Origin: a virus | Virus record (IMG/VR): IMGVR_UViG_3300049259_000054 | Location: 1-54,922 of that record | Strand: one strand, 5' to 3' | DNA: 54,922 bases | Notes under the pieces: generated by a model | The model's database searches: none | The model's input: only the letters and a program-made list of their open reading frames with translations | What the model was told of the DNA's origin: nothing | Program-made: the position numbers and the translations under genes | Shown: piece by piece, positions 1 to 54,922 of the stretch | Numbering within the stretch: position 1 is the first letter of the stretch | Layout: every line of letters begins with the position of its first letter

Positions 1-127
1 AGATCGCAGTACCCGGCGTCCGCTTCAACTTAGGAGCAGAAGCCTCCGGCCGTCCAGTGAACGACTTCCAAATCTTCGGATCGAACCGACACAGGACCAC
101 CACCCCGTACTGGCTGCGGGACGCCGT
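1..127. repeat. Terminal direct repeat, left copy
   Basis: The first 127 bases are identical to bases 54796-54922. A perfect repeat of exactly 127 bp at both ends is what an assembler leaves when it closes a circle with a 127-mer overlap, so the window is best read as one circular unit of 54,795 bp. It could instead be a true terminal redundancy, but it lies inside a gene, which argues against a packaging end. Confidence 0.95.
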
Positions 128-1288
128 CCCCCCAGTCGCCCCACCCCCACCCCCCGTCGCCGCAACACTCGCATGTTGAGCCACCGTCGTTACATTCATC
201 CGGAACGCCCGCCCAGCCAACAACACCTCAGACACCGTAGACAACGCCGGGCAACGTTTCGGATCGGAATCCTTCCTCGTGTCCGCCCACCAAGACTGCA
301 ACTTCTCCGTGAACAGGTTCGACTCCTCCACGATCAACACCACCCTGCCCCGCCGGCCACTGCCGCCCATTCGGGCGTCCAACTCCGACTGGACCGTCGA
401 CAGCGCTTGGGCGATCTCGTCGGCGCGGCGGTAGATCTCCACCCGCTCCACCCCATCCAGACAATTCACCGACTCGTGTTTCACATCCAACACCACGATC
501 CGATCGACCAGACCCTCCCCCGTCTTCCGGAGTAGCTGGCAGATCAGCGACATCAACGCCGTAGATTTACCCGCCCCCGTGCCCATACTCAGTAGTAGAT
601 GCGGCGCCTCGTAATCCATGTCGTAAGTCCGTGGCCTGGAATACCCATCCAACCCAAGCAAGATCTGCGACGGACCTAAATCCGACAGCATCGGCAGGAT
701 CTGCGCCCACGGGACCACCTTCGGCGGGTGCGGCCGCGCCTTGAAAGTAACGCGCGGCGGCCGAGCGGCCAGACGCCAATCCGTGTCGTAATCCCGCCCC
801 GTATGCTCCTCCACCACATTCAACACCCGACGCCGCTGCAGGTTAGTCGGGTTGCAATCCTTCGGCAGCTGCAACGACAGCGAATCCCACGACCGCGGTA
901 CCCTGAATTGACGACGGCTGGCGGACGGCGGTAATCCCTTCAACTCATGCGCAAGCTTCGCATACAACGGCGCCACCTCGAACCGGGAATGCCGGAACGT
1001 GTACGCCCCATACCCTAACGCCCCCAACCCACCGACCACGAACACCAACAACACAACCAGAACCACACCGACCGTCCGATGCGGATCTGCGTGATAACTG
1101 AAACCCAGACCGGCAACCATCGACACGAACAGCACCCGATACGCCAACCGGCGCAGCCCAGAATGCCGGTAATACCGGCGCGCCGCCTGATCATCCCGAC
1201 GCAGGAACGTAGAAGCCGACGGGTGTTTACCCACCAGACGGCGACCCGACAACCACCTGCCTACCAACGTGCCAATCGGCGAACTCAC
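1..1288 (-). CDS. FtsK/SpoIIIE-like DNA translocase, N-terminal part (continues across the join at 54795)
   Basis: Joined with 54476-54795 this open frame codes for about 535 residues. It starts at GTG 1288 behind a GGAGG ribosome site and overlaps the preceding gene as GTGA. Two hydrophobic segments lie near residues 50-65 and 73-96. A Walker A motif (MGTGAGKST) is at about 235-243 and a Walker B strand (RVVLIVEES) at about 315-323. This order, membrane anchor then RecA-like motor, is that of FtsK/SpoIIIE/TraB-type proteins that pump double-stranded DNA through a septum or mating pore. Next to it lie a small membrane protein and a DUF2637 protein, a combination known from actinobacterial integrative and conjugative plasmids. 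A role in plasmid-like transfer or segregation is an inference; the motor assignment is firm. Confidence 0.85.
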   Translation of the reverse strand, partial: MSSPIGTLVGRWLSGRRLVGKHPSASTFLRRDDQAARRYYRHSGLRRLAYRVLFVSMVAGLGFSYHADPHRTVGVVLVVLLVFVVGGLGALGYGAYTFRHSRFEVAPLYAKLAHELKGLPPSASRRQFRVPRSWDSLSLQLPKDCNPTNLQRRRVLNVVEEHTGRDYDTDWRLAARPPRVTFKARPHPPKVVPWAQILPMLSDLGPSQILLGLDGYSRPRTYDMDYEAPHLLLSMGTGAGKSTALMSLICQLLRKTGEGLVDRIVVLDVKHESVNCLDGVERVEIYRRADEIAQALSTVQSELDARMGGSGRRGRVVLIVEESNLFTEKLQSWWADTRKDSDPKRCPALSTVSEVLLAGRAFRMNVTTVAQHASVAATGGGGGATGGTASRSQYGVVVLCRFDPKIWKSFTGRPEASAPKLKRTPGTAI

Positions 1289-1596
1289 GGTAACCGCACC
1301 TCCGCCCGGACCAACCGCCCCACCGGCGGCACACCCTCGACCATTACGCCCTCATCGAAAAACTCAACCCGGATGGTCACATCGACCGGACGCCAAGGAC
1401 CGCTCTTCACCGCCACCGCCACAGCCAACATCACCGCCCGCCCGATATAGAACGGATACGCCTCCGGCTGGTCCACCAAATGGACAGGGATCGCAGCCAC
1501 ACCCGCAAACACCGTACTCACCGCGGCCACCGCGGACGATCGAAAGGCGCCAACCGCGACAACACCCACCACACCCCAGGTGTAGCAACCAGACAA
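1285..1596 (-). CDS. Small membrane protein next to FtsK-like gene
   Basis: A 103-residue frame whose TGA overlaps the GTG of the FtsK-like gene, so the two are translationally coupled. The N-terminal half is hydrophobic with two probable membrane segments (about residues 5-35 and 45-65); the C-terminus is a short soluble tail. The only start in frame is TTG at 1596 and no clear ribosome site precedes it, so the true start may lie slightly inside at a GTG. No family recognised. Position suggests a partner of the translocase. Confidence 0.6.
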   Translation of the reverse strand: MSGCYTWGVVGVVAVGAFRSSAVAAVSTVFAGVAAIPVHLVDQPEAYPFYIGRAVMLAVAVAVKSGPWRPVDVTIRVEFFDEGVMVEGVPPVGRLVRAEVRLP

Positions 1597-1676
1597 ACCA
1601 CCACAATCACAACAACCACCCCCACGCGTGAAAGAGAGAAACGAGGGAACGTTCGTTTGTTTGATCTATACAAATG

Positions 1677-2408
1677 CTAGGCTGCATTCTGCATCTCCTG
1701 TCTGACCCACCGCCACAGGGCGTCCCGGCGCGCACCGGAGCAACCGAGCGAGTAGGGTGGTTGTTGCAGTTCGTACCGGAGTAGGTCGCGGTTTAGCTTC
1801 TTACCCGCCATGTTATACCTACGCAGTATAGCCAGGGCGGGTTCTTTCAGGTCGGCGATCCGTTCGTCATCGGTCTTGCGGAACGGGGAGGGCCGCCCGG
1901 TCCGGGCCGGTGGTTTCGCTGCCTTAGCGGCGGGTTTAGCCGGCGAAGTTTTCACGACTGCGGGTTTCGCGGTTGCCGGCGCGTGTACCAACTGGTTCGC
2001 AACGGCTCGAGCGGGGATCATCGCGGTCCCGCAGACCACCATCAAACCATCGATCGCCAAGGGTCCGATGTGGGCGTAGAAGGAGTTCTCCCCGTAACGC
2101 ATGAGCAGCGATGACAGGTGCCCGTAGGAGATGGTCGCGGCGACCAGTGCGACGGTGCCGGTTCCGCAATATCTGGCTAAGGCTCGAGCTCTGCCGGGCG
2201 CCCATCGTTCGCGGGTGATCACTTCGATCCCGATCAGCAGGGCGACCGGCCAGAACGAGGCGAACAATCTGGATCCGGTGCCGGGTTGGGCGTCGGCGAC
2301 GTTCGCACTGATCGAAACCATGGCGCCGACCAAGAAACCTGCGGTGGCGATCAGATGTGGCCGGGTTCTAGTACTCCGGCTGTTCGTTGTGAGCGGCGTG
2401 TGAGCCAT
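1677..2408 (-). CDS. DUF2637-type membrane protein
   Basis: 243 residues. The first half carries about four hydrophobic segments, including the stretch ending in PLAIDGLMVVCGTAMI, which resembles the conserved PLSVDGLM-type motif of DUF2637 proteins of actinobacterial plasmids and conjugative elements. A basic Ala/Pro/Lys linker follows (about residues 150-180), then a compact C-terminal region that could be a small DNA-binding domain (GAGKKLNRDLL-like helices). The ATG at 2408 lies 6 nt after a TACAAT -10 box, so the mRNA is probably leaderless. A longer frame begins upstream but would start inside the promoter. With the FtsK-like gene it forms a plasmid-type membrane module. The family call is from motif memory. 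Confidence 0.7.
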   Translation of the reverse strand: MAHTPLTTNSRSTRTRPHLIATAGFLVGAMVSISANVADAQPGTGSRLFASFWPVALLIGIEVITRERWAPGRARALARYCGTGTVALVAATISYGHLSSLLMRYGENSFYAHIGPLAIDGLMVVCGTAMIPARAVANQLVHAPATAKPAVVKTSPAKPAAKAAKPPARTGRPSPFRKTDDERIADLKEPALAILRRYNMAGKKLNRDLLRYELQQPPYSLGCSGARRDALWRWVRQEMQNAA

Positions 2409-2757
2409 CCGCCGATTGTAACATTCGATTTTGCCGGTGCGCAAGCAAGCGGTGGCGGTTATACAACAAGATAGTCGCTCCGTCCGCTGTCGCGTTGGTG
2501 ACCAGCTCATCTGACACCCAGGTTGAGAAGTACCGATCACCGCCGCGGGCGGAGATCGCAACACCCGCGGTGAAATCGATCCCGCTGATCAACGACCGGT
2601 GATTCACCCTCTCGTACCCGCAGCTGCATTCTTCACACCACCACTTCAACCCGCCGCTCAGTTCGAGCGGCCCGTGGTCCGGGATCGGGCAGTAACCTTC
2701 ACTGAGCCGGGCGAGACACGCCTCGCCGGACGGATCAGTGGCTGGGTTTGTCTTCAT
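2368..2757 (-). CDS. Hypothetical protein with cysteine cluster
   Basis: 129 residues, ATG 2757. Near residues 14-48 lie Cys residues in the pattern C...C...WWCEECSCGY, which could form a zinc ribbon or knuckle. It overlaps the gene before it by 23 nt and its tail overlaps the start and promoter of the DUF2637 gene by about 40 nt. Such a tail overlap is compatible with coupled expression. No family recognised. Confidence 0.6.
   Translation of the reverse strand: MKTNPATDPSGEACLARLSEGYCPIPDHGPLELSGGLKWWCEECSCGYERVNHRSLISGIDFTAGVAISARGGDRYFSTWVSDELVTNATADGATILLYNRHRLLAHRQNRMLQSADGSHAAHNEQPEY
2406..2445 (-). promoter_or_regulatory. Palindromic promoter for the DUF2637 gene
   Basis: TTGCGC at 2444-2439, 18-bp spacer, TACAAT at 2420-2415, then 6 nt to ATG 2408. 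The -35 sits in the palindrome TTTGC-N6-GCAAG (2430-2445). The short distance predicts a leaderless transcript. Confidence 0.75.
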
Positions 2758-3040
2758 AGTGGATCCGGTCCGCCGGGTAGGACTGCGAATGTTGGTCGTA
2801 GGCGCCGAGCTTGTATTGAACCCGTGCGTTGGTCCCGTCGAACGAGACGATCAGTTTACCGCGGTGGTAGATGGCGGTGGCGTGTGCGGCGTGGGATGCG
2901 GACAGCAGCTCTCCGACGAGGTTCTTGCTGAAGGTGGTGTGTTCGTCGGCGCGTTTGATGAACAGGTCGGGCTGTTCGCTCTTGGAGTTGCCGCCGAGTT
3001 GGAGTTCGCAGGTGCCGTCCCAATAGGCTTGGTCGATCAT
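2735..3040 (-). CDS. Hypothetical protein
   Basis: 101 residues starting at ATG 3040, which overlaps the stop of the upstream gene as ATGA. The fold looks mixed alpha/beta (SHAAHATAIYHRGKLIVSFD region). A longer version starting at 3100 would run deep into the upstream gene and is less likely. Family not recognised; it belongs to a chain of six small coupled genes between 2368 and 3695. Confidence 0.6.
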   Translation of the reverse strand: MIDQAYWDGTCELQLGGNSKSEQPDLFIKRADEHTTFSKNLVGELLSASHAAHATAIYHRGKLIVSFDGTNARVQYKLGAYDQHSQSYPADRIHYEDKPSH

Positions 3041-3246
3041 TCGGCAGTTTTCTGGAGGGATTCGGCGATGAAGACCAGGGCGTGAGCCATCACGGTCCAA
3101 GCCTCAGCGTCGGTCAACAGGTCGGGGTAATCCTCCGGCACGCCGAGTTCAGTTGCGGCCCCGGCGGCTTCCAGGATCGCCTTGGCAGCTCGCAGCGGAT
3201 CTGGGCGGGATTCCGAGCCCATCAAACGGACTTCACGTGTGGCCAT
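3037..3246 (-). CDS. Hypothetical small helical protein
   Basis: 69 residues. The start at ATG 3246 is preferred because GGAGG lies 6 nt before it; two in-frame ATG codons further upstream lack this. Mostly helical, charged, with an AEAWTVMAHALVFIAESL amphipathic helix. Its stop overlaps the next start (ATGA). Function unknown. Confidence 0.6.
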   Translation of the reverse strand: MATREVRLMGSESRPDPLRAAKAILEAAGAATELGVPEDYPDLLTDAEAWTVMAHALVFIAESLQKTAE

Positions 3247-3478
3247 TCTGGCCTCCATATCGGATCGCATAGAACTGGGCGCACCATTGGCAGTACCGGT
3301 CGTGGGCGAGCCGTCTCTTATAGCGGTTCAACAGCCAATCCGAGACCCAGAACTGGCGTCGCCGGCCGACACACCAGCGCAGCCCGAGGATGTGCCGACT
3401 GTCTCGGATCCGGCTGAACCCGACCGACAAGTGGTTGCAGCCGGCGTGCGGACCGCGGGTTACATCAGCTACCTTCAC
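3233..3478 (-). CDS. Hypothetical basic protein with Cys/His pairs
   Basis: 81 residues, GTG 3478 behind a GAGGAAG-type ribosome site; overlaps both neighbours (about 14 nt each). It is rich in Arg/Trp and has a CNHLSVG element and a YCQWCAQF pair about 50 residues later, which may bind zinc. Small Cys/His-rich phage proteins of this kind are often nucleic-acid binding, but nothing here identifies a family. Confidence 0.55.
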   Translation of the reverse strand: MKVADVTRGPHAGCNHLSVGFSRIRDSRHILGLRWCVGRRRQFWVSDWLLNRYKRRLAHDRYCQWCAQFYAIRYGGQNGHT

Positions 3479-3695
3479 TGGTTTTGGCTTCTTCCTCCAG
3501 CAGCTTCTCCCGTTCTTCACGGGCGATCCGTTCCGCGTCGGCGTCGGCCATCCGCTGTCCGAGCGCCCGCAGCTCCTCTTCCGACGGCTGCGGCAGTTCC
3601 GGCGGGTTGATCTCATCCAGGGTCGACATGGTTCTCCTCGGTCGGTAGTCGATCTTACGTTCGGTTTCGTGCGGGTGCCATCCGCAGGTACACAT
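3465..3695 (-). CDS. Hypothetical acidic coiled-coil protein
   Basis: 76 residues from ATG 3695, placed 5 nt after a TAGGAT -10 box, so probably a leaderless mRNA. An internal ATG at 3629 has a GAGGAGA ribosome site and would give 54 residues. The C-terminal half is a Glu/Arg/Lys-rich helix, likely a coiled coil. The longer form begins with Cys-Thr-Cys. Which start is used cannot be decided from sequence. Confidence 0.55.
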   Translation of the reverse strand: MCTCGWHPHETERKIDYRPRRTMSTLDEINPPELPQPSEEELRALGQRMADADAERIAREEREKLLEEEAKTSEGS

Positions 3696-3731
3696 CCCTC
3701 ATCCTAACACCTTCTCTTGCTTACGTGCAAG
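3693..3731 (-). promoter_or_regulatory. Palindromic promoter for the 3695-2368 small-gene operon
   Basis: TTGCAC at 3730-3725, 18-bp spacer, TAGGAT at 3706-3701, 5 nt to ATG 3695. Palindrome CTTGC-N6-GCAAG at 3716-3731, inside the 3' end of the glycosyltransferase gene. Confidence 0.75.
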
Positions 3732-4847
3732 TACCGATGCCCAGGCGTCCCACCACCGCCACGCCTGCCGCCCGTAGGTGTATTTGCTCATCAGCTCTCG
3801 GTTGGTCCCGCTGATGTGTTCCCGCAGGGTCTTGGATTTCCGCAGCCCGGACAGGTGCCGGTGCCAACGTTGCGGGGTGTTGGCGACCCGCAATTTCATG
3901 TCCAGGGATGCTGCCATCCGTAGGTTATCCGGTGTGGGTGAGGCGACGGTGGGGACGCCGAGCGCCATCAACTCGCACACCTTAAGCGCCGATTTCGCCC
4001 GGTTGAAGTGGGAGTCGGCGAGTGGGACGATCCCTATCCCGACCTTAGCGACGTTTTCGGCGTAGTGGTCGAACGGTACCCATCCGGTGGCGTCGATCCG
4101 GTCGCATTCGTATTTGATACTGTGCCAGATGCCGTTCTCGTCTCTGCGGCCGGGTGGTTTCAGGTCGAGTTTCCGGTGCGCCCGGTCGGCTGCACACAGC
4201 CCGAGACCTTCACACACTTTCACGCCGGTGCCGATCACGCGGATAGGCCCGCCGTACCGTCCGACGACCCCGCCGGTGACCTGAAGATCATTAGGGTGTG
4301 TGCCGACCTCCCCAGGCCATCCGATTTGATCCGAGTCAACGTGCGGTATCGAAAGATACCACGCCGGTACGCAGTTGGGTAGGACTGCGGTGTGCCGGTT
4401 GCCCAGCCTGCTCGCCAACGCTGGAGTTGTCACCGTCACCAGGTCCGCCATCTGACATGCTTGCATCGTGTACCGGTAATGCGACAGTGAGTTCGGTTGG
4501 TTGAACTGGGTATACGCTGCATTGCCCGGTTCGATCGCCATCAGGTCGTCATCCATATCGACCACAACCCGGATGCCGTAGGCTTGCAGCCGTTTGATGA
4601 TCTCGATCCAGTATTGCCCTTGTGGGCGTTGCAACACGATCACGTCGGCTTCCGGCTTGTCCATGTCTACGACTTGGGCGCCGGTGTCCAGTGGCGATCG
4701 GTCCCATTTGCGGTCCCACAGGATGGTTGGACCGGTGTAGTCCAGGATGGCGTCGTCGTTGCCGGCGTTATTGAGTGCTTGGACCGGCCAGATGGTCCGG
4801 TACGATCCGGATGCCACGGTGTCGCAGGGCCAGACTCGGACGATCAT
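3699..4847 (-). CDS. GT-B glycosyltransferase (GT4-like)
   Basis: 382 residues, ATG 4847 with GGAG 8 nt upstream. The C-terminal half holds a typical donor-binding region: KSALKVCELMALGVPTVASP, which is the pattern of GT-B retaining glycosyltransferases, and an earlier Rossmann-type region (VVVDMDDDL). It transfers a sugar from a nucleotide-sugar donor to an unknown acceptor. It is separated from the other glycan genes (9.2-12.2 kb) by replication genes. Phage glycosyltransferases are known to modify DNA bases, capsid and tail proteins, or host surface glycans; nothing here chooses among these. Confidence 0.75.
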   Translation of the reverse strand: MIVRVWPCDTVASGSYRTIWPVQALNNAGNDDAILDYTGPTILWDRKWDRSPLDTGAQVVDMDKPEADVIVLQRPQGQYWIEIIKRLQAYGIRVVVDMDDDLMAIEPGNAAYTQFNQPNSLSHYRYTMQACQMADLVTVTTPALASRLGNRHTAVLPNCVPAWYLSIPHVDSDQIGWPGEVGTHPNDLQVTGGVVGRYGGPIRVIGTGVKVCEGLGLCAADRAHRKLDLKPPGRRDENGIWHSIKYECDRIDATGWVPFDHYAENVAKVGIGIVPLADSHFNRAKSALKVCELMALGVPTVASPTPDNLRMAASLDMKLRVANTPQRWHRHLSGLRKSKTLREHISGTNRELMSKYTYGRQAWRWWDAWASVLARKQEKVLG

Positions 4848-4924
4848 CCGTCAACTCCGATTGACCCCACAAAGTTGCGAACCGTTTGGTTCATCTCATG
4901 CCTTTCGTCGTCACTCGTTGTTAT

Positions 4925-5032
4925 GTATCCTATTGTATCCTATTGTATCCTACATTTCCGGGTCAGTTTCCATGAAGAAAAAACAAAGCTACGAGGTATG
5001 GAAGAATAGATACACCGGATACAATAGGATAC
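4925..5032. repeat. Iteron-like repeats in an AT-rich gap (candidate origin or operator)
   Basis: The gap 4848-5038 between the prim-pol and glycosyltransferase genes is noticeably AT-richer than its surroundings. It contains the 10-mer GTATCCTATT twice in tandem with a third partial copy (4925-4952), and the inverted sequence GGATACAATAGGATAC at 5017-5032. The two arms could pair as a 16-bp stem. Repeats beside a primase gene suggest an origin or Rep-binding site; -10-like TAGGAT and TACAAT steps inside the repeat mean a promoter cluster is also possible. Confidence 0.55.
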
Positions 5033-5038
5033 ACGACA

Positions 5039-7369
5039 TTACTCTCCGTAGTCGAGCTTGCCCTGCTCGTTCACTATCGGTGATATGCCCTTCAACCCGA
5101 ATTTCGGCCGTGAATTCGAAAACCTCATCTTGGTCTTCGGCTTCTCCACAGCGTATCCTAGGTCTGCACTCCAGACCTTGATGGCTTCTGTCAACTTGGG
5201 CACGGAGAGTGAGTGTCGACCGTGTCCGGTGCACCAATCTTGGTGCACCTGCATCATCGCCTCATTTGACATCTTGCCGTCTGCGGTGAGTGTGAAACAG
5301 GAATCCAGAGACTCCGTCACCCAATCCTCGTCATGTTGGTACTGTTGCCCTTCTGCCCGGATCGAGGCCGGTACCTGCAACCCCTTTCCGGACCATTCCT
5401 GCGCACCCGCGACAGCCCACCGTAAGATGCCCGGCCCCTCTTCCCCCACTAGCTTTTGTGCCAGGTTGTTGATCCGGTGTGCCTCGTCCGGCTTCTCCGC
5501 TTGGAACGGCACCAGGATCAACCTCCTGAACAGTGCCGGGTCTCCCGCCTTCACCCGCGGCTTGTGGTTCCCCGACACCCACAGCTTGAACTGCGGGTAG
5601 AAGTCGAACGGGTTCTGACGCATCATGTTCGCCTGGACCTTCTCCCCCGATACGTAGCCCTTGATCCGGCTGACCGCGAACGACCCGCCTTCCTCGGTCT
5701 CGGTGTGGGTGGCCATCCGTTTCCCCCTAAGTACCGCTAGGATCGACTGATGCGAGGAGGATCCGGTCTTATTCTCCAGCAGCAGCTCCCGGTTCATCAC
5801 CGAATGTCCGGGGCCTAAGATCCGCCCCAGGACGTCCACGAAGGTGGATTTGCCGGTGCCGGGGCGGCCGTACAGGAAGAAGAACACCTGCTCCCCGGTG
5901 TCACCGGTGAGTGTGTACCCGGCGGCGCGTTGCAAGAACTCCTTCACCTCCAGGTCGCCTCGGGCGGCCCAATCCAGGAACCGTTCCCATTGCGGTGCTA
6001 CAGCGTCCGGATCCCAATCGATCCCAGTCCGCCAGGTGATCAGATCGCTGCGATCGTGCGGTTTCAAAACACCGGTCGCAAGGTCGAGGGTGCCGTTGCC
6101 GACGCTGATCCTGTGCGGGTCCGAATCCAGCTTTTCAGTTTCGGCTACTACCCGCGGGTCGGTCCGCGCCAGGGTGATCATCGCGGTGATGGCCCTGGCG
6201 CTTTGGGTTTTGATCCCGTGCATCGCGACCTTCTTGATCTGGTCGTCGTCCTTCACGTCTTGAGCTTCTTCCCAAATCCCCCGGGCGGTGTCCTTCGCCA
6301 GCTCTTGGATCCGGCCGGTGGCGTCTTCCCGCCAGATCGCACCATCCCAGACCAACGGCCCGACCCCCGGGACGAACCGGATGTCTTCCCCGTGTTTCGC
6401 GACCAGCCGTAGGGCGTTGCCGTCGTCGGTCAACCGGTAGATGATCTTACCGGAGTGGGTTTGGAACTCTTCAGATTTGCCGGGCTCGAACTGGGCGTAG
6501 GCGCGGATCAGCTTCTCTTCGCACACCTCCCATTCGAAGGTGTTCCCGTCTGGCTGCTCGAGCGCCCCCCAGACCGCTTTCACCTTCTGGGTGGCTTGCG
6601 GCAGCGGGATGTTCTTACTGCGCAACCCGCAACAGTACGCCCAAACCAGCTCGTCGCGGCCCCCCGCTTCGATCTGCCCGCCGACCGATAGCAGCCGGTC
6701 GACATCCGCGACCACCGATTTGAAATAGGCGCCGGATTCCCGGTCGGTCGGTCCCGCCGGTGTCTGCAGTTTCTGTAAGATCCAGCCGGGCAGCGGCGCG
6801 ATGCCTTCGGGGCCGCCGGATTTCGTGACGTATTCGACGCCGGATTCGTGTCCGCTGGGCGGGAGGATGACGTACCCGCCGTTGGCGCGGGTGTCGATCC
6901 CGTTTCCGAGTGAGATCCTTTTGCTCTTCCCGGAGGTGTTGCGCATGTCGGTGTCTTTCGGCGCCCGGTACCACAGGTGCTGCCCGCGGGTGCCTTCATG
7001 CTCCCCGGTGAGTACGGTCCAGGTCTCGACCCGGCCGTAGTCCCGTTCCAGGGCCTTCCAGGTGAGTTCACCGCCGTGGTCAGGGTCCACATCGACCACG
7101 ACCATGCCGGCGGTGGATGCGCCGATGTTCGCGTCTGGCCACATCTTGTACCAGATCTGGATTTGGGCTTCGTCGCGGGTGGCGTCCTTAAACCCGTTCT
7201 TGGTGCGCGGGTGTTTCCCGATGTTGATGCAGTCCGCCCGGGCGCAGCTGCATTTGACCCCGTCCCGCCCAAACATCGGGGTGTGCAGCGGGAAGATGTC
7301 GACACCTGCTTGGGCGTATGCCAGCGCGGCGGTCAGCTTACGTTGCGGGTCTATTGGTTCCAATCTCAT
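5039..7369 (-). CDS. Bifunctional primase-polymerase with SF3 helicase (D5/P4 type)
   Basis: 776 residues. The N-terminal third is an AEP/prim-pol domain: a zinc-type CSC...C cluster with GKHPR near residues 40-60, VVVDVDPDHGG near 90-100 with the catalytic Asp residues, and a QHLWYRAP/GYVILPPSGH pattern. The C-terminal half is a D5_N/P4-type superfamily 3 helicase with Walker A (GRPGTGKST) at about residue 505 and the SGNHKPRV sensor region about 100 residues later. It would unwind the origin and synthesise primers. Similar proteins replicate phages and actinobacterial integrative plasmids. It is the last gene before the iteron gap. The start ATG 7369 is the first in frame. Confidence 0.9.
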   Translation of the reverse strand: MRLEPIDPQRKLTAALAYAQAGVDIFPLHTPMFGRDGVKCSCARADCINIGKHPRTKNGFKDATRDEAQIQIWYKMWPDANIGASTAGMVVVDVDPDHGGELTWKALERDYGRVETWTVLTGEHEGTRGQHLWYRAPKDTDMRNTSGKSKRISLGNGIDTRANGGYVILPPSGHESGVEYVTKSGGPEGIAPLPGWILQKLQTPAGPTDRESGAYFKSVVADVDRLLSVGGQIEAGGRDELVWAYCCGLRSKNIPLPQATQKVKAVWGALEQPDGNTFEWEVCEEKLIRAYAQFEPGKSEEFQTHSGKIIYRLTDDGNALRLVAKHGEDIRFVPGVGPLVWDGAIWREDATGRIQELAKDTARGIWEEAQDVKDDDQIKKVAMHGIKTQSARAITAMITLARTDPRVVAETEKLDSDPHRISVGNGTLDLATGVLKPHDRSDLITWRTGIDWDPDAVAPQWERFLDWAARGDLEVKEFLQRAAGYTLTGDTGEQVFFFLYGRPGTGKSTFVDVLGRILGPGHSVMNRELLLENKTGSSSHQSILAVLRGKRMATHTETEEGGSFAVSRIKGYVSGEKVQANMMRQNPFDFYPQFKLWVSGNHKPRVKAGDPALFRRLILVPFQAEKPDEAHRINNLAQKLVGEEGPGILRWAVAGAQEWSGKGLQVPASIRAEGQQYQHDEDWVTESLDSCFTLTADGKMSNEAMMQVHQDWCTGHGRHSLSVPKLTEAIKVWSADLGYAVEKPKTKMRFSNSRPKFGLKGISPIVNEQGKLDYGE

Positions 7370-7411
7370 TCGCGGGCCATCCTGTCCTACTCGTCCTGCT
7401 TTGTGTCAAGC

Positions 7412-7431
7412 TGTCCGGTTTGCGCCGGACA
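7412..7431. promoter_or_regulatory. Inverted repeat upstream of prim-pol
   Basis: TGTCCGG-N6-CCGGACA, perfect 7-bp arms, 43 nt before the prim-pol start and just upstream of a TTGACA (7409-7404) on the minus strand. No convincing -10 follows at 17-18 bp. It could be an operator for replication control. Confidence 0.45.
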
Positions 7432-7500
7432 ACGCCGCGCGGTATACTGAGTATGTCGCTTTCGCAAGAGCCGGTCGCGGGCCAGTAGCTAAGACGACAC

Positions 7501-7542
7501 AAGCCGGGAGCGGGGTCCTATTGCGACCACCGCTCCCGGCTT
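7501..7542 (-). terminator. Hairpin terminator after the SSB-like gene
   Basis: A 13-bp perfect stem (7501-7513 with 7530-7542) with a 16-nt loop, 28 nt past the stop of the gene at 7570. No long U run follows, as is usual in GC-rich actinobacterial phages. Confidence 0.7.
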
Positions 7543-7569
7543 CATACTCCCCCCTCCCTACGCTAAGGG

Positions 7570-8004
7570 TTAGAATTCGTCGGAGGTGTCTCCGGCGTCT
7601 TCACCCTCATCCAGCGGGGCGAGCTTCTCCACCCGGTTCACCTGCTGGCCTTTCTTCTTCCCGTATTCCGCCTCTTCCTGGATAACGAACAGGGCGCAGG
7701 ATTCACCGATCATCTCTTCGGTGTCGGAGTCGGTGGTGAACCCGAGCGCGTCGAACGCCTCCCGGACTTTCCAGGCCGCTGCCGGCGACAGCGACGTGTT
7801 GGCCCACTGCTTGCGGCCCTTCGCCGATTCCGGGCTGGTGAGGTCGAACTCCCAGGACCAGGAGGCGAACTTGTCGGCCGAGACCGCCGGTCGGGTGGTA
7901 ACTGAGACCAGCTGGCCGATGTACCGGCCGGGTTCCAGCAGGGCGAATCCGCTGGAGTCGACGTTGTCTACGGCCTTGCGCTGGTCAGGATCGAGTTTCG
8001 GCAT
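7570..8004 (-). CDS. SSB-like protein (DUF669 type)
   Basis: 144 residues with a beta-rich core and an acidic C-terminal tail (EGEDAGDTSDEF), the arrangement of phage single-stranded-DNA-binding proteins of the DUF669 group. These are usually next to a Sak4-type recombinase, as here: the start overlaps the ATPase gene by 20 nt. It would coat ssDNA during replication and recombination and recruit partners through the tail. The family name is from context and overall pattern. Confidence 0.65.
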   Translation of the reverse strand: MPKLDPDQRKAVDNVDSSGFALLEPGRYIGQLVSVTTRPAVSADKFASWSWEFDLTSPESAKGRKQWANTSLSPAAAWKVREAFDALGFTTDSDTEEMIGESCALFVIQEEAEYGKKKGQQVNRVEKLAPLDEGEDAGDTSDEF

Positions 8005-9145
8005 TTCCTGTCTCCTTCGCTGCTGCGCGCGGTTTGCGCGTGCGTGTGGTTGCCTTCGCGGGCTGTTCGTCGGTCGCGGCTGCGGCCTGTTCGTTGTGCA
8101 GGCGGTGCAGTTCCAAGCTTGCCTGTGCCTCCTTATCGTCGGCTTCGATCAGGTCGCCGGTGACGTATGCGGCGACCCGTTCGAAGGATGGATTGATCAG
8201 GACTCGGGGGGTCGCTCCGTACCGATCCTTGGCGCGGTACCGACCTTGCGGTCGGGTGAGGGCGCGGTATTCGCTGACCTCGCCCAGTTCTTCGGCTTTA
8301 ACGTACAAGACCAGGTCCATATATCCTAACACGTCGTTCTGCAACGCGGGGGTAAGCGCGGGGCCGTACAGGACCTTGCTGGTGTCGTCGTCGATGTCGC
8401 GGCGTTCCAGGCAGGTGGCGGCGAAGTGGCAGGGTAGGTCGCGGAATCTGCGGATCAGGGTGCGGACCTGCCCGGACATTACGCCGTAGTCGGCGCGGTC
8501 CACGAAAAACCGGTCCCTACTCTGGCCTTTCTTGGTGGCTTTCTCCACCGCACCTTTGACGATATCTTCCAACAGCAGTTGGACGATCTCGGTGAGGGAG
8601 TCGAAGAATACACCAGCCCAGGCGGCTGGATCTTCTTCAAGTTCGGCGTGCATCTGCCAGTACAGTGCTTCCAGGCCGTCGAAGGTGATCCGGGTGCCGG
8701 GGCGGGGCCAGACCTTGATGTTCTCGACTTTGATCCCGAGTTCGCGCAGCGGCCGGGTTTTGATACCGGCTTCGGCGTTGACGGCGAGTACTTGCCCTTG
8801 GTTGGCCATGGCGGCGACGGCGGTGGTCTTGCCGGAGCCTTCGCGGCCGTACCACAGCGCGTTGATGTGGGTGGTGGTATCGACCAGCTCAATGAAACCG
8901 ATATTGGACCGGTTGGCGGTCTCGGTCGCATCTGCGGCATCGGTGACTGCCTGTTCGGACGCGTACGCCTCGGTCGGGTAGGGCGTGTCGGGCGCGCCGA
9001 CCCAAGGGTTTTGTTCTAAATCGGCACCGGGCGCACCTTGGGTTGTCTCCGGCATTGGTAAGTCACTCTCGGCGACTTTCTGCGCGGCTTCTTGGACTGT
9101 GTGTTGCGGGGGTGGTGCTTCGGTCGCTGCTGCTTTCTTCGGCAT
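7985..9145 (-). CDS. RecA-like ATPase, Sak4-type recombinase
   Basis: 386 residues. A low-complexity N-terminus (about 1-80) precedes a P-loop domain: Walker A YGREGSGKTT near residue 100 and Walker B GVFFDSLTE near 175. Regions DRADYGVMSGQ and HFAATCLER fit the phage AAA_24/Sak4 group, minimal RecA paralogues that anneal ssDNA. An Ala/Lys/Arg-rich tail follows. It is paired with an SSB-like gene, the usual arrangement. ATG 9145 has AGGAG upstream and a 34-nt leader from its own promoter. Confidence 0.8.
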   Translation of the reverse strand: MPKKAAATEAPPPQHTVQEAAQKVAESDLPMPETTQGAPGADLEQNPWVGAPDTPYPTEAYASEQAVTDAADATETANRSNIGFIELVDTTTHINALWYGREGSGKTTAVAAMANQGQVLAVNAEAGIKTRPLRELGIKVENIKVWPRPGTRITFDGLEALYWQMHAELEEDPAAWAGVFFDSLTEIVQLLLEDIVKGAVEKATKKGQSRDRFFVDRADYGVMSGQVRTLIRRFRDLPCHFAATCLERRDIDDDTSKVLYGPALTPALQNDVLGYMDLVLYVKAEELGEVSEYRALTRPQGRYRAKDRYGATPRVLINPSFERVAAYVTGDLIEADDKEAQASLELHRLHNEQAAAATDEQPAKATTRTRKPRAAAKETGNAETRS

Positions 9146-9209
9146 TGTGCCGCCTCATCTCCTGTGGTCACGGACCTTTATCCTATCAGGTGATTTGCTC
9201 ACGCGCAAG
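9146..9209 (-). promoter_or_regulatory. Palindromic promoter for the Sak4-like/SSB operon
   Basis: TTGCGC at 9208-9203, 17-bp spacer, TAGGAT at 9185-9180. Palindrome TTTGC-N6-GCAAG at 9194-9209, inside the end of the epimerase gene. A 34-nt leader with AGGAG precedes ATG 9145. Confidence 0.75.
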
Positions 9210-10067
9210 CAGGGCGCGCCGAATACCCTCTTCCAACGACACCTCAGGCGTGTAGAACTGCAGCATTTTACTGTTGTCCGACACCCGGTAATGTACCCCG
9301 GCTGGTTTCTCCGGCAGGTATTTGATGGCGTCAGGGTCGTACCCGGCCGCCTCGATCACCAACTCCGCCAGTTCCCTGAACGAGGTGCCGACGCCGGATC
9401 CCAGATTGACCGGACCCGGCAACCTCCGTTCAACTGCAGCCAGGGTCGCACCGACGATGTCGTCAATGTGGATCCAGTCCCGCGTCTGGGTGCCGTCGCC
9501 CCAAACCTCGAACGGGTCAGCCTTCCGGTGTGCCCGGTCGATGAACGATGGGAACGGGTAGTCTAAGGCTTGGTCTTCGCCGTACCCGCTGAACGGCCGG
9601 ACGATCGTCACGTTCGGGACGTATTGGGCGAGCATCTCACCGGTGAGCTTCGCCCAACCGTAGGTCATGTCCGGGTTCATGATGTTGTCCAATTCGATAT
9701 CTACCTCCCGCAGTCGACGGTGGAGTGGGTACTCTTGCAACTCTGTCGGGTATGCGGCGGAGGAGGAGAAATAGACGATCCGGCCGGGTTCAGTCCGTAC
9801 CGCCCAGTTGAACATCTCCGCGTCGATCGACAGGTCCACCGCCAACGACAGCGGGTCCCCTTCGATCTGGGTCCGGCCGCCGACCACCGCGGCGCAGTGG
9901 ATCACCAAATCAAACCGGTCGTTATTCCACCGGAAGAAACCTCGAACATCCGACGGCGCTATCGGATCGGCGATATCAATCCGCCAGATCTCATGTCCGG
10001 CCGCGGTCAACACCGCATCGAAGTGGCGCCCGACGAACCCGGCCGATCCGGTAATTAGGACCCTCAC
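9186..10067 (-). CDS. NAD-dependent epimerase/dehydratase (extended SDR)
   Basis: 293 residues from GTG 10067, which overlaps the methyltransferase stop as GTGA. The NAD-binding GSAGFVG is at residues 7-13, a YFSSSAAYP serine motif lies mid-chain, and YGWAKLTGE supplies the Tyr-x3-Lys catalytic pair. DWIHIDDIV and NLGSG are typical of GDP-/dTDP-sugar epimerases and reductases. It probably makes or alters a nucleotide sugar for the neighbouring glycosyltransferases. Exact substrate cannot be told. Confidence 0.85.
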   Translation of the reverse strand: MRVLITGSAGFVGRHFDAVLTAAGHEIWRIDIADPIAPSDVRGFFRWNNDRFDLVIHCAAVVGGRTQIEGDPLSLAVDLSIDAEMFNWAVRTEPGRIVYFSSSAAYPTELQEYPLHRRLREVDIELDNIMNPDMTYGWAKLTGEMLAQYVPNVTIVRPFSGYGEDQALDYPFPSFIDRAHRKADPFEVWGDGTQTRDWIHIDDIVGATLAAVERRLPGPVNLGSGVGTSFRELAELVIEAAGYDPDAIKYLPEKPAGVHYRVSDNSKMLQFYTPEVSLEEGIRRALLAREQIT

Positions 10068-10660
10068 GGCCGCACCGCCAGCACGACTTGGAACATCGAA
10101 ACGTAGTGGTGGTCGATCACTTCGAACCCGCCCTGTTCGATCAGATCGATGTAGCCCGGCTTGTCCCACGCCCAAGTGTGGAATGGGTAGGCGCCACCTT
10201 CGGTCTCATTCCATGGGCTGGATGCGACCAGGGTGTCGGCGCCGATCGAGCGGACGAACGCGTGCGGGTCGACCAGGTGCTCCAACACCTCGGTGGCGAC
10301 GGCACAGAACGCCTTCCCCGGTTGAGGCCAGTTGACCGGTTTCGCGACGACGTCTTGCAGATAGATCTCGATACCGCGGTTACGCTGGGCGGCGTCGACG
10401 TTGGTCTGCTGCAGGTCGTACCCGATCCGGTCGACCTTCAGATCCTCAAGCAGCGACAGTAAGCCGCCGTCACCTGCGCCCAGATCGACGACGGTGCGGA
10501 AGCCGCGGGACCAGCAGGCGACGTGAATCATCTCCGACGCGAGGATGAGCCGCTCTCGATGGCCGGGCTGTTCCAGGTGGGGGGCGGTTTCCCGCTGCGC
10601 GTACCAGCCGGGTGTGGTCCATTCCGGCGCGGCGCCCTGGAACAGTTTAACCTCAGCCAC
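10064..10660 (-). CDS. Class I SAM-dependent methyltransferase
   Basis: 198 residues from GTG 10660, overlapping the upstream gene by 8 nt. The SAM-binding VVDLGAGDGGLL motif is near residues 55-65, followed by an acidic YDLQ strand end and the VATEVLEHLVDP motif typical of methyltransferase_11/23-type enzymes acting on small molecules or sugars. Its place between a glycosyltransferase and an epimerase suggests sugar or glycan methylation rather than DNA methylation. Confidence 0.8.
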   Translation of the reverse strand: MAEVKLFQGAAPEWTTPGWYAQRETAPHLEQPGHRERLILASEMIHVACWSRGFRTVVDLGAGDGGLLSLLEDLKVDRIGYDLQQTNVDAAQRNRGIEIYLQDVVAKPVNWPQPGKAFCAVATEVLEHLVDPHAFVRSIGADTLVASSPWNETEGGAYPFHTWAWDKPGYIDLIEQGGFEVIDHHYVSMFQVVLAVRP

Positions 10661-11315
10661 GGATTTTCTCCACATCGTGTGCGAGTTGGGTCGCCAGATA
10701 CCGGTTAAACACGGCTCGGTCCGATTCGTACAGCGCAGGTGCGTTCACCTCGGTATACCCGGCGTCGATTTGGGCCTTCCCGGCGGATGGGTGCAGATGT
10801 TCGATGATAACATCGGGAAGATAGTGGATCGAGTCGATCCCACGTCCCAGCGCCAACCAGAAATCATCCAGGTACAGGTGCACCGCACCGGGCGGGACCA
10901 TGTACCCGATCTTTCGGATGATATCTGAGGTCATGAACACCGCGGTGGGTAGGTCCGCACCGCGGAACAGATCATTGCCGTAGGCGATCCCGGTGTTCTG
11001 CAGCGCCTCTCCTATTTTTTCGTCCCACCGGGCGGTGGAGGGCAGGTGGTCATCCCCCATGAAGCCGATGATGTCGTACTGCTCGGCGAGTTTCGGTGCC
11101 AGGTGATTCAAGGTACCACCGAGTCGGAGCCGGGGGCCGACTTGCCAGAACACCCGATCTCGGACCACGTCGTGCCTATACGTGTAGAACTGTGGGTCGT
11201 CGGTGTCGATGCAGATGTGCAGGTCGGCGGACAGCGACGTGTTCAGGAAGAACGGGATCAAACGTTCGATCGAGGCGGGTCTGCCGCGACTGGGTACGAT
11301 GACGGCGATGCTCAT
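10653..11315 (-). CDS. GT-A type glycosyltransferase-like protein
   Basis: 220 residues, ATG 11315 sharing a base with the previous stop (TGATG). Begins SIAVIVPSRGRP, as in GT2-like proteins; a CIDTDDP and GFMGDDH motif supply the acidic metal/donor-binding residues. It is shorter than full GT2 enzymes and lacks an obvious membrane tail. Likely a nucleotide-sugar-dependent transferase acting with the adjacent GT2. Confidence 0.75.
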   Translation of the reverse strand: MSIAVIVPSRGRPASIERLIPFFLNTSLSADLHICIDTDDPQFYTYRHDVVRDRVFWQVGPRLRLGGTLNHLAPKLAEQYDIIGFMGDDHLPSTARWDEKIGEALQNTGIAYGNDLFRGADLPTAVFMTSDIIRKIGYMVPPGAVHLYLDDFWLALGRGIDSIHYLPDVIIEHLHPSAGKAQIDAGYTEVNAPALYESDRAVFNRYLATQLAHDVEKIRG

Positions 11316-11914
11316 CAAACATCCCTCCGTTTAGTCCAGGGGCGGCCGGAGGTGTGCCCGCCGTGTCCATGCCAGGTCCAGGTTATCTGCGGGCAGTGGC
11401 TGAACTTGGCGCCGCCGTGTAGCATCGCGACCCAGGTTGCCCAATCCTCGCAGGGGTTTTCTGGGTCCGACCAGGTGAACGACTGAAACCCTCCCACTGC
11501 CCGTAACAACGAGACACGCACAAGGCAGGTTATGGGTATGAAGTTGCCGACGTTGCAGATGTAGTCGCGCAGTTCGTCATCGAATGGCCGCCCGAGTGGC
11601 TTCCAGGGCCACAGGTTCTGGTTGATCCCTTCATACCAGGGGTAGACCAGGTCGGCGTCGGTGTCTTTCTGCCAATCCTCCAGGACTTGCAGGTGTTGCG
11701 GCAACAGCTCGTCGTCGTCATCCAGGAAGGCGACAAAATCAGTATCAACGAGTTTCAACGCCCGGTTGCGGCATTCGGCGGCGCCTAGCCCGTCGTGGTC
11801 GTGCTGCACGATGACGTCGTCCGGTGCCCTCGTCTGGTTCCGGACAGACTCTAAGGCCCGGACCAGCATCTTGGCGCGGGGCGGGATGGTCGGTATTACG
11901 ACGGTGATTGTCAC
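11315..11914 (-). CDS. GT2 family glycosyltransferase
   Basis: 199 residues, GTG 11914 overlapping the upstream stop. The N-terminus (TITVVIPTIPPR) and FVAFLDDDDELLP carry the classic GT-A fold and DXD-type motif; CEDWATWVAML matches the ED-x catalytic region. Inverting transferase acting on an unknown acceptor, third member of a coupled five-gene cluster. Confidence 0.85.
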   Translation of the reverse strand: MTITVVIPTIPPRAKMLVRALESVRNQTRAPDDVIVQHDHDGLGAAECRNRALKLVDTDFVAFLDDDDELLPQHLQVLEDWQKDTDADLVYPWYEGINQNLWPWKPLGRPFDDELRDYICNVGNFIPITCLVRVSLLRAVGGFQSFTWSDPENPCEDWATWVAMLHGGAKFSHCPQITWTWHGHGGHTSGRPWTKRRDV

Positions 11915-12207
11915 GCGGTTTCATCCTTATCTTCGGCGAGGTACCCCATGGCCCGCATGTTGGATATTTCCGCGGCGACCGATCGCCACTGTGGGTGATC
12001 GGTCAACCCGGCAGGGACGGTCCAAATCCGGATCCCCCGCCGGCCCAGTAGGGTGTATTTGGAGGCGATGAACTGCCACCTGATCCGACCCAAACCGGCA
12101 GCCCGTGCAGTATCGGCGGCGATCTGGTAGCTGCCGGCGAAGATGTACACCATTGAGGACCGGCGGTCGTTCGACAGGCTTCCTTTCCGGCCGTTAAGCT
12201 CGTTCAC
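11911..12207 (-). CDS. Hypothetical protein, actinophage small ORFan type
   Basis: 98 residues from GTG 12207 (AAAGGAG upstream); a second start at residue 19 (MVYIFAGS) is possible. The VYIFAGSYQIAADTARAAGL region and a mixed alpha/beta pattern resemble small proteins common in actinobacteriophages, of unknown role. It heads the glycan cluster and is coupled to it by GTGA. Confidence 0.6.
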   Translation of the reverse strand: MNELNGRKGSLSNDRRSSMVYIFAGSYQIAADTARAAGLGRIRWQFIASKYTLLGRRGIRIWTVPAGLTDHPQWRSVAAEISNMRAMGYLAEDKDETA

Positions 12208-12445
12208 TCCACTCTCCTTTGATCAGGTCGGTACAGGTGGGGTCGGTGTATCCGACCGTCCGGTCGATCGCCGTAGTGAGGACCACCGCGGCGCCGCGCC
12301 AGGATTCGGCCTCATTGAACACCTTCCCGCAGATCACGCAGCGGGCCTAGTGTCCCGACAGCCGCCCGGACAGGAAGTACCCGACCAGCAGCTCATCGGG
12401 GCGGTACCGTTTGAAGGTGGGTTCGCGCCCCTCGAGTTTAGGCAC
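12194..12445 (-). pseudogene. Zinc-knuckle gene interrupted by an in-frame TAG
   Basis: A GTG at 12445, overlapping the end of the nuclease gene, opens a 32-codon frame that stops at TAG 12349-12347. The same frame then stays open for 50 codons to TAA 12196-12194 and includes RCVICGKVF and a later Cys. Its end overlaps the next start by 14 nt, as intact neighbours do. This looks like one 83-codon gene with a single amber codon. TAG is a normal stop elsewhere in the phage, so a nonsense mutation is the simplest reading; readthrough or two separate peptides are alternatives. Confidence 0.55.
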
Positions 12446-13349
12446 CGTCGTGTTCCTTCCCGATCCGTTGGTATTTCTCGTCCAACTGCCGAAACCCCGA
12501 CGCCTTCAGGGTCTGCTCGATCGGGACACCCTTCCGGGCGAGCAAATGCGCCTCAGTGAAGTCGCATTTCCAGTGGCATTGATTCGGGTTCGGGGAGGAG
12601 TACGGCTGGGCGTTCTGGGTGGAATAGGCCGCCCGCGCAGCGCGGTAGGCGTCCCACGCCAAGTTCGACAGTTCCAGGTCGGTCCGGGACAGCGGGATCC
12701 GTTTGAACCGTTCCTCGATCGGTTGTTCCTTGGTCTTCAGCTTGTAAGTGCGGGCGCCGGAGTACAGGAACCCGTGGACCGGTTTGCCGAGCTGGCGCAT
12801 CCCCCAGGTGTAGATTCCGAACTGGTCATCCAGGTCCAGGTCTTTCTCCCGATCCAGGTCCTTACCGCTCTTGTGGTCCACCAGCCAGACCCGGTGGGTG
12901 GACCGGACCCGCACAATCAGGTCGATCTTGACCTTGATGGAGAATCGGGAGTCGGCGCCTTCGGCGTTGGGCAGCGGAACGACCCGCTTGTCTTCCACTT
13001 GCAGAATGTCCCAGTCGGGGTCGACCCCCCACCGTTGGATGTACCCCTCGTACATCCATTGGATTAGCGCTTGGTCTTCGCTCTGCCCACCTTGGGTGTG
13101 CAGGTACGGCATAACCTTTTCCTTGGCGAGTTTAAGCCGTGATGCGTGGCCTGGTTCGCCTGCGGTGGCTTTCAGGCTGCGGTAGTGCGCCTCCATCACT
13201 TGGTGCCACAGGATGCCCTTAGCGAGCGCGGTGCCTTCTTTCTCCGGCCGCGCCCAACGCTGTTTATATTCCAGCAGGTGTTTCAATGGGCAGTCGCGGA
13301 AGGCGGCGAGTTCAGAATATGAGACGGTAATCTCAGGCGGCGCGGTCAT
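12438..13349 (-). CDS. RecB/Cas4-like PD-(D/E)XK exonuclease
   Basis: 303 residues. YSELAAFRDCPLKHLLEY at the N-terminus, GILWHQVMEAHY, then KVKIDLIVRV and VWLVDHKSGKD give the PD-(D/E)XK catalytic core (Asp, Asp-x-Lys), followed by QFGIYTWGM. Cys residues near the C-terminus (CHWKCDF) with the N-terminal CP could hold an iron-sulfur cluster as in Cas4/AddB-type nucleases. Probably a 5'-3' exonuclease feeding the Sak4/SSB recombination system. Start ATG 13349 overlaps the upstream stop. Confidence 0.85.
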   Translation of the reverse strand: MTAPPEITVSYSELAAFRDCPLKHLLEYKQRWARPEKEGTALAKGILWHQVMEAHYRSLKATAGEPGHASRLKLAKEKVMPYLHTQGGQSEDQALIQWMYEGYIQRWGVDPDWDILQVEDKRVVPLPNAEGADSRFSIKVKIDLIVRVRSTHRVWLVDHKSGKDLDREKDLDLDDQFGIYTWGMRQLGKPVHGFLYSGARTYKLKTKEQPIEERFKRIPLSRTDLELSNLAWDAYRAARAAYSTQNAQPYSSPNPNQCHWKCDFTEAHLLARKGVPIEQTLKASGFRQLDEKYQRIGKEHDGA

Positions 13350-13504
13350 CGGCCTTCCGGTCCTTTCTTCTTACCGGTGTCATTCTTGTTTTTGGTGGAT
13401 AGGGCCTTGCGCATCCTGCGCAGGTCCTTACTCCGTCGACACCAGTCGCCGTTAGGCTTGATAGAGGGATTGTACGGTGCCTTTTCGCTGCGGAGGATTC
13501 TCAC
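13346..13504 (-). CDS. Small basic protein
   Basis: 52 residues, GTG 13504, linked to both neighbours by GTGA and ATGA overlaps. Very rich in Lys and Arg (RRSKDLRRMRKALSTK), so probably nucleic-acid binding. The perfect overlaps on both sides are the reason to accept so short a gene. Unknown family. Confidence 0.55.
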   Translation of the reverse strand: MRILRSEKAPYNPSIKPNGDWCRRSKDLRRMRKALSTKNKNDTGKKKGPEGR

Positions 13505-13737
13505 AGTACACCGGTACTGACCGTGACAGGCTCCGGTAGGTTGACGTACACCACCTGCGAATCACCGTCGATCCGGTTGGTCGCGATGAAAACGTCGGGG
13601 CAGTGTTCGATCAGGGCGTCGATCAGCGAATGTTCCAGCTTGATGCCGTCCAAATCGTGGCTGAGTTCGTTCGACCCGGGGGCGCCGTGCAGGATAACCC
13701 GGGCGGTCTCGTCGTGGGCGTACTCGATGCCGGTCAT
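13501..13737 (-). CDS. Hypothetical acidic protein
   Basis: 78 residues from ATG 13737; coupled to the next gene by GTGA. Acidic with a beta-rich C-terminal half (VFIATNRIDGDSQVVYVNL). No family recognised. An upstream extension to 13872 lies in the preceding gene and is rejected. Confidence 0.55.
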   Translation of the reverse strand: MTGIEYAHDETARVILHGAPGSNELSHDLDGIKLEHSLIDALIEHCPDVFIATNRIDGDSQVVYVNLPEPVTVSTGVL

Positions 13738-13741
13738 TGCG

Positions 13742-14212
13742 TTACTCCCCTGACTGGAAGGCGTTGTCGTAATCGTTATTTGCGGCCTGCAGCACCCGGA
13801 TCCAGGTGTTGTCGGCGTCGATGGCGTGAATCTCGTCGGTGGTCGCCCACAGCTCTTCCGAGCTGATGACATGGGTTCGGGCGGGCAGGGCGATCTCGAT
13901 GGCGAGCGCGCCGTTTGGGTCGTGCACGACGGATGGGGACGCGCCGCGCTCAGTGATGGTGTGGTAGTTCAACGCCTGCCGGGCGGCTTCTTTCGCGCGG
14001 GACAGTGAAGGGTCGGTGCCGGACGCCAGGACGGCGCCGTCTTCAGCCCAGATCCCCCATCGATTCAAGATCAGCACGCTGACCGGTGCGAGGTAGACGG
14101 TAGCTTGCAGCGGGGCGTGTTTGGCGTTGAGCTCCCACTGGTCCAGGACGTCGGGGGCGAACCGCCAGGCGTCGGTCTCGAGTAGGGCTAGGAGCCTGGT
14201 CGCGAGTGTCAT
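13742..14212 (-). CDS. Hypothetical protein
   Basis: 156 residues, ATG 14212 overlapping the previous stop as ATGA. Starts with an amphipathic helix and has a central beta-rich region (ATVYLAPVSVLILNRWGIWAEDG). No motif identifies it. It lies in the early small-gene chain between purB and the nuclease. Confidence 0.6.
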   Translation of the reverse strand: MTLATRLLALLETDAWRFAPDVLDQWELNAKHAPLQATVYLAPVSVLILNRWGIWAEDGAVLASGTDPSLSRAKEAARQALNYHTITERGASPSVVHDPNGALAIEIALPARTHVISSEELWATTDEIHAIDADNTWIRVLQAANNDYDNAFQSGE

Positions 14213-14364
14213 GGTCTGTTAGCCTCTCGGTTATCACGATCAATTCGCCTGTGGCATGCAGTGCTAGAAGCGCATCGCCACCCGGCGCTGTAGCCGTCGT
14301 CCGGTCGCTCAAATCGGCGCGTACCTATCCTGTGGCAATAGATGCATTCCCGCCGTTCTGCCAT
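14209..14364 (-). CDS. Small zinc-ribbon protein
   Basis: 51 residues, ATG 14364 with GAGGGG upstream. Cys pairs ECIYCHRIG and WRCASSTACHRR, about 20 residues apart, form a probable zinc ribbon. Coupled to the next gene by ATGA. Possibly a small transcription or replication accessory factor. Confidence 0.6.
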   Translation of the reverse strand: MAERRECIYCHRIGTRRFERPDDGYSAGWRCASSTACHRRIDRDNREANRP

Positions 14365-14377
14365 GCTCGCGCCCCTC

Positions 14378-14584
14378 TTACAGCTCGTCGCGTAGCGCGA
14401 TGCGAAGGACCGTGCGGGGGCTGGCGATGTTGGCGGCGTCACCCTTCAGGTTGCCCTGATAGTTCTGGCCGCGCAGTTCAGACACCCGCTCTTCGCACAT
14501 CGCCTTGTCGATCTTCCGGCCGGCCTTGCGAGCCTGCACCCGAACGTCCAGGGCGATGATCTCGGCGGCTTCGGTCTTTGTCAT
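14378..14584 (-). CDS. Hypothetical small protein
   Basis: 68 residues, helical and charged (TKTEAAEIIALDVRVQARKAG). ATG 14584 is 5 nt after a perfect TATAAT box, so the mRNA should be leaderless. It is the first gene of a coupled early operon running to 11911 or beyond. Function unknown. Confidence 0.6.
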   Translation of the reverse strand: MTKTEAAEIIALDVRVQARKAGRKIDKAMCEERVSELRGQNYQGNLKGDAANIASPRTVLRIALRDEL

Positions 14585-14619
14585 ACTTTATTATAACACT
14601 ACCCTTGCTTAGGCGCAAG
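14582..14619 (-). promoter_or_regulatory. Palindromic promoter downstream of purB
   Basis: TTGCGC 14618-14613, 17-bp spacer, TATAAT 14595-14590, 5 nt to ATG 14584. Palindrome CTTGC-N6-GCAAG at 14604-14619 overlaps the last codons of purB. Confidence 0.8.
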
Positions 14620-15720
14620 TGCATATCGACCGAGGTTGTCCGGCCGGGACCGGGTCGCCCGCTGCGCCCACTCCAGGTTAAGCCGACACTGCCGCTCATC
14701 CACGACCATCCCCCGTGCCAGCCCGGCGGTCTCGCCCAACACGGTCGCCGCGACGTGACACAGGTCCACCAATGCCACCCGCTCGACGCTGCTGTGGCTG
14801 ATGTCGCGTTCATGCCACAGCGCCACATTCTCAAGCAGCGGCGGCAGGTATCCGCGCGCCAACCGGACCAAACCGCAGATCTTCTCCGCGGTTACCGGGT
14901 TGGTTTTGTGTGGCATCGCCGACGAACCAACCTGACCGACCCCGAAAGGCTCCATGATCTCCGCGACTTCCGAACGCGCGGAATGCCGAATCTCTAATGC
15001 AAACGCTTCGCACACGCCTAAGGCGTTTACCAGACAGGCCGCCCAGTGGGCGATCCCGTCGCGCATCACCACTTGGGTGGTGAACGGTAGTGAGGTCAGG
15101 CCGAGGAAATCCAACACATCGGCCTCAATTGCGGGTGATATCCCGTCGTGGTCGTACCTCCCGACCGGGCCGGAAACCTTCCCGACCGCGATACTGGACT
15201 TCGCCTGTCGAAACCTCGTCCCGGTCCGTATCAGCCCGGCCTGTAAATCCGACAGTTTATTGCCGAGCGTGGTAGGCACCGCCCAACGGCCGTGGGTCCG
15301 TCCGATCCGGTCGGTGTGCCCGTATTCGATCGCGCGGGCTCCGATCGCGGAGCCGGCGGCGCCGATCCGTTTCTGCAAGACGTTCGAAACGGTCAATAGT
15401 GCCATCCCCAAGCCGGTGTCGACCAGATCGGAGGAGGTCAAACCGTAATGAGCGTATTCGAACGCCGGATCGTTGTGGTTGGTCTCACGCCAAGCCTGCA
15501 GGAACGCCGCCACATCGTGGCGGGTGGTCTGTTCATGTTCGGCGACCCGGCCTGCCCCGGGCGCTGCCGACCCCCCGATAATCGCCGCGGCGTTTGGAGG
15601 GATCACACCGGCAATAGCTTGGGCTCGAGCTACGGACAGTTCGATCTGGTGCCACCGGTTGATCTTGGCGGTCTCGTCGAACACCGCGGCGATATCAGGA
15701 TCTTCGTACCTGTCGATCAC
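14599..15720 (-). CDS. purB: Adenylosuccinate lyase (PurB), phage-encoded, short C-terminus
   Basis: 373 residues, GTG 15720 behind GGAGGG. Hallmarks of the fumarase/aspartase superfamily are all present: His68 (RHDV), TSSDLVDT at 95-102, RTHG with His143, and the flexible signature loop GSSAMPHKTNP at 265-275 with the catalytic Ser, then WHERDISHSSVER. It removes fumarate from succinylated purine nucleotides. In Z-phages this activity (succinyl-amino-dAMP to dZMP) is usually taken from the host, so a phage copy is notable. The protein ends about 100 residues after the signature; cellular enzymes are 430-470 residues, so most of the C-terminal helical domain is missing. Confidence 0.93.
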   Translation of the reverse strand: MIDRYEDPDIAAVFDETAKINRWHQIELSVARAQAIAGVIPPNAAAIIGGSAAPGAGRVAEHEQTTRHDVAAFLQAWRETNHNDPAFEYAHYGLTSSDLVDTGLGMALLTVSNVLQKRIGAAGSAIGARAIEYGHTDRIGRTHGRWAVPTTLGNKLSDLQAGLIRTGTRFRQAKSSIAVGKVSGPVGRYDHDGISPAIEADVLDFLGLTSLPFTTQVVMRDGIAHWAACLVNALGVCEAFALEIRHSARSEVAEIMEPFGVGQVGSSAMPHKTNPVTAEKICGLVRLARGYLPPLLENVALWHERDISHSSVERVALVDLCHVAATVLGETAGLARGMVVDERQCRLNLEWAQRATRSRPDNLGRYALAPKQG

Positions 15721-15774
15721 TAGCGTTCCCTCCCGATGATGCCGGACCTGTCGGCCGAGGCCCGGGCCGTGCGG

Positions 15775-16401
15775 TTAAGCGTCGACTGCGGACAGTTGGC
15801 GCTGTTGACGGGTGGCAGTGCTGGAAGCGATGACGGGGTCCGCTCCCTGCTGTTCTACCAACGCGGCGGCTTCCGCGTAGGTCGGATCGTCTTCGATCAG
15901 ACCGGTCGGCCAAGACCTGGCGATCAGCTCCGCGCAGGCTTCCACCGAGGTCCGGCCGGCGCGCTCGGCGGCGAGCTTCAACAGCTCACTTTTCAGCTTC
16001 GCGTCGTGGCCGGGGTGGAAGATCCCGCCTTTCGTGATCCCGCCACACCACTGGCAGACGCCAGCTTTCTTGGTGCGTGGGGTTGGCTCCTTCTTGGGCA
16101 TTGCTGCTCCCTTGGGTTGGGTCTTGCATTCCTGGATCATTTGCCAGGTGGTACTGCGCAGGGTTCGCTGCCGCTGGGTGTCTTGGCACGCCTCCTTATT
16201 GTTGCAGGACCGGTCTGCCTCGTCGACGTCTTCGATCGACCGGCAGTGGGTACAGGCGGGTTTCTGCCCCGCGTGGCAGTCGCAACGGCACAGGTGGACG
16301 CCGCTGGGGGTTCGGACGGCGCCGAGGCACAGGTCATGCCTGGTGCCGGCGCACCCGCCCGTGAGGATGGGCGGGAGCGCCTTCTTCTTGGTCGCGGGCA
16401 C
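15775..16401 (-). CDS. Zinc-ribbon protein with GHDxxLK motif (paralogue of next gene upstream)
   Basis: 208 residues from GTG 16401, just after the upstream stop. Many Cys/His residues: CRCDCHAG...CTHC in the N-terminal half and CQWCGGITKGGIFHPGHDAKLKSEL mid-chain (shown in parts: CQWCGG, then PGHDAKLKSEL). The second part closely matches CYCGCG...RGHDQRLKGKL in the adjacent 123-residue protein, so the two are duplicated. Probable zinc-dependent nucleic-acid-binding proteins; no precise function. Confidence 0.65.
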   Translation of the reverse strand: MPATKKKALPPILTGGCAGTRHDLCLGAVRTPSGVHLCRCDCHAGQKPACTHCRSIEDVDEADRSCNNKEACQDTQRQRTLRSTTWQMIQECKTQPKGAAMPKKEPTPRTKKAGVCQWCGGITKGGIFHPGHDAKLKSELLKLAAERAGRTSVEACAELIARSWPTGLIEDDPTYAEAAALVEQQGADPVIASSTATRQQRQLSAVDA

Positions 16402-16406
16402 CGGCG

Positions 16407-16778
16407 TTACTCGGCCGATTTGGTCTGCTCGGCGCGGGCTTTCTCGCCCTTGCGGATCAGGTCTTCGACCTGAGCGACCCCTTCGGGCTGCAGCAGATGC
16501 GCGGCGATCGACAGGGCGGACCCGGTGACGAACATCCCGGACTGTAGGGAGACTTCGACGCCTGCCAGCGCAGCGCGGGACAGCTTGCCTTTCAGGCGCT
16601 GGTCGTGGCCGCGAATGAATTGGTATTTGGGGTGGTGTTCGTGGCCGCAACCGCAGTAGCAGTCTTCGCCTTCAACGATCAGGATCAGCGAGTCGTCTTC
16701 GGCGGCGGGTTCGCTGCGGTAGCCGCTGGCGCCGGGACTGGATTCGACGGTGGGCTGCCATTTCCGGTTCTTGGTCAT
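16407..16778 (-). CDS. Zinc-binding protein with GHDxxLK motif
   Basis: 123 residues from ATG 16778 with GAAGGA upstream. Contains CYCGCGHEHHPKYQF followed by RGHDQRLKGKL, then a helical C-terminus rich in Glu/Lys. Its motif is shared with the next gene downstream. A longer frame to 16901 would cross its promoter and is rejected. Confidence 0.65.
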   Translation of the reverse strand: MTKNRKWQPTVESSPGASGYRSEPAAEDDSLILIVEGEDCYCGCGHEHHPKYQFIRGHDQRLKGKLSRAALAGVEVSLQSGMFVTGSALSIAAHLLQPEGVAQVEDLIRKGEKARAEQTKSAE

Positions 16779-16860
16779 TTTCGGTGTCCTTCGGCTGAGG
16801 GTCGCGGGCCGTTCCGCTGTCTGTGGTTCTATTCTATCATTTGGCTTGCGCTTGCGCAAG
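16779..16860 (-). promoter_or_regulatory. Palindromic promoter for the zinc-protein/purB operon
   Basis: TTGCGC 16859-16854, 17-bp spacer, TAGAAT 16836-16831, 52-nt leader to ATG 16778. Palindrome CTTGC-N6-GCAAG at 16845-16860 within the end of the RuvC-like gene. It probably drives purB as the third gene. Confidence 0.75.
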
Positions 16861-17292
16861 TTCGGGGCGGAGGATCGCGTGCCAGCCATGAAGTTCAGCA
16901 CTGAGCGCGTGCTCGCCGGCCTGCAGCCGCTTTGCCATCGACTTGATCCCGCGGACCCGCAGCAACCCTACGGTAGGCTTCTGAATCGACGCCGGCTGCA
17001 TGGTCAGCGGCACGCCGTACACTCGAGCCAGGTACTTCACCACGCCGATCCGTTCGCAGGTGCCCATCTCAGACCCTGTCTGCGCCATCGCCTGGTCCGG
17101 GTACAGGTTGAACTGCTCAACCACCAGGCCGTCGATGTTGTGATCCGAAACCATCTTGGTCAGATAATTCTCGCATTCCTCGGGCGCGAACTCCCACGCG
17201 GCGTAGCAACGCCACGACTCGTTGTGCTCATCGTCGAACATGGCGATCCCGTTGTGGACGGCGCCCGGATCCAGCGCGAGTAGGGTTGTCAC
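16837..17292 (-). CDS. RuvC-like Holliday junction resolvase
   Basis: 151 residues. LLALDPGAVHNGIAMFD at residues 4-20 gives the RNase H-fold first acidic residue in a DPG-x-N-G loop; GLVVEQFNLYP supplies the second (Glu), and a C-terminal GEHALSAELHG helix the last acidic site. This is the pattern of RuvC-type phage resolvases, which cut branched DNA before packaging. GTG 17292 is 6 nt after a TAGACT box, so leaderless. Divergent from the repressor candidate. Confidence 0.8.
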   Translation of the reverse strand: MTTLLALDPGAVHNGIAMFDDEHNESWRCYAAWEFAPEECENYLTKMVSDHNIDGLVVEQFNLYPDQAMAQTGSEMGTCERIGVVKYLARVYGVPLTMQPASIQKPTVGLLRVRGIKSMAKRLQAGEHALSAELHGWHAILRPELAQAQAK

Positions 17293-17350
17293 CCGTTGAG
17301 TCTACACCTTTCCATTGCGCATGTGCAAGGTGTCCTGATATAATCCAAGC
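17290..17350. promoter_or_regulatory. Divergent promoter pair sharing one palindrome
   Basis: Palindrome ATTGC-N6-GCAAG at 17314-17329 holds both -35 boxes. Plus strand: TTGCGC 17315-17320, 18 bp, TATAAT 17339-17344. Minus strand: TTGCAC 17328-17323, 18 bp, TAGACT 17304-17299. One protein bound here would affect both the resolvase/early arm and the HTH gene. Confidence 0.85.
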
Positions 17351-17371
17351 ATGACACGGCAGGGAGCGTAA
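17351..17371 (+). CDS. Six-codon leader peptide upstream of the HTH gene
   Basis: ATG 17351 lies 6 nt after the TATAAT box, where leaderless starts are found elsewhere in this phage. It codes for MTRQGA and stops at TAA 17369-17371, 3 nt before the HTH start. The HTH ribosome site (AGGGAG) is inside this mini-frame, so its translation could gate HTH expression. No direct proof of translation. Confidence 0.45.
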   Translation: MTRQGA

Positions 17372-17374
17372 ACC

Positions 17375-17632
17375 ATGGCGAAAGACACCAGAGTATCCAA
17401 CCAGGAGATCGCCGATCTCGTCGGCCTGGATATGTCGACAGTCTCGAGGCTACGATCCGGCTTCAGGCTACCCAACATCGACACCATGACTCGGATCGAA
17501 AAGGCACTGAGCTGGCCCTTGACCGAACAGGCCGCCGTCCGCGAGACCGGGGCACAGAAATATGCCACGCAGTTCGAATCGCACGTCGAACGTTTCTGGC
17601 GAGACCGTGACGACAGCGACGAACCCGAATAG
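17375..17632 (+). CDS. XRE-family HTH protein, repressor candidate
   Basis: 85 residues, ATG 17375 with AGGGAG upstream. A Cro/CI-type helix-turn-helix occupies about residues 7-45 (SNQEIADLVGLDMSTVSRLR, then a NIDTMTRIEKAL helix). A short acidic C-terminus follows and could dimerise. It is transcribed from the divergent palindromic promoter and overlaps the helicase gene by 26 nt. By position and type it is the best candidate to bind the 16-bp palindromes across the genome and to control itself, but no sequence evidence shows binding. It is shorter than most lysogeny repressors. Confidence 0.75.
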   Translation: MAKDTRVSNQEIADLVGLDMSTVSRLRSGFRLPNIDTMTRIEKALSWPLTEQAAVRETGAQKYATQFESHVERFWRDRDDSDEPE

Positions 17633-19034
17633 ACCAGCGCCCCGCCCCTACCAGATCGAGGGGGTTCGATTCCTTGCAGAGCGCCCTCGGGCGTTCCTCG
17701 GCGATGAACCCGGTCTGGGAAAAAGCTTTCAAGCCATTGAAGCATCGGCCGGCAACACTCTGATAGTGGCGCCCGCAATGGTCCTGGATGGTGGGACCTG
17801 GGACGACGAAATCCAACGCTGGGCCGACGACCCTGACCGGTTCACCCAAGTTGCCTACACATCGATCTGCCAACGGATCGATTCAGGCCGGCGCACCAAG
17901 ACCGACCAAGTCATCTACAAGACCACCGACTCCCCGCGACCCGAATACGCCCACGCCTGGGATACCCTGATCCTGGATGAGGCCCACATGATCAAGGGCC
18001 GGGACACTCACTGGACGAAGGCGTTACGCAAGATCGCCGCCCGATCCGATCGGGTGATCCTGATGTCCGGAACGCCGATGCCCAACTGGGCACATGAGAT
18101 CTTCACCTCCCTGCAGTTCCTGTACCCGGGGGACTCCCACCCGGGTGAGCGGTTTGGGTCGTACTGGCGTTGGGCGAAGCAATGGTTCGACTGCGCCCCG
18201 ACCAAATACAGCCAAGGCAACCTGGTGGCCGGCGACCTCTTAGCGTGTACGAAACCTTGCTTCGAACGGCCGCCGATCGACCCATGCGAACACTATAAGC
18301 TATTCCACCGCGCCAACTTCGGTGACCTGTTCTTACAGCGGCTGCGCGACGACGTGTTGACCGACCTGCCGCCGTTGACCGTGCAGACAGTGGAATGCCC
18401 GATGGTGCCGGCCCAGCAGAAAGCATACCGGGAGCTCAAGAAGGAATTCGTGGCGTTGCTGGGCGACGGCACTGAGTTGATCGCCTGGAATTCCGCCGCG
18501 TTAAACGTGAAGCTGCTTAAGGTGTGCACCGGGTTGGAGATCGTGTCCGACGGCGCGGTGTCGGGGTCTGGCAAGTTGGCGCGGTTGCAGTATGATCTGT
18601 CGAACCGATCCCGCCCAACGGTGGTGTTCGCGCATTTCCAATCGAGTGTGGAGGCGGCATGTGCAGTGGCGGGGTCTATCGGCGCTCGCGCCGCGCACAT
18701 CCATGGCGGGACGCCCTCCAGAGAGCGACAACGCATCGTCGCTGCGTTCAAGGCGGGCGAATTGGACGTGTTGTGTGGGTCGTTGGAGACCCTCTCGGAA
18801 GGCTTGACTCTGGTCCAAGCGGATATGGCGATTATGCTCGAGGCTTCCTACAAGCCTTCGAGGAACATCCAAGCGATGCGCCGGATCCACCGGCTGGGGC
18901 AAACCCGTCCGGTGGTGATCTTGGACTATGTGACTCCGAGGACGGTGGATGCGAAGGTGCGTAAGCGCCTGGCGGTGAAAACGGACCGGCAGATGCGACA
19001 CCAGACCGCGGCACAGTTCGCCGAACTACTCTAA
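17607..19034 (+). CDS. SNF2-type SF2 DNA helicase/ATPase
   Basis: 475 residues from GTG 17607, inside the end of the HTH gene. Motif I GDEPGLGKSFQ near residue 33, motif II LILDEAHMIK near 120, motif III LMSGTPMPN near 150, and motifs V-VI GLTLVQADMAIM with the QxxxRxHRxGQ element near 445. This is the two-lobed SNF2 helicase core without extra domains. Such phage proteins act in replication fork or recombination remodelling. It is the only large gene in the plus-strand operon, which is unusual since other replication genes are on the minus strand. Confidence 0.88.
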   Translation: MTTATNPNRPAPRPYQIEGVRFLAERPRAFLGDEPGLGKSFQAIEASAGNTLIVAPAMVLDGGTWDDEIQRWADDPDRFTQVAYTSICQRIDSGRRTKTDQVIYKTTDSPRPEYAHAWDTLILDEAHMIKGRDTHWTKALRKIAARSDRVILMSGTPMPNWAHEIFTSLQFLYPGDSHPGERFGSYWRWAKQWFDCAPTKYSQGNLVAGDLLACTKPCFERPPIDPCEHYKLFHRANFGDLFLQRLRDDVLTDLPPLTVQTVECPMVPAQQKAYRELKKEFVALLGDGTELIAWNSAALNVKLLKVCTGLEIVSDGAVSGSGKLARLQYDLSNRSRPTVVFAHFQSSVEAACAVAGSIGARAAHIHGGTPSRERQRIVAAFKAGELDVLCGSLETLSEGLTLVQADMAIMLEASYKPSRNIQAMRRIHRLGQTRPVVILDYVTPRTVDAKVRKRLAVKTDRQMRHQTAAQFAELL

Positions 19035-19164
19035 CTTGCGTTTAAGCAAAACGTGTGGTTTAATCGGGTTTGAACAGACCGGAACCCCCGGCCGAGCGGC
19101 GGGGGTTCCAGTAGGCGCAGCAGCGAGCAACACCCGAACCGAATCAAACCACACGGAGCCTGCG
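19035..19164 (+). promoter_or_regulatory. Palindromic promoter and structured leader for the 130-residue gene
   Basis: TTGCGT 19036-19041, 17-bp spacer, TTTAAT 19059-19064, in palindrome CTTGC-N6-GCAAA (19035-19050) right after the helicase stop. The leader contains a hairpin (10-bp stem, 19081-19090 with 19100-19109) before the GGAG ribosome site; it could attenuate or protect the mRNA. Confidence 0.7.
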
Positions 19165-19557
19165 ATGAAAACCCTCAAGCAACGCCGAACCGAACGCGAA
19201 ACCCGGCTATACAACCTCAGCCAAGCTCGGGCCTACCAGGCCAATCGCAATCAAGCAGCCGGTGTAGTCGGACTACAGGTGATCAACCGATACGGTGTGT
19301 CGGTCGCTGCCGAGACGCTGACCATCGGCGGTCGCGGTACCTACTCCCTGCGAGGAGTATCGGCGCAGGTCATCCCGCCGGGGTACATGCACCGCGCCCA
19401 CCGCAAGAACTGGTCCGCCACACTGGTAATCACCGGCCCCAATCTATCCTATATTCGGCTGGTTAACGCGGAGCCAGTCTGGCTGGCGCGGGCGTATTCC
19501 TTCGCCAATGAGATCAACTCCCGCAGCCTCGCACTTGCGCACAAGCAAGACACGTGA
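19165..19557 (+). CDS. Hypothetical protein
   Basis: 130 residues from ATG 19165 with GGAG upstream. Basic N-terminus (KTLKQRRTERETR) then a beta-rich middle (VVGLQVINRYGVSVAAETLTIGG region). No family recognised. Its 3' end contains the next palindromic promoter. Part of the plus-strand, possibly lysogeny-expressed, operon. Confidence 0.55.
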   Translation: MKTLKQRRTERETRLYNLSQARAYQANRNQAAGVVGLQVINRYGVSVAAETLTIGGRGTYSLRGVSAQVIPPGYMHRAHRKNWSATLVITGPNLSYIRLVNAEPVWLARAYSFANEINSRSLALAHKQDT

Positions 19558-19603
19558 TTTAATAAACGCAGCGAGCAAACCCAACCCTTGAAAGGAACTC
19601 GCA
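19534..19603 (+). promoter_or_regulatory. Palindromic promoter for the secreted-protein gene
   Basis: TTGCGC 19535-19540, 17-bp spacer, TTTAAT 19558-19563; palindrome CTTGC-N6-GCAAG at 19534-19549. A short leader with GAAAGGA precedes ATG 19604. Confidence 0.78.
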
Positions 19604-20011
19604 ATGACCCGCATCTCTAAGGTAGTATTGGCCCTATGCACACTGGCGGCATTCGTCGTCGGTGGGCTGGTCAGCCACTCCGTCGCCACCGCCTCGACAC
19701 CGAAAGCGAAAAAGACCGTGACCCACGTCGCACAGTACAAGCACATCACCAGCCAGACCTACCAGGTTCAGCTCACCGAATGGGCGCTCGGGTCCGAATA
19801 CACCCTGTTCAAGAAAGCCGCAGGGTCAGACACCTACAACGAAGTCGTCAATTCCACCAAGTCCTTCGACGGGGCGGTGACCTTCAACGTCGGCGTCCGC
19901 ACAGGCACCTCCTTGGAGGTCGACGTGTGGAACGGCCAGCAGGCCACCTACGCGTTCGCCTTCACCGCCGACGGCACCCCCACCGATCTGACACCGATCC
20001 CCGCACTATAG
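19604..20011 (+). CDS. Secreted or membrane-anchored beta-rich protein
   Basis: 135 residues. A basic start and hydrophobic stretch (residues 7-25, VVLALCTLAAFVVGGLV) followed by SVATA-STPK looks like a Sec signal peptide or single anchor. The rest is a small beta-rich domain. It is the last gene of the plus-strand operon beside the repressor candidate and has its own promoter, the position and type seen for superinfection-exclusion proteins; that role is a guess. Confidence 0.65.
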   Translation: MTRISKVVLALCTLAAFVVGGLVSHSVATASTPKAKKTVTHVAQYKHITSQTYQVQLTEWALGSEYTLFKKAAGSDTYNEVVNSTKSFDGAVTFNVGVRTGTSLEVDVWNGQQATYAFAFTADGTPTDLTPIPAL

Positions 20012-20028
20012 CTACCTCGCGGGAAGAC

Positions 20029-20077
20029 GGACCCCCGGCGCAGCCTCTTGGGAGGGGCAGTGACGCGCCGGGGGTCC
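20029..20077. terminator. Bidirectional hairpin terminator between converging operons
   Basis: A perfect 13-bp GC-rich stem (20029-20041 with 20065-20077) lies between the stops of the plus-strand operon (20011) and the minus-strand late operon (20081). Its place between convergent genes makes a terminator for both directions very likely. Confidence 0.85.
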
Positions 20078-20080
20078 TGC

Positions 20081-20389
20081 TTATTTCCTGACCGACAGGT
20101 ATCCTTGCGCCGGCTGCGGTACCACCGCACCAGACTGGGTGTGCGGACGCGGCCACACGATATAGTCGCCCTCAGCCAGATCGATCCCGCCCTGCCCGAT
20201 CTGCACGTCCATCTGACCCGCGTCGTGCGCGGCGGGAAACCAATCGCCCCCCGCCACGGATGGCGGGGTCGAGTCGGTCATGAACGCCACGTCGATCGAT
20301 TCGATCGTGTCGGTGGCGGTGATCGGGACGGAGATCCACCGGTTGTCGGCTGGGTCGGTCAAATACACTGTGGCTGGTAGTGTGGTCAT
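20081..20389 (-). CDS. Hypothetical late protein
   Basis: 102 residues, ATG 20389 overlapping the stop of the tail-fibre candidate (ATGA). Beta-rich, acidic; resembles small accessory proteins of tail fibres but no family is recognised. Last gene of the late operon. Confidence 0.6.
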   Translation of the reverse strand: MTTLPATVYLTDPADNRWISVPITATDTIESIDVAFMTDSTPPSVAGGDWFPAAHDAGQMDVQIGQGGIDLAEGDYIVWPRPHTQSGAVVPQPAQGYLSVRK

Positions 20390-22128
20390 GGGTCCTCCGC
20401 GATTATCGTACCAACCGTGAATCCGACGGTTTGGACCGCCCCGACCGTGACATCGACCGGCTGCCCGGACGGCGGTGGCCCGGCATTGCCGACCCCGACG
20501 ATCATGATCTGCCCGGTTGCAGCGGCCACGCCTGCGGTACTGGCCAGCCCAAGTAGGGTGATCGAACCAGCGGCGATGGCACGCCCGGCGACCGCGGCGG
20601 TACCGACCAACTGTAGGGCACCGGCACCGGCCGCCCTGCCGGGTATATTGGCGGTGCCGGCGAGAGTAATCGCCCCGACCGCTTGGGCGTTTCCGCCTGC
20701 CACGGCGCCCCCGGCCAAGCCGATCGATCCTATACCTGCAGTCGACACCCCCAGTGAGGCCGCTCCCGTCAACGAGAGCGAACCGGAAGCCGCGGCGGAG
20801 GCTTGGAGACCTGCCGTGCCTGTCAGGGCGACGGAGCCGATCCCGGAGGTTTTCGCGGCGGCAGTCGCCGTGCCCGCGAGAGCGATCGCTCCGGTACCGG
20901 ATGCACCATTGCCGATCGCCGCCGTACCGGTCAACGCCACCACGCCGGTAGCAGCCAGCGCCGCTTGCAGCACCCCGGTACCGGTCAGCGACACTGAGCC
21001 TGCGCCGGTCACCGGAGCGCGTAGGGCTCCTGTGCCGCTCAGCGCCATGCTGCCGGTCGCGGAGATGGGGGCGGCAACTGAAGCTGTCCCCACCAGCGCG
21101 AACGCGCCAGCGGCACTCAGGGGCGCCTGCGCGATGCCAACGCCGACCAACGCCAGCGTGCCCGCGCCAGAGACCGGCGCTTGAGCGGCTGCCGCACCAG
21201 TCAGAGAGAGCGTGCCCGATCCGGAAGCCGACGCCTGTGCGGTTGCGGTGCCGGCGAGGCTGATCGCCCCGGCGGCCACCACCGTGGTCACCCCGGTGCC
21301 GCTCAGCGTCATCGCGCCGGTCGCGGTGACGGGGGTGCGCGCTGTCCCGGTGCCGGTCAGGGACAGCGCGCCGATTGCGGAGATAGGCGCCCGGGCCGTA
21401 CCCGTTCCCACCAGCGCCATCGCGCCGGTACCGCTGATCGGTGATCCTCCGGCGGCCGCCTTGATCTCCACAATCGCCATGTTATAGTTGGCGTCGGTCG
21501 GCGCGGTCAGGGACAGCGAGGCGGCCCCGGCACTCACGGGACTCGTTGATTTCAGTACCTGCGTGGAAAACTGTGTGTCCAGCTGGTCCACCACGATTGT
21601 GGTGTTGGTACCGGCCACGCGCGTCGCGCCGGGTGTTGAGGTGGAATGCGCCCAGTCGGCAATAGCGCCGAATAGCAGGGACCCGGCAGCGGCAGTTAAT
21701 GAATCCGACGGTGCGCCTGCCGCGTTAGATGAACCGGCGGTAGCTCCGGTAAATGTGGCGCCCTCGTCACCTGTCGCGATGCCTATCTTGGTGCGCAGCT
21801 CCCACGAGCTGGTACTCGCGTTGGCATCGGGTGTCACCGATACGGTGATCGACTGCGAACTGGCGTTCCACGCCTCATACACCTCGGCGGAGGTACCGAC
21901 CGAACCCGGGCCATTGGAGAGTGACCGAATGATGCGCCGCGTCCACGCCAGCGCGGTGCCGGTGTTGCTGATGGCCGAGGTGGCAATGTCGGCGTTCTGC
22001 GGTCGGTTGGTGGTGCACGCCACGAGGATTCGGGAGTTGGCGGGCGCGGTGAAGGACGCCGAGGTGTTGACCGTGCTGCTGGTACTCAGCACAGGCGCAA
22101 CGGTGCCGGTGTCGAGCGCCAGCGGCAT
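20386..22128 (-). CDS. Repeat-rich putative tail fibre protein
   Basis: 580 residues. A globular N-terminal domain (about 1-225) is followed by about eighteen consecutive 18-residue repeats (residues 231-553) of the pattern G-[AS]-[hydrophobic]-x-L-x-GT[AG]-x5-[AV]. The regular alternation suggests a beta-helix or stacked beta-hairpin fibre. The strand carries almost only Ala, Gly, Ser, Thr, Leu and Val. It sits at the end of the late operon after the lysis genes, a normal place for receptor-binding or decoration proteins. It could also be a sugar-modified surface protein, given the phage's glycosyltransferases. Confidence 0.65.
   Translation of the reverse strand: MPLALDTGTVAPVLSTSSTVNTSASFTAPANSRILVACTTNRPQNADIATSAISNTGTALAWTRRIIRSLSNGPGSVGTSAEVYEAWNASSQSITVSVTPDANASTSSWELRTKIGIATGDEGATFTGATAGSSNAAGAPSDSLTAAAGSLLFGAIADWAHSTSTPGATRVAGTNTTIVVDQLDTQFSTQVLKSTSPVSAGAASLSLTAPTDANYNMAIVEIKAAAGGSPISGTGAMALVGTGTARAPISAIGALSLTGTGTARTPVTATGAMTLSGTGVTTVVAAGAISLAGTATAQASASGSGTLSLTGAAAAQAPVSGAGTLALVGVGIAQAPLSAAGAFALVGTASVAAPISATGSMALSGTGALRAPVTGAGSVSLTGTGVLQAALAATGVVALTGTAAIGNGASGTGAIALAGTATAAAKTSGIGSVALTGTAGLQASAAASGSLSLTGAASLGVSTAGIGSIGLAGGAVAGGNAQAVGAITLAGTANIPGRAAGAGALQLVGTAAVAGRAIAAGSITLLGLASTAGVAAATGQIMIVGVGNAGPPPSGQPVDVTVGAVQTVGFTVGTIIAEDP
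20449..21438 (-). repeat. Tandem 54-bp coding repeats (18-residue units)
   Basis: Eighteen degenerate copies of a 54-bp unit within the tail-fibre candidate. The protein pattern is better conserved than the DNA, so they are old duplications under protein-level selection, not a CRISPR or recent expansion. Confidence 0.7.
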
Positions 22129-22131
22129 GGG

Positions 22132-22485
22132 TTAGCTCGCGGTTGAAGACAGCGCCGCTGCGGCTGCGGTGATAGACGCCGCGGTCACCGACGCTCCCAG
22201 TGTCCAGCCGAATTCGTAGGTGCCGACTGTCAGCGCAGTGAACCCGCCCACATAACCGACTGCCGATGCACCCGCGGTGGCCCACGTGTAGGCGTTGTTA
22301 TTCGTGACGGCCGAGCCCGCCGAACTGGTGGTGAACGGCGTGGAACCGACAGCTTGGCGGGCGGTCGAGTACTCGTTGGCGCCGGTCGTCCCCGGACCCG
22401 TGCTGTTGTGCAGCGCCAAGTGCGTGATGGCGGCATGCACGGCGTTCAGCGCGAGTGACTGACCCGCGGGGCCGAGTAGCGTCAT
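22132..22485 (-). CDS. Minor virion protein, Ala/Thr-rich
   Basis: 117 residues, coupled to its upstream neighbour by ATGA. Begins with SLALNAVHAAITHLALHNSTGPG, then a beta-rich Gly/Ala/Thr domain. Such proteins are common next to tail fibres in actinophages. Probably a structural accessory; unknown family. Confidence 0.55.
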   Translation of the reverse strand: MTLLGPAGQSLALNAVHAAITHLALHNSTGPGTTGANEYSTARQAVGSTPFTTSSAGSAVTNNNAYTWATAGASAVGYVGGFTALTVGTYEFGWTLGASVTAASITAAAAALSSTAS

Positions 22486-22799
22486 TCCGCACTTCCCTCT
22501 GCCGGCACCAGCAGGGCGGCCAACTCAGCGGTTTTCTCGGTCTCATTCGGATCGTTGGCCGCGTCCACGTGCTCCTGCGTGATCGCCGCCGGGTCGCCGC
22601 CCTGCACCGCGGCTACCAGCTGCACCGCGTGCAACTGGCTGGGCGCCTCCACAACCTCCGGAGCGGTATCGATTTGCGTACCGTCAGGCAGCGTCACCAC
22701 ACCAGCTGATGCCGCGCCGAGCAGCACGACGTGGCCATCCGGGCCGGCGTCGTAGTGGAAGGTGTCGGTCACCGGGTCGTATGTCTTAGTCATCGTCAT
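22482..22799 (-). CDS. Hypothetical late protein
   Basis: 105 residues, ATG 22799 overlapping the upstream stop. An N-terminal beta-rich part with YDPVTDTFHYD, then an acidic helical tail. No family recognised; coupled with the fibre genes. Confidence 0.55.
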   Translation of the reverse strand: MTMTKTYDPVTDTFHYDAGPDGHVVLLGAASAGVVTLPDGTQIDTAPEVVEAPSQLHAVQLVAAVQGGDPAAITQEHVDAANDPNETEKTAELAALLVPAEGSAE

Positions 22800-22972
22800 G
22801 GTGCGGGTGTCCAGACCTCAGAGGGTGTCGGGTCGGCGTCCGCCTCGGAATCCGCGTCCTCTTCCTCCGGAGCCTCGGCCTTGATCGAATCCGGGAACTC
22901 CTGCCGGGAGGTCGGCGGGGTGTCCTCATTCGGTGGGGAGACCGGGAAGGTGGGGGCGTATTCGTCTGGCAT
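22796..22972 (-). CDS. Small acidic protein
   Basis: 58 residues from ATG 22972, stop overlapping the next ATG. Very acidic and Pro-rich, probably disordered (EAPEEEDADSEADAD). Accepted because of the perfect overlap and late-operon position. Function unknown. Confidence 0.5.
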   Translation of the reverse strand: MPDEYAPTFPVSPPNEDTPPTSRQEFPDSIKAEAPEEEDADSEADADPTPSEVWTPAP

Positions 22973-23023
22973 CGGATGGCCTCTCGACGGTGTTTGGTGA
23001 AAGTATAAACCCTCTTGGATGTT

Positions 23024-23593
23024 TCAGTCTACCGGCGTCGTGTCCGGGATGTCGCTCTCATCCCACGGAATAATATCGGGAACCGGCTCCGATGCCGGGG
23101 CGGGCTCCGGCGGGACTACAGTCGCTGGCATCGGCTCCGGATCGGCCGGTTGCGGGATCGGCGCCGGACCGGCAGTGACCGTCACAGTCGATGCTGGCGT
23201 TGGTGTCGGCTCTGTCACCGCAACATCGGGGATGTCGATCTGCAACGGATGATAGGCGAGCACCTTACCGGCCTCCGCCTGCATCTTCACCCACTCCTCA
23301 TGCACCGCCGCCGCGACCTGCGCCTGAGTCTCGTTCGGATCCAGTACGTGGATCACTGAGCCCGCCGTAGCGGCGACCTTCGGCTCCCACCGCGACAGAT
23401 ACGCCACGATGAACTGCCCAGCGCCAGACAGTACCGCCACAATGATCCCCGCGATGTACAGCTTCGTGGTGGCGTCCAAGTGGGCGAACGACGGGACCCG
23501 CTCCAACACGCCGTAGATCGCCGACCCCAGACCGGAGCCTGCGACCGTACCGGCGAGACCGCCGATCACCTTCGGGTGTACAGGGTTAGCCAT
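23024..23593 (-). CDS. Holin-like membrane protein
   Basis: 189 residues, start directly after the endolysin stop. Two hydrophobic segments near residues 9-29 and 45-66, then a long soluble Pro/Thr-rich acidic tail. This topology next to an endolysin fits an actinophage holin that opens the membrane for lysis. The long tail is unusual and could contact the wall. Confidence 0.7.
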   Translation of the reverse strand: MANPVHPKVIGGLAGTVAGSGLGSAIYGVLERVPSFAHLDATTKLYIAGIIVAVLSGAGQFIVAYLSRWEPKVAATAGSVIHVLDPNETQAQVAAAVHEEWVKMQAEAGKVLAYHPLQIDIPDVAVTEPTPTPASTVTVTAGPAPIPQPADPEPMPATVVPPEPAPASEPVPDIIPWDESDIPDTTPVD

Positions 23594-24373
23594 TTACTTG
23601 TCTCCCGGCATCTTGATACCAAAATGGTGGATCAGCGCCAACACCTTCAACCCGTTGGACTTCGCGTGCAGCTGCAACGAATTCCCGAACAGGCCGAACG
23701 TCTTCCGAGCTGCCCGTTCAGCGATCCGGTCGGTGTACTTCCCCTTCTCCGGGAAGTCGGCATGGGTCAATACCCCCAGCTCCGTCAGCGCATCCTTCAG
23801 ATCCTGTTTAGTGGCCATCTCGAACCAATCTCCCTTGAGGGGCGATACTATCACAGCGTCACCCAGGTTAGTCACCAACGTGTACCGGTATTCCCGATCC
23901 GACAGGCCATTCTCACCGCCGTTGATCACCCGGGTCGCCCCGACCACATCGCCCCGGTCGGCGTAGGCGTTGATCCCGTGGGCGCCCCACCACCAAGCGG
24001 AGATCAGGAATCCGTACTGCGGCTGCGCGGCGATCTCCGGGTGCCCGACCAAGTCGATCCCCAACGCTTGGCTGGCCGCGGTGTAATTGGACCTGCCAGT
24101 GATCTGGATCGGCCCGCGCCCCTTGAACCGGACCCCATCCCCCGGGTGGGTATTCCCGAGGTCCAGTCGACCCTCATATGCCGCGCCGGAAGCGATCTCC
24201 TCGAAATATACGAACGACTCCGATTCGTGCCCACACTGGGCCAACCACATCGCCGAGCGCAGCTTCGAAGTGATCGAGAACTGCCGCATCGCGGTTTCCA
24301 TCAGCGGCAGGTAGGCGGCTGCCTTCGCGGCGGACAATCCAGGCATCGCCGCGCATAGCGTGCTTACATTCAC
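23594..24373 (-). CDS. Endolysin, GH19-type glycosidase
   Basis: 259 residues from GTG 24373 behind GGGAGG. AQCGHESESFVYFEE provides the catalytic Glu of the GH19/chitinase-like lysozyme family, and FKGRGPIQITGRSNY is its classic signature. The C-terminal ~60 residues are helical and may bind the cell wall. It cleaves the glycan strands of peptidoglycan. Confidence 0.9.
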   Translation of the reverse strand: MNVSTLCAAMPGLSAAKAAAYLPLMETAMRQFSITSKLRSAMWLAQCGHESESFVYFEEIASGAAYEGRLDLGNTHPGDGVRFKGRGPIQITGRSNYTAASQALGIDLVGHPEIAAQPQYGFLISAWWWGAHGINAYADRGDVVGATRVINGGENGLSDREYRYTLVTNLGDAVIVSPLKGDWFEMATKQDLKDALTELGVLTHADFPEKGKYTDRIAERAARKTFGLFGNSLQLHAKSNGLKVLALIHHFGIKMPGDK

Positions 24374-24428
24374 GCGCCCTCCCAAGGCTTGCGTTTAGGA
24401 AACACCACAGGTGTGCCCCCGGTCAAGC

Positions 24429-25364
24429 TCATGGGCTTGGCGACGCGCAGACGGCCCATTCCTGCCCGGCCAGCGGCTGGTCCGCGGTGGAGGGGGTGTA
24501 CCCGTCGGGGCATTGTGGCCCCGCCGGGCCGGAAGGACCAGCCTCCCCCGTCGGGCCGGGATCACCCTGTGGACCTTGCGCCCCGACGGCGCCGTTCAAC
24601 CCGCGCGGTGCCGCACCGGCGTCATAGTACACGACCGAACCGTCCGGTTGGGTCACCTGAAAGACCAGATGTCCGGTAGCGTCGGCGGTGCCGCACCCCG
24701 GCGCCGGATCATCGTCGGTCTGGCAGATGTGCGCCCCGGTGACCGATGCGCCGTTCAACCCGTTCTGACCGTTCGCCCCGTTCAATCCCGGTGATCCGTC
24801 CACACCAGGCGACCCGGTCGGCCCTGAAGGACCGGGGGACCCGGTAGCGCCGGTGTCGCCCTTCTTCGGCGGGTTCACCTTCAGGTACGCCGCGACCGCA
24901 GCATCGATCTGCGACTTCGTGTACTCCGGGTGGGCCTTCAACACCGCCTCGATCGCATGTTGCAAGGCGACACCGGAGGGGGTTGTGCCGTTTTTCGGTT
25001 TCGGGATCCGCGCCAGGACCAGCTGCACGATCCGATCGGTGGATGCTGGCAGTTGCACCGATCCGGATACGGTCGGGGTTGTCGGGGCGACCTCGGTCGG
25101 CGGCGGGGCGGCCTTCCCGGACGCGACCGACGCAGCCGGCGGGCCGATCGATTGGCCGCCGTTATTCACTGCCTGCGCCTGGTTCTGTCCAGCCAACACC
25201 GTGACGTTGTCCAGTCGGTCGGACAGGTCGCTGATCCGGCTGGCCTGGTCGTTGCCGCGTAGTAACCCGTAGATACTGACCACCACCCCGACCATCGCCA
25301 GGACCAGCACGGTGCGGATCCACTGGTCGTAGCCGCGTGCCTTCTTGATCGGCGGTGAAGTCAT
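24429..25364 (-). CDS. Membrane-anchored collagen-like protein
   Basis: 311 residues from ATG 25364, overlapping its neighbour as ATGA. A single membrane helix near residues 20-38 is followed by a short coiled coil, a Pro/Thr linker, and two blocks of Gly-X-Y collagen repeats (GSPGPSGPTGSPG-type and GPQGDPGPTGEAG-type) around a small Cys-containing domain. Collagen repeats form triple helices and are usual in phage fibres; a membrane anchor upstream of an endolysin suggests instead a lysis or envelope role, such as a spanin-like bridge. Unsettled. Confidence 0.7.
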   Translation of the reverse strand: MTSPPIKKARGYDQWIRTVLVLAMVGVVVSIYGLLRGNDQASRISDLSDRLDNVTVLAGQNQAQAVNNGGQSIGPPAASVASGKAAPPPTEVAPTTPTVSGSVQLPASTDRIVQLVLARIPKPKNGTTPSGVALQHAIEAVLKAHPEYTKSQIDAAVAAYLKVNPPKKGDTGATGSPGPSGPTGSPGVDGSPGLNGANGQNGLNGASVTGAHICQTDDDPAPGCGTADATGHLVFQVTQPDGSVVYYDAGAAPRGLNGAVGAQGPQGDPGPTGEAGPSGPAGPQCPDGYTPSTADQPLAGQEWAVCASPSP

Positions 25365-25702
25365 TGTTTGCTCACACAGTCGAACTGCTGATACAGGGTC
25401 CGGAATTGGCGGGCCAACAGCGCGCCGCGGTCGGTGGTCGGCGGAGTGCTGGACGGCCCGATCAGCAGCTTGAACGTGGCGCAGAACCGTTGGTCGGATT
25501 TGCGTTGGTTCGCCTTGATCGCCGCCTCGATCCGCGCCTGCTCCTGCTGTGATTGCCGGTGTTGGGCCTGTTGGGTCCGGTGGTTCTGTTGTAAGGCGAT
25601 CGCCATCACGACCACTGCGGCGCACAGGAAGGCGGTCGCTACCAGGATGAACGTAGCGCCGATCCGGTTCTTCTCAAACCAGCTTGTCTGAGTGTGAGCC
25701 AT
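25361..25702 (-). CDS. Small membrane protein in lysis region
   Basis: 113 residues. One strong membrane helix at about 17-37 (FILVATAFLCAAVVVMAIAL) and a Gln-rich coiled coil behind it. Overlaps the upstream gene by 64 nt. Probably part of the lysis cassette. Confidence 0.6.
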   Translation of the reverse strand: MAHTQTSWFEKNRIGATFILVATAFLCAAVVVMAIALQQNHRTQQAQHRQSQQEQARIEAAIKANQRKSDQRFCATFKLLIGPSSTPPTTDRGALLARQFRTLYQQFDCVSKQ

Positions 25703-25977
25703 TTATCCCACCCCCAGACATATACCGGTAACCATACCATGTCGGCGCGGTGATGCCTAGGGTGTTCCGGGTGTTCAACCTGGTGCCGGTGCCGCTCCCG
25801 CAGCTGTTCCAACTCCATCCGTTCCCGCTCCAGCATCAACTCTCGGTGGATCCGGGTCGCTTCCGGGTCTTCATCAGCATCGTCACGTCGTTTCCGGACG
25901 TATAACGCGCCGACCGATGCGATCGCGGTACCGAGTGAGGCCACCAGTCCGGCGATACCGGTGTAGTCCACTGCCAC
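25639..25977 (-). CDS. Small membrane protein with coiled coil
   Basis: 112 residues, GTG 25977. N-terminal membrane helix (GLVASLGTAIASVGALYV), basic stop-transfer RKRR, then an ERERMELEQLRERHRH coiled coil. The C-terminal 20 residues overlap the next gene. Lysis-cassette member or minor virion membrane protein; unknown family. Confidence 0.55.
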   Translation of the reverse strand: MAVDYTGIAGLVASLGTAIASVGALYVRKRRDDADEDPEATRIHRELMLERERMELEQLRERHRHQVEHPEHPRHHRADMVWLPVYVWGWDKWLTLRQAGLRRTGSALRSSW

Positions 25978-26025
25978 GCTCGATGCCCTCCCACGTCCAA
26001 CATCAAACCTTAATCAAATCAAAGC

Positions 26026-28497
26026 TTAAGTCATCCGCAGAGTCAAGTCCTGTTTCCACCCGGAACCGCCACTATCCGGACCGTATTGTCCGGAGCTTTT
26101 CAACCCCACGACCACCGCGGTGTTGTTGATCTGGGTACCGCCGACCTCAAGTAAGGTGATCCGGTCGCCCAGTTGCAGCCCGGGGATCGCCTTGATCGTC
26201 ACGTTCTGGACCAGCGGGTGAACGTCCTTCAACTGGGCCAGCAGGTCCCCCGCAACGGCGGTGGCGACGATCTGCGACTGACACCACTGGGTGGTCGAGC
26301 TCTCATATTCCCGATCACCATATTTGTTTATCGAGGTCGCATCGGTCACCTCCACTACGGTCGAGCCGTCGCCGTCGCCGGTGGATAATCCATTATCGGC
26401 GATCACCGGCCGTCCCTGGATCCGAATCCCAGGTGCCCCCGGGGTCCCCCCACCCGCGTCGACCATATACACCGGGAAGGCGTTGTTATTGACGATCGTT
26501 ACTTGGATGGTGTCGGCGTCCAACTGCACAATCGTCACGAACAGGTTAGTACCATCCACCCCGGCGCCGGTGCCGTCGGGAGTGCGACAGGCGCGGAAGC
26601 TGGAATACCCCGACCCGCCGCCCGGCAGCGCCGGCAGCGGGTTACCGGAGTTATCGTCCAACGCCACCACCGGGTTGCCGAGGTCCATATTCCAGACTAT
26701 GGTGGAGTTGGAGTGGACCCCGACAATGTGTTGAGACTGCGCCGCCTGCTGGTACAGCTGAATGGCGTAGGGGGAGTAGTTGTATTTGATGTGGTTGATC
26801 ACGCCGTCGATGGTTCGGCTGATCTGCATCGCTTCCAACGCGTTGCTGTTCGATACGGTCGCTTGGCTGGTATTGCCGGGTGATCTACTCCACCGGTTCC
26901 GGTTGAAGAAATAGAACTGACCCAGTTCATTACAGTACCCGACACCCGCCTCAGCGATGCAGATGTCTTGGATAATCTGTTGGCCGTTCATCGGCGTATC
27001 GGGGTCGCTGGGTGGGCAAATCGTCAACGGTGCCAACGAATAATCGCAGAACGCGTTGGGGGCGTATAGGTAGTTGCTGGCCGGGTTCGCCTCGGTGGTT
27101 ACCTGCAACCCCTCGAACGAGGTGATCTCCCCGGTCAGCTGGGTTGTGACGTTCGTCCGGTTAGTTTGCAAGGTGGCGAACCAAGGGCCGGTCGATACTT
27201 GCCCGACCGCCGGTACCGCGGCGACCGTGGCAGTCTGCACGGTCTCGTTGTTGATCTGCCATTTGACCGCGGTGGTGGACGCGCCGAACGTGACGGTGGC
27301 CTTGAAGTAGACCCAACCTTGGGTTGCGGTGGTAGCGCCGGTCTGGATGGTGAACCCGGACCCGATCGAGCAATAACCGGCGCCGCTCGCTGTCATCCCT
27401 ATCGACATCAGGTGGTAGGTTGCGGGGGTCGACACCGACGGGTATTGGGAGAACCGGATCCCGAACATCGGTTGGGTCGAGGGCAGGCCCTGCGGGGGTG
27501 TCGCCGGGATGAACACCCAAGATTCGACCGTTATCGATTTGCCGCTGGCGAAATCGGTGTTGAAGGTCCGCCCGGCGATCGGGGCGTAACAGGCGGTGTA
27601 ATCCTTGTGGGTGCCTGTCGTGCCGGTGCAGATCGGCACCTGGGAGGGGGTGATCCCGCTCTGGCCGTTATCCCCGAACGGTCCACCGCCGAACGCGCCG
27701 ACGTGGTCGAACGACACCGCTGTACCGGAGTCTGCAGTATAGGTGCCGCTGGTCTGCTGTTCGTACGCGCCGTTGGTGACGTTGCTGGTGATCGATCCGG
27801 CCCACAACGTCCCATACCCGGGTTCCGGGTACAAGGTACCATGCCCGGGAACCGATAGTAGGCAGCCGGTCCGGGGTGGCGGGGTTGCGTAGAATCCGTT
27901 CTGGCGCAGCGCGAAATCCAGGATCGAACCGCAGTCCAGACCGGGGCGGTTGCCGCGGTTGGTCCCGGAGTGTGGATCCTGAAAGCTGCCGCCCATGATC
28001 GGCAGGTTGACCGGGTCCGTCATCTGCGAGACCGGGTCCAACCCGACGAGGGTGGCCTCCCGTGCTTGAGCGTCGACGTCCAACTCGCGGATGTACCCGG
28101 TGAACTGCGGGAGGGTTTCCACCCCGGCGGAGGTGACACAGCCGGACCGGACCCGCATCAGGCAATTCTCGGGTTCGGTGCCGGTCGGGAAGATTGACAC
28201 TCCACCCAGCGCAAACGGTGACCACTTGGAGGCTCCGGAGACCATCCCGCCTGCGATGGTCGCAGAACCCGCGGCGGTGCCCGTGAATTCAGCGACGACG
28301 TAGCCAGCCACCATCCTGGCGTTGGGGGGGACATCGCTGACGATCTCCCGGTCGACATCCCATTCAGTGAATAGGCTGGTGTAGTCGTTCGCTTCCGGGT
28401 TGCCGGTCCGCGCCGGATCCAGGGTTACCTTGGTTGCGATCTTGCGTTCGCCGGTGGCCGCCGCCGCTGCCGCCAACGTCGAAGTGGTGGTCTGCAC
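26026..28497 (-). CDS. Minor tail protein, tail tip/hub
   Basis: 823 residues, second gene after the tape measure. Beta-rich throughout; the N-terminal 180 residues resemble phage tail-hub domains (VDREIVSDVPPNARMVAG...), a middle part with SITVESWVFIPA may be a concanavalin-like jelly roll, and the last 120 residues again look hub-like. It most likely forms the tail tip and contacts the host or the fibres. Confidence 0.7.
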   Translation of the reverse strand: MQTTTSTLAAAAAATGERKIATKVTLDPARTGNPEANDYTSLFTEWDVDREIVSDVPPNARMVAGYVVAEFTGTAAGSATIAGGMVSGASKWSPFALGGVSIFPTGTEPENCLMRVRSGCVTSAGVETLPQFTGYIRELDVDAQAREATLVGLDPVSQMTDPVNLPIMGGSFQDPHSGTNRGNRPGLDCGSILDFALRQNGFYATPPPRTGCLLSVPGHGTLYPEPGYGTLWAGSITSNVTNGAYEQQTSGTYTADSGTAVSFDHVGAFGGGPFGDNGQSGITPSQVPICTGTTGTHKDYTACYAPIAGRTFNTDFASGKSITVESWVFIPATPPQGLPSTQPMFGIRFSQYPSVSTPATYHLMSIGMTASGAGYCSIGSGFTIQTGATTATQGWVYFKATVTFGASTTAVKWQINNETVQTATVAAVPAVGQVSTGPWFATLQTNRTNVTTQLTGEITSFEGLQVTTEANPASNYLYAPNAFCDYSLAPLTICPPSDPDTPMNGQQIIQDICIAEAGVGYCNELGQFYFFNRNRWSRSPGNTSQATVSNSNALEAMQISRTIDGVINHIKYNYSPYAIQLYQQAAQSQHIVGVHSNSTIVWNMDLGNPVVALDDNSGNPLPALPGGGSGYSSFRACRTPDGTGAGVDGTNLFVTIVQLDADTIQVTIVNNNAFPVYMVDAGGGTPGAPGIRIQGRPVIADNGLSTGDGDGSTVVEVTDATSINKYGDREYESSTTQWCQSQIVATAVAGDLLAQLKDVHPLVQNVTIKAIPGLQLGDRITLLEVGGTQINNTAVVVGLKSSGQYGPDSGGSGWKQDLTLRMT

Positions 28498-28498
28498 G

Positions 28499-28882
28499 CT
28501 AGACTTCCTGCAGGGTCAACTGTGCAGCCCGGAACCCGCGCAGCGGTTTCGACGTCGCCAACGAATCGACGTACACCGTGTAGATCGTCGTCCCGCCATC
28601 GATCGTGTATTGGAATGGACCCGGTCCGGTGGCGAACCCACCGGCACCAAACCCATCCAAGATGGCGTATTCCGCGTTGGTCAACCAGTTGTATTGGTTG
28701 ACGAAGGTGCGCTTCCAGTTGACCGTGTCCCGGGTGGAGGTCCCATCCAATGCGACGTGTTTCCCGCCGATCGGAGAGGGGGTGTCGTCCGCCCCGGGGG
28801 CGTGCATCGGTAGGAAAGTCCAAGCGCCGGAGGTCCCACGGCGCATCCCGTATCGGGTGGAGATGATCGATGGTAACGCCAT
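28499..28882 (-). CDS. Distal tail-like minor tail protein
   Basis: 127 residues right after the tape measure (stop and start overlap at 28882). Compact beta-rich domain with NWKRTFVNQYNWLTNAEYAILDGF; position and size fit a distal tail or baseplate adaptor. No sequence signature proves it. Confidence 0.55.
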   Translation of the reverse strand: MALPSIISTRYGMRRGTSGAWTFLPMHAPGADDTPSPIGGKHVALDGTSTRDTVNWKRTFVNQYNWLTNAEYAILDGFGAGGFATGPGPFQYTIDGGTTIYTVYVDSLATSKPLRGFRAAQLTLQEV

Positions 28883-31800
28883 TAGACTGGCCCCCTCGGT
28901 GCGTTGATCTTCAACCCAGCGTACGCCGCCTTACCGATCTCACGCTTGCTAACCTGCACTGACAGATTGATCGGTGGCAACGCGACCGCGTGGCTGTTCA
29001 TCGCCGACACCATCGCGTTAGCCAGCTTGTGATAATCGATCGCGCCGGTCCCGGTGTCCGCCATCTGCCCCTTAGGGGCAATGTAGGTGCGGCGGGTGAA
29101 CGAGGCGATCTCCGGTCCGTTGTCACCGACCCGCACGAACTTGCCGGCGGGAATACCCAGCGAACCGCCCTTATACCCCTCGTAACCGCCACTGGAGGTG
29201 TGCCGGCCGCCGCCTTCCAACATCCCGATACCGTAGTTGGCGATCGCGTACCGGACACCGGCCGTGATGTTGGCGATCGGGTCGAAGATCGACCGGCTGC
29301 GGAACGCCGGCCAGACATACGCGGCGAAGGTCGAAGCGATTGTCTGCATCAAACCCTTCGACGGGTGTCCGGCTGCGGCGTTGGAGTCCCAATTGTTCAC
29401 CGCGTTCGGGTTACCACCGGATTCGGACATGATCAGCGACCCGATCCCGCTGACCAGGGAGGAGGACGCCGCGATCCCCATCGCCTTGAGCGCCTGCAAG
29501 ATCCAGGACTGGACCGAACCCGATCCGTGGTAGGGGGAGCTGTTGCCGCCGGCAGCGGCCTGTTTCTGCTCCTTGCCGGAGACGAACCGCAACGCCGCAT
29601 CGAACGCGTTGTTGCCCATCCGATCCAACGCGCCCTTAAGGTCCGAGCCGTTCCCGAGGAACGCATCCATCGCGCCGCGGGCTGGGCTGATCGCCTTATT
29701 GAACGACCAGGCGGCGCCGTCGCGGATCAAATGCACCGCATGCCCGGCGGCGTCCTTCACCGTGTCCAGAGTGGCGCTGGCGGCGCCCTTAACCGCACCA
29801 CCGACCGACCCAAGGATCGACCCCAACGACAACGCCCCGCCAGCCGCCATCCCCGGCGCCCGCAACCCGATAGTTTGGCTGGCCGGTTGCGCCCCGCGGA
29901 ACCCTGACCCCATGTAATCGCCGAGGATGTGGTACAACGCCATCGCCCGACCACGGAACCTCGGATCGGTCGGGATGACAAACTCTGGATGTCTCGGGTT
30001 GCCTTCGCCGACGATCGCCGTCGGACGGTTGGTGACCATCGGGGAGACCGGAACCAACCCGCCGGACGCGAAGGTGGGAATCGGGCCGCCGGTGCGGGTG
30101 CCGCCACCGCCGACCCCACCGCCGACCGTACCGCCCTCAGCGAGTTTCACCTCCGGCAGGTTCGGCAGGTGCACGATACTCGCGATGTCGTTCCAGGCTT
30201 TCCGCAGCCCGTTGTTGTATACGTGGTCGATCACCCATTTGACCGGCGCCTCGAAGGTGTCCTTAACCGCCGACCAGGCGGATCCGATCGCCGACACTGC
30301 GCTGAGCACCCCGGATTGGATCGACCCCCAAAACGCCCGGAACCCACGCTCGAGCGTGCTCCAGATCGAGCTGGCCACCGCGTGGATGCCGGACCACAGG
30401 TTGGACCACAGTCTCGAAACCGTGCCCGATGCGGACCGGAACAGGCTGGTGATTGTCTGCCAGCCGCTGCGGACCAGCCCGGCGATGGCCCGCCAGATCG
30501 GGGAGAAGACATCCCGGATCGCCCGCCAAGCGATAGTCCAGGCGGAGTTGAGCGCCCGCAATCCGGCGGTCAGGATCACCATGATCCCGCGCCAGGCTAG
30601 CGACACCACCCCAGAGATTGCCTTCCAGGCGGCCGATGCAACCGCGGTGATCGCCTTCCAAGAGGCATTCCAAGCGGCGGACAGTGTCTTCAACCCGGCG
30701 TTCAACACCGCGGAGATGGCTTTCCAGCCGGCAGATACTGCGGTGGTGATCCCCTTCCAGGCGGCGGAGGTCAGGTTGGTGATCGTCCCCCATACGGCGT
30801 TCCAGGTGGCGCGCAACGCGCTCAACCCGGCGGTGATCACACCGGCGACCGCCCGCCAAGCCGTACGGAAGTACCCGCCGGTCCACCCCCAGAACAACTG
30901 CGCGGCGGCGCGCAACGCCCGATACATCAAGTCGAACGGCAGCAGGATCAGGGCGATCCCGACCTTCACCACCGTAACCAATACCTTAAACCCGACCGAC
31001 ACGATCCGTTCGATCACGCCGAACGCCGCGCTGAACGCACCGGTGATCTGCGACCAATACCGGATAATCAGGAAGACGATCGGCGCCAACGGGCCGGCCA
31101 GCAGCGGCGCCAGCAGCTTCCAATGGGTCTGGATGAACGACAACACCGACTGGACCGCGTGGGGAATGGTCGTAGTGAAGAACCCGATGAACGCGTTAAA
31201 CCCAGTCCTGAGCGCCCCGAACACTACATTGTAGTAGTCCAGGATGCCTCTCCACACGGCGGTCCAGATCGCCTTCAACGCCGGCCAGATCGTCCCCCAA
31301 TTCTTGTAGATCAAGATCCCGGCGGCGATCAACGCAGCGATCGCCAGGATCACCAACCCGACCGGACCTAGCGCGAGCTCCATCGCGGTGCCGAGCGCCG
31401 CCAACACCCCGGTGAACCCGATCGAGACCGCCTCGGCGATCGTCTCCGCCCCGGTAAACAGTAGGATCGCGGTGCGGGCGGCATTGAAGATCGCCACGGC
31501 CTTGCCGATCCCACCGATCAAGGTCGAGATGATCCCGAACACTTTCAGCCCGATCGCGCCGAATGCGACCAGCCCGACTACCACGTTCAAGATGGTGGGG
31601 TGCGCGGCGCCCATCCAGACGATGAAGTTCGACAACGCCCCGATGACCTGTAGCACGATCGGACCGAACGGTGCCATCGCCTTCAGCAGCGTGATGATCG
31701 CCATGGTAAGCGACCCGAGCGTCTGCAGTAGGATCGGCCCGTTGGTTTTCAGGTAGTCGATGAACGCCTGGAATCCGGCGGAGGCGCCCAGCGACTGCCC

Positions 31801-32970
31801 CCATTTGGCGAAGCTTTGGGACATCGATATCAGTCCGATGTTGAATCCGCCGACCAACGGTCGGAACGCATTATACAGCCCGATGAACCCGGTGGCGAGG
31901 TTACCTAACGCCCTCCCGAATGTGATCAGTTCCAGTTGCCCATCCTGCCCGATCTCCTGGAAGAACTTAGTCCACATCGGGTTGCCGAACGCGGCGGTCA
32001 TCTTCTGTTCGAGTAGGGTCAACGCCGGCAAGAACGCAGTGATCACGCTGTAGAACTGCTTCATCAGCACTTGGGCGAGTTTCAAGAACGCCGAATAGGC
32101 CGGCGCTTCCGCCGGCATTAGGCTCTTCGCCCAATCCTTAGTCGCCGAGGACAACGCCTCCTGCGTATCCATCAGCTGCTTCTCGGCCGGTGTCAACGCC
32201 GAGATCGCCATCTTATACTGCTCGGTCGCTGCGGCCAGCGCCGCGGGGGTTTTCGCCGCCGACATCGCCGTCTGGGCGGTCTGGATCGCCTTCAGGTCGG
32301 TTTTGATGATCTTCGCGGACTGGTGTCCGGCGAAACTCACCCCCGCTAACCCGATCGCCACCGGGGTGAACGCCGCGACCAACGTCCCGCCCAGCCCGAT
32401 CGCCGCCGCCCCGACCGGTGCCATAGCCGGCGCCAACGCCAGGATCGCGGTCATCAGGTTGCCGAGCTCGGGGATCGACCGGTGGGTGTCGACGTTGACG
32501 TTGGCGGTTACGCTCTTCGCGCCTAACCGGTCGATCTGCGCGTCCAACGCGAGGATGTCAGCGTTGGCCTTCGCCAGACCACCAACGTCGATACTCGGGT
32601 TGGCGACTTTCTCCCCGATCCGACCGAGCGTGACCTCGATCGCCGCCATCTTCGCCATCGTGTCTTTATCGTCGACGGAGATCTTGGTGTTGGTGATCCG
32701 TTTGCCGAGTAGGTTCAGCCGAGCCTGCAGCTTGTCGATCTCCCGCTGGTCAATGTCTGGGCGAACCTTCGGCGCGACCGGCGCTTCCCGTTCTTGCTTC
32801 TGCCGCCACCTGCCCAAATCCTCGTCGGCTGTGGTGGTGTCGGCGCGGATCTTAACCTTGATCCCGGCGTCTCCCAACGCCGTCTGCAGGTCCGCCTCGG
32901 TTTCCTGCTTAAACCCGGTAGTGTCCGGGCGCAGCCGGATGAACGCTTCGGTTAATGGCTGACCCGGCAC
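28882..32970 (-). CDS. Tape measure protein with lytic transglycosylase domain
   Basis: 1362 residues, the longest gene. An N-terminal coiled-coil region is followed by hydrophobic segments (about 180-240 and 430-560) and many Trp-containing repeats (AWKAIS/TAVWRGI type, about 650-900). The C-terminal part carries an SLT-type lysozyme domain with MSESGGNPNAVNNWD (catalytic Glu about 1183) and GLMQTIASTF. It sets tail length and locally opens peptidoglycan at DNA entry. Gene length corresponds to a tail of roughly 200 nm by the usual 1.5 A per residue rule. Confidence 0.93.
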   Translation of the reverse strand: MPGQPLTEAFIRLRPDTTGFKQETEADLQTALGDAGIKVKIRADTTTADEDLGRWRQKQEREAPVAPKVRPDIDQREIDKLQARLNLLGKRITNTKISVDDKDTMAKMAAIEVTLGRIGEKVANPSIDVGGLAKANADILALDAQIDRLGAKSVTANVNVDTHRSIPELGNLMTAILALAPAMAPVGAAAIGLGGTLVAAFTPVAIGLAGVSFAGHQSAKIIKTDLKAIQTAQTAMSAAKTPAALAAATEQYKMAISALTPAEKQLMDTQEALSSATKDWAKSLMPAEAPAYSAFLKLAQVLMKQFYSVITAFLPALTLLEQKMTAAFGNPMWTKFFQEIGQDGQLELITFGRALGNLATGFIGLYNAFRPLVGGFNIGLISMSQSFAKWGQSLGASAGFQAFIDYLKTNGPILLQTLGSLTMAIITLLKAMAPFGPIVLQVIGALSNFIVWMGAAHPTILNVVVGLVAFGAIGLKVFGIISTLIGGIGKAVAIFNAARTAILLFTGAETIAEAVSIGFTGVLAALGTAMELALGPVGLVILAIAALIAAGILIYKNWGTIWPALKAIWTAVWRGILDYYNVVFGALRTGFNAFIGFFTTTIPHAVQSVLSFIQTHWKLLAPLLAGPLAPIVFLIIRYWSQITGAFSAAFGVIERIVSVGFKVLVTVVKVGIALILLPFDLMYRALRAAAQLFWGWTGGYFRTAWRAVAGVITAGLSALRATWNAVWGTITNLTSAAWKGITTAVSAGWKAISAVLNAGLKTLSAAWNASWKAITAVASAAWKAISGVVSLAWRGIMVILTAGLRALNSAWTIAWRAIRDVFSPIWRAIAGLVRSGWQTITSLFRSASGTVSRLWSNLWSGIHAVASSIWSTLERGFRAFWGSIQSGVLSAVSAIGSAWSAVKDTFEAPVKWVIDHVYNNGLRKAWNDIASIVHLPNLPEVKLAEGGTVGGGVGGGGTRTGGPIPTFASGGLVPVSPMVTNRPTAIVGEGNPRHPEFVIPTDPRFRGRAMALYHILGDYMGSGFRGAQPASQTIGLRAPGMAAGGALSLGSILGSVGGAVKGAASATLDTVKDAAGHAVHLIRDGAAWSFNKAISPARGAMDAFLGNGSDLKGALDRMGNNAFDAALRFVSGKEQKQAAAGGNSSPYHGSGSVQSWILQALKAMGIAASSSLVSGIGSLIMSESGGNPNAVNNWDSNAAAGHPSKGLMQTIASTFAAYVWPAFRSRSIFDPIANITAGVRYAIANYGIGMLEGGGRHTSSGGYEGYKGGSLGIPAGKFVRVGDNGPEIASFTRRTYIAPKGQMADTGTGAIDYHKLANAMVSAMNSHAVALPPINLSVQVSKREIGKAAYAGLKINAPRGPV

Positions 32971-32984
32971 TGCCCTTCCGCCTT

Positions 32985-33709
32985 TCAGTCAGACATTAGC
33001 TGATTCACCTTAGCTACCCACGCAGCCAGCTGGATCACATTCCCCGGGTCGCCTGTCTGATCCTCAGGTCGCCCGTACAGCTCCTGCTCCAGGGTCTCCT
33101 CATTCATCCCCAGCGCCTCGTCCATCCCCTCCCGTTGGCCCAGCGCGTCTTTATCGCCGACCAACTGCGCCGTCTGGTCTTGAGCGTCCGCCAGGTCAAC
33201 CATCATCGAATAGGCGGCACCCAGGACACCCGCGGCGCCCATCAGAACTATCCGGTCCGGCGTGTGCCCTGCCCGGACGAGCCGGCCTTGGACTTCGAAC
33301 CAATGCTCTTCCGCCCAGGCACCGACTGACTGGACGGCTTGGTAGGGACCCCCATTACCTTCTCCGTCAAATACCGGACCAGGGTTTCCATCGCCGAGAT
33401 GGTGAAGGGGGAATCGGGCCGGTCGATCATCCGCTGGAAATCGTCGTACTGCCCCGGGGCCAGGACAGCTTGGAAGAACGGACCGATCTGTTCGATCATC
33501 TCCACTTCGTCCTTGGACCGTTGCGCCTTCAACATCCGCGCGGCGACCCCAAACGGTACGTCGGTGGAATCCCGGCAGGACCAATCCCGCCCATCCAGGG
33601 CGAAGGTGCACGACACCGGTTGTTGCTGCCGGTTGTCCAAATCCAGGTGCGGTACGGCCGCCTCGATTTCGGTGACCGTACCGTCCTGGTCCTGCTGCTC
33701 GGCTGACAT
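32985..33709 (-). CDS. Tail assembly chaperone, -1 frameshift product
   Basis: The frame 33248-33709 is overlapped by a second open frame, one base back, reaching 32985. Both lie between the major tail protein and the tape measure, where siphoviruses make a short and a frameshifted long chaperone. The likely slip site is GGGGGTC (minus strand, 33353-33347), where the Gly codon can re-pair after a -1 step. The long form adds a helical domain of about 120 residues (EEHWFEVQGRLVRAG onwards). Confidence 0.75.
33248..33709 (-). CDS. Tail assembly chaperone, short form
   Basis: 153 residues, ATG 33709, just after the major tail gene. Contains a beta-rich N-terminus and a helical part (EVEMIEQIGPFFQAVLAPGQYDDFQRM split at residue 85) typical of the gpG-type chaperones. 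It binds the tape measure during tail assembly. The last 25 residues after the slip site are low-complexity Ser/Lys/Gly. Confidence 0.8.
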   Translation of the reverse strand: MSAEQQDQDGTVTEIEAAVPHLDLDNRQQQPVSCTFALDGRDWSCRDSTDVPFGVAARMLKAQRSKDEVEMIEQIGPFFQAVLAPGQYDDFQRMIDRPDSPFTISAMETLVRYLTEKVMGVPTKPSSQSVPGRKSIGSKSKAGSSGQGTRRTG

Positions 33710-33712
33710 GGT

Positions 33713-34354
33713 TTAGGTTCCTGTCCCTAGGACGATCCCGCCGCCCAGCGCTGCCGGGAACCAGAATCTGAACGGCTGGAGGCCGGTTGGCTTCTCCAGG
33801 CTGAACTCGCAGGCGTAGGTCGCCTTGTTGTTGCCCTTTTGGCGGGTGATCTTCATGGTGCCGGACTGGTAGGTCTGGCGGCAGATCAACCGGCCGAACG
33901 ATGCAGCCGTCCCCGCGCCTGTAGGGCTGAGGCTATCCCAACCGAGCATGACCCGGACCTCCGCACCGATGTTCGGCGGTTCCACCCAGATATCGGTGGC
34001 TGCACCACCGGCACCGTTCCCGGTGGCCTGTAGGTTAGTGCCGTTGACGCCGGAACCGATACCGACGTTGAGGGACAACGCCAGGTTACGGGCGGTCTGC
34101 TCGGCCAACGCGAACGTCATCGTCGCGGCGATCGCGGTGGTGACGTTGCGGATCGGCCAATATTCCTCTTCGACCTCTACCGCCGCGGTGGTCGGGTTCA
34201 TATCGAACTCCGACCCGTTATCGGTGTACCCGAGCTGTTGCCAGGCCGACGGCCAGGCGACGGTGTTGCCAGCGGGTTCCGGCGTACCGAGTGGCGCCGC
34301 GTACAGCGTGCCCGGCCCAACCTTTACGTTGTTGCCGTCGAACGAGTTAGCCAT
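33713..34354 (-). CDS. Major tail (tube) protein
   Basis: 213 residues in the usual position between tail-terminator and chaperone genes. Beta-sandwich pattern with GTLYAAPLGT near the start and TYACEFSLEK near the end, as in siphoviral tube proteins. Probably the most abundant tail subunit. ATG 34354 has GGAG upstream. Confidence 0.8.
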   Translation of the reverse strand: MANSFDGNNVKVGPGTLYAAPLGTPEPAGNTVAWPSAWQQLGYTDNGSEFDMNPTTAAVEVEEEYWPIRNVTTAIAATMTFALAEQTARNLALSLNVGIGSGVNGTNLQATGNGAGGAATDIWVEPPNIGAEVRVMLGWDSLSPTGAGTAASFGRLICRQTYQSGTMKITRQKGNNKATYACEFSLEKPTGLQPFRFWFPAALGGGIVLGTGT

Positions 34355-34410
34355 CTCCTACTCCCTATGAGTGGGGTTTCCCTGGTACGCGGCGCGCCCC
34401 AGGAGCTTTA

Positions 34411-34851
34411 TCATCCCGCACTCGCGGGAACACACCGGAAGGTCGAGTCCACAATGAACCGTGGCCACCCCGACGCTGGATCCGGTGACGGTAGCGATGC
34501 ATTGACCCAGCTGTCCAGGACGACCACGGTACCGATCGTCTGCGGTCCGGATCCGGTCGTGAGGTATTCGATCAACGCTTCGAGTTCGTCGGTGGCGTCC
34601 CGCAGGTTCTGGTATTCACCTTCCTGGTCTGACCAGGTATCCCAGGCGAGGTTAATTTCCCATTCGGGGGTATCGCCGCCGTTGCGGACCCGGCCGCCGC
34701 CGGACTTATACACCCGGCAGGCCGGGTAGGTCACTTCCGGCGCGAACGCCCAATAGAACCTGCCGCCGAAGTAGGACAGCCGCGGTTGGGCGGCAGCCCA
34801 AGGACGAATCTCCCGTTCGATATTCGGCGTGGTCAGTAGTGGGAGCGTCAC
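34411..34851 (-). CDS. Tail terminator-like protein
   Basis: 146 residues, coupled to the upstream gene (ATGA-type overlap at 34848-34851). Position before the major tail protein and a mixed alpha/beta pattern with LEALIEYL fit the tail terminator. Inferred mainly from gene order. Confidence 0.6.
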   Translation of the reverse strand: MTLPLLTTPNIEREIRPWAAAQPRLSYFGGRFYWAFAPEVTYPACRVYKSGGGRVRNGGDTPEWEINLAWDTWSDQEGEYQNLRDATDELEALIEYLTTGSGPQTIGTVVVLDSWVNASLPSPDPASGWPRFIVDSTFRCVPASAG

Positions 34852-35300
34852 CTCAACGCCTCCATGCTTGGGCGGATGAACGGGCGCGGCTCTGCGTGGG
34901 TGCCGGTTTCGACGTTCACCCAGCCGAGCTCGAGGTAGATCGCGTACACCACCCCGGGAATTGCCGGGTTAGCGCCGGATCCGACGTCCAACCGGAGTCC
35001 GTGTTCGTCGTGGGTGACGTAATGCGACAGGGCGGCGCGCAGCCGGCCGGTGTCTGTGGCCGGCGGTTCGCCGGGCGCCGATGCTTGGTGTGGTGGGCGG
35101 TTACCGCCGACCCGCAGCTGCCCATCTTTGATGAAGAACGTTTGTGTGTAGACCCGGCCTGAGCCGTGTTGGGACAGTAGCCGTTTCTGCATGGCGACGC
35201 CGCGCAGACCGCGGTTGTTCAGGTCCCGCCCGACCGGTCCGTCGACGGTCTCGAACAGGTCATACCAGGCTTGTTCGTTCCATTCGCCCATTCGGACCAT
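34848..35300 (-). CDS. HK97 gp10-like head-tail component
   Basis: 150 residues. DTGRLRAALSHYV and GVVYAIYLELGW...PRPFIRPSMEAL match the HK97 gp10 neck protein family. It helps join head and tail. One-base overlap with its upstream neighbour. Confidence 0.75.
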   Translation of the reverse strand: MVRMGEWNEQAWYDLFETVDGPVGRDLNNRGLRGVAMQKRLLSQHGSGRVYTQTFFIKDGQLRVGGNRPPHQASAPGEPPATDTGRLRAALSHYVTHDEHGLRLDVGSGANPAIPGVVYAIYLELGWVNVETGTHAEPRPFIRPSMEALR

Positions 35301-35614
35301 CAGAACGCCCCCTCGATCAAACGGAGGCGTCCATTGATGTGGTCCAGGCCGAGCCCTTGGCGCAGCGTGGCCCAGTTAACCCGGTAGTTGTCGCCGGTGT
35401 TGTCGTCTTGGACGATGTCGCCGGGTTTGATGTCGGTCGGGTCGCAGTTCAGCACTTTCGTGTATTCGGTCCGGGTACCGCCGACCAGGACGGTCGTGCC
35501 GGTGTCGTTGGTGATCCCGGCGCGGATTCCGGTCGCCAGTAACACCGGCGGAGACTGTGGGTCGTATTTGTCGCCGGTTCGGTCCGGGCGGCGGACGGAG
35601 ATCGTGGTAGTCAT
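35300..35614 (-). CDS. Head closure (stopper)-like protein
   Basis: 104 residues from ATG 35614; an alternative GTG at 35635 overlaps the upstream gene. Small beta-barrel pattern (KPGDIVQDDNTGDNYRV) and its position between adaptor and gp10-like genes fit a head-closure protein. Confidence 0.65.
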   Translation of the reverse strand: MTTTISVRRPDRTGDKYDPQSPPVLLATGIRAGITNDTGTTVLVGGTRTEYTKVLNCDPTDIKPGDIVQDDNTGDNYRVNWATLRQGLGLDHINGRLRLIEGAF

Positions 35615-35622
35615 CAGGGGGA

Positions 35623-36210
35623 TCACCGGTGCCACGCCCTCACCGACGGTCGGGCGTATTTCTTGAACACCTGCGCGGTGGCGGTTTCGATGTTGGGGCT
35701 GATCGCGGCCAACGCACCGGAGGATGTGAACCCGACGTCGCCGACGTGCGGCGAACCGGCACCAACCGGCAACCCTTCCAGGACTACCGGGTGGGTGCGG
35801 CGCCAGGCGACCGCACAGATGGCGTCGTTCAATTCTTGTGGCAACGCCCCATCTTCGTACCCGCCGGTGTAGGTGACGGTTGCTTGTGGCGGAAACCCGC
35901 CGATTCCGCCGACTTCACCAACGTTAACCACCGGGTAGGGGTCGAACCAGCCGATCCACAGCGCGTCCCCCTCGATCCGGAACGCGCCTTGCCCGGTCTG
36001 GACTGAGGCGATGGGGGTCGCCGCCGGGTAGACCCGGTTGTTCGGGTAGACGTACAGCACCTCGGTGTAGTCGCCTTTGCGGAAGGTCCGGTTGGTCCGT
36101 TCCTCCGCTGTGCTGATCGCCTTGGATAGGGCGGTCATCACCCGATCGAGGGGCGTAGTGAAATCCTTGGTTACGTCGCAATAACTGAAGTAGGTAACCA
36201 GGTCGCCCAC
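35623..36210 (-). CDS. Head-tail adaptor protein
   Basis: 195 residues, first gene after the major capsid. Helical N-terminus (LDRVMTALSKAISTAEERTNRTF), a beta insert and helical C-terminus with LNDAICAVAWRRT fit HK97 gp6-type connectors bound to the portal. Confidence 0.7.
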   Translation of the reverse strand: MGDLVTYFSYCDVTKDFTTPLDRVMTALSKAISTAEERTNRTFRKGDYTEVLYVYPNNRVYPAATPIASVQTGQGAFRIEGDALWIGWFDPYPVVNVGEVGGIGGFPPQATVTYTGGYEDGALPQELNDAICAVAWRRTHPVVLEGLPVGAGSPHVGDVGFTSSGALAAISPNIETATAQVFKKYARPSVRAWHR

Positions 36211-36276
36211 TACGCCCCTCCTTCCACCCGCGGTGCCTGTCCGGTCTGACCCGTTGGCAGCCGCGACCAGGTCCGA

Positions 36277-37506
36277 TTAGACGAACGCCACGTCGGCGAA
36301 CAGGTCCGGACGGGGCAACGCCAAACCGACCCGCTCCTCCGCCTGGATCAGCACCTGGTTCCGAACCGGGTAGTCGGCGTGTTGCGGGTAGACCTGCACG
36401 TTGACCGATTCGCGGTCGAACAGGATCGCGCCCAGTTCGAAGTCCGCCACCAGACAACGCCCGACCGGGTAGATCCGGGAGCGTTTGGTCGGCAGTCCCC
36501 ACACCGTCAGGTTCTCGGTCATCCCCAGCGAGAAGGGGACACCGGCGTCGAAGATGCCGGAGGTGGATGCTCGACGGGTGAACATCGCCCAAGCGTCGGT
36601 CGGGTTCAGAACGCAGGCGGTGGCGGTGCCGTCGTGCAGCTCCACCGCGGCGATGCCGTTGGCGATCGCGGTGGCGAAGTCCGTGCCGCCGTTGAGCTGT
36701 TGGCGGCCGGCGTCGTTGCGGATACCGGAGATGTCTGGCCAAGTACCGGAACCGGCGATGATCTCCGCGTCTTCCCGAACCTGCACCAAGTAGGGCAGCC
36801 GGCCGTTGATGTAATCCATCACGGTCTGGGCGTCTTCGAAGATCTGCTTGCTGACGGTCATGTTGCCGGCGACGACCGTGATCGGCGCTTGTGCACCCTG
36901 GAACGACAGGCTGACGTCGGGCTTGACGTTGCCTTCCTGGACCGCCGATGCGCCGCCTTCCAGGCTGACCGGGTTGAGCTCCCGGACGTACGGGATGGTG
37001 GAAAGGCCAGTCCGTTGTACCGGGATGAGGTCCCGCATGAACAGTCTGGCGCGGCGCGGGGTCGGGGCGATCGGCTGTCCGACCGGCAACAGCGAGGTGA
37101 CGCCGTTGGTGGCGGCGTTGGGCGGACCGCCTGAACCCCATTCGAAGATGGGGGCGCGGATACCGTATTGCAGTTCGACGGTGGGGGAGACGCCGTTGGC
37201 GCCCCGCTCCGCCCACTGCTTGAAGTCTTCCTGTTCGTATACTTGGTCACCGGCGGTGCGGACGCCTTCAGCGACTCGTAGCCCGTAGGCTTCCGGCGTG
37301 GCGAGCTGCCGTGCACCCTGTTCGACCGATTTTGCGATCATCAGGTGGACGTCGGCGCGTTCGGCCTCTTCCACGACCGCCCGGGTGGCCTTGCTGTTCT
37401 CGTCGTTGCGCTCGAGTTCGGACTTGACGGTGAAGTCGGCCCGCAGGTCCGCCAGGTGGGCTTGCAACTCCAGGACGGACATGTCCTTGAGTGGCTTGTC
37501 AACCAT
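36277..37506 (-). CDS. Major capsid protein, HK97 fold
   Basis: 409 residues from ATG 37506 behind AGGAGAG. An N-terminal coiled-coil delta region (about 1-85, LELQAHLADLRADF) should be removed by the protease. The rest shows HK97 features: PIFEWGSG, RDLIPVQRTGLSTIPYVR, QIFEDAQTVMDYINGRL, and a C-terminal AILFDRESVNVQVYPQHADY. No separate scaffold gene is seen. Confidence 0.9.
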   Translation of the reverse strand: MVDKPLKDMSVLELQAHLADLRADFTVKSELERNDENSKATRAVVEEAERADVHLMIAKSVEQGARQLATPEAYGLRVAEGVRTAGDQVYEQEDFKQWAERGANGVSPTVELQYGIRAPIFEWGSGGPPNAATNGVTSLLPVGQPIAPTPRRARLFMRDLIPVQRTGLSTIPYVRELNPVSLEGGASAVQEGNVKPDVSLSFQGAQAPITVVAGNMTVSKQIFEDAQTVMDYINGRLPYLVQVREDAEIIAGSGTWPDISGIRNDAGRQQLNGGTDFATAIANGIAAVELHDGTATACVLNPTDAWAMFTRRASTSGIFDAGVPFSLGMTENLTVWGLPTKRSRIYPVGRCLVADFELGAILFDRESVNVQVYPQHADYPVRNQVLIQAEERVGLALPRPDLFADVAFV

Positions 37507-37610
37507 GATCTCTCCTGTCAATGGATACGGTGGATCTTCCAATGACAGGACTAGCAATCTCGGCTGGCCCTCGTCGTGTTCGATTTTACGCTATGAATCG
37601 GTCGAACAAC

Positions 37611-37649
37611 AATCGGCCCGACTCCGGAGGTGTTGGAGTCGGGCCGATT
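37611..37649 (-). terminator. Hairpin terminator after the moron gene
   Basis: A perfect 15-bp stem (37611-37625 with 37635-37649) and 9-nt loop, 10 nt after the stop at 37660 and before the capsid gene. It would end the moron transcript; how late read-through into the capsid is secured is unclear. A weak promoter-like TAAAAT lies downstream at about 37590. Confidence 0.8.
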
Positions 37650-37659
37650 GGCGGGCGGA

Positions 37660-37959
37660 TTAGCCTACGGGGATCCAGCCGTGTTTCCAATGGTGGACTT
37701 GGGTCTTCTTCAGCTTCGCGATTTGCGCGGGCGACGGATCTCTGCCGTGCATTTGACGGTAGGCTTCGATTTTCTGTTCAACGCTCATCGTGCCGGCGTC
37801 CTTGCCTTCAAGGCTTGACGTAGTCTTGGATTTCTTCTCCAGATCCTTGATCAGCCAATCGGCTTCGGCTGTAGTCAGAGTAGACACGCCGTGAGACCAA
37901 CCGAGTTCGAGCAGGCGTTTGTACTGTGCCGGAGTCGTTGGGTCGGCGGCGCGAATCAT
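37660..37959 (-). CDS. Moron-type protein between protease and capsid genes
   Basis: 99 residues starting at ATG 37959, 6 nt after a TATAAT box (leaderless). Contains AQYKRLLELGWSHGVSTLTTAEADWLIKDL in pieces (two helices joined by a turn) and a C-terminal MHGRDPSPAQIAKLKK helix pair, possibly DNA-binding. It has its own early-type promoter and hairpin terminator inside the head operon, the definition of a moron. Such genes are often expressed in lysogens or early. Function unknown. Confidence 0.7.
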   Translation of the reverse strand: MIRAADPTTPAQYKRLLELGWSHGVSTLTTAEADWLIKDLEKKSKTTSSLEGKDAGTMSVEQKIEAYRQMHGRDPSPAQIAKLKKTQVHHWKHGWIPVG

Positions 37960-37995
37960 GTTATCATTATACGCCGAGCCTTGCTCAAACGCAAG
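37957..37995 (-). promoter_or_regulatory. Palindromic promoter for the moron
   Basis: TTGCGT 37994-37989, 17-bp spacer, TATAAT 37971-37966, 6 nt to ATG. Palindrome CTTGC-N6-GCAAG at 37980-37995. The only full site in the structural region. Confidence 0.8.
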
Positions 37996-38003
37996 ATCTC
38001 GGC

Positions 38004-39068
38004 TCACTCGAAAAAACGACCACCCAAATCCCGGCTGAACACCGACGCGGCGCGCTGCGCAAGCTCCGGCACTACCGGTGTCGGCTCCTCTGGCTCATCG
38101 GCGCGGTCACCGATCTTCATCTTCTTCGCCGCCGCCTCGATCTTCGCCTTCACCTTCGCCAAATCATCCGCCGAGTATTGGCCGGCGTTCTTCGCCTGCC
38201 CGATGTACGAAAGCGCCGCAATCACGCGTGCCTTCGTGTCCAACGGGTAGCGCTTCTTCTTATCCGCCTGGTACCCGGGGTCGGCGTACTCCACATTGCC
38301 GTACGGAGGTGGGGGTGCGGCGGCCCGCTGCACACCCATCGACTCCAGTAGTTCATCCGCCAGCAACCCAGCTTCAGCCAACGCAACCTCGACCTCATCT
38401 GGGCCGGCGCCATCCACCGCATCCAGGGCCTGCCGGACCAACTGCGCCAACTCCTCCGGATCCCGATGCTCCGGGATGACTAAGCCTTCGCCGCCCAACC
38501 CGAGGATCTGCTTCAACTCCTCATCGGTGATCGTCCCATCGTCCCGCAATGCTCGCAAACCGGCGACATCCACCCCCGCCAGGGACAGACCGGGATCCGA
38601 CCGGACACCGAGCGTGGTAGCTCCGGGGATCGACCCGACCGTTACCGGGGAGATCTCCGCCATCCGGGCTTGCATGAACCTGTTGTGGGTCGGGTCGCCG
38701 TCCGGATGTTTGATCGATTTCGCCTTGTCGAACCCGTAAGACCAGTCCTCGATGTCGCCGTCCCGCATCTGGGTGAACGCCTGCCGGGCTCGCGGCACCG
38801 CGTCGAAGTCGCTGAACTGCACCCGCAGCTCATTCGCCTTGCTGGTCTTCTGATGTTCAATCGCCCGCCCGATCGGTTCCGACCGGATGTGCTGCCAGCA
38901 GGCGGTCGGTAGCCGCACCGCCAACTCCGCGTCGAACGCGGACCGTTCGAAGTCGGTCTTGTAGGTATCCAGCACCTCCCACGGGAAGCTGACCAACGCT
39001 TGGCGTTTGGTGTCGTCCATGTCGCGGACGGAGCCCTCGGGCGCCACCCGGTATTGCAAACCCGACAT
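38004..39068 (-). CDS. Prohead protease (HK97/S78-like)
   Basis: 354 residues, between portal and capsid. WQHIRSEPIGRA provides the catalytic His and DWSYGFD the Ser of the prohead serine protease family. After a Pro-rich linker a C-terminal helical domain (YADPGYQADKKKRYPLD, then AALSYIGQAKNAGQYS) follows, often fused to actinophage proteases, perhaps as a scaffold. It trims the capsid delta domain during maturation. Confidence 0.85.
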   Translation of the reverse strand: MSGLQYRVAPEGSVRDMDDTKRQALVSFPWEVLDTYKTDFERSAFDAELAVRLPTACWQHIRSEPIGRAIEHQKTSKANELRVQFSDFDAVPRARQAFTQMRDGDIEDWSYGFDKAKSIKHPDGDPTHNRFMQARMAEISPVTVGSIPGATTLGVRSDPGLSLAGVDVAGLRALRDDGTITDEELKQILGLGGEGLVIPEHRDPEELAQLVRQALDAVDGAGPDEVEVALAEAGLLADELLESMGVQRAAAPPPPYGNVEYADPGYQADKKKRYPLDTKARVIAALSYIGQAKNAGQYSADDLAKVKAKIEAAAKKMKIGDRADEPEEPTPVVPELAQRAASVFSRDLGGRFFE

Positions 39069-39078
39069 CGTGGGCTCC

Positions 39079-41829
39079 TTAATCCTGTGGTTCGTTCATC
39101 GGCACGATCAACTGCGTGCATCTGCAATTAATCACTTCCTCGGGCGGTCCCTGCGGATCGCCCGAATACATCAGCTTAGCGTGCTCAGGTCCAAGATCGA
39201 ACGGCTGCCCAAGCGGCACCCGCTGCCCGTTCGCGGCTTTGTGCGATTCGCGGGTCCGGTCGTCCGGGGTAGCCAGCCACTCTTTCTCAAGCTCGGTCGC
39301 GTTCGGCAGCGCGGCACCATAGGCCAGCTGCGCCCCGTTAACCGCACCTTGCACCTCGGTGCGGGCGATGGTTTGGGCGCGAACCCGGTCGGCGTTGTCG
39401 AACACCTTCTGGACTCTCGAGGTCAACGCGGAGATCCCATCACCGGCGTTCACGCCTTCCGTCAACGCCCCAATGATCTCCTTATAGGTCTGGTCGGTTA
39501 CTTGCCCGGCCAGCTGGTTCGCCCGGCCGCGCAGCAACCGGTCGACCGACGCGACTGCGCCGGAGTCGTCGGTATCGGCTGGCAGGTTGATCATCGCGCC
39601 GACATGTCCGGGGATCAACGCTTGGATCGATTGGAAGACGTTCCCTACCCGCCCGGCGGTCTGATCGGTCCAGAATGCGACGTCGAAGATTTTCGCGGCG
39701 TCTACCGGCGGCAGCGGCTGCTCCTCCGGGTGTTCGACCGGTTGGACGGTGTCTCTGACCATTTGTCGGCCGCGGTTGCCCTGTAGCCTCGACACGGTCG
39801 ATTTGGCTTGTTTGGTGAACAGTTCGTGTAGGCTCGCCTCCAGGTGGCCCTCGGTGGCGCGGGCGTGTCGGTCCACCACCCTGGAGTGCCCCAGTCGGCG
39901 GGCGGCGCGGTTCTTGGCGTGCCCGGTCGGGACTGGCAGGTGCCCCGGTCCCGAGTGGCGGACCACCACGACCGGCTCTGGTGCCCTCTCCGCTGTCTTC
40001 TTGTGAATGCTCGAGGTCCGGTGCAGTCCGCACACCTCGCAAGTCTGCGGTTTACCGCCCTTGGCGACGAAACGGTGCGGCGGGGCCTTCGAGGTCTTAC
40101 TGGCCGGACCGACCGGCAGTAGCAGCCCGGCGCCTTGCAAACCGTGTTCGGTGATCACTGCGACGTCCCGGCCGCCGTGGCTGGATGCGGCTTTCGCCTT
40201 GAATTCCGCAATCGCGGCGACGGCTTTCGCCTGAGTCTTCGGGCTGGGCTTGCCGCCGTTGCCGGAGGGCCGACCTTCCGCCCAGTTGTAACAGTCCCCG
40301 ATTGCCCGTTGGATTGCTTCGCTTTCCGGCAGCGACTCGGGCGGGCGCATGAAAGCATGCGCCAGCGCCCGGATGAACAACGGCAGACCACCGGCCTTCG
40401 TCACCCAATTCTTACCCGTCCCCAACGGTGAAGTGTCGTAGCGGTACTCGAGCATGTCCAGCAACCGGAACACCAACTCGTCCGAACGACCGCCCAACCC
40501 GGCGCCCTTATTGGTGGATCCGCCGGCAGACCCGGGGGTGTCGTCCTGATCCGGCACCGGCGCCGCAGTAATCACAGCACCGGCCGCGCGCGGATCCAGG
40601 CCGTACTCCTCCCGGGCCTCGTCGCCGTCTACAATCCCCGCGGCAACCAGCGCACTCGCCGGTTCCGGCTGGAACCGCATCGGCGGTTTCAACGCCGCCA
40701 CCTGCGACAGGTCGAACCACATCACCTCGTCGCCCAACCGCGGCGACAAGTCCGTATTGACCGCGTCCTGAAACTCCGCGATCCACTCCAGGACCGTCCC
40801 GGTCCAATAGTTGCGGTGTTCCTGGTCGGCGTTCTCGTAGGTCCGTTCGGTTGCGTTCCCCAACAGCGACCTCGGCACCCCCCAACCGTCCAGCACTTCG
40901 TCGCGGGCGGCAGCCTTCAACTCCAACAACTGGGCGTCCTTCGCCGACGCCCCGATCTTTTCCACCTGGATCGTCCGCTGCCCATCCTTGGCGCCATCAA
41001 CCTCCGAGAATAAGGTTGAACCGGCGTTCTTCGCGCCGGTGAACGACGACATGAACTGGTCCTGGAACGCCTGCCGCAAATTGTCGTTGCCGAACGGCGG
41101 GGTCACGATCAGGGTGGTCAACGCCATGTTGTTGCGCATGAACGACCGCATGTAGATGTCCATCGCCTCGGACACGTCCAAACTCAACCGCATCCACTGC
41201 AGTGGGGTTTCGGGTTTGCGCCAATCTTCGAGGCTGGGGCGCCACCCGTAGTGGACCTGATCGACCCGCAACAGCCGCTTCTGCTTCGGGGTCTGGTAGA
41301 CAAACCCGGACCACGGCTTAACCGCGGGCGGTTCGGATTCGATCGGGTTCAGGTACATCGACGGGAGCGGGAACAACCCACCGACCGATTTCGGGTTGTC
41401 CTTGTACGGGACGGTCTCCCAAGAATACCTGCCGGTGAACAGGTAATGCAGCAGTGACCAACGGATCAACGCCCGCGGGGTGATCCCCGGGGCGGGCGAC
41501 CCAGGTGGTGGGCCGAGTAGCCTCGCCAGCGGCGCGTTGGCGTCCCACCGGTCCGGTTTATTCGGGTCCAACCCGGCGCGGATCGGCAGACCGGCGATGG
41601 TCTGGGCGATCTTGATGGCGCAGCGGGCGGAGTACAGGTGCCCGTAATACCCGACCTGCAACGCGACGTTGCCGTTGATGGTGTTGGTCTGCGGCATCCC
41701 GGGGGTGGAGTAGACCGTCGCGACATTCGCTGCTGTAGGTGGACGGATCGCCTTACCAACGTCGGTGACAGGGCGGCGGACGACCGCGGTGGCTCTGGTT
41801 CCGGACGCCAACCGCGTAATAAACGACAC
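39079..41829 (-). CDS. Portal protein fused to MuF-type head morphogenesis domain
   Basis: 916 residues, GTG 41829. The N-terminal ~500 residues are a portal (SPP1 gp6-like: LQWMRLSLDVSEAMDIYMRS, GVPRSLLGNATERTYENADQ). A middle linker has a Cys/His cluster (CEVCGLHRTS). The last ~220 residues are a MuF domain, with RAQTIARTEVQGAVN, EWLATPDDRTRESHKAANGQ and EVINCRC. These are usually two genes; here one polypeptide links the DNA pore to a minor capsid protein that may be ejected with DNA. Confidence 0.88.
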   Translation of the reverse strand: MSFITRLASGTRATAVVRRPVTDVGKAIRPPTAANVATVYSTPGMPQTNTINGNVALQVGYYGHLYSARCAIKIAQTIAGLPIRAGLDPNKPDRWDANAPLARLLGPPPGSPAPGITPRALIRWSLLHYLFTGRYSWETVPYKDNPKSVGGLFPLPSMYLNPIESEPPAVKPWSGFVYQTPKQKRLLRVDQVHYGWRPSLEDWRKPETPLQWMRLSLDVSEAMDIYMRSFMRNNMALTTLIVTPPFGNDNLRQAFQDQFMSSFTGAKNAGSTLFSEVDGAKDGQRTIQVEKIGASAKDAQLLELKAAARDEVLDGWGVPRSLLGNATERTYENADQEHRNYWTGTVLEWIAEFQDAVNTDLSPRLGDEVMWFDLSQVAALKPPMRFQPEPASALVAAGIVDGDEAREEYGLDPRAAGAVITAAPVPDQDDTPGSAGGSTNKGAGLGGRSDELVFRLLDMLEYRYDTSPLGTGKNWVTKAGGLPLFIRALAHAFMRPPESLPESEAIQRAIGDCYNWAEGRPSGNGGKPSPKTQAKAVAAIAEFKAKAASSHGGRDVAVITEHGLQGAGLLLPVGPASKTSKAPPHRFVAKGGKPQTCEVCGLHRTSSIHKKTAERAPEPVVVVRHSGPGHLPVPTGHAKNRAARRLGHSRVVDRHARATEGHLEASLHELFTKQAKSTVSRLQGNRGRQMVRDTVQPVEHPEEQPLPPVDAAKIFDVAFWTDQTAGRVGNVFQSIQALIPGHVGAMINLPADTDDSGAVASVDRLLRGRANQLAGQVTDQTYKEIIGALTEGVNAGDGISALTSRVQKVFDNADRVRAQTIARTEVQGAVNGAQLAYGAALPNATELEKEWLATPDDRTRESHKAANGQRVPLGQPFDLGPEHAKLMYSGDPQGPPEEVINCRCTQLIVPMNEPQD

Positions 41830-41832
41830 CCG

Positions 41833-41994
41833 TCACCCCTGCCTGAGGTCGTGCACCTTTCCGCCCAAAGCCGACAGTTCTCGGTCGTTCATCTGGGCGA
41901 CGATGCGCGGTACCTGTAGGACGGTGAAATACCGCCCTGCGGTAAATGATACCACCGCGACCGGTATCAAAACTAGCACAAACCAGACCCACAT
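41833..41994 (-). CDS. Small membrane protein between terminase and portal
   Basis: 53 residues. ATG 41994 shares a base with the terminase stop (TGATG). An N-terminal membrane helix (VWFVLVLIPVAVVSFTA) precedes a short charged tail. The gene fills the gap exactly, so it is probably real; role unknown. Confidence 0.65.
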   Translation of the reverse strand: MWVWFVLVLIPVAVVSFTAGRYFTVLQVPRIVAQMNDRELSALGGKVHDLRQG

Positions 41995-43364
41995 CAGTTC
42001 CACCCCCCTGGTTCTGGCAGCCCGAACAGGGCATGCTCGATCACTTTCTGCTCTTCATTGACCGCATGCGGGACCTCATAGTCCGGCTTCGGTCTGGCCG
42101 GCCCCGCCCAAGTCATCACGGTCTTCCGTTCGACCTCGGACAGTTCGGTCAAGGCCCACACCAGAGCGTCAACCCGATCTGGTGATTTATCCCCGGGGGT
42201 GTAGGTGCACATCTGGTCCTCCAGGTCGGTGAACACCTCCGCATGCCACACCTTCTTCTGTTCATACAGGGATGCGATCGGCTCCGCCCGGGTGATCTTC
42301 CCGCGGGACGCCCGCACCGCCCTATATGGGATTTCCGGGTCGATCGAGCGGATCAAGGACTCCACCAGGTCCCCACCGTTGTTGACCTCAGCGACCATCC
42401 GATCCCCGTGCAGGAATTTGAACGTCGAGACGGCGCGCTTCCCCCATTCCGCCGATACCAGCCGGTCCGATTTGTCCCGCAGGATGATGTACCCGGCGTC
42501 GTCAGGCAGCCGGCCGGCGGCAATTATCCCAGTCTCATCCGAATCTTCTCCGGCGGTGACGGCCGGGTCGATCGCCACCACCACCCGTTCGAATGCGGGG
42601 GCGGCGGAGTCGGCCGGCCAATATTGGATCAGATCGCGTTGCCACAGCGCACCCTCGATGTCATCCAGCAGCTGCCCCTCCAACTCCTGCCTGCCCAACC
42701 GGGTCCCTTCGTACCGGCGGCGGAGTTCCTGCAACGCCACCGCAGACAGGTTATCGGCGTTGTCGAAGGTCGACCCGCGGGTGATCTTGACTGATCCGTC
42801 TTTGCGGCTGAACAGGTCCCGGACCAGTTTAGTCGGGCGGGGGGTGGTGGTGACAACGATCTGGGACGCGCCCAACCGGACGGCCGGGACCAACCCTTCG
42901 TACCAGGTTTCTTCGCGGCGCCAGGAGCCCAACTCGTCACACCAAGCGCCCCACAGGTTGTGTCCGCGGGCTCGTTCTGGCTGATCCGCCGAGATCATGT
43001 AGATCACGGAGCCGTTGTAGAATCTGATCTCACCCAGTGTCCGGTTGTACCCGCCGTCTCCGATCTCGCCGGGTATCGCCGCTTTCAAGATCCCGGATTC
43101 GCCTTCTACACAGATCCGGCGGACGTCGGAGTAGGTGGGGGCGAACACCCCCCAGGCGGACCCCGGGTGGGTTGCGGCCTGTTCGGTGATCCAACCGGCG
43201 CCGGTGAAGGTCTTCCCAAACCCGCGGCCTGCCATGATCAACCAAATGTTCCAGGGGACGTCTGGCGGGAATTGCGCCGGCCGCCCTTTCTGACGCCATG
43301 TCCGCTGCCGGGTGGGTTCTTCCATCCGATCGGCGAGCCGGCCGGCGAATTCGTCCCACCTCAT
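41994..43364 (-). CDS. Terminase large subunit
   Basis: 456 residues. Walker A MAGRGFGKTFTGA at 44-56, Walker B region GAWCDELGSW near 140, coupling motif TTTPRPTK near 170. The C-terminal nuclease has VVAIDPAVTAGEDSDETG, and ends with DRVDALVWALTEL, an RNase H-like acidic triad. It cuts and pumps DNA into proheads. Overlaps the small terminase stop (ATGA). Confidence 0.95.
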   Translation of the reverse strand: MRWDEFAGRLADRMEEPTRQRTWRQKGRPAQFPPDVPWNIWLIMAGRGFGKTFTGAGWITEQAATHPGSAWGVFAPTYSDVRRICVEGESGILKAAIPGEIGDGGYNRTLGEIRFYNGSVIYMISADQPERARGHNLWGAWCDELGSWRREETWYEGLVPAVRLGASQIVVTTTPRPTKLVRDLFSRKDGSVKITRGSTFDNADNLSAVALQELRRRYEGTRLGRQELEGQLLDDIEGALWQRDLIQYWPADSAAPAFERVVVAIDPAVTAGEDSDETGIIAAGRLPDDAGYIILRDKSDRLVSAEWGKRAVSTFKFLHGDRMVAEVNNGGDLVESLIRSIDPEIPYRAVRASRGKITRAEPIASLYEQKKVWHAEVFTDLEDQMCTYTPGDKSPDRVDALVWALTELSEVERKTVMTWAGPARPKPDYEVPHAVNEEQKVIEHALFGLPEPGGWN

Positions 43365-43960
43365 CGTACGTTCGGTTTGTCGGCTCGGCGGGATTGGACT
43401 CGAAGTACGTGGGCGAATTCGCCGCGGACCGCGGTCTGTTGGATGTGGTTAAGACCCGCTTGGATCAACGCGGTGGTTAGCGCCCGATCGACCAGGTCGA
43501 TCTGCGCCTCCGATACTTTGGCGAGCCGTTCGTCGATATTCAGCTTGGCGATGGTGGCGAGAGTGGCGACGCAGCGGTCCAGCGCCCGCTCGTATAGCGC
43601 CACTTCGGAACGGAGTTGTTCGGTGCCGACGTCGGACATGTACCGGGAGTCGCCGGCCTTCACCAGCGCGCGGGCCTTCGCGGCGAACAGGTCCTTAACC
43701 TCGGTGACCTCCGCCGACACTTCCGCCAACGCGGTCAGCGGGTTATCGACGACAATGTCGGGCTTGTAGTCCGACACAACCGCCACGACCTGCTGCTCCA
43801 CCGCATTCTGCTTAGCCATCTTCCGGGACCCACCGGCATGGACGTTACATTTGTCAATACCATGCATCGGCGGGTTCTTGCAGGGCGTGCCGGAGCGTTT
43901 ATTGATGTAGTGGCAGTACGGTTTTCCGGATCCTTCTGCCGGCGGCTGCTCCCACTTCAT
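43361..43960 (-). CDS. Terminase small subunit-like protein
   Basis: 199 residues. The N-terminus has YCHYINKRSGTPCKNPP and CNVHAGGS, the Cys/His HGG-type motif common in actinophage small terminases, then a long helical part. It would recognise the packaging site. ATG 43960 is 6 nt after a TAAACT box. First gene of the late operon. Confidence 0.75.
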   Translation of the reverse strand: MKWEQPPAEGSGKPYCHYINKRSGTPCKNPPMHGIDKCNVHAGGSRKMAKQNAVEQQVVAVVSDYKPDIVVDNPLTALAEVSAEVTEVKDLFAAKARALVKAGDSRYMSDVGTEQLRSEVALYERALDRCVATLATIAKLNIDERLAKVSEAQIDLVDRALTTALIQAGLNHIQQTAVRGEFAHVLRVQSRRADKPNVR

Positions 43961-43996
43961 CCTCTCAGTTTACCCGGCTCAGGCGCAAGGTGCCAG
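43958..43996 (-). promoter_or_regulatory. Candidate late promoter
   Basis: TAAACT 43972-43967 is 6 nt from ATG 43960; the best -35 at 17-18 bp is TGGCAC/CTGGCA (43996-43990). A half-site CTTGCGC (43988-43983) overlaps but the full palindrome is absent, so late control may differ from early. Confidence 0.5.
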
Positions 43997-44003
43997 GTAT
44001 GGC

Positions 44004-44039
44004 GCGGCCCCGACGCGTCAGGGGTGTCGTCGGGGCCGC
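44004..44039 (-). terminator. Hairpin terminator ending the purZ operon
   Basis: Perfect 12-bp stem (44004-44015 with 44028-44039), 15 nt after the stop at 44055 and just before the late promoter. It separates early and late arms. Confidence 0.8.
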
Positions 44040-44054
44040 TGGACAGTTGGCTTC

Positions 44055-45023
44055 TTAACTGCCGGATGAACCGAACCCGTTGCTGCCGCGGGCGTGGCTG
44101 GTCAACTCTTTCGCCCACACCGGGGTTAGGCCGCGGGTGCTGTTTTCCAGGATGATCAACTGGGCGAGCCGTTCGCCGACTCCAACCTTCACCGGTTCGT
44201 CGGTCATGTTCTGTACTCCTGCGTATAGCTCGCCGCGGTAGCCGCAGTCTATGATACCAGGGTTGACCAGGAGCCCGCGCTTCCGGAGGGTGGAAGACCG
44301 CCCGACCAAGAATCCCCAGGTGTGGGCTGGCAGTTGGACGGCGATCCCGCAGTGGATGTCGACGAAGCTGCGTGGCGGCACTGCCGCAGCTTCAGACACG
44401 TACAGGTCCAGGCCGGCGTCGTCCGGGTGTACCCGGGTGGGGCATTGGACGGTGCCGGATACCATCTGCATCGGCAGCTCGGCTGCAGAGTATTTTTGCT
44501 CGGAGGGCGCCCATGCGGTCCGGTCGCTTTCGGTCTGTGCGATCTTCCCGTATTTGGTGGCGGCCCACCTGGCGGTGTTGGCGATAAGCTCCTCAGCGGC
44601 GGAGTCGGCCGACAATCCGTGGCCGGTCAGGAAGGCCATCGCTGAATAGGCGCCGGTGTGGGACGGCGTGAAGTAACGGATTCGGTCGTCGGATTGCGGC
44701 ATCGCGTAATTCCGGTCGATGTCGATATCGGTCAGGACGGCGCATTTTTGATTGTATTGCAGGGTCCGGTTGATCTCCACCGGTACGCCGTAGGTCGGGA
44801 CGCCCGCCGGCAGGTAGGCGATCAACCCTTCGCATGCCTCTTGGGCGGATAGGTTGATGTCGGCGATGGCGGGTTCCGGACCTTCGGCGTAGATGTTGAA
44901 CGCATGGCCGGGTTCGTACAAGTTTACCTTGTAGGCTGCGGCGGCGGTCCGGATGTGTACCCGAGCATCGATCGACCCTTCCGCCCGGCCTGCGCGGTCG
45001 ATGGGGTGGGCGAAGTAGATCAC
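44055..45023 (-). CDS. Deoxyribosyltransferase-like domain fused to dUTPase
   Basis: 322 residues. Residues 1-120 look like a nucleoside 2-deoxyribosyltransferase/DNPH1-type fold: MIYFAHPIDRAG start, CEGLIAYLPAGVPTYGVPVEI with the likely catalytic Glu. Residues about 185-322 are a complete trimeric dUTPase: HPDDAGLDLYVSE (motif 1), GRSS (2), GIIDCGYRGELY (3), GERLAQLII (4) and RGSNGFGSSG (5). It would remove dUTP and make dUMP; the N-terminal domain may act on deoxynucleotide glycosidic bonds. Last gene of the purZ operon, overlapping the one before. The fusion is rare and its join to Z synthesis is an inference. Confidence 0.85.
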   Translation of the reverse strand: MIYFAHPIDRAGRAEGSIDARVHIRTAAAAYKVNLYEPGHAFNIYAEGPEPAIADINLSAQEACEGLIAYLPAGVPTYGVPVEINRTLQYNQKCAVLTDIDIDRNYAMPQSDDRIRYFTPSHTGAYSAMAFLTGHGLSADSAAEELIANTARWAATKYGKIAQTESDRTAWAPSEQKYSAAELPMQMVSGTVQCPTRVHPDDAGLDLYVSEAAAVPPRSFVDIHCGIAVQLPAHTWGFLVGRSSTLRKRGLLVNPGIIDCGYRGELYAGVQNMTDEPVKVGVGERLAQLIILENSTRGLTPVWAKELTSHARGSNGFGSSGS

Positions 45024-45331
45024 AACCGGACCTCCTCATTGCTTGTAGGCAAGCTTGCTGGTACGCAATCTACCAGGGCGCACAACAGCCCACAAGTACC
45101 CCCGCCGGTCTCCTGCAGGAACGCCGCCAAGCTGTCCCTGGTCGGGTGGTCCCGGTGTAGCTCCTTCGCCGATCCACGGCCCTCCCGCTTATACCGAGTT
45201 TCGAGGCGGTCGAACTCTTCGGCGACGTGCGCTTGGGAGTAGCAGTGTTGCCGGATGGTGGTCCGCTCCTCCGGCTTCACGCTGGCCAGCCGGCGCGCCC
45301 GAGCCCGCACCGCGGGTTTCGAGGCGGCCAT
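45020..45331 (-). CDS. Hypothetical protein in the purZ operon
   Basis: 103 residues from ATG 45331, sharing a base with the previous stop (TAATG); its own stop overlaps the dUTPase start. Basic N-terminus (RARARRLASVKPEERTT), a QHCYSQAHVAEEFDRLETRYK helix, and CGLLCALVDCV near the end. No family recognised. Strict coupling on both sides suggests a role linked to nucleotide metabolism. Confidence 0.6.
   Translation of the reverse strand: MAASKPAVRARARRLASVKPEERTTIRQHCYSQAHVAEEFDRLETRYKREGRGSAKELHRDHPTRDSLAAFLQETGGGTCGLLCALVDCVPASLPTSNEEVRL
45038..45069. promoter_or_regulatory. Two abutting 16-bp palindromes without a promoter
   Basis: ATTGC-N6-GCAAG (45038-45053) directly joins CTTGC-N6-GCAAT (45054-45069), giving a symmetric 32-bp site at the 3' end of the 103-residue gene, just before the dUTPase start. 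No -10 box is found at 16-19 bp on either strand, so it may act as a roadblock operator. Confidence 0.7.
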
Positions 45332-45735
45332 TAGACCCACCGACCCGTGTCACGGATCCGCGTCATCATCACCGAATAGACCTCCAGGTCAAATTCGGAA
45401 TCCGGATGTGGTAGTACGCCCTGCTCTAACGCCCCGAAGATCCGCGCCACCTTACCTAAGGCGTAGAACGCAGTGGCGGCATAGCGGCCGTACTGTGCCT
45501 TCTCTTCGTCGGTCGCGCCATCCAACCGGTCCCCCATCATCCCGACCATCGCTTGACCCATCAAGTCCAAATCCGACGCGCCATATTGGATCGCCTTGGG
45601 GGTGGTACGGGAGATAGTGACAGCGGCATGCCTTCCCCACCAGTCCGCGATCTCTCCGACCCTCTCCTCGAACTCGTCGGTCTTAGCCTGTTCCATCCGG
45701 ACGGTCTCCTCTTCGATCTTATGGACGTTGCTCAT
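45331..45735 (-). CDS. Hypothetical helical protein directly after purZ
   Basis: 134 residues, ATG 45735 overlapping the purZ stop (ATGA). All-helical: an acidic first helix (EEETVRMEQAKTDEF), RTTPKAIQYGASDLDLMGQAM, then YAATAFYALGKVARIFGALEQG and EFDLEVYSVMMTRIR. Proteins of this kind are widespread in actinophages without known function. The all-alpha fold with spaced acidic residues could be a divergent MazG-like pyrophosphohydrolase, which would supply dGMP to PurZ, but the canonical ExxE...ExxD motif is not evident. Confidence 0.65.
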   Translation of the reverse strand: MSNVHKIEEETVRMEQAKTDEFEERVGEIADWWGRHAAVTISRTTPKAIQYGASDLDLMGQAMVGMMGDRLDGATDEEKAQYGRYAATAFYALGKVARIFGALEQGVLPHPDSEFDLEVYSVMMTRIRDTGRWV

Positions 45736-46907
45736 CGGCTCATCACTTCCAGGACGGTGCCCGGGCCGGTGCCGATAATTGAGGGGCGAACCCCGCAGTC
45801 GTACTCGACCTGATCCAGCAACGCCCTCAGCTCCTTATGATCGCCCCGGTCGACGTTAATATCACTGAGCCGACCGGTCCACCCACCGACGTCCGGGAGC
45901 TGTTGATCCACCATCGACAACCACACCCGGACCGGTCCTTGATCCGGGCCGCCGTTAGCATCGATCGCGGCGCTGGCAAGCTCCGAGTCCCAACCGCCGA
46001 CCCGGCGGGTCTTGTTAGTGACGGTGGTTTTCTCTGCCGGTAAGCCGAGCTCCTCCCAGCTGGTTTCGTCCTTCAACGGGCCGGAGTTGCCGGCAACCCG
46101 GATCGGATAGACCCGCAAGACCACCCAGACTTCCAACCAGCCGGGGGTGACGGTCCAGGGGTTGATTCCTGCCATGGCCAGGAAGTCGATCGCCCGGCAG
46201 TCCGAGGAGGTCACTTGCGGGTAGTGTTGGGTGTGCAACCCGAGCCCGTAACCTTGGGTGCCTTCCAGGATGACGTGTGCGTTGCGGTGGGTCAGGTCGT
46301 TGTTCAGTATCGCGGCGGTATCGTCGCAGAATGCGACACCGCGGTCGGCCAGCGCCTGTATCGGGTCGGTGTTCGACACCGGCGGATACCCGAACGCGTC
46401 GTTGGCGGATTCCGCAGCTCGGCGGGCCTGCCAACCGTTCATCGCGTCCCGCACGGTGAAGGCGGTGCGCATCGCCCGTGCGGCACGTGCGGCGCCGACC
46501 CCCTTACTGGTGGATCCGATCCGCTCGGTCAACTTCACCTCCTGTTCGGTGTCTTTCTCCGCTGAGGTGATCAGGGTCGCTGCAGTGTCCACGATCAGCC
46601 GTTGCCCGACGTCCAGGCCGGCGTCGTCCAACGCGACCACTTCGTTCGCCAGGACTTGCAGGTCGATCTCCGACCCTGCGCCGATGGTCAGGCTAGCGTC
46701 GGGGCGCCCGACAGCGATCACAGGCACCTGCCGAAGCGCCCACTTGCGACCTTCGCTGTCATAGGCGGTGTGCCCGGCGTTGGGGCCGGCGACCCTGACT
46801 CCGACGATCCTCTGGTGTTTGCTGGTGCGGGCGAGGTAGGCGGCGCAGGCGCCTTTCGCTTCCGAGCCGTACTGGCCGCCGACGACCACCGTAAGCTTGC
46901 TCATCAT
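45732..46907 (-). CDS. purZ: PurZ-type succinyl-2-aminodeoxyadenylate synthase
   Basis: 391 residues. Belongs to the adenylosuccinate synthetase family. The loop GDEGKG of PurA, with its catalytic Asp, reads GSEAKG at 14-19: Ser15 replaces Asp, the substitution that marks phage PurZ. PNAGHT at 42-47 keeps the catalytic His46, followed by the PurZ-like SEGRKW. Later GAGS, GTQGYGLGLHTQHYPQVTS, and RVYPIRVAGNSG also match PurZ. It would join dGMP and aspartate with ATP or GTP to make succinyl-amino-dAMP, the first step to dZTP. First gene of a tight four-gene operon with its own palindromic promoter and a structured leader. Confidence 0.9.
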   Translation of the reverse strand: MMSKLTVVVGGQYGSEAKGACAAYLARTSKHQRIVGVRVAGPNAGHTAYDSEGRKWALRQVPVIAVGRPDASLTIGAGSEIDLQVLANEVVALDDAGLDVGQRLIVDTAATLITSAEKDTEQEVKLTERIGSTSKGVGAARAARAMRTAFTVRDAMNGWQARRAAESANDAFGYPPVSNTDPIQALADRGVAFCDDTAAILNNDLTHRNAHVILEGTQGYGLGLHTQHYPQVTSSDCRAIDFLAMAGINPWTVTPGWLEVWVVLRVYPIRVAGNSGPLKDETSWEELGLPAEKTTVTNKTRRVGGWDSELASAAIDANGGPDQGPVRVWLSMVDQQLPDVGGWTGRLSDINVDRGDHKELRALLDQVEYDCGVRPSIIGTGPGTVLEVMSR

Positions 46908-46937
46908 TGATTCTCCCGTTCGCGGGCCGGATAAGGG

Positions 46938-46985
46938 CCGGCACCCGCGTCGCGCGTCGGGGGGAGCACGCTCTGCGGGTGCCGG
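46938..46985 (-). promoter_or_regulatory. Stem-loop in the purZ leader
   Basis: An 11-bp perfect stem (46938-46948 with 46975-46985) with a 26-nt GC-rich loop lies in the ~98-nt region between the -10 and ATG 46907. It could attenuate, protect or regulate purZ mRNA. No known purine riboswitch core was recognised. Confidence 0.5.
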
Positions 46986-47012
46986 CGGATCTGGTGCCTT
47001 GCTGCAAGACCT

Positions 47013-47043
47013 ATCTTACCATGCGACCTTGGCAGCACGCAAG
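47013..47043 (-). promoter_or_regulatory. Palindromic promoter of purZ
   Basis: TTGCGT 47042-47037, 18-bp spacer, TAAGAT 47018-47013. Palindrome CTTGG-N6-GCAAG at 47028-47043 (one mismatch in an arm). Confidence 0.72.
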
Positions 47044-47044
47044 G

Positions 47045-47230
47045 TCAGGCGGGGGTGCCCTGCGACTCCTCCGCGAGGGCTTGGGCGTCTACCCCGACCG
47101 AGATCGAGATCGAACCGTCGGAGTTGCTGACCGGAGTGATCTCGATCGGTACCTTAATAGTCCCGATCGGGTAATAGGTGTCCTGTACTTGCACGTACAA
47201 CTGCAGGTCGACCGGCGCTAGTGAAGCCAT
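47045..47230 (-). CDS. Hypothetical small beta-rich protein
   Basis: 61 residues, ATG 47230 with GGGAG upstream. Beta-rich (VDLQLYVQVQDTYYPIGT...). Lies between a terminator hairpin and the purZ promoter, so may have an unseen promoter or depend on read-through. Unknown family. Confidence 0.55.
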   Translation of the reverse strand: MASLAPVDLQLYVQVQDTYYPIGTIKVPIEITPVSNSDGSISISVGVDAQALAEESQGTPA

Positions 47231-47265
47231 CGTAACTCCCGTGAGTTGGACTCGTTTGACAGGGC

Positions 47266-47316
47266 GGCGCCCCGGTGATCCTCTGACACCGTACCACGGG
47301 TGTCCACCGGGGCGCC
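47266..47316 (-). terminator. Hairpin terminator
   Basis: 12-bp perfect stem (47266-47277 with 47305-47316), 35 nt after the stop at 47351. Confidence 0.7.
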
Positions 47317-47350
47317 CATACCGCGCGGGGGTCGCGCAGTGTTCATGTTA

Positions 47351-47641
47351 CTACTCTTCGTGCCGCTTGGCCAGATGGAACCTCGGCAGGGCTTGGTGCC
47401 ACAACGCCCCGGCCGGTACTCCGGAGGCGGTCTTCTCCACCGCGGCTTGGGCTTCGATCACGGCCCGCCCCACCCGGGCGAACATCACCCGGGCGTATTC
47501 GGTCGCCGGCCGGTCGGCACCGTACCGGTACCGTTCGGAATCTTCGACCATGGCTTCGAACCGGCGCCAACGTATCGCGTCGGCCCGCAACGATTCCAGG
47601 TCCACAACCTTGGCGGAGCGGCGAACCCGACCGGTTCGCAT
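47351..47641 (-). CDS. Hypothetical protein
   Basis: 96 residues, ATG 47641 overlapping the previous stop (TGATG). Helical and Arg-rich (DAIRWRRFEAMVEDSERYRYG). No family recognised. Lies downstream of the winged-helix gene. Confidence 0.55.
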   Translation of the reverse strand: MRTGRVRRSAKVVDLESLRADAIRWRRFEAMVEDSERYRYGADRPATEYARVMFARVGRAVIEAQAAVEKTASGVPAGALWHQALPRFHLAKRHEE

Positions 47642-47889
47642 CAGACCAATCCGACCCAGCGCAGCAACTCATAAGCGCCGACCGCGCAGGCTAGCAGCAG
47701 GAGCGCCAGTACGGCGATCATGGCGACCATCGCGGAGGCCCGCCCGATCGCCTCCTCCCGCGCCTTCCGACGGGCACGGACCCGCTCGAGCCGAGCCTGC
47801 TCGGGGGTTTTAGTGAACCGGCCGAACGCAGCGGCGAGACTGTCCGGGCGGGGCGGGGTCTCGTCCTTAAGGTGTTTCGAATCGGTCAT
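47641..47889 (-). CDS. Small membrane protein
   Basis: 82 residues, ATG 47889 with GGAG upstream. A basic amphipathic helix (ARLERVRARRKAREEA) precedes one C-terminal membrane span (VAMIAVLALLLLACAVGAY). Possibly a tail-anchored protein. Unknown family. Confidence 0.6.
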   Translation of the reverse strand: MTDSKHLKDETPPRPDSLAAAFGRFTKTPEQARLERVRARRKAREEAIGRASAMVAMIAVLALLLLACAVGAYELLRWVGLV

Positions 47890-47906
47890 GGTATCTCCAA
47901 GGAAAG

Positions 47907-47935
47907 GGTCGGCCGCCTCCCCGGGGCGGCCGACC
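47907..47935 (-). terminator. Hairpin terminator after winged-helix gene
   Basis: 11-bp stem (47907-47917 with 47925-47935), 7-nt loop, 6 nt after the stop at 47941. Confidence 0.75.
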
Positions 47936-47940
47936 GGTCA

Positions 47941-48384
47941 TTAATCGGCCAACACGTCCTGGACCATTTGCAGGTCCTGGACCAGGCGGTCGTGGGATTG
48001 CATCGCGATGGCGACCCGCGCCTGTACGGCCCGGTCGGCGCCCCTCGCGTTCTGCTCCATCGCCTCCAGGGTGCCAGCCCGGACCCGGTGTAGTTGCACT
48101 TGAGCGATCCGGGCGCGCAGTTTCACGTACACCACCGCGGTGTCGTTGTCGGTGGTCAAACCCACCCCGCCGGACCGGCCCAGCGCCGAGACGAACGAGA
48201 TGTGGTTGATCGAGGCGAGCTCTTCGCGCAACTTGGTCAATCCCTTGTGGACGTTCCCGCGGGTGAGCCCGGTCTTGTTGCCGACGTCTTCGATCTTGGT
48301 GAGGTTGCCGTCGCCGGCTCTCATCAGGACGTCCAATACGAGGGCGGCGGCTTGGTCGCTGCCGATCCGCTGGTGTGAGGGCAT
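47941..48384 (-). CDS. Winged-helix DNA-binding protein
   Basis: 147 residues. Residues about 12-58 (AALVLDVLMRAG, then IEDVGNKTGLTRGNVHKGL) fit a winged helix-turn-helix of the MarR/phage-regulator kind; the C-terminal half is a long helix suited to dimerisation. It has its own palindromic promoter. A second candidate regulator of the palindrome regulon or of late genes. Confidence 0.7.
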   Translation of the reverse strand: MPSHQRIGSDQAAALVLDVLMRAGDGNLTKIEDVGNKTGLTRGNVHKGLTKLREELASINHISFVSALGRSGGVGLTTDNDTAVVYVKLRARIAQVQLHRVRAGTLEAMEQNARGADRAVQARVAIAMQSHDRLVQDLQMVQDVLAD

Positions 48385-48459
48385 CTCTTAGCCCTTCCTG
48401 TTGGGCGAGCTGTTCCCGCCGCTGCTTGCATTCTAGCACATTCCTTGCTTTCGCGCAAA
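48385..48459 (-). promoter_or_regulatory. Palindromic promoter of the winged-helix gene
   Basis: TTGCGC 48458-48453, 17-bp spacer, TAGAAT 48435-48430; palindrome CTTGC-N6-GCAAA at 48444-48459; 45-nt leader with AGGAAGG. Confidence 0.75.
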
Positions 48460-49206
48460 TCAGCCGAGCAGGCGGGTCAGCTCCTCATCCAAGGTGCGAG
48501 GTTCGGTGTTGTTCGCCACCGAATCCAGATAACCCAACTTGGACTCGATCGAACTGATCTCCGACGCCAGCTCGTGCCGCTGCTGGTAGGTCGGCGACAT
48601 CGTCGAGATGCGGGACACCGTCTCACTCAGGGCGACATTGGCCTTCGCCAACTCGTGGGCTATCGCCGCCCAGTCCGACGCGTGTTTAGACGCCGCGTGT
48701 CCGGGGTCAGCACGGCGGGTCTCGTCCAACCGGGCGGTCCGTTCGTTGCTGACCCGGGTGTGTGCCTGCAACGCCACCGCGGCGGTGTCATCGTCCGCCA
48801 TCACTTCCCGGGCGACCTCAGGGTCCTTAAGCGCCTGCTTGACTTGGGTCGCTCGGTCTTGGGCGGAGGATCGCGGTCCGGTGCGTCCTTGGGTAGAATG
48901 TCCGAGCGCCCGGTGTGCCTGAGTGAGAGTCATCCCCGGTCGGATCAGATCCCGGTCGTAGGCCAACACCTCGTGGACCTTCCAGGAGACGCCTTTAACC
49001 CGGCGTTCTGTCGCCCAGGACCGGGCGACGGTGGCGTAGTGCTCCAGCCTCGCCAACTCCACCCCGATCTCACTGGCGTAGGCGGGCAGGTTTTGATTGC
49101 CGATCTCGCGGGCGGCGTCGCCCAAGAACCAGTTGCGCTGACCATCCTTCAAGATACCCATCTGGACCAGCGCAGCCCAACGGGCGGTGCCTGGATGTAC
49201 TGGCAT
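48460..49206 (-). CDS. Putative DNA-binding protein, possibly ParB/KorB-like
   Basis: 248 residues, ATG 49206 with AAGGAG upstream. The N-terminal 75 residues may contain a helix-turn-helix (WFLGDAAREIGNQNLPAYAS, then LEHYATVARSW and a VSWKVHEVLA helix). The rest is helical with a central acidic DDDTAAVALQ and a C-terminal coiled coil. It lies beside another DNA-binding gene. A partition or plasmid-maintenance role would fit a phage-plasmid life, but the evidence is weak. Confidence 0.55.
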   Translation of the reverse strand: MPVHPGTARWAALVQMGILKDGQRNWFLGDAAREIGNQNLPAYASEIGVELARLEHYATVARSWATERRVKGVSWKVHEVLAYDRDLIRPGMTLTQAHRALGHSTQGRTGPRSSAQDRATQVKQALKDPEVAREVMADDDTAAVALQAHTRVSNERTARLDETRRADPGHAASKHASDWAAIAHELAKANVALSETVSRISTMSPTYQQRHELASEISSIESKLGYLDSVANNTEPRTLDEELTRLLG

Positions 49207-49266
49207 GGTTGCTCCTTCGTCGCGGATTGTACTTCATTGTAACAGTGCAATTTGCACACAAGCAAG
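49207..49266 (-). promoter_or_regulatory. Palindromic promoter of the 248-residue gene
   Basis: TTGCTT 49265-49260, 18-bp spacer, TACAAT 49241-49236; palindrome TTTGC-N6-GCAAG at 49251-49266; its end touches the upstream terminator stem. Confidence 0.75.
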
Positions 49267-49293
49267 TGCCCCGACCAGCGGAGCCGGGGCACT
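49265..49293 (-). terminator. Hairpin terminator of the micro-ORF transcript
   Basis: 9-bp stem (49265-49273 with 49285-49293), abutting the next palindromic promoter. It closes a transcript of about 160 nt. Confidence 0.65.
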
Positions 49294-49306
49294 CGGGCCT
49301 CCTGGA

Positions 49307-49354
49307 TTAGCTCCAGGTTGCGCCATCCTTCTTGATCCAAGTCATACCCTTCAT
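49307..49354 (-). CDS. 15-residue micro-ORF or small RNA
   Basis: Within a transcription unit with its own palindromic promoter and terminator (49464-49265) the only sensible frame is ATG 49354 to TAA 49307, coding for MKGMTWIKKDGATWS, with a G-rich stretch before the ATG. It could be a micropeptide or the unit could be a small RNA. Nothing else lies in this 234-bp gap. Confidence 0.4.
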   Translation of the reverse strand: MKGMTWIKKDGATWS

Positions 49355-49434
49355 GCTGTCACCCCCGATCCCGTGGAGTGCGGCCACCACCGGAGGTCCC
49401 TAACCCCAACTCCCGGCGATGGCCGCTAACTCCG

Positions 49435-49464
49435 AGTTTATCACGCTTCTTGCGTTGACGCAAG
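49435..49464 (-). promoter_or_regulatory. Palindromic promoter of the micro-ORF unit
   Basis: TTGCGT 49463-49458, 17-bp spacer, TAAACT 49440-49435; palindrome CTTGC-N6-GCAAG at 49449-49464, inside the end of the 81-residue gene. Confidence 0.75.
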
Positions 49465-49686
49465 TGGTTCGTCTTCCAGGTCCAGATAGATCCAGACGTT
49501 CAACCACTCCGTGTCGTCCCCGGTCATCACAATCTTCACCGCGTCCTGTTCCGTCACCGGCCTCCCGGCCGCTTCCGTCAACAGCTGAATCACCCGGGCT
49601 GGCTGGACCCACCCAGACACGTCCAAGTCCGCCTCGTTCAAATCGGAGGTGCTCACGGTGCCATAGTAGGCGCCCGCCCGCCTCAT
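49441..49686 (-). CDS. Hypothetical protein
   Basis: 81 residues, ATG 49686 overlapping the previous stop (ATGA). Acidic, with VQPARVIQLLTEAAGRPV and IVMTGDDTEWLNVWIYLDL. No family recognised. Third gene of the polymerase operon. Confidence 0.55.
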   Translation of the reverse strand: MRRAGAYYGTVSTSDLNEADLDVSGWVQPARVIQLLTEAAGRPVTEQDAVKIVMTGDDTEWLNVWIYLDLEDEPLASTQEA

Positions 49687-49940
49687 TCCACCAACTCGTA
49701 AGTCACCCCGAACACTGCCGGGTCGCACGGATAGAACCGATCCTGTTTCGGCTCTCGGATTATCCAGTGGCCGACCGGGACCGGGATGAGCACGCCGTCG
49801 ATCGTGCAGACGCGGAGCCCGTCGAGCTCGGTCGGCCCGTAGATACCGGCAGCGCCGCCCCACCCCCAAACCTCATCGATATTGTCGCCGGTCCATCGCA
49901 CCGCGTCGACCACCACGGGCTTCTTGCGGTATTTGCTCAT
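49683..49940 (-). CDS. Phage protein with KYRKKPVVVDA...FYPCDP pattern
   Basis: 85 residues from ATG 49940, overlapping the polymerase stop (ATGA). Begins SKYRKKPVVVDAVRWTGDN and ends HWIIREPKQDRFYPCDPAVFG, the pattern of a small protein found in very many phages of diverse hosts, function unknown. Recognised as a family, not as an activity. Confidence 0.75.
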   Translation of the reverse strand: MSKYRKKPVVVDAVRWTGDNIDEVWGWGGAAGIYGPTELDGLRVCTIDGVLIPVPVGHWIIREPKQDRFYPCDPAVFGVTYELVE

Positions 49941-52147
49941 TCGCTGTACCCCCAACGCTTCGCATCCAACTCCATGATCGTACCCAGCGCGTCGGTCGCC
50001 AACGCCGCCGCCTCAGCGATCAACAGCTCCACCATCTCCTGTCCGCCATCGCGCGGCAGCAACATCAGCTGTGAGTCGTGTACGGCAAGGAGTAACCCAG
50101 CGCCGCCGATCTTAGCTTCCTTAGACAGGTCCGCCCGCTCCTGCACCCCCCACTCGCCCAGCCGCCGCTCCACCAACAGGTCGATATCCTTCCCTACCTC
50201 GGCAAGGGACCCCTGCACCCGCCTGGAGAATCCCGACCGGTAGTCGTCATACACCTGGAAGTACGACGATTTGCCGTTCGCCAGCCGGACTTTCCGTTGC
50301 CGTTTCACCAACTGCTCGGTGGAATCCAGCGCCGCGGAGAACTCCGGGTATAGCTCGTTCCAACCTCGGACCGACTTCTCCATCTCATACAACGGCACCC
50401 GGATACCGGAATCCGATAGGACCATCTTCTGGACCGTCTCCGCCCCGGCGCCGAACACACAGCTGAAGTTCTCCCGTTTACCGAGCTGTCGGTACAGCTT
50501 CCAATCCGGATGATCCGGATACACCTGGTGCACTTGGGTGGCGGTGTACCCATGCAGGTCCTCCTTCCGCTTCACCATATCTAACATCCGCTTACAGCCG
50601 GCATAATGCGCCGCCAGCCGCAGCTCCGCCTGTGCCAGATCCATCTCCCAAAGGTCCCACCCGGGGCAGAACTGCTGCACCGCCCAAGCGATCAAATTCC
50701 GGGGGGTGGCGAACCCTTGCAACGGGGAGGTACCCTTCCCGATCATCTTGAAATCCGACGGGATCGCCTGCAGATTGACCCGTTCGACCGAGAACCTGCC
50801 GGATTTAACCTGCAACTGCCGGAAATGGGTCCGCAGCCGTTTGTCTTGCGGATTGGTCTTGACGGCGTACCCTTCGTACCACAAGCTGATCGCGGTGGAC
50901 AGGCGGGCGTAGTCGGCCCAAGCTTGGGCGTGCGGCGCACCGTCGTCCACCATCCGGGCGAGAATGTCGGCGGTCAGACTGGGCGCTTGGGTTTTCTCGC
51001 TGACCGCGTAGGGGGTCAACCCGAGGCATTCCACCCCGCGGGCGGTCTGACCGGTGTCGAAGTAGTATTGTTTCGCGCCGGCCTCGGTGGGGGTGAACGG
51101 GAGGGCGGTGGCGATCGCGGCGCGTTTCTGCTTCAACGCCCGGGCGATTTCGAAGGACCTCTCGGCCGGGTAGGGTAGGCCGCGGGTCTCCATCGCGTAC
51201 AGCACCTGCATAACGTCGAACTCCCGGCGAATCCATTCCAGGGTTTTCTTGCGGTGTTGATCACCGAGTCGGTAGATCTTGCGCAGTTGCGCCTGTTCCA
51301 GCCGTTTAGTCTGGTGCGCGTCGGAGGTGGCGTAGGGGTCAATGATCGACCACGGGACCAGGTCGTACCTACCGGGCGGTAGCTTATGCCGGCGCAGGTA
51401 GTTCTTAACCTCAGCCTCGTTGCTGCGTTCCTCCTCCCCCCAAAGCCTGGCGGCGGTCGGTTTCAGGGAGGTGTTCTCCCGGGGGTGCAGCTCCCGGTTG
51501 GTCAACTGGGTGTCCCAGGCGAACTTCGGCAGCAGGTTGACGCCGAGTCCGAATTCGCGATGCCCAGCCCGCATAATCAGGGCGTCGAACAGGGCGTTGT
51601 GGTAGGTGATCCGTCGGGCCGATAACCAGGCGATCAGGTCGGTCCAGGCTGCAGCGTCGAGGTTGTTGGCGTCGCCGAACAGGGTGGTCTGGCCGTCGTC
51701 TTCAGGTTTCCCGGTGACACCTTGGTCGAACGGGTAGGCAACAGCGTGTAGACATCCCGGGTTGTCGCAGTCATAGAACGGCACGTCGAGGTAAACCGCG
51801 TGGGGAGTGGCGACCCGGCGGATGTGTTCGCCAGTCGTGGCGACCACGATATCATCCAGCAGCGCGGTGCAGCCGTCAGCGCCGTGTTGCTGCCAGGCTA
51901 GCGACACTACGGCGACTCGGGCGCCGTCGTCGGTGTGCAGCCCGGACGTTTCGGTGTCCAGTGCTACGGTGCCGTCGATTCGGGCGGGTAGGAAGGCTGG
52001 GTGTTGATCGTAAGGGCGGTCCATCGCCGGGGTATTACCGTGGGCGCGGTAGTGGCAAGGGTCGCCGTCTTGACATGGGCAGGTGGGATCACTGCCGGAG
52101 CAGGGATTGGTTTGCTCGATACTCGATCGGGCACTGATTCTTGGCAT
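49937..52147 (-). CDS. Family A DNA polymerase with 3'-5' exonuclease (DpoZ candidate)
   Basis: 736 residues from ATG 52147, which lies 5 nt after a TAGGAT box (leaderless); an ATG 15 nt upstream is inside the promoter. Exonuclease motifs are intact: LDTETSGL (63-70), HNALFDALI (about 184-192), YATSD (about 272-276). Polymerase motif A MDLAQAELRLAAHY (502-515), motif B RQLGKRENFSCVFGAG (553-568), motif C VHDSQ (689-693), where Ser stands in place of the usual Glu of HDE. A Cys-rich N-terminal extension (CSGSDPTCPCQDGDPCHY) may bind zinc. Z-phages usually carry such a polymerase near purZ; whether this one prefers dZTP is not visible. Confidence 0.9.
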   Translation of the reverse strand: MPRISARSSIEQTNPCSGSDPTCPCQDGDPCHYRAHGNTPAMDRPYDQHPAFLPARIDGTVALDTETSGLHTDDGARVAVVSLAWQQHGADGCTALLDDIVVATTGEHIRRVATPHAVYLDVPFYDCDNPGCLHAVAYPFDQGVTGKPEDDGQTTLFGDANNLDAAAWTDLIAWLSARRITYHNALFDALIMRAGHREFGLGVNLLPKFAWDTQLTNRELHPRENTSLKPTAARLWGEEERSNEAEVKNYLRRHKLPPGRYDLVPWSIIDPYATSDAHQTKRLEQAQLRKIYRLGDQHRKKTLEWIRREFDVMQVLYAMETRGLPYPAERSFEIARALKQKRAAIATALPFTPTEAGAKQYYFDTGQTARGVECLGLTPYAVSEKTQAPSLTADILARMVDDGAPHAQAWADYARLSTAISLWYEGYAVKTNPQDKRLRTHFRQLQVKSGRFSVERVNLQAIPSDFKMIGKGTSPLQGFATPRNLIAWAVQQFCPGWDLWEMDLAQAELRLAAHYAGCKRMLDMVKRKEDLHGYTATQVHQVYPDHPDWKLYRQLGKRENFSCVFGAGAETVQKMVLSDSGIRVPLYEMEKSVRGWNELYPEFSAALDSTEQLVKRQRKVRLANGKSSYFQVYDDYRSGFSRRVQGSLAEVGKDIDLLVERRLGEWGVQERADLSKEAKIGGAGLLLAVHDSQLMLLPRDGGQEMVELLIAEAAALATDALGTIMELDAKRWGYSE

Positions 52148-52183
52148 AGCACATCCTAGCACGTCTGCTTGCGCACATGCAAG
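52145..52183 (-). promoter_or_regulatory. Palindromic promoter of the DNA polymerase
   Basis: TTGCAT 52182-52177, 18-bp spacer, TAGGAT 52158-52153, 5 nt to ATG 52147; palindrome CTTGC-N6-GCAAG at 52168-52183. Confidence 0.8.
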
Positions 52184-52213
52184 CGCCCCAGGAGCTGGAA
52201 TCTCCTGGGGCGC
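52183..52213 (-). terminator. Hairpin terminator abutting the polymerase promoter
   Basis: Perfect 12-bp stem (52183-52194 with 52202-52213) and 7-nt loop, 14 nt after the stop at 52228. Its last base is the first of the palindrome. Confidence 0.8.
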
Positions 52214-52227
52214 GGCCCTGCGGGAGG

Positions 52228-52620
52228 TCAGAGAGCGTGGCCTTCGGCGTTCAGGCCGTCGTCAACACAGCAATCGAAGTCCCGATCTGTGGCGAACGCC
52301 TCGGTCAGCGCTTGGTTGAATGGGTTGGCTTTCGGGTCGGTCAAACGGCTTGCGGCGGCATCTATCCAGCGGGCTTCCCGAGCCTTCCGCTCCGCCACGA
52401 CCGCGGCGTAGGTGTCGTCGGTGGCGCCCTGGTCAATCGCGGCGAGGGTGCCCTCGTAGAAGGCTCGGCGTGTCGAATCCATCCGGCCGTCGACCACGTC
52501 GACGTCAATGCTGGTCCGGATGGCTTGGCGGGCGGATTCGTACGGGTTGTCGGCGTTCAGACTGCGGGCCATCCCGATCAAGGTCTGGGCGAAATCTGCA
52601 GGAGTGGGAAGGTCGGTCAT
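52228..52620 (-). CDS. Hypothetical protein
   Basis: 130 residues, ATG 52620 with GAGGAG upstream. Helical, acidic, with a TRRAFYEGTLAAIDQGATDD region and a C-terminal CC pair. A single-gene unit with its own promoter and terminator. No family recognised. Confidence 0.6.
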   Translation of the reverse strand: MTDLPTPADFAQTLIGMARSLNADNPYESARQAIRTSIDVDVVDGRMDSTRRAFYEGTLAAIDQGATDDTYAAVVAERKAREARWIDAAASRLTDPKANPFNQALTEAFATDRDFDCCVDDGLNAEGHAL

Positions 52621-52680
52621 CGCGGGCTCCTCGGGTGGTTTGGTTCCACCAGTATATCACAGACCTTGCTTGAACGCAAG
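52621..52680 (-). promoter_or_regulatory. Palindromic promoter of the 130-residue gene
   Basis: TTGCGT 52679-52674, 17-bp spacer, TATACT 52656-52651; palindrome CTTGC-N6-GCAAG at 52665-52680; 30-nt leader. Confidence 0.8.
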
Positions 52681-52681
52681 A

Positions 52682-52852
52682 TTACTGGTGCCAGTCCTCC
52701 TCCGGGATCGTCACACCGAACGCCAGCAACACCCCCGCAGCTGCCGGCACAATCCCGACAAACCCCAACGGCGAACCCAGACTCGCCGCCAGGGTGAACG
52801 CGAACGCCACCAGGCACAACCCGAAAAGAACCTTCAACCGTTGGATCATCAT
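52682..52852 (-). CDS. Small two-span membrane protein
   Basis: 56 residues, ATG 52852 overlapping the previous stop. Two hydrophobic spans (VLFGLCLVAFAFTLAAS and GFVGIVPAAAGVLLAFG) and an acidic tail. Last gene of the 53620-52682 chain. Unknown family. Confidence 0.6.
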   Translation of the reverse strand: MMIQRLKVLFGLCLVAFAFTLAASLGSPLGFVGIVPAAAGVLLAFGVTIPEEDWHQ

Positions 52853-53061
52853 GACCTCGCCTCCATCTCCGCCCAGAACAGGCCCATCGCGGCGCTGACC
52901 TGCGCAGCAGCATCCCGGACGTTCCCCGATTCGATCCGCCCGGCCGCTAGGGCCGCCACGAACGAATCCAGAAGCTCCAGGGCGTGCCGTTCATCGCCCG
53001 ATTCGATCATGTCCTGGATCCTGCGGTTGGTCTGATCCGGCATCAGGTAGGTGTCACTCAT
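52849..53061 (-). CDS. Hypothetical helical protein
   Basis: 70 residues from ATG 53061 (overlaps the previous stop). Helical, RRIQDMIESGDERHALELL. Unknown family; one of five coupled small genes. Confidence 0.55.
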   Translation of the reverse strand: MSDTYLMPDQTNRRIQDMIESGDERHALELLDSFVAALAAGRIESGNVRDAAAQVSAAMGLFWAEMEARS

Positions 53062-53284
53062 CGTCTTCGTCGTCTCCATCGTAGCTCCCCCTCTGTAACC
53101 GGCCGAGTGCCATCCGCACCCGGCAGTAGTACTGCACCTTCAGGTCGTCCAACCCGCGGTTCGCGGGCTCCACCAGGTCCAGCGCCCGCAGCGCCGCCTC
53201 ATACGGGTCCGGCGCCTGCAACAGCTGCGCGTTCGCTAGGAGGCTTTTCGCCATCTCGGCCGGCAGCGGCGGGCGCGTGACCAT
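53054..53284 (-). CDS. Hypothetical protein with acidic tail
   Basis: 76 residues, ATG 53284 sharing a base with the previous stop. Helical (AALRALDLVEPANRGLDDL), with a very acidic C-terminus (YDGDDEDDE). Unknown family. Confidence 0.55.
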   Translation of the reverse strand: MVTRPPLPAEMAKSLLANAQLLQAPDPYEAALRALDLVEPANRGLDDLKVQYYCRVRMALGRLQRGSYDGDDEDDE

Positions 53285-53460
53285 CAGTGTATGACGACTG
53301 TGGTGGTGGCGACCTGAGCCGCGACGTACCCTGATGCGATCCGGTTCCTCACCCAGCTGTCGACCTCCCGTTTGATCTCCACGATTGAGTTCTCGCCGTA
53401 TTCGGCGGCCCAATCTTCAACGTCGATCGTCACTATCGCCCTGACTTCGATCTGCGTCAT
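53284..53460 (-). CDS. Hypothetical small alpha/beta protein
   Basis: 58 residues from ATG 53460 with GGAG 6 nt upstream. Pattern beta-helix-beta (IEVRAIVTIDVEDWAAEYG ... VAAQVATTTVVIH). Unknown family, coupled by TGATG. Confidence 0.55.
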   Translation of the reverse strand: MTQIEVRAIVTIDVEDWAAEYGENSIVEIKREVDSWVRNRIASGYVAAQVATTTVVIH

Positions 53461-53470
53461 ATCCAACTCC

Positions 53471-53620
53471 TTATTCGTAGCTGCGGCACAGCGCCATTAT
53501 GTTCAAGGCGCCCCCGCAACCCGCCAGGGTCAGCAGCGCCGTGTTGTGGGTGATGAATAGCACGGCAAGCGCGATGATAATCGAGACCAGGTTAACTGCG
53601 CGGACCGCGGTTTTTGTCAT
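53471..53620 (-). CDS. Small membrane protein
   Basis: 49 residues. ATG 53620 is 6 nt after TATACT, so leaderless. Two hydrophobic spans (NLVSIIIALAVLFITH and LLTLAGCGGALNIMAL). First gene of the coupled set of five. Unknown family. Confidence 0.6.
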   Translation of the reverse strand: MTKTAVRAVNLVSIIIALAVLFITHNTALLTLAGCGGALNIMALCRSYE

Positions 53621-53656
53621 GGTTTAAGTATATCACAGGGCTTGCTTTTACGCAAG
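53618..53656 (-). promoter_or_regulatory. Palindromic promoter of the 53620-52682 operon
   Basis: TTGCGT 53655-53650, 17-bp spacer, TATACT 53632-53627, 6 nt to ATG 53620; palindrome CTTGC-N6-GCAAG at 53641-53656, overlapping the end of the YdjM-like gene. Confidence 0.82.
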
Positions 53657-54226
53657 GGCTGCGATGGTACGGATAGAATCGAAATACGGCCACACAACCG
53701 ACACCGCGACCAAACCCAACACCAACACCGGGTACACCGCCAAATACTCCACATCAGACCCCACCTGCAGCCGGAACCAACTGGGCGTAATCCAGATCCG
53801 GCACCCCCGCTCGTCCCGACCCGGGAACCAGAACACCGGCACCCCCGATTTCGTCGGCAGATCCCCCAGCAGGTGCGTAACCATCCCACCTAACACCACC
53901 GGACCGATCCACCACACCCAACCGGCCGCGAAAACGCCCACCTCAAGTAGCCCGCATACCGGCAGGATGAAAATCGCCATGTGCGAGATCCCCCGATGCT
54001 CCGGCAGACCCAACGCATGGGAGAAACGGCGGACCAACCAGGACAACACCCAACCCACCGGACCTAAACTGCGGGTGAATAAGCTCCGCGGCGTATCAAT
54101 ATCGGGGGAGTCGGCAGTCCAAGTCCACAACGCCGCCAACAACACCGCATCGCCACCATGCAGACCCGCCAGATGCGCAGCCGTCACCCCGACCAACGCA
54201 CCCGATATTAGGTGTCCAGGTCCCAT
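53648..54226 (-). CDS. YdjM-type membrane-bound metal-dependent hydrolase
   Basis: 192 residues from ATG 54226 (TGATG overlap). GHLISGALVGVTAAHL near the start, DSPDIDTPRS, HRGISHM, and HLLGDLPTKSGVPVFWF are the His/Asp motifs of the YdjM/LexA-regulated membrane hydrolase family. Four to five membrane spans. The family's reaction is not well known. It is not an HD-domain dATPase. Confidence 0.8.
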   Translation of the reverse strand: MGPGHLISGALVGVTAAHLAGLHGGDAVLLAALWTWTADSPDIDTPRSLFTRSLGPVGWVLSWLVRRFSHALGLPEHRGISHMAIFILPVCGLLEVGVFAAGWVWWIGPVVLGGMVTHLLGDLPTKSGVPVFWFPGRDERGCRIWITPSWFRLQVGSDVEYLAVYPVLVLGLVAVSVVWPYFDSIRTIAALA

Positions 54227-54483
54227 CACCGGCGCAATACCCAATCCAGCATATTCGGATGATCCCGCATCCAGGTGGTGTCCACCCACCTGCCCGCATT
54301 CGATGGCGTCGGGACAGAAGCCGGCATCCACACCTCTACCAGGGCGCCAGACCACCGTCCGAGAGCCAACACACAATTCGGATGGTCTGGGTGTCCTGGC
54401 GGCGGTGTGTGCGCGGTGATCTCCTCATCGATCACCAAGGGCGGATCATGCGACAGACAAATCAGCCTGTAAGTGCTACTCAC
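54226..54483 (-). CDS. Hypothetical protein
   Basis: 85 residues, GTG 54483 overlapping the end of the FtsK-like gene. Beta-rich start (STYRLICLSHDPPLVIDEE), Trp-rich C-terminus. Unknown; links the translocase and the YdjM-like gene in one coupled chain. Confidence 0.6.
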   Translation of the reverse strand: MSSTYRLICLSHDPPLVIDEEITAHTPPPGHPDHPNCVLALGRWSGALVEVWMPASVPTPSNAGRWVDTTWMRDHPNMLDWVLRR

Positions 54484-54922
54484 CGCTGCTCCATTCGCGA
54501 TTGTAATCGGTCAACTGCTGCAGGGTGAACCTTTCCGGCTTACCCCCGTCGCCCAGCCACTCCTCCCCCCGCTGTGCATCCGTAGCCTTCCTGCGCCGCA
54601 ACGCCGAATAAGAAACCGACGGTTCCAACAGATCCAACCCATAATCATCGCTGACCTCACGAAGGCTGAACGTCGGCTCCTTCACCGCAGGCAGCTCCGC
54701 CGTCGCCGCACCAGAATGCGCCAACGCATCAGCGCGGGCCTGCGCAGGGTCGATCAACACCAACTGCGCCTCATCCGTGGATCCACCCTCAAGCAAGATC
54801 GCAGTACCCGGCGTCCGCTTCAACTTAGGAGCAGAAGCCTCCGGCCGTCCAGTGAACGACTTCCAAATCTTCGGATCGAACCGACACAGGACCACCACCC
54901 CGTACTGGCTGCGGGACGCCGT
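54476..54922 (-). CDS. FtsK/SpoIIIE-like DNA translocase, C-terminal part
   Basis: Continuation of the gene that begins at 1288; bases 54796-54922 duplicate 1-127. This part holds the end of the motor and a basic C-terminal tail with SALRRRKATDAQRGEEW. The stop is TAG at 54478. There is no recognisable gamma DNA-sequence-recognition domain, so target sequence choice, if any, must differ from FtsK. Confidence 0.85.
   Translation of the reverse strand, partial: TASRSQYGVVVLCRFDPKIWKSFTGRPEASAPKLKRTPGTAILLEGGSTDEAQLVLIDPAQARADALAHSGAATAELPAVKEPTFSLREVSDDYGLDLLEPSVSYSALRRRKATDAQRGEEWLGDGGKPERFTLQQLTDYNREWSSGE
54796..54922. repeat. Terminal direct repeat, right copy
   Basis: Identical to 1-127; marks where the circular unit closes. 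Confidence 0.95.

What the first reader, a model, noticed from the sequence alone, without database searches (positions are those of the whole stretch)
45732..46907. PurZ homologue: predicted 2-aminoadenine (Z) genome
Seen: an adenylosuccinate-synthetase family protein with Ser15 in place of the catalytic Asp (GSEAKG), PNAGHT kept, and PurZ-like blocks later. Known: this Asp-to-Ser change marks PurZ, which makes the precursor of dZTP from dGMP and aspartate in Z-phages. Inferred: the phage DNA carries Z instead of A, protecting it from many restriction systems.
Basis: partly seen in the sequence, partly recalled or inferred. Interest (0 to 1): 0.9.

Follow-up and report, generated by a model that had tools for sequence, protein, structure and literature searches.

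The report
PurZ0 phage carrying its own PurB
This uncultured phage very probably makes DNA with 2-aminoadenine (Z) in place of adenine, using the PurZ0 version of the pathway; it also carries its own copy of the second enzyme (PurB), which the papers I could search assign to the host, and an undescribed small gene that I found only in phages with PurZ0.

Summary
45732-46907 on the MINUS strand encodes a 391-aa adenylosuccinate-synthetase relative with Ser15 for the catalytic Asp and PNAGHT kept. It is PurZ0, not phiVC8-type PurZ: it lies inside the PurZ0 clade (100/100), with the dGMP-pocket residues conserved. Asp-to-Ser alone does not prove this, because many bacterial and archaeal chromosomes carry a Ser-type paralogue beside normal PurA.

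The surroundings match PurZ0 phages: a fused DmtZ-DutZ with all five key DmtZ residues, and a family-A polymerase in the Wayne/Ghobes DpoZ clade with its Tyr-to-Phe change. DatZ, MazZ, DUF550 and DUF5664 were not detected.

Two components appear undescribed in the papers searched. (1) PurB (14599-15720 -): published accounts leave dSMP to dZMP to the host. Six viral contigs found by PurB alone and grouping with the PurZ0-phage PurBs all carried PurZ0. (2) orf134 (45331-45735 -): its domain follows purZ0 in 73/73 non-Korravirus contigs; Korraviruses have a dATP/dGTP pyrophosphohydrolase domain there instead (79 vs 9 loci, no overlap). A reverse search found purZ beside 77/80 copies; the other three lie near contig ends.

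Z in the DNA, and every activity, remain inferred.

The parts
45732..46907 (-). purZ0: dGMP-aspartate ligase (2-amino-adenylosuccinate synthetase), 391 aa, Ser15
45331..45735 (-). orf134: conserved PurZ0-linked protein, all-helical by AlphaFold2, function unknown; candidate (d)NTP pyrophosphohydrolase; ATGA overlap with purZ0
45020..45340 (-). orf106: hypothetical, overlaps its neighbours; no relatives in the loci held
44055..45023 (-). DmtZ-DutZ fusion, 322 aa: N-terminal NDT-like dAMP hydrolase/transferase (Y3, D9, P38, N57, E83) and C-terminal dUTPase-fold dATP/dGTP diphosphatase
49937..52162 (-). family-A DNA polymerase, Wayne-like DpoZ (DpoZ-1): exonuclease D69/E71/D193, helix-O Phe570, motif C H695-D696
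14599..15720 (-). PurB-like adenylosuccinate lyase, 373 aa, shortened C-terminal domain; predicted dSMP -> dZMP + fumarate
5039..7369 (-). PrimPol/D5 primase-helicase of the replication module
7985..9145 (-). RecA/Sak4-like recombinase
12438..13349 (-). Cas4/RecB-like PD-(D/E)XK exonuclease

Best explanation
The window is a tailed phage of the PurZ0 type of Z-DNA phages. Predicted route: DutZ (and possibly orf134) strips dGTP to dGMP and dATP to dAMP. PurZ0 joins dGMP to aspartate, giving dSMP. The phage's own PurB splits dSMP to dZMP and fumarate. Host kinases give dZTP, and the DpoZ-1 polymerase places Z opposite T. DmtZ destroys dAMP and salvages Z base, so adenine is kept out. Shown here: homology, clade placement, conserved catalytic residues, gene order and co-occurrence. 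Inferred: every activity, Z in the virion DNA, the role of PurB as a dedicated dSMP lyase, and the role of orf134.
For: PurZ0 clade 100/100 holding Wayne, Ghobes, Galactica and the window, apart from phiVC8-type PurZ, PurA and a cellular Ser clade. Of the S-2L dGMP-pocket residues compared, G22, S23, N49, A50, G130, S131, T132, R146, Q190, T205, R240, V241, T273-T276 and R280 are identical in the window; Y203 and C204 are Q and V. Q at that place is also seen in Wayne, Galactica, Keanu, Olihed and Ghobes, and V in Olihed and Goodman. DmtZ Tyr-Asp-Pro-Asn-Glu is kept in the window and in all 33 other loci compared, with residues defined by PMC12884076. [quoted passage not shown] Gene order PolA - PurZ0 - ORF - ORF - DmtZ-DutZ is as in Makoto and Wayne. 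PurB: best PDB matches are adenylosuccinate lyases; relatives in Hiyaavirus and Ghobesvirus PurZ0 phages; 24 of 42 PurZ contigs have a match, 23 without one short stretch; six contigs fetched by PurB alone that fell in this PurB group all carry PurZ0, against 2 Ser-type among 25 outside it (Fisher 3.8e-5). The window encodes PurB in the same replication module as PrimPol, RecA-like and RecB-like genes, as Ghobes does.
Against: No activity or base composition was measured. The window PurB is short in its last domain and its exact place inside the PurZ0-phage PurB group is unresolved; the branch that separates that group from the other PurBs is weak (69/31, midpoint root). The DmtZ lid residue W124 is Tyr106 here. 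Dedicated dSMP activity of PurB has no direct support beyond co-occurrence. 18 of the 42 PurZ contigs show no PurB, although several are fragments.
Confidence: 0.88

Rival explanations
1. It is an ordinary phage-borne PurA that feeds AMP synthesis from IMP.
For: Same superfamily.
Against: Ser15 replaces the catalytic Asp; PurA is a separate clade at 100/100; the neighbours are PurZ0-type nucleotide genes.
Confidence: 0.02
2. It is a PurZ0 relative, but the phage DNA is only partly Z or the trait has decayed.
For: Some PurZ0-phage polymerases keep the usual Tyr, so not every PurZ0 phage need exclude A equally; Z content cannot be read from sequence.
Against: All genes are open, with catalytic residues kept, and this polymerase has the Phe of the Wayne/Ghobes type.
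Confidence: 0.1
3. It belongs to the cellular Ser-type family found beside a dCTP-deaminase-like and an RNase H-like gene, whose role is unknown.
For: Shares Ser and about 32-40% identity.
Against: The tree puts cellular Ser genes outside the PurZ0 clade, except L194, which also carries the orf134 domain and looks like a phage contig in a MAG bin; the gene neighbourhoods differ.
Confidence: 0.02

Closest known systems
PurZ0 of Arthrobacter phage Wayne and relatives (Korravirus)
   Same: About 52% identity in the alignment; Ser motif; order PolA - PurZ0 - ORF - ORF - DmtZ-DutZ; DpoZ of the same group
   Different: No full PurB found in Korravirus records; Wayne has a DUF5664 dATP/dGTP pyrophosphohydrolase domain in the gene after purZ0, where the window has orf134
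PurZ0 system of Gordonia phage Ghobes
   Same: PurZ0, PurB next to RecA/RecB-like genes, DpoZ group, orf134 domain after purZ0, DmtZ and DutZ
   Different: DmtZ and DutZ are separate genes in Ghobes and fused here; the Ghobes PurB is far diverged (33% identity)
Hiyaavirus (Streptomyces phages Galactica, Keanu, Hiyaa)
   Same: PurZ0, PurB-like lyase, DmtZ-DutZ fusion, orf134 domain
   Different: 80-kb genomes; the polymerase keeps Tyr at the DpoZ position
PurZ-DatZ-MazZ cluster of S-2L, phiVC8 and SH-Ab 15497
   Same: Same reaction is expected; dGMP pocket conserved
   Different: Different PurZ clade; no HD-domain, MazG, DUF550 or DUF5664 match in the window

Membership tests
PurZ0 of Z-DNA phages | Ser in place of the catalytic Asp | tested here: met
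   GGQYGSEAKG, Ser15
PurZ0 of Z-DNA phages | Falls in the PurZ0 clade | tested here: met
   30-row clade at 100/100 with Wayne and Ghobes
PurZ0 of Z-DNA phages | dGMP-pocket residues of PurZ conserved | tested here: met
   All compared pocket residues but Y203/C204, which also vary in other PurZ0 proteins
PurZ0 of Z-DNA phages | Companion DutZ, often fused to DmtZ | tested here: met
   322-aa fusion with five key DmtZ residues
PurZ0 of Z-DNA phages | Makes dSMP from dGMP, aspartate and a nucleoside triphosphate | not testable with these tools
   Needs an enzyme assay
PurZ0 of Z-DNA phages | 2-aminoadenine in virion DNA | not testable with these tools
   Needs nucleoside mass spectrometry
phiVC8/S-2L-type PurZ | Falls in that clade | tested here: not met
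   Separate clade at 100/100
phiVC8/S-2L-type PurZ | DatZ and MazZ or DUF550 companions | tested here: not met
   No PF01966, PF03819, PF04447 or PF18909 match in the window; the record may be incomplete
PurA | Catalytic Asp; PurA clade | tested here: not met
Wayne-like DpoZ (DpoZ-1) | Clade of PurZ0-phage polymerases | tested here: met
   33 rows at 100/99, Wayne/Ghobes group of 10 at 100/99
Wayne-like DpoZ (DpoZ-1) | Tyr-to-Phe in helix O | tested here: met
   Phe570
Wayne-like DpoZ (DpoZ-1) | Preference for dZTP over dATP | not testable with these tools
   Needs an assay
PurB (adenylosuccinate lyase) | Lyase_1 fold and signature GSSxMPxKxNP, catalytic His | tested here: met
   GSSAMPHKTNP, H68, H143; best matches are adenylosuccinate lyases; which histidines are catalytic is from general knowledge of the family
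PurB (adenylosuccinate lyase) | Splits dSMP | not testable with these tools
   Needs an assay
all-alpha NTP pyrophosphohydrolases (orf134) | Fold or profile match to MazG, DUF5664 or Nmad1 | tested here: inconclusive
   All-helical model, pLDDT 95; MazG Z 5.1 and DCTPP1 Z 5.0 among unrelated helical rows; no hhalign match

The most novel reading that the evidence does not exclude
The PurZ0 operon holds an enzyme family not described in the papers searched: the orf134 domain, found only beside purZ0 and replaced in Korravirus by a proven dATP/dGTP pyrophosphohydrolase domain, supplies dGMP for PurZ0 and removes dATP. Together with a phage-dedicated PurB it lets these phages go from dGTP to dZMP without host purine enzymes.
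Probability: 0.4. Interest if true: 0.7.

Novelty: new variant of a known kind. Interest (0 to 1): 0.6.

Why it matters
Z-DNA is one of the few natural replacements of a whole base, and the published scheme has the phage hand dSMP over to the host's PurB. A group of PurZ0 phages, this one included, that carries PurB would close that gap and could free the pathway from the host. A conserved, unnamed gene tied to purZ0 gives a concrete candidate for the dGMP-supplying step. Both can be tested with a few purified proteins, and both are useful to anyone rebuilding Z-DNA in a laboratory strain.

Tried and rejected
Plus-strand reading of the coordinates: stops. Nucleotide similarity of 44000-50000 to phage records: none. 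The Asp-to-Ser change as sole proof: rejected, since cellular genes have it too. DatZ, MazZ, DUF550 and DUF5664 in the window: not found. orf134 as a DUF5664 or MazZ relative by hhalign: no match. orf134 in the PDB by Foldseek: nothing at E <= 0.001; VIA-align rows with MazG, DCTPP1 and iMazG stand at Z 4.7-5.1 among unrelated helical proteins and are not counted as a match. Frameshift as the reason for the short PurB: reading the DNA past the stop showed no obvious continuation, only the next gene. A pattern scan for PurB with the single window sequence gave nothing; the alignment-based scan worked. Host assignment from terminase and capsid: mixed hits, not decided. Published mention of PurB or the orf134 family in PurZ0 phages: none found in the open-access papers searched; subscription papers, including the primary PurZ0 paper, were not readable, and GenBank records do name PurB-like lyases in cultured PurZ0 phages.

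Full report
OBSERVATION. The gene is real and lies on the minus strand (45732..46907 -, 391 aa). It reads GGQYGSEAKG, with Ser15 at the catalytic Asp position, and GPNAGHT. PHROG, Pfam and PDB matches are strong. The closest cultured relatives are about 48% identical over the whole protein (Arthrobacter Korraviruses). The record is a 54,922-base virus contig of unknown completeness.

WHICH FAMILY. In a tree of 76 proteins the window falls in a 30-row clade at 100/100 with Wayne, Ghobes, Galactica, Olihed and Goodman (PurZ0). phiVC8-type PurZ (100/100) and PurA (100/100) are separate. The residues that hold dGMP in the S-2L structure (PMC8342488) are the same in the window except at two places that also vary in other PurZ0 proteins. 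The Ser mark alone would not have sufficed: 79 of the 80 best matches in bacterial and archaeal genomes have Ser as well, and Asp-type PurA sits in the same genomes where checked.

COMPANIONS. Directly downstream, with short overlaps, come orf134, orf106 and a 322-aa fusion. Its C-terminal part is a dUTPase. Its N-terminal part carries the five residues that PMC12884076 showed or modelled as important for DmtZ (Y, D, P, N, E), kept in all 33 other loci compared. That paper reports dutZ in all 98 PurZ0 genomes it examined. The polymerase at 49937-52162 belongs to the Wayne/Ghobes group and has the helix-O Phe named in PMC8599892 as the one characteristic change shared by both DpoZ clades. In the loci examined here, PurZ0-phage polymerases split evenly between Phe and Tyr at that site (21 and 21). 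No match to the HD, MazG, DUF550 or DUF5664 families was found in the window.

PURB. At 14599-15720 (-) lies a 373-aa adenylosuccinate lyase with the signature GSSAMPHKTNP and both histidines known as catalytic in the family. Its last domain is short; the DNA beyond the stop shows only the next gene. Related lyases are annotated in Hiyaavirus and Ghobesvirus PurZ0 phages. Of 42 PurZ contigs, 24 have a match, 23 if one short low-scoring stretch is set aside. In a PurB tree the PurZ0-phage copies lie on one side with six other viral contigs, apart from cellular and other viral PurBs, though the dividing branch is weak (69/31). Those six had been fetched by PurB alone, and all six proved to carry Ser-type PurZ; of the 25 other viral PurB contigs, two do (Fisher 3.8e-5; shared descent is not corrected for). 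Two papers state that the dSMP to dZMP step is done by the host or that no phage enzyme for it had been found (PMC8342488; PMC12783734).

ORF134. The 134-aa protein after purZ0 has no significant Pfam or PHROG match, yet a 100-aa domain in it recurs in the gene after purZ0 in 73 of 73 non-Korravirus PurZ0 contigs. The seven Korravirus contigs lack it and have in its place the DUF5664 domain that PMC12884076 showed to hydrolyse dATP and dGTP. Over 88 loci the two never occur together and one is always present (79 and 9); this may be a single replacement event, so the statistic overstates the evidence. In 50,697 phage records the domain occurs in 31, with the same counts for Microbacterium, Gordonia and Streptomyces as the PurZ search gave; the Curtobacterium record also has a synthetase and dUTPase beside it. 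A reverse scan of viral contigs from the domain found purZ in the held stretch of 77 of 80; in the other three the domain starts within about 410 bases of a locus end. Invariant residues are K47, Y51, K95, R98, D112, D116 and Y120; the window departs from the family at E85 (Tyr) and E50 (Gln). AlphaFold2 gives a confident all-helical model. Structure searches were inconclusive. I propose a (d)NTP pyrophosphohydrolase that supplies dGMP; this is inference from position and replacement, not shown.

MECHANISM. dGTP to dGMP (DutZ, perhaps orf134); dGMP + Asp to dSMP (PurZ0); dSMP to dZMP + fumarate (phage PurB); host kinases to dZTP; DpoZ incorporation; DmtZ removes dAMP and salvages Z base. Homology, residues, order and co-occurrence are shown; every activity and the Z content of the DNA are inferred.

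NOVELTY. The enzyme itself is a new member of PurZ0. What sets the system apart from the published scheme is the phage-borne PurB and the purZ0-locked orf134 domain; both also occur in already sequenced relatives such as Ghobes and Galactica, where PurB is named in GenBank and the orf134 homologue is 'hypothetical protein'. I therefore call it a variant of a known kind, not a new kind.

ASIDE. The cellular Ser-type genes sit in a conserved neighbourhood: an RNase H-like/kinase fusion upstream in 65 of 79 loci, a dCTP-deaminase-like protein downstream in 71, and a deoxynucleoside kinase in 17. PADLOC has only partial domain matches. This deserves its own study.

Noticed in passing
L195-L273 (genome contigs): Chromosomal Ser-type PurZ-like genes in bacteria and archaea lie in a conserved neighbourhood: RNase_H_2 + AAA_18 fusion upstream (65/79), dCTP-deaminase-like gene downstream (71/79), dNK kinase (17/79). 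Possible cellular nucleotide-modification or defence operon.
   Followed up: partly
window 9186-12207 (-), 3699-4847 (-): Block of nucleotide-sugar epimerase, methyltransferase and glycosyltransferases inside the replication module, and a further glycosyltransferase; surface or DNA glycosylation not tested.
   Followed up: no
window 39079-41829 (-): 916-aa portal-MuF fusion, as annotated in Wayne.
   Followed up: no
window 53648-54376 (-): YdjM-like membrane protein (Pfam).
   Followed up: no
L005, L011, L019, L024, L032 and others: Half of the PurZ0-phage polymerases compared keep Tyr at the DpoZ helix-O site (21 Phe, 21 Tyr), so PurZ0 does not always come with the Phe-type DpoZ.
   Followed up: partly
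window 44055-45023 (-), residue 106: The DmtZ lid Trp124 of Ghobes is Tyr106 here; the lid position varies widely among DmtZ proteins.
   Followed up: no
L194: A contig binned as an uncultured Verrucomicrobia MAG holds a PurZ0-clade gene and the orf134 domain; probably a phage contig.
   Followed up: no
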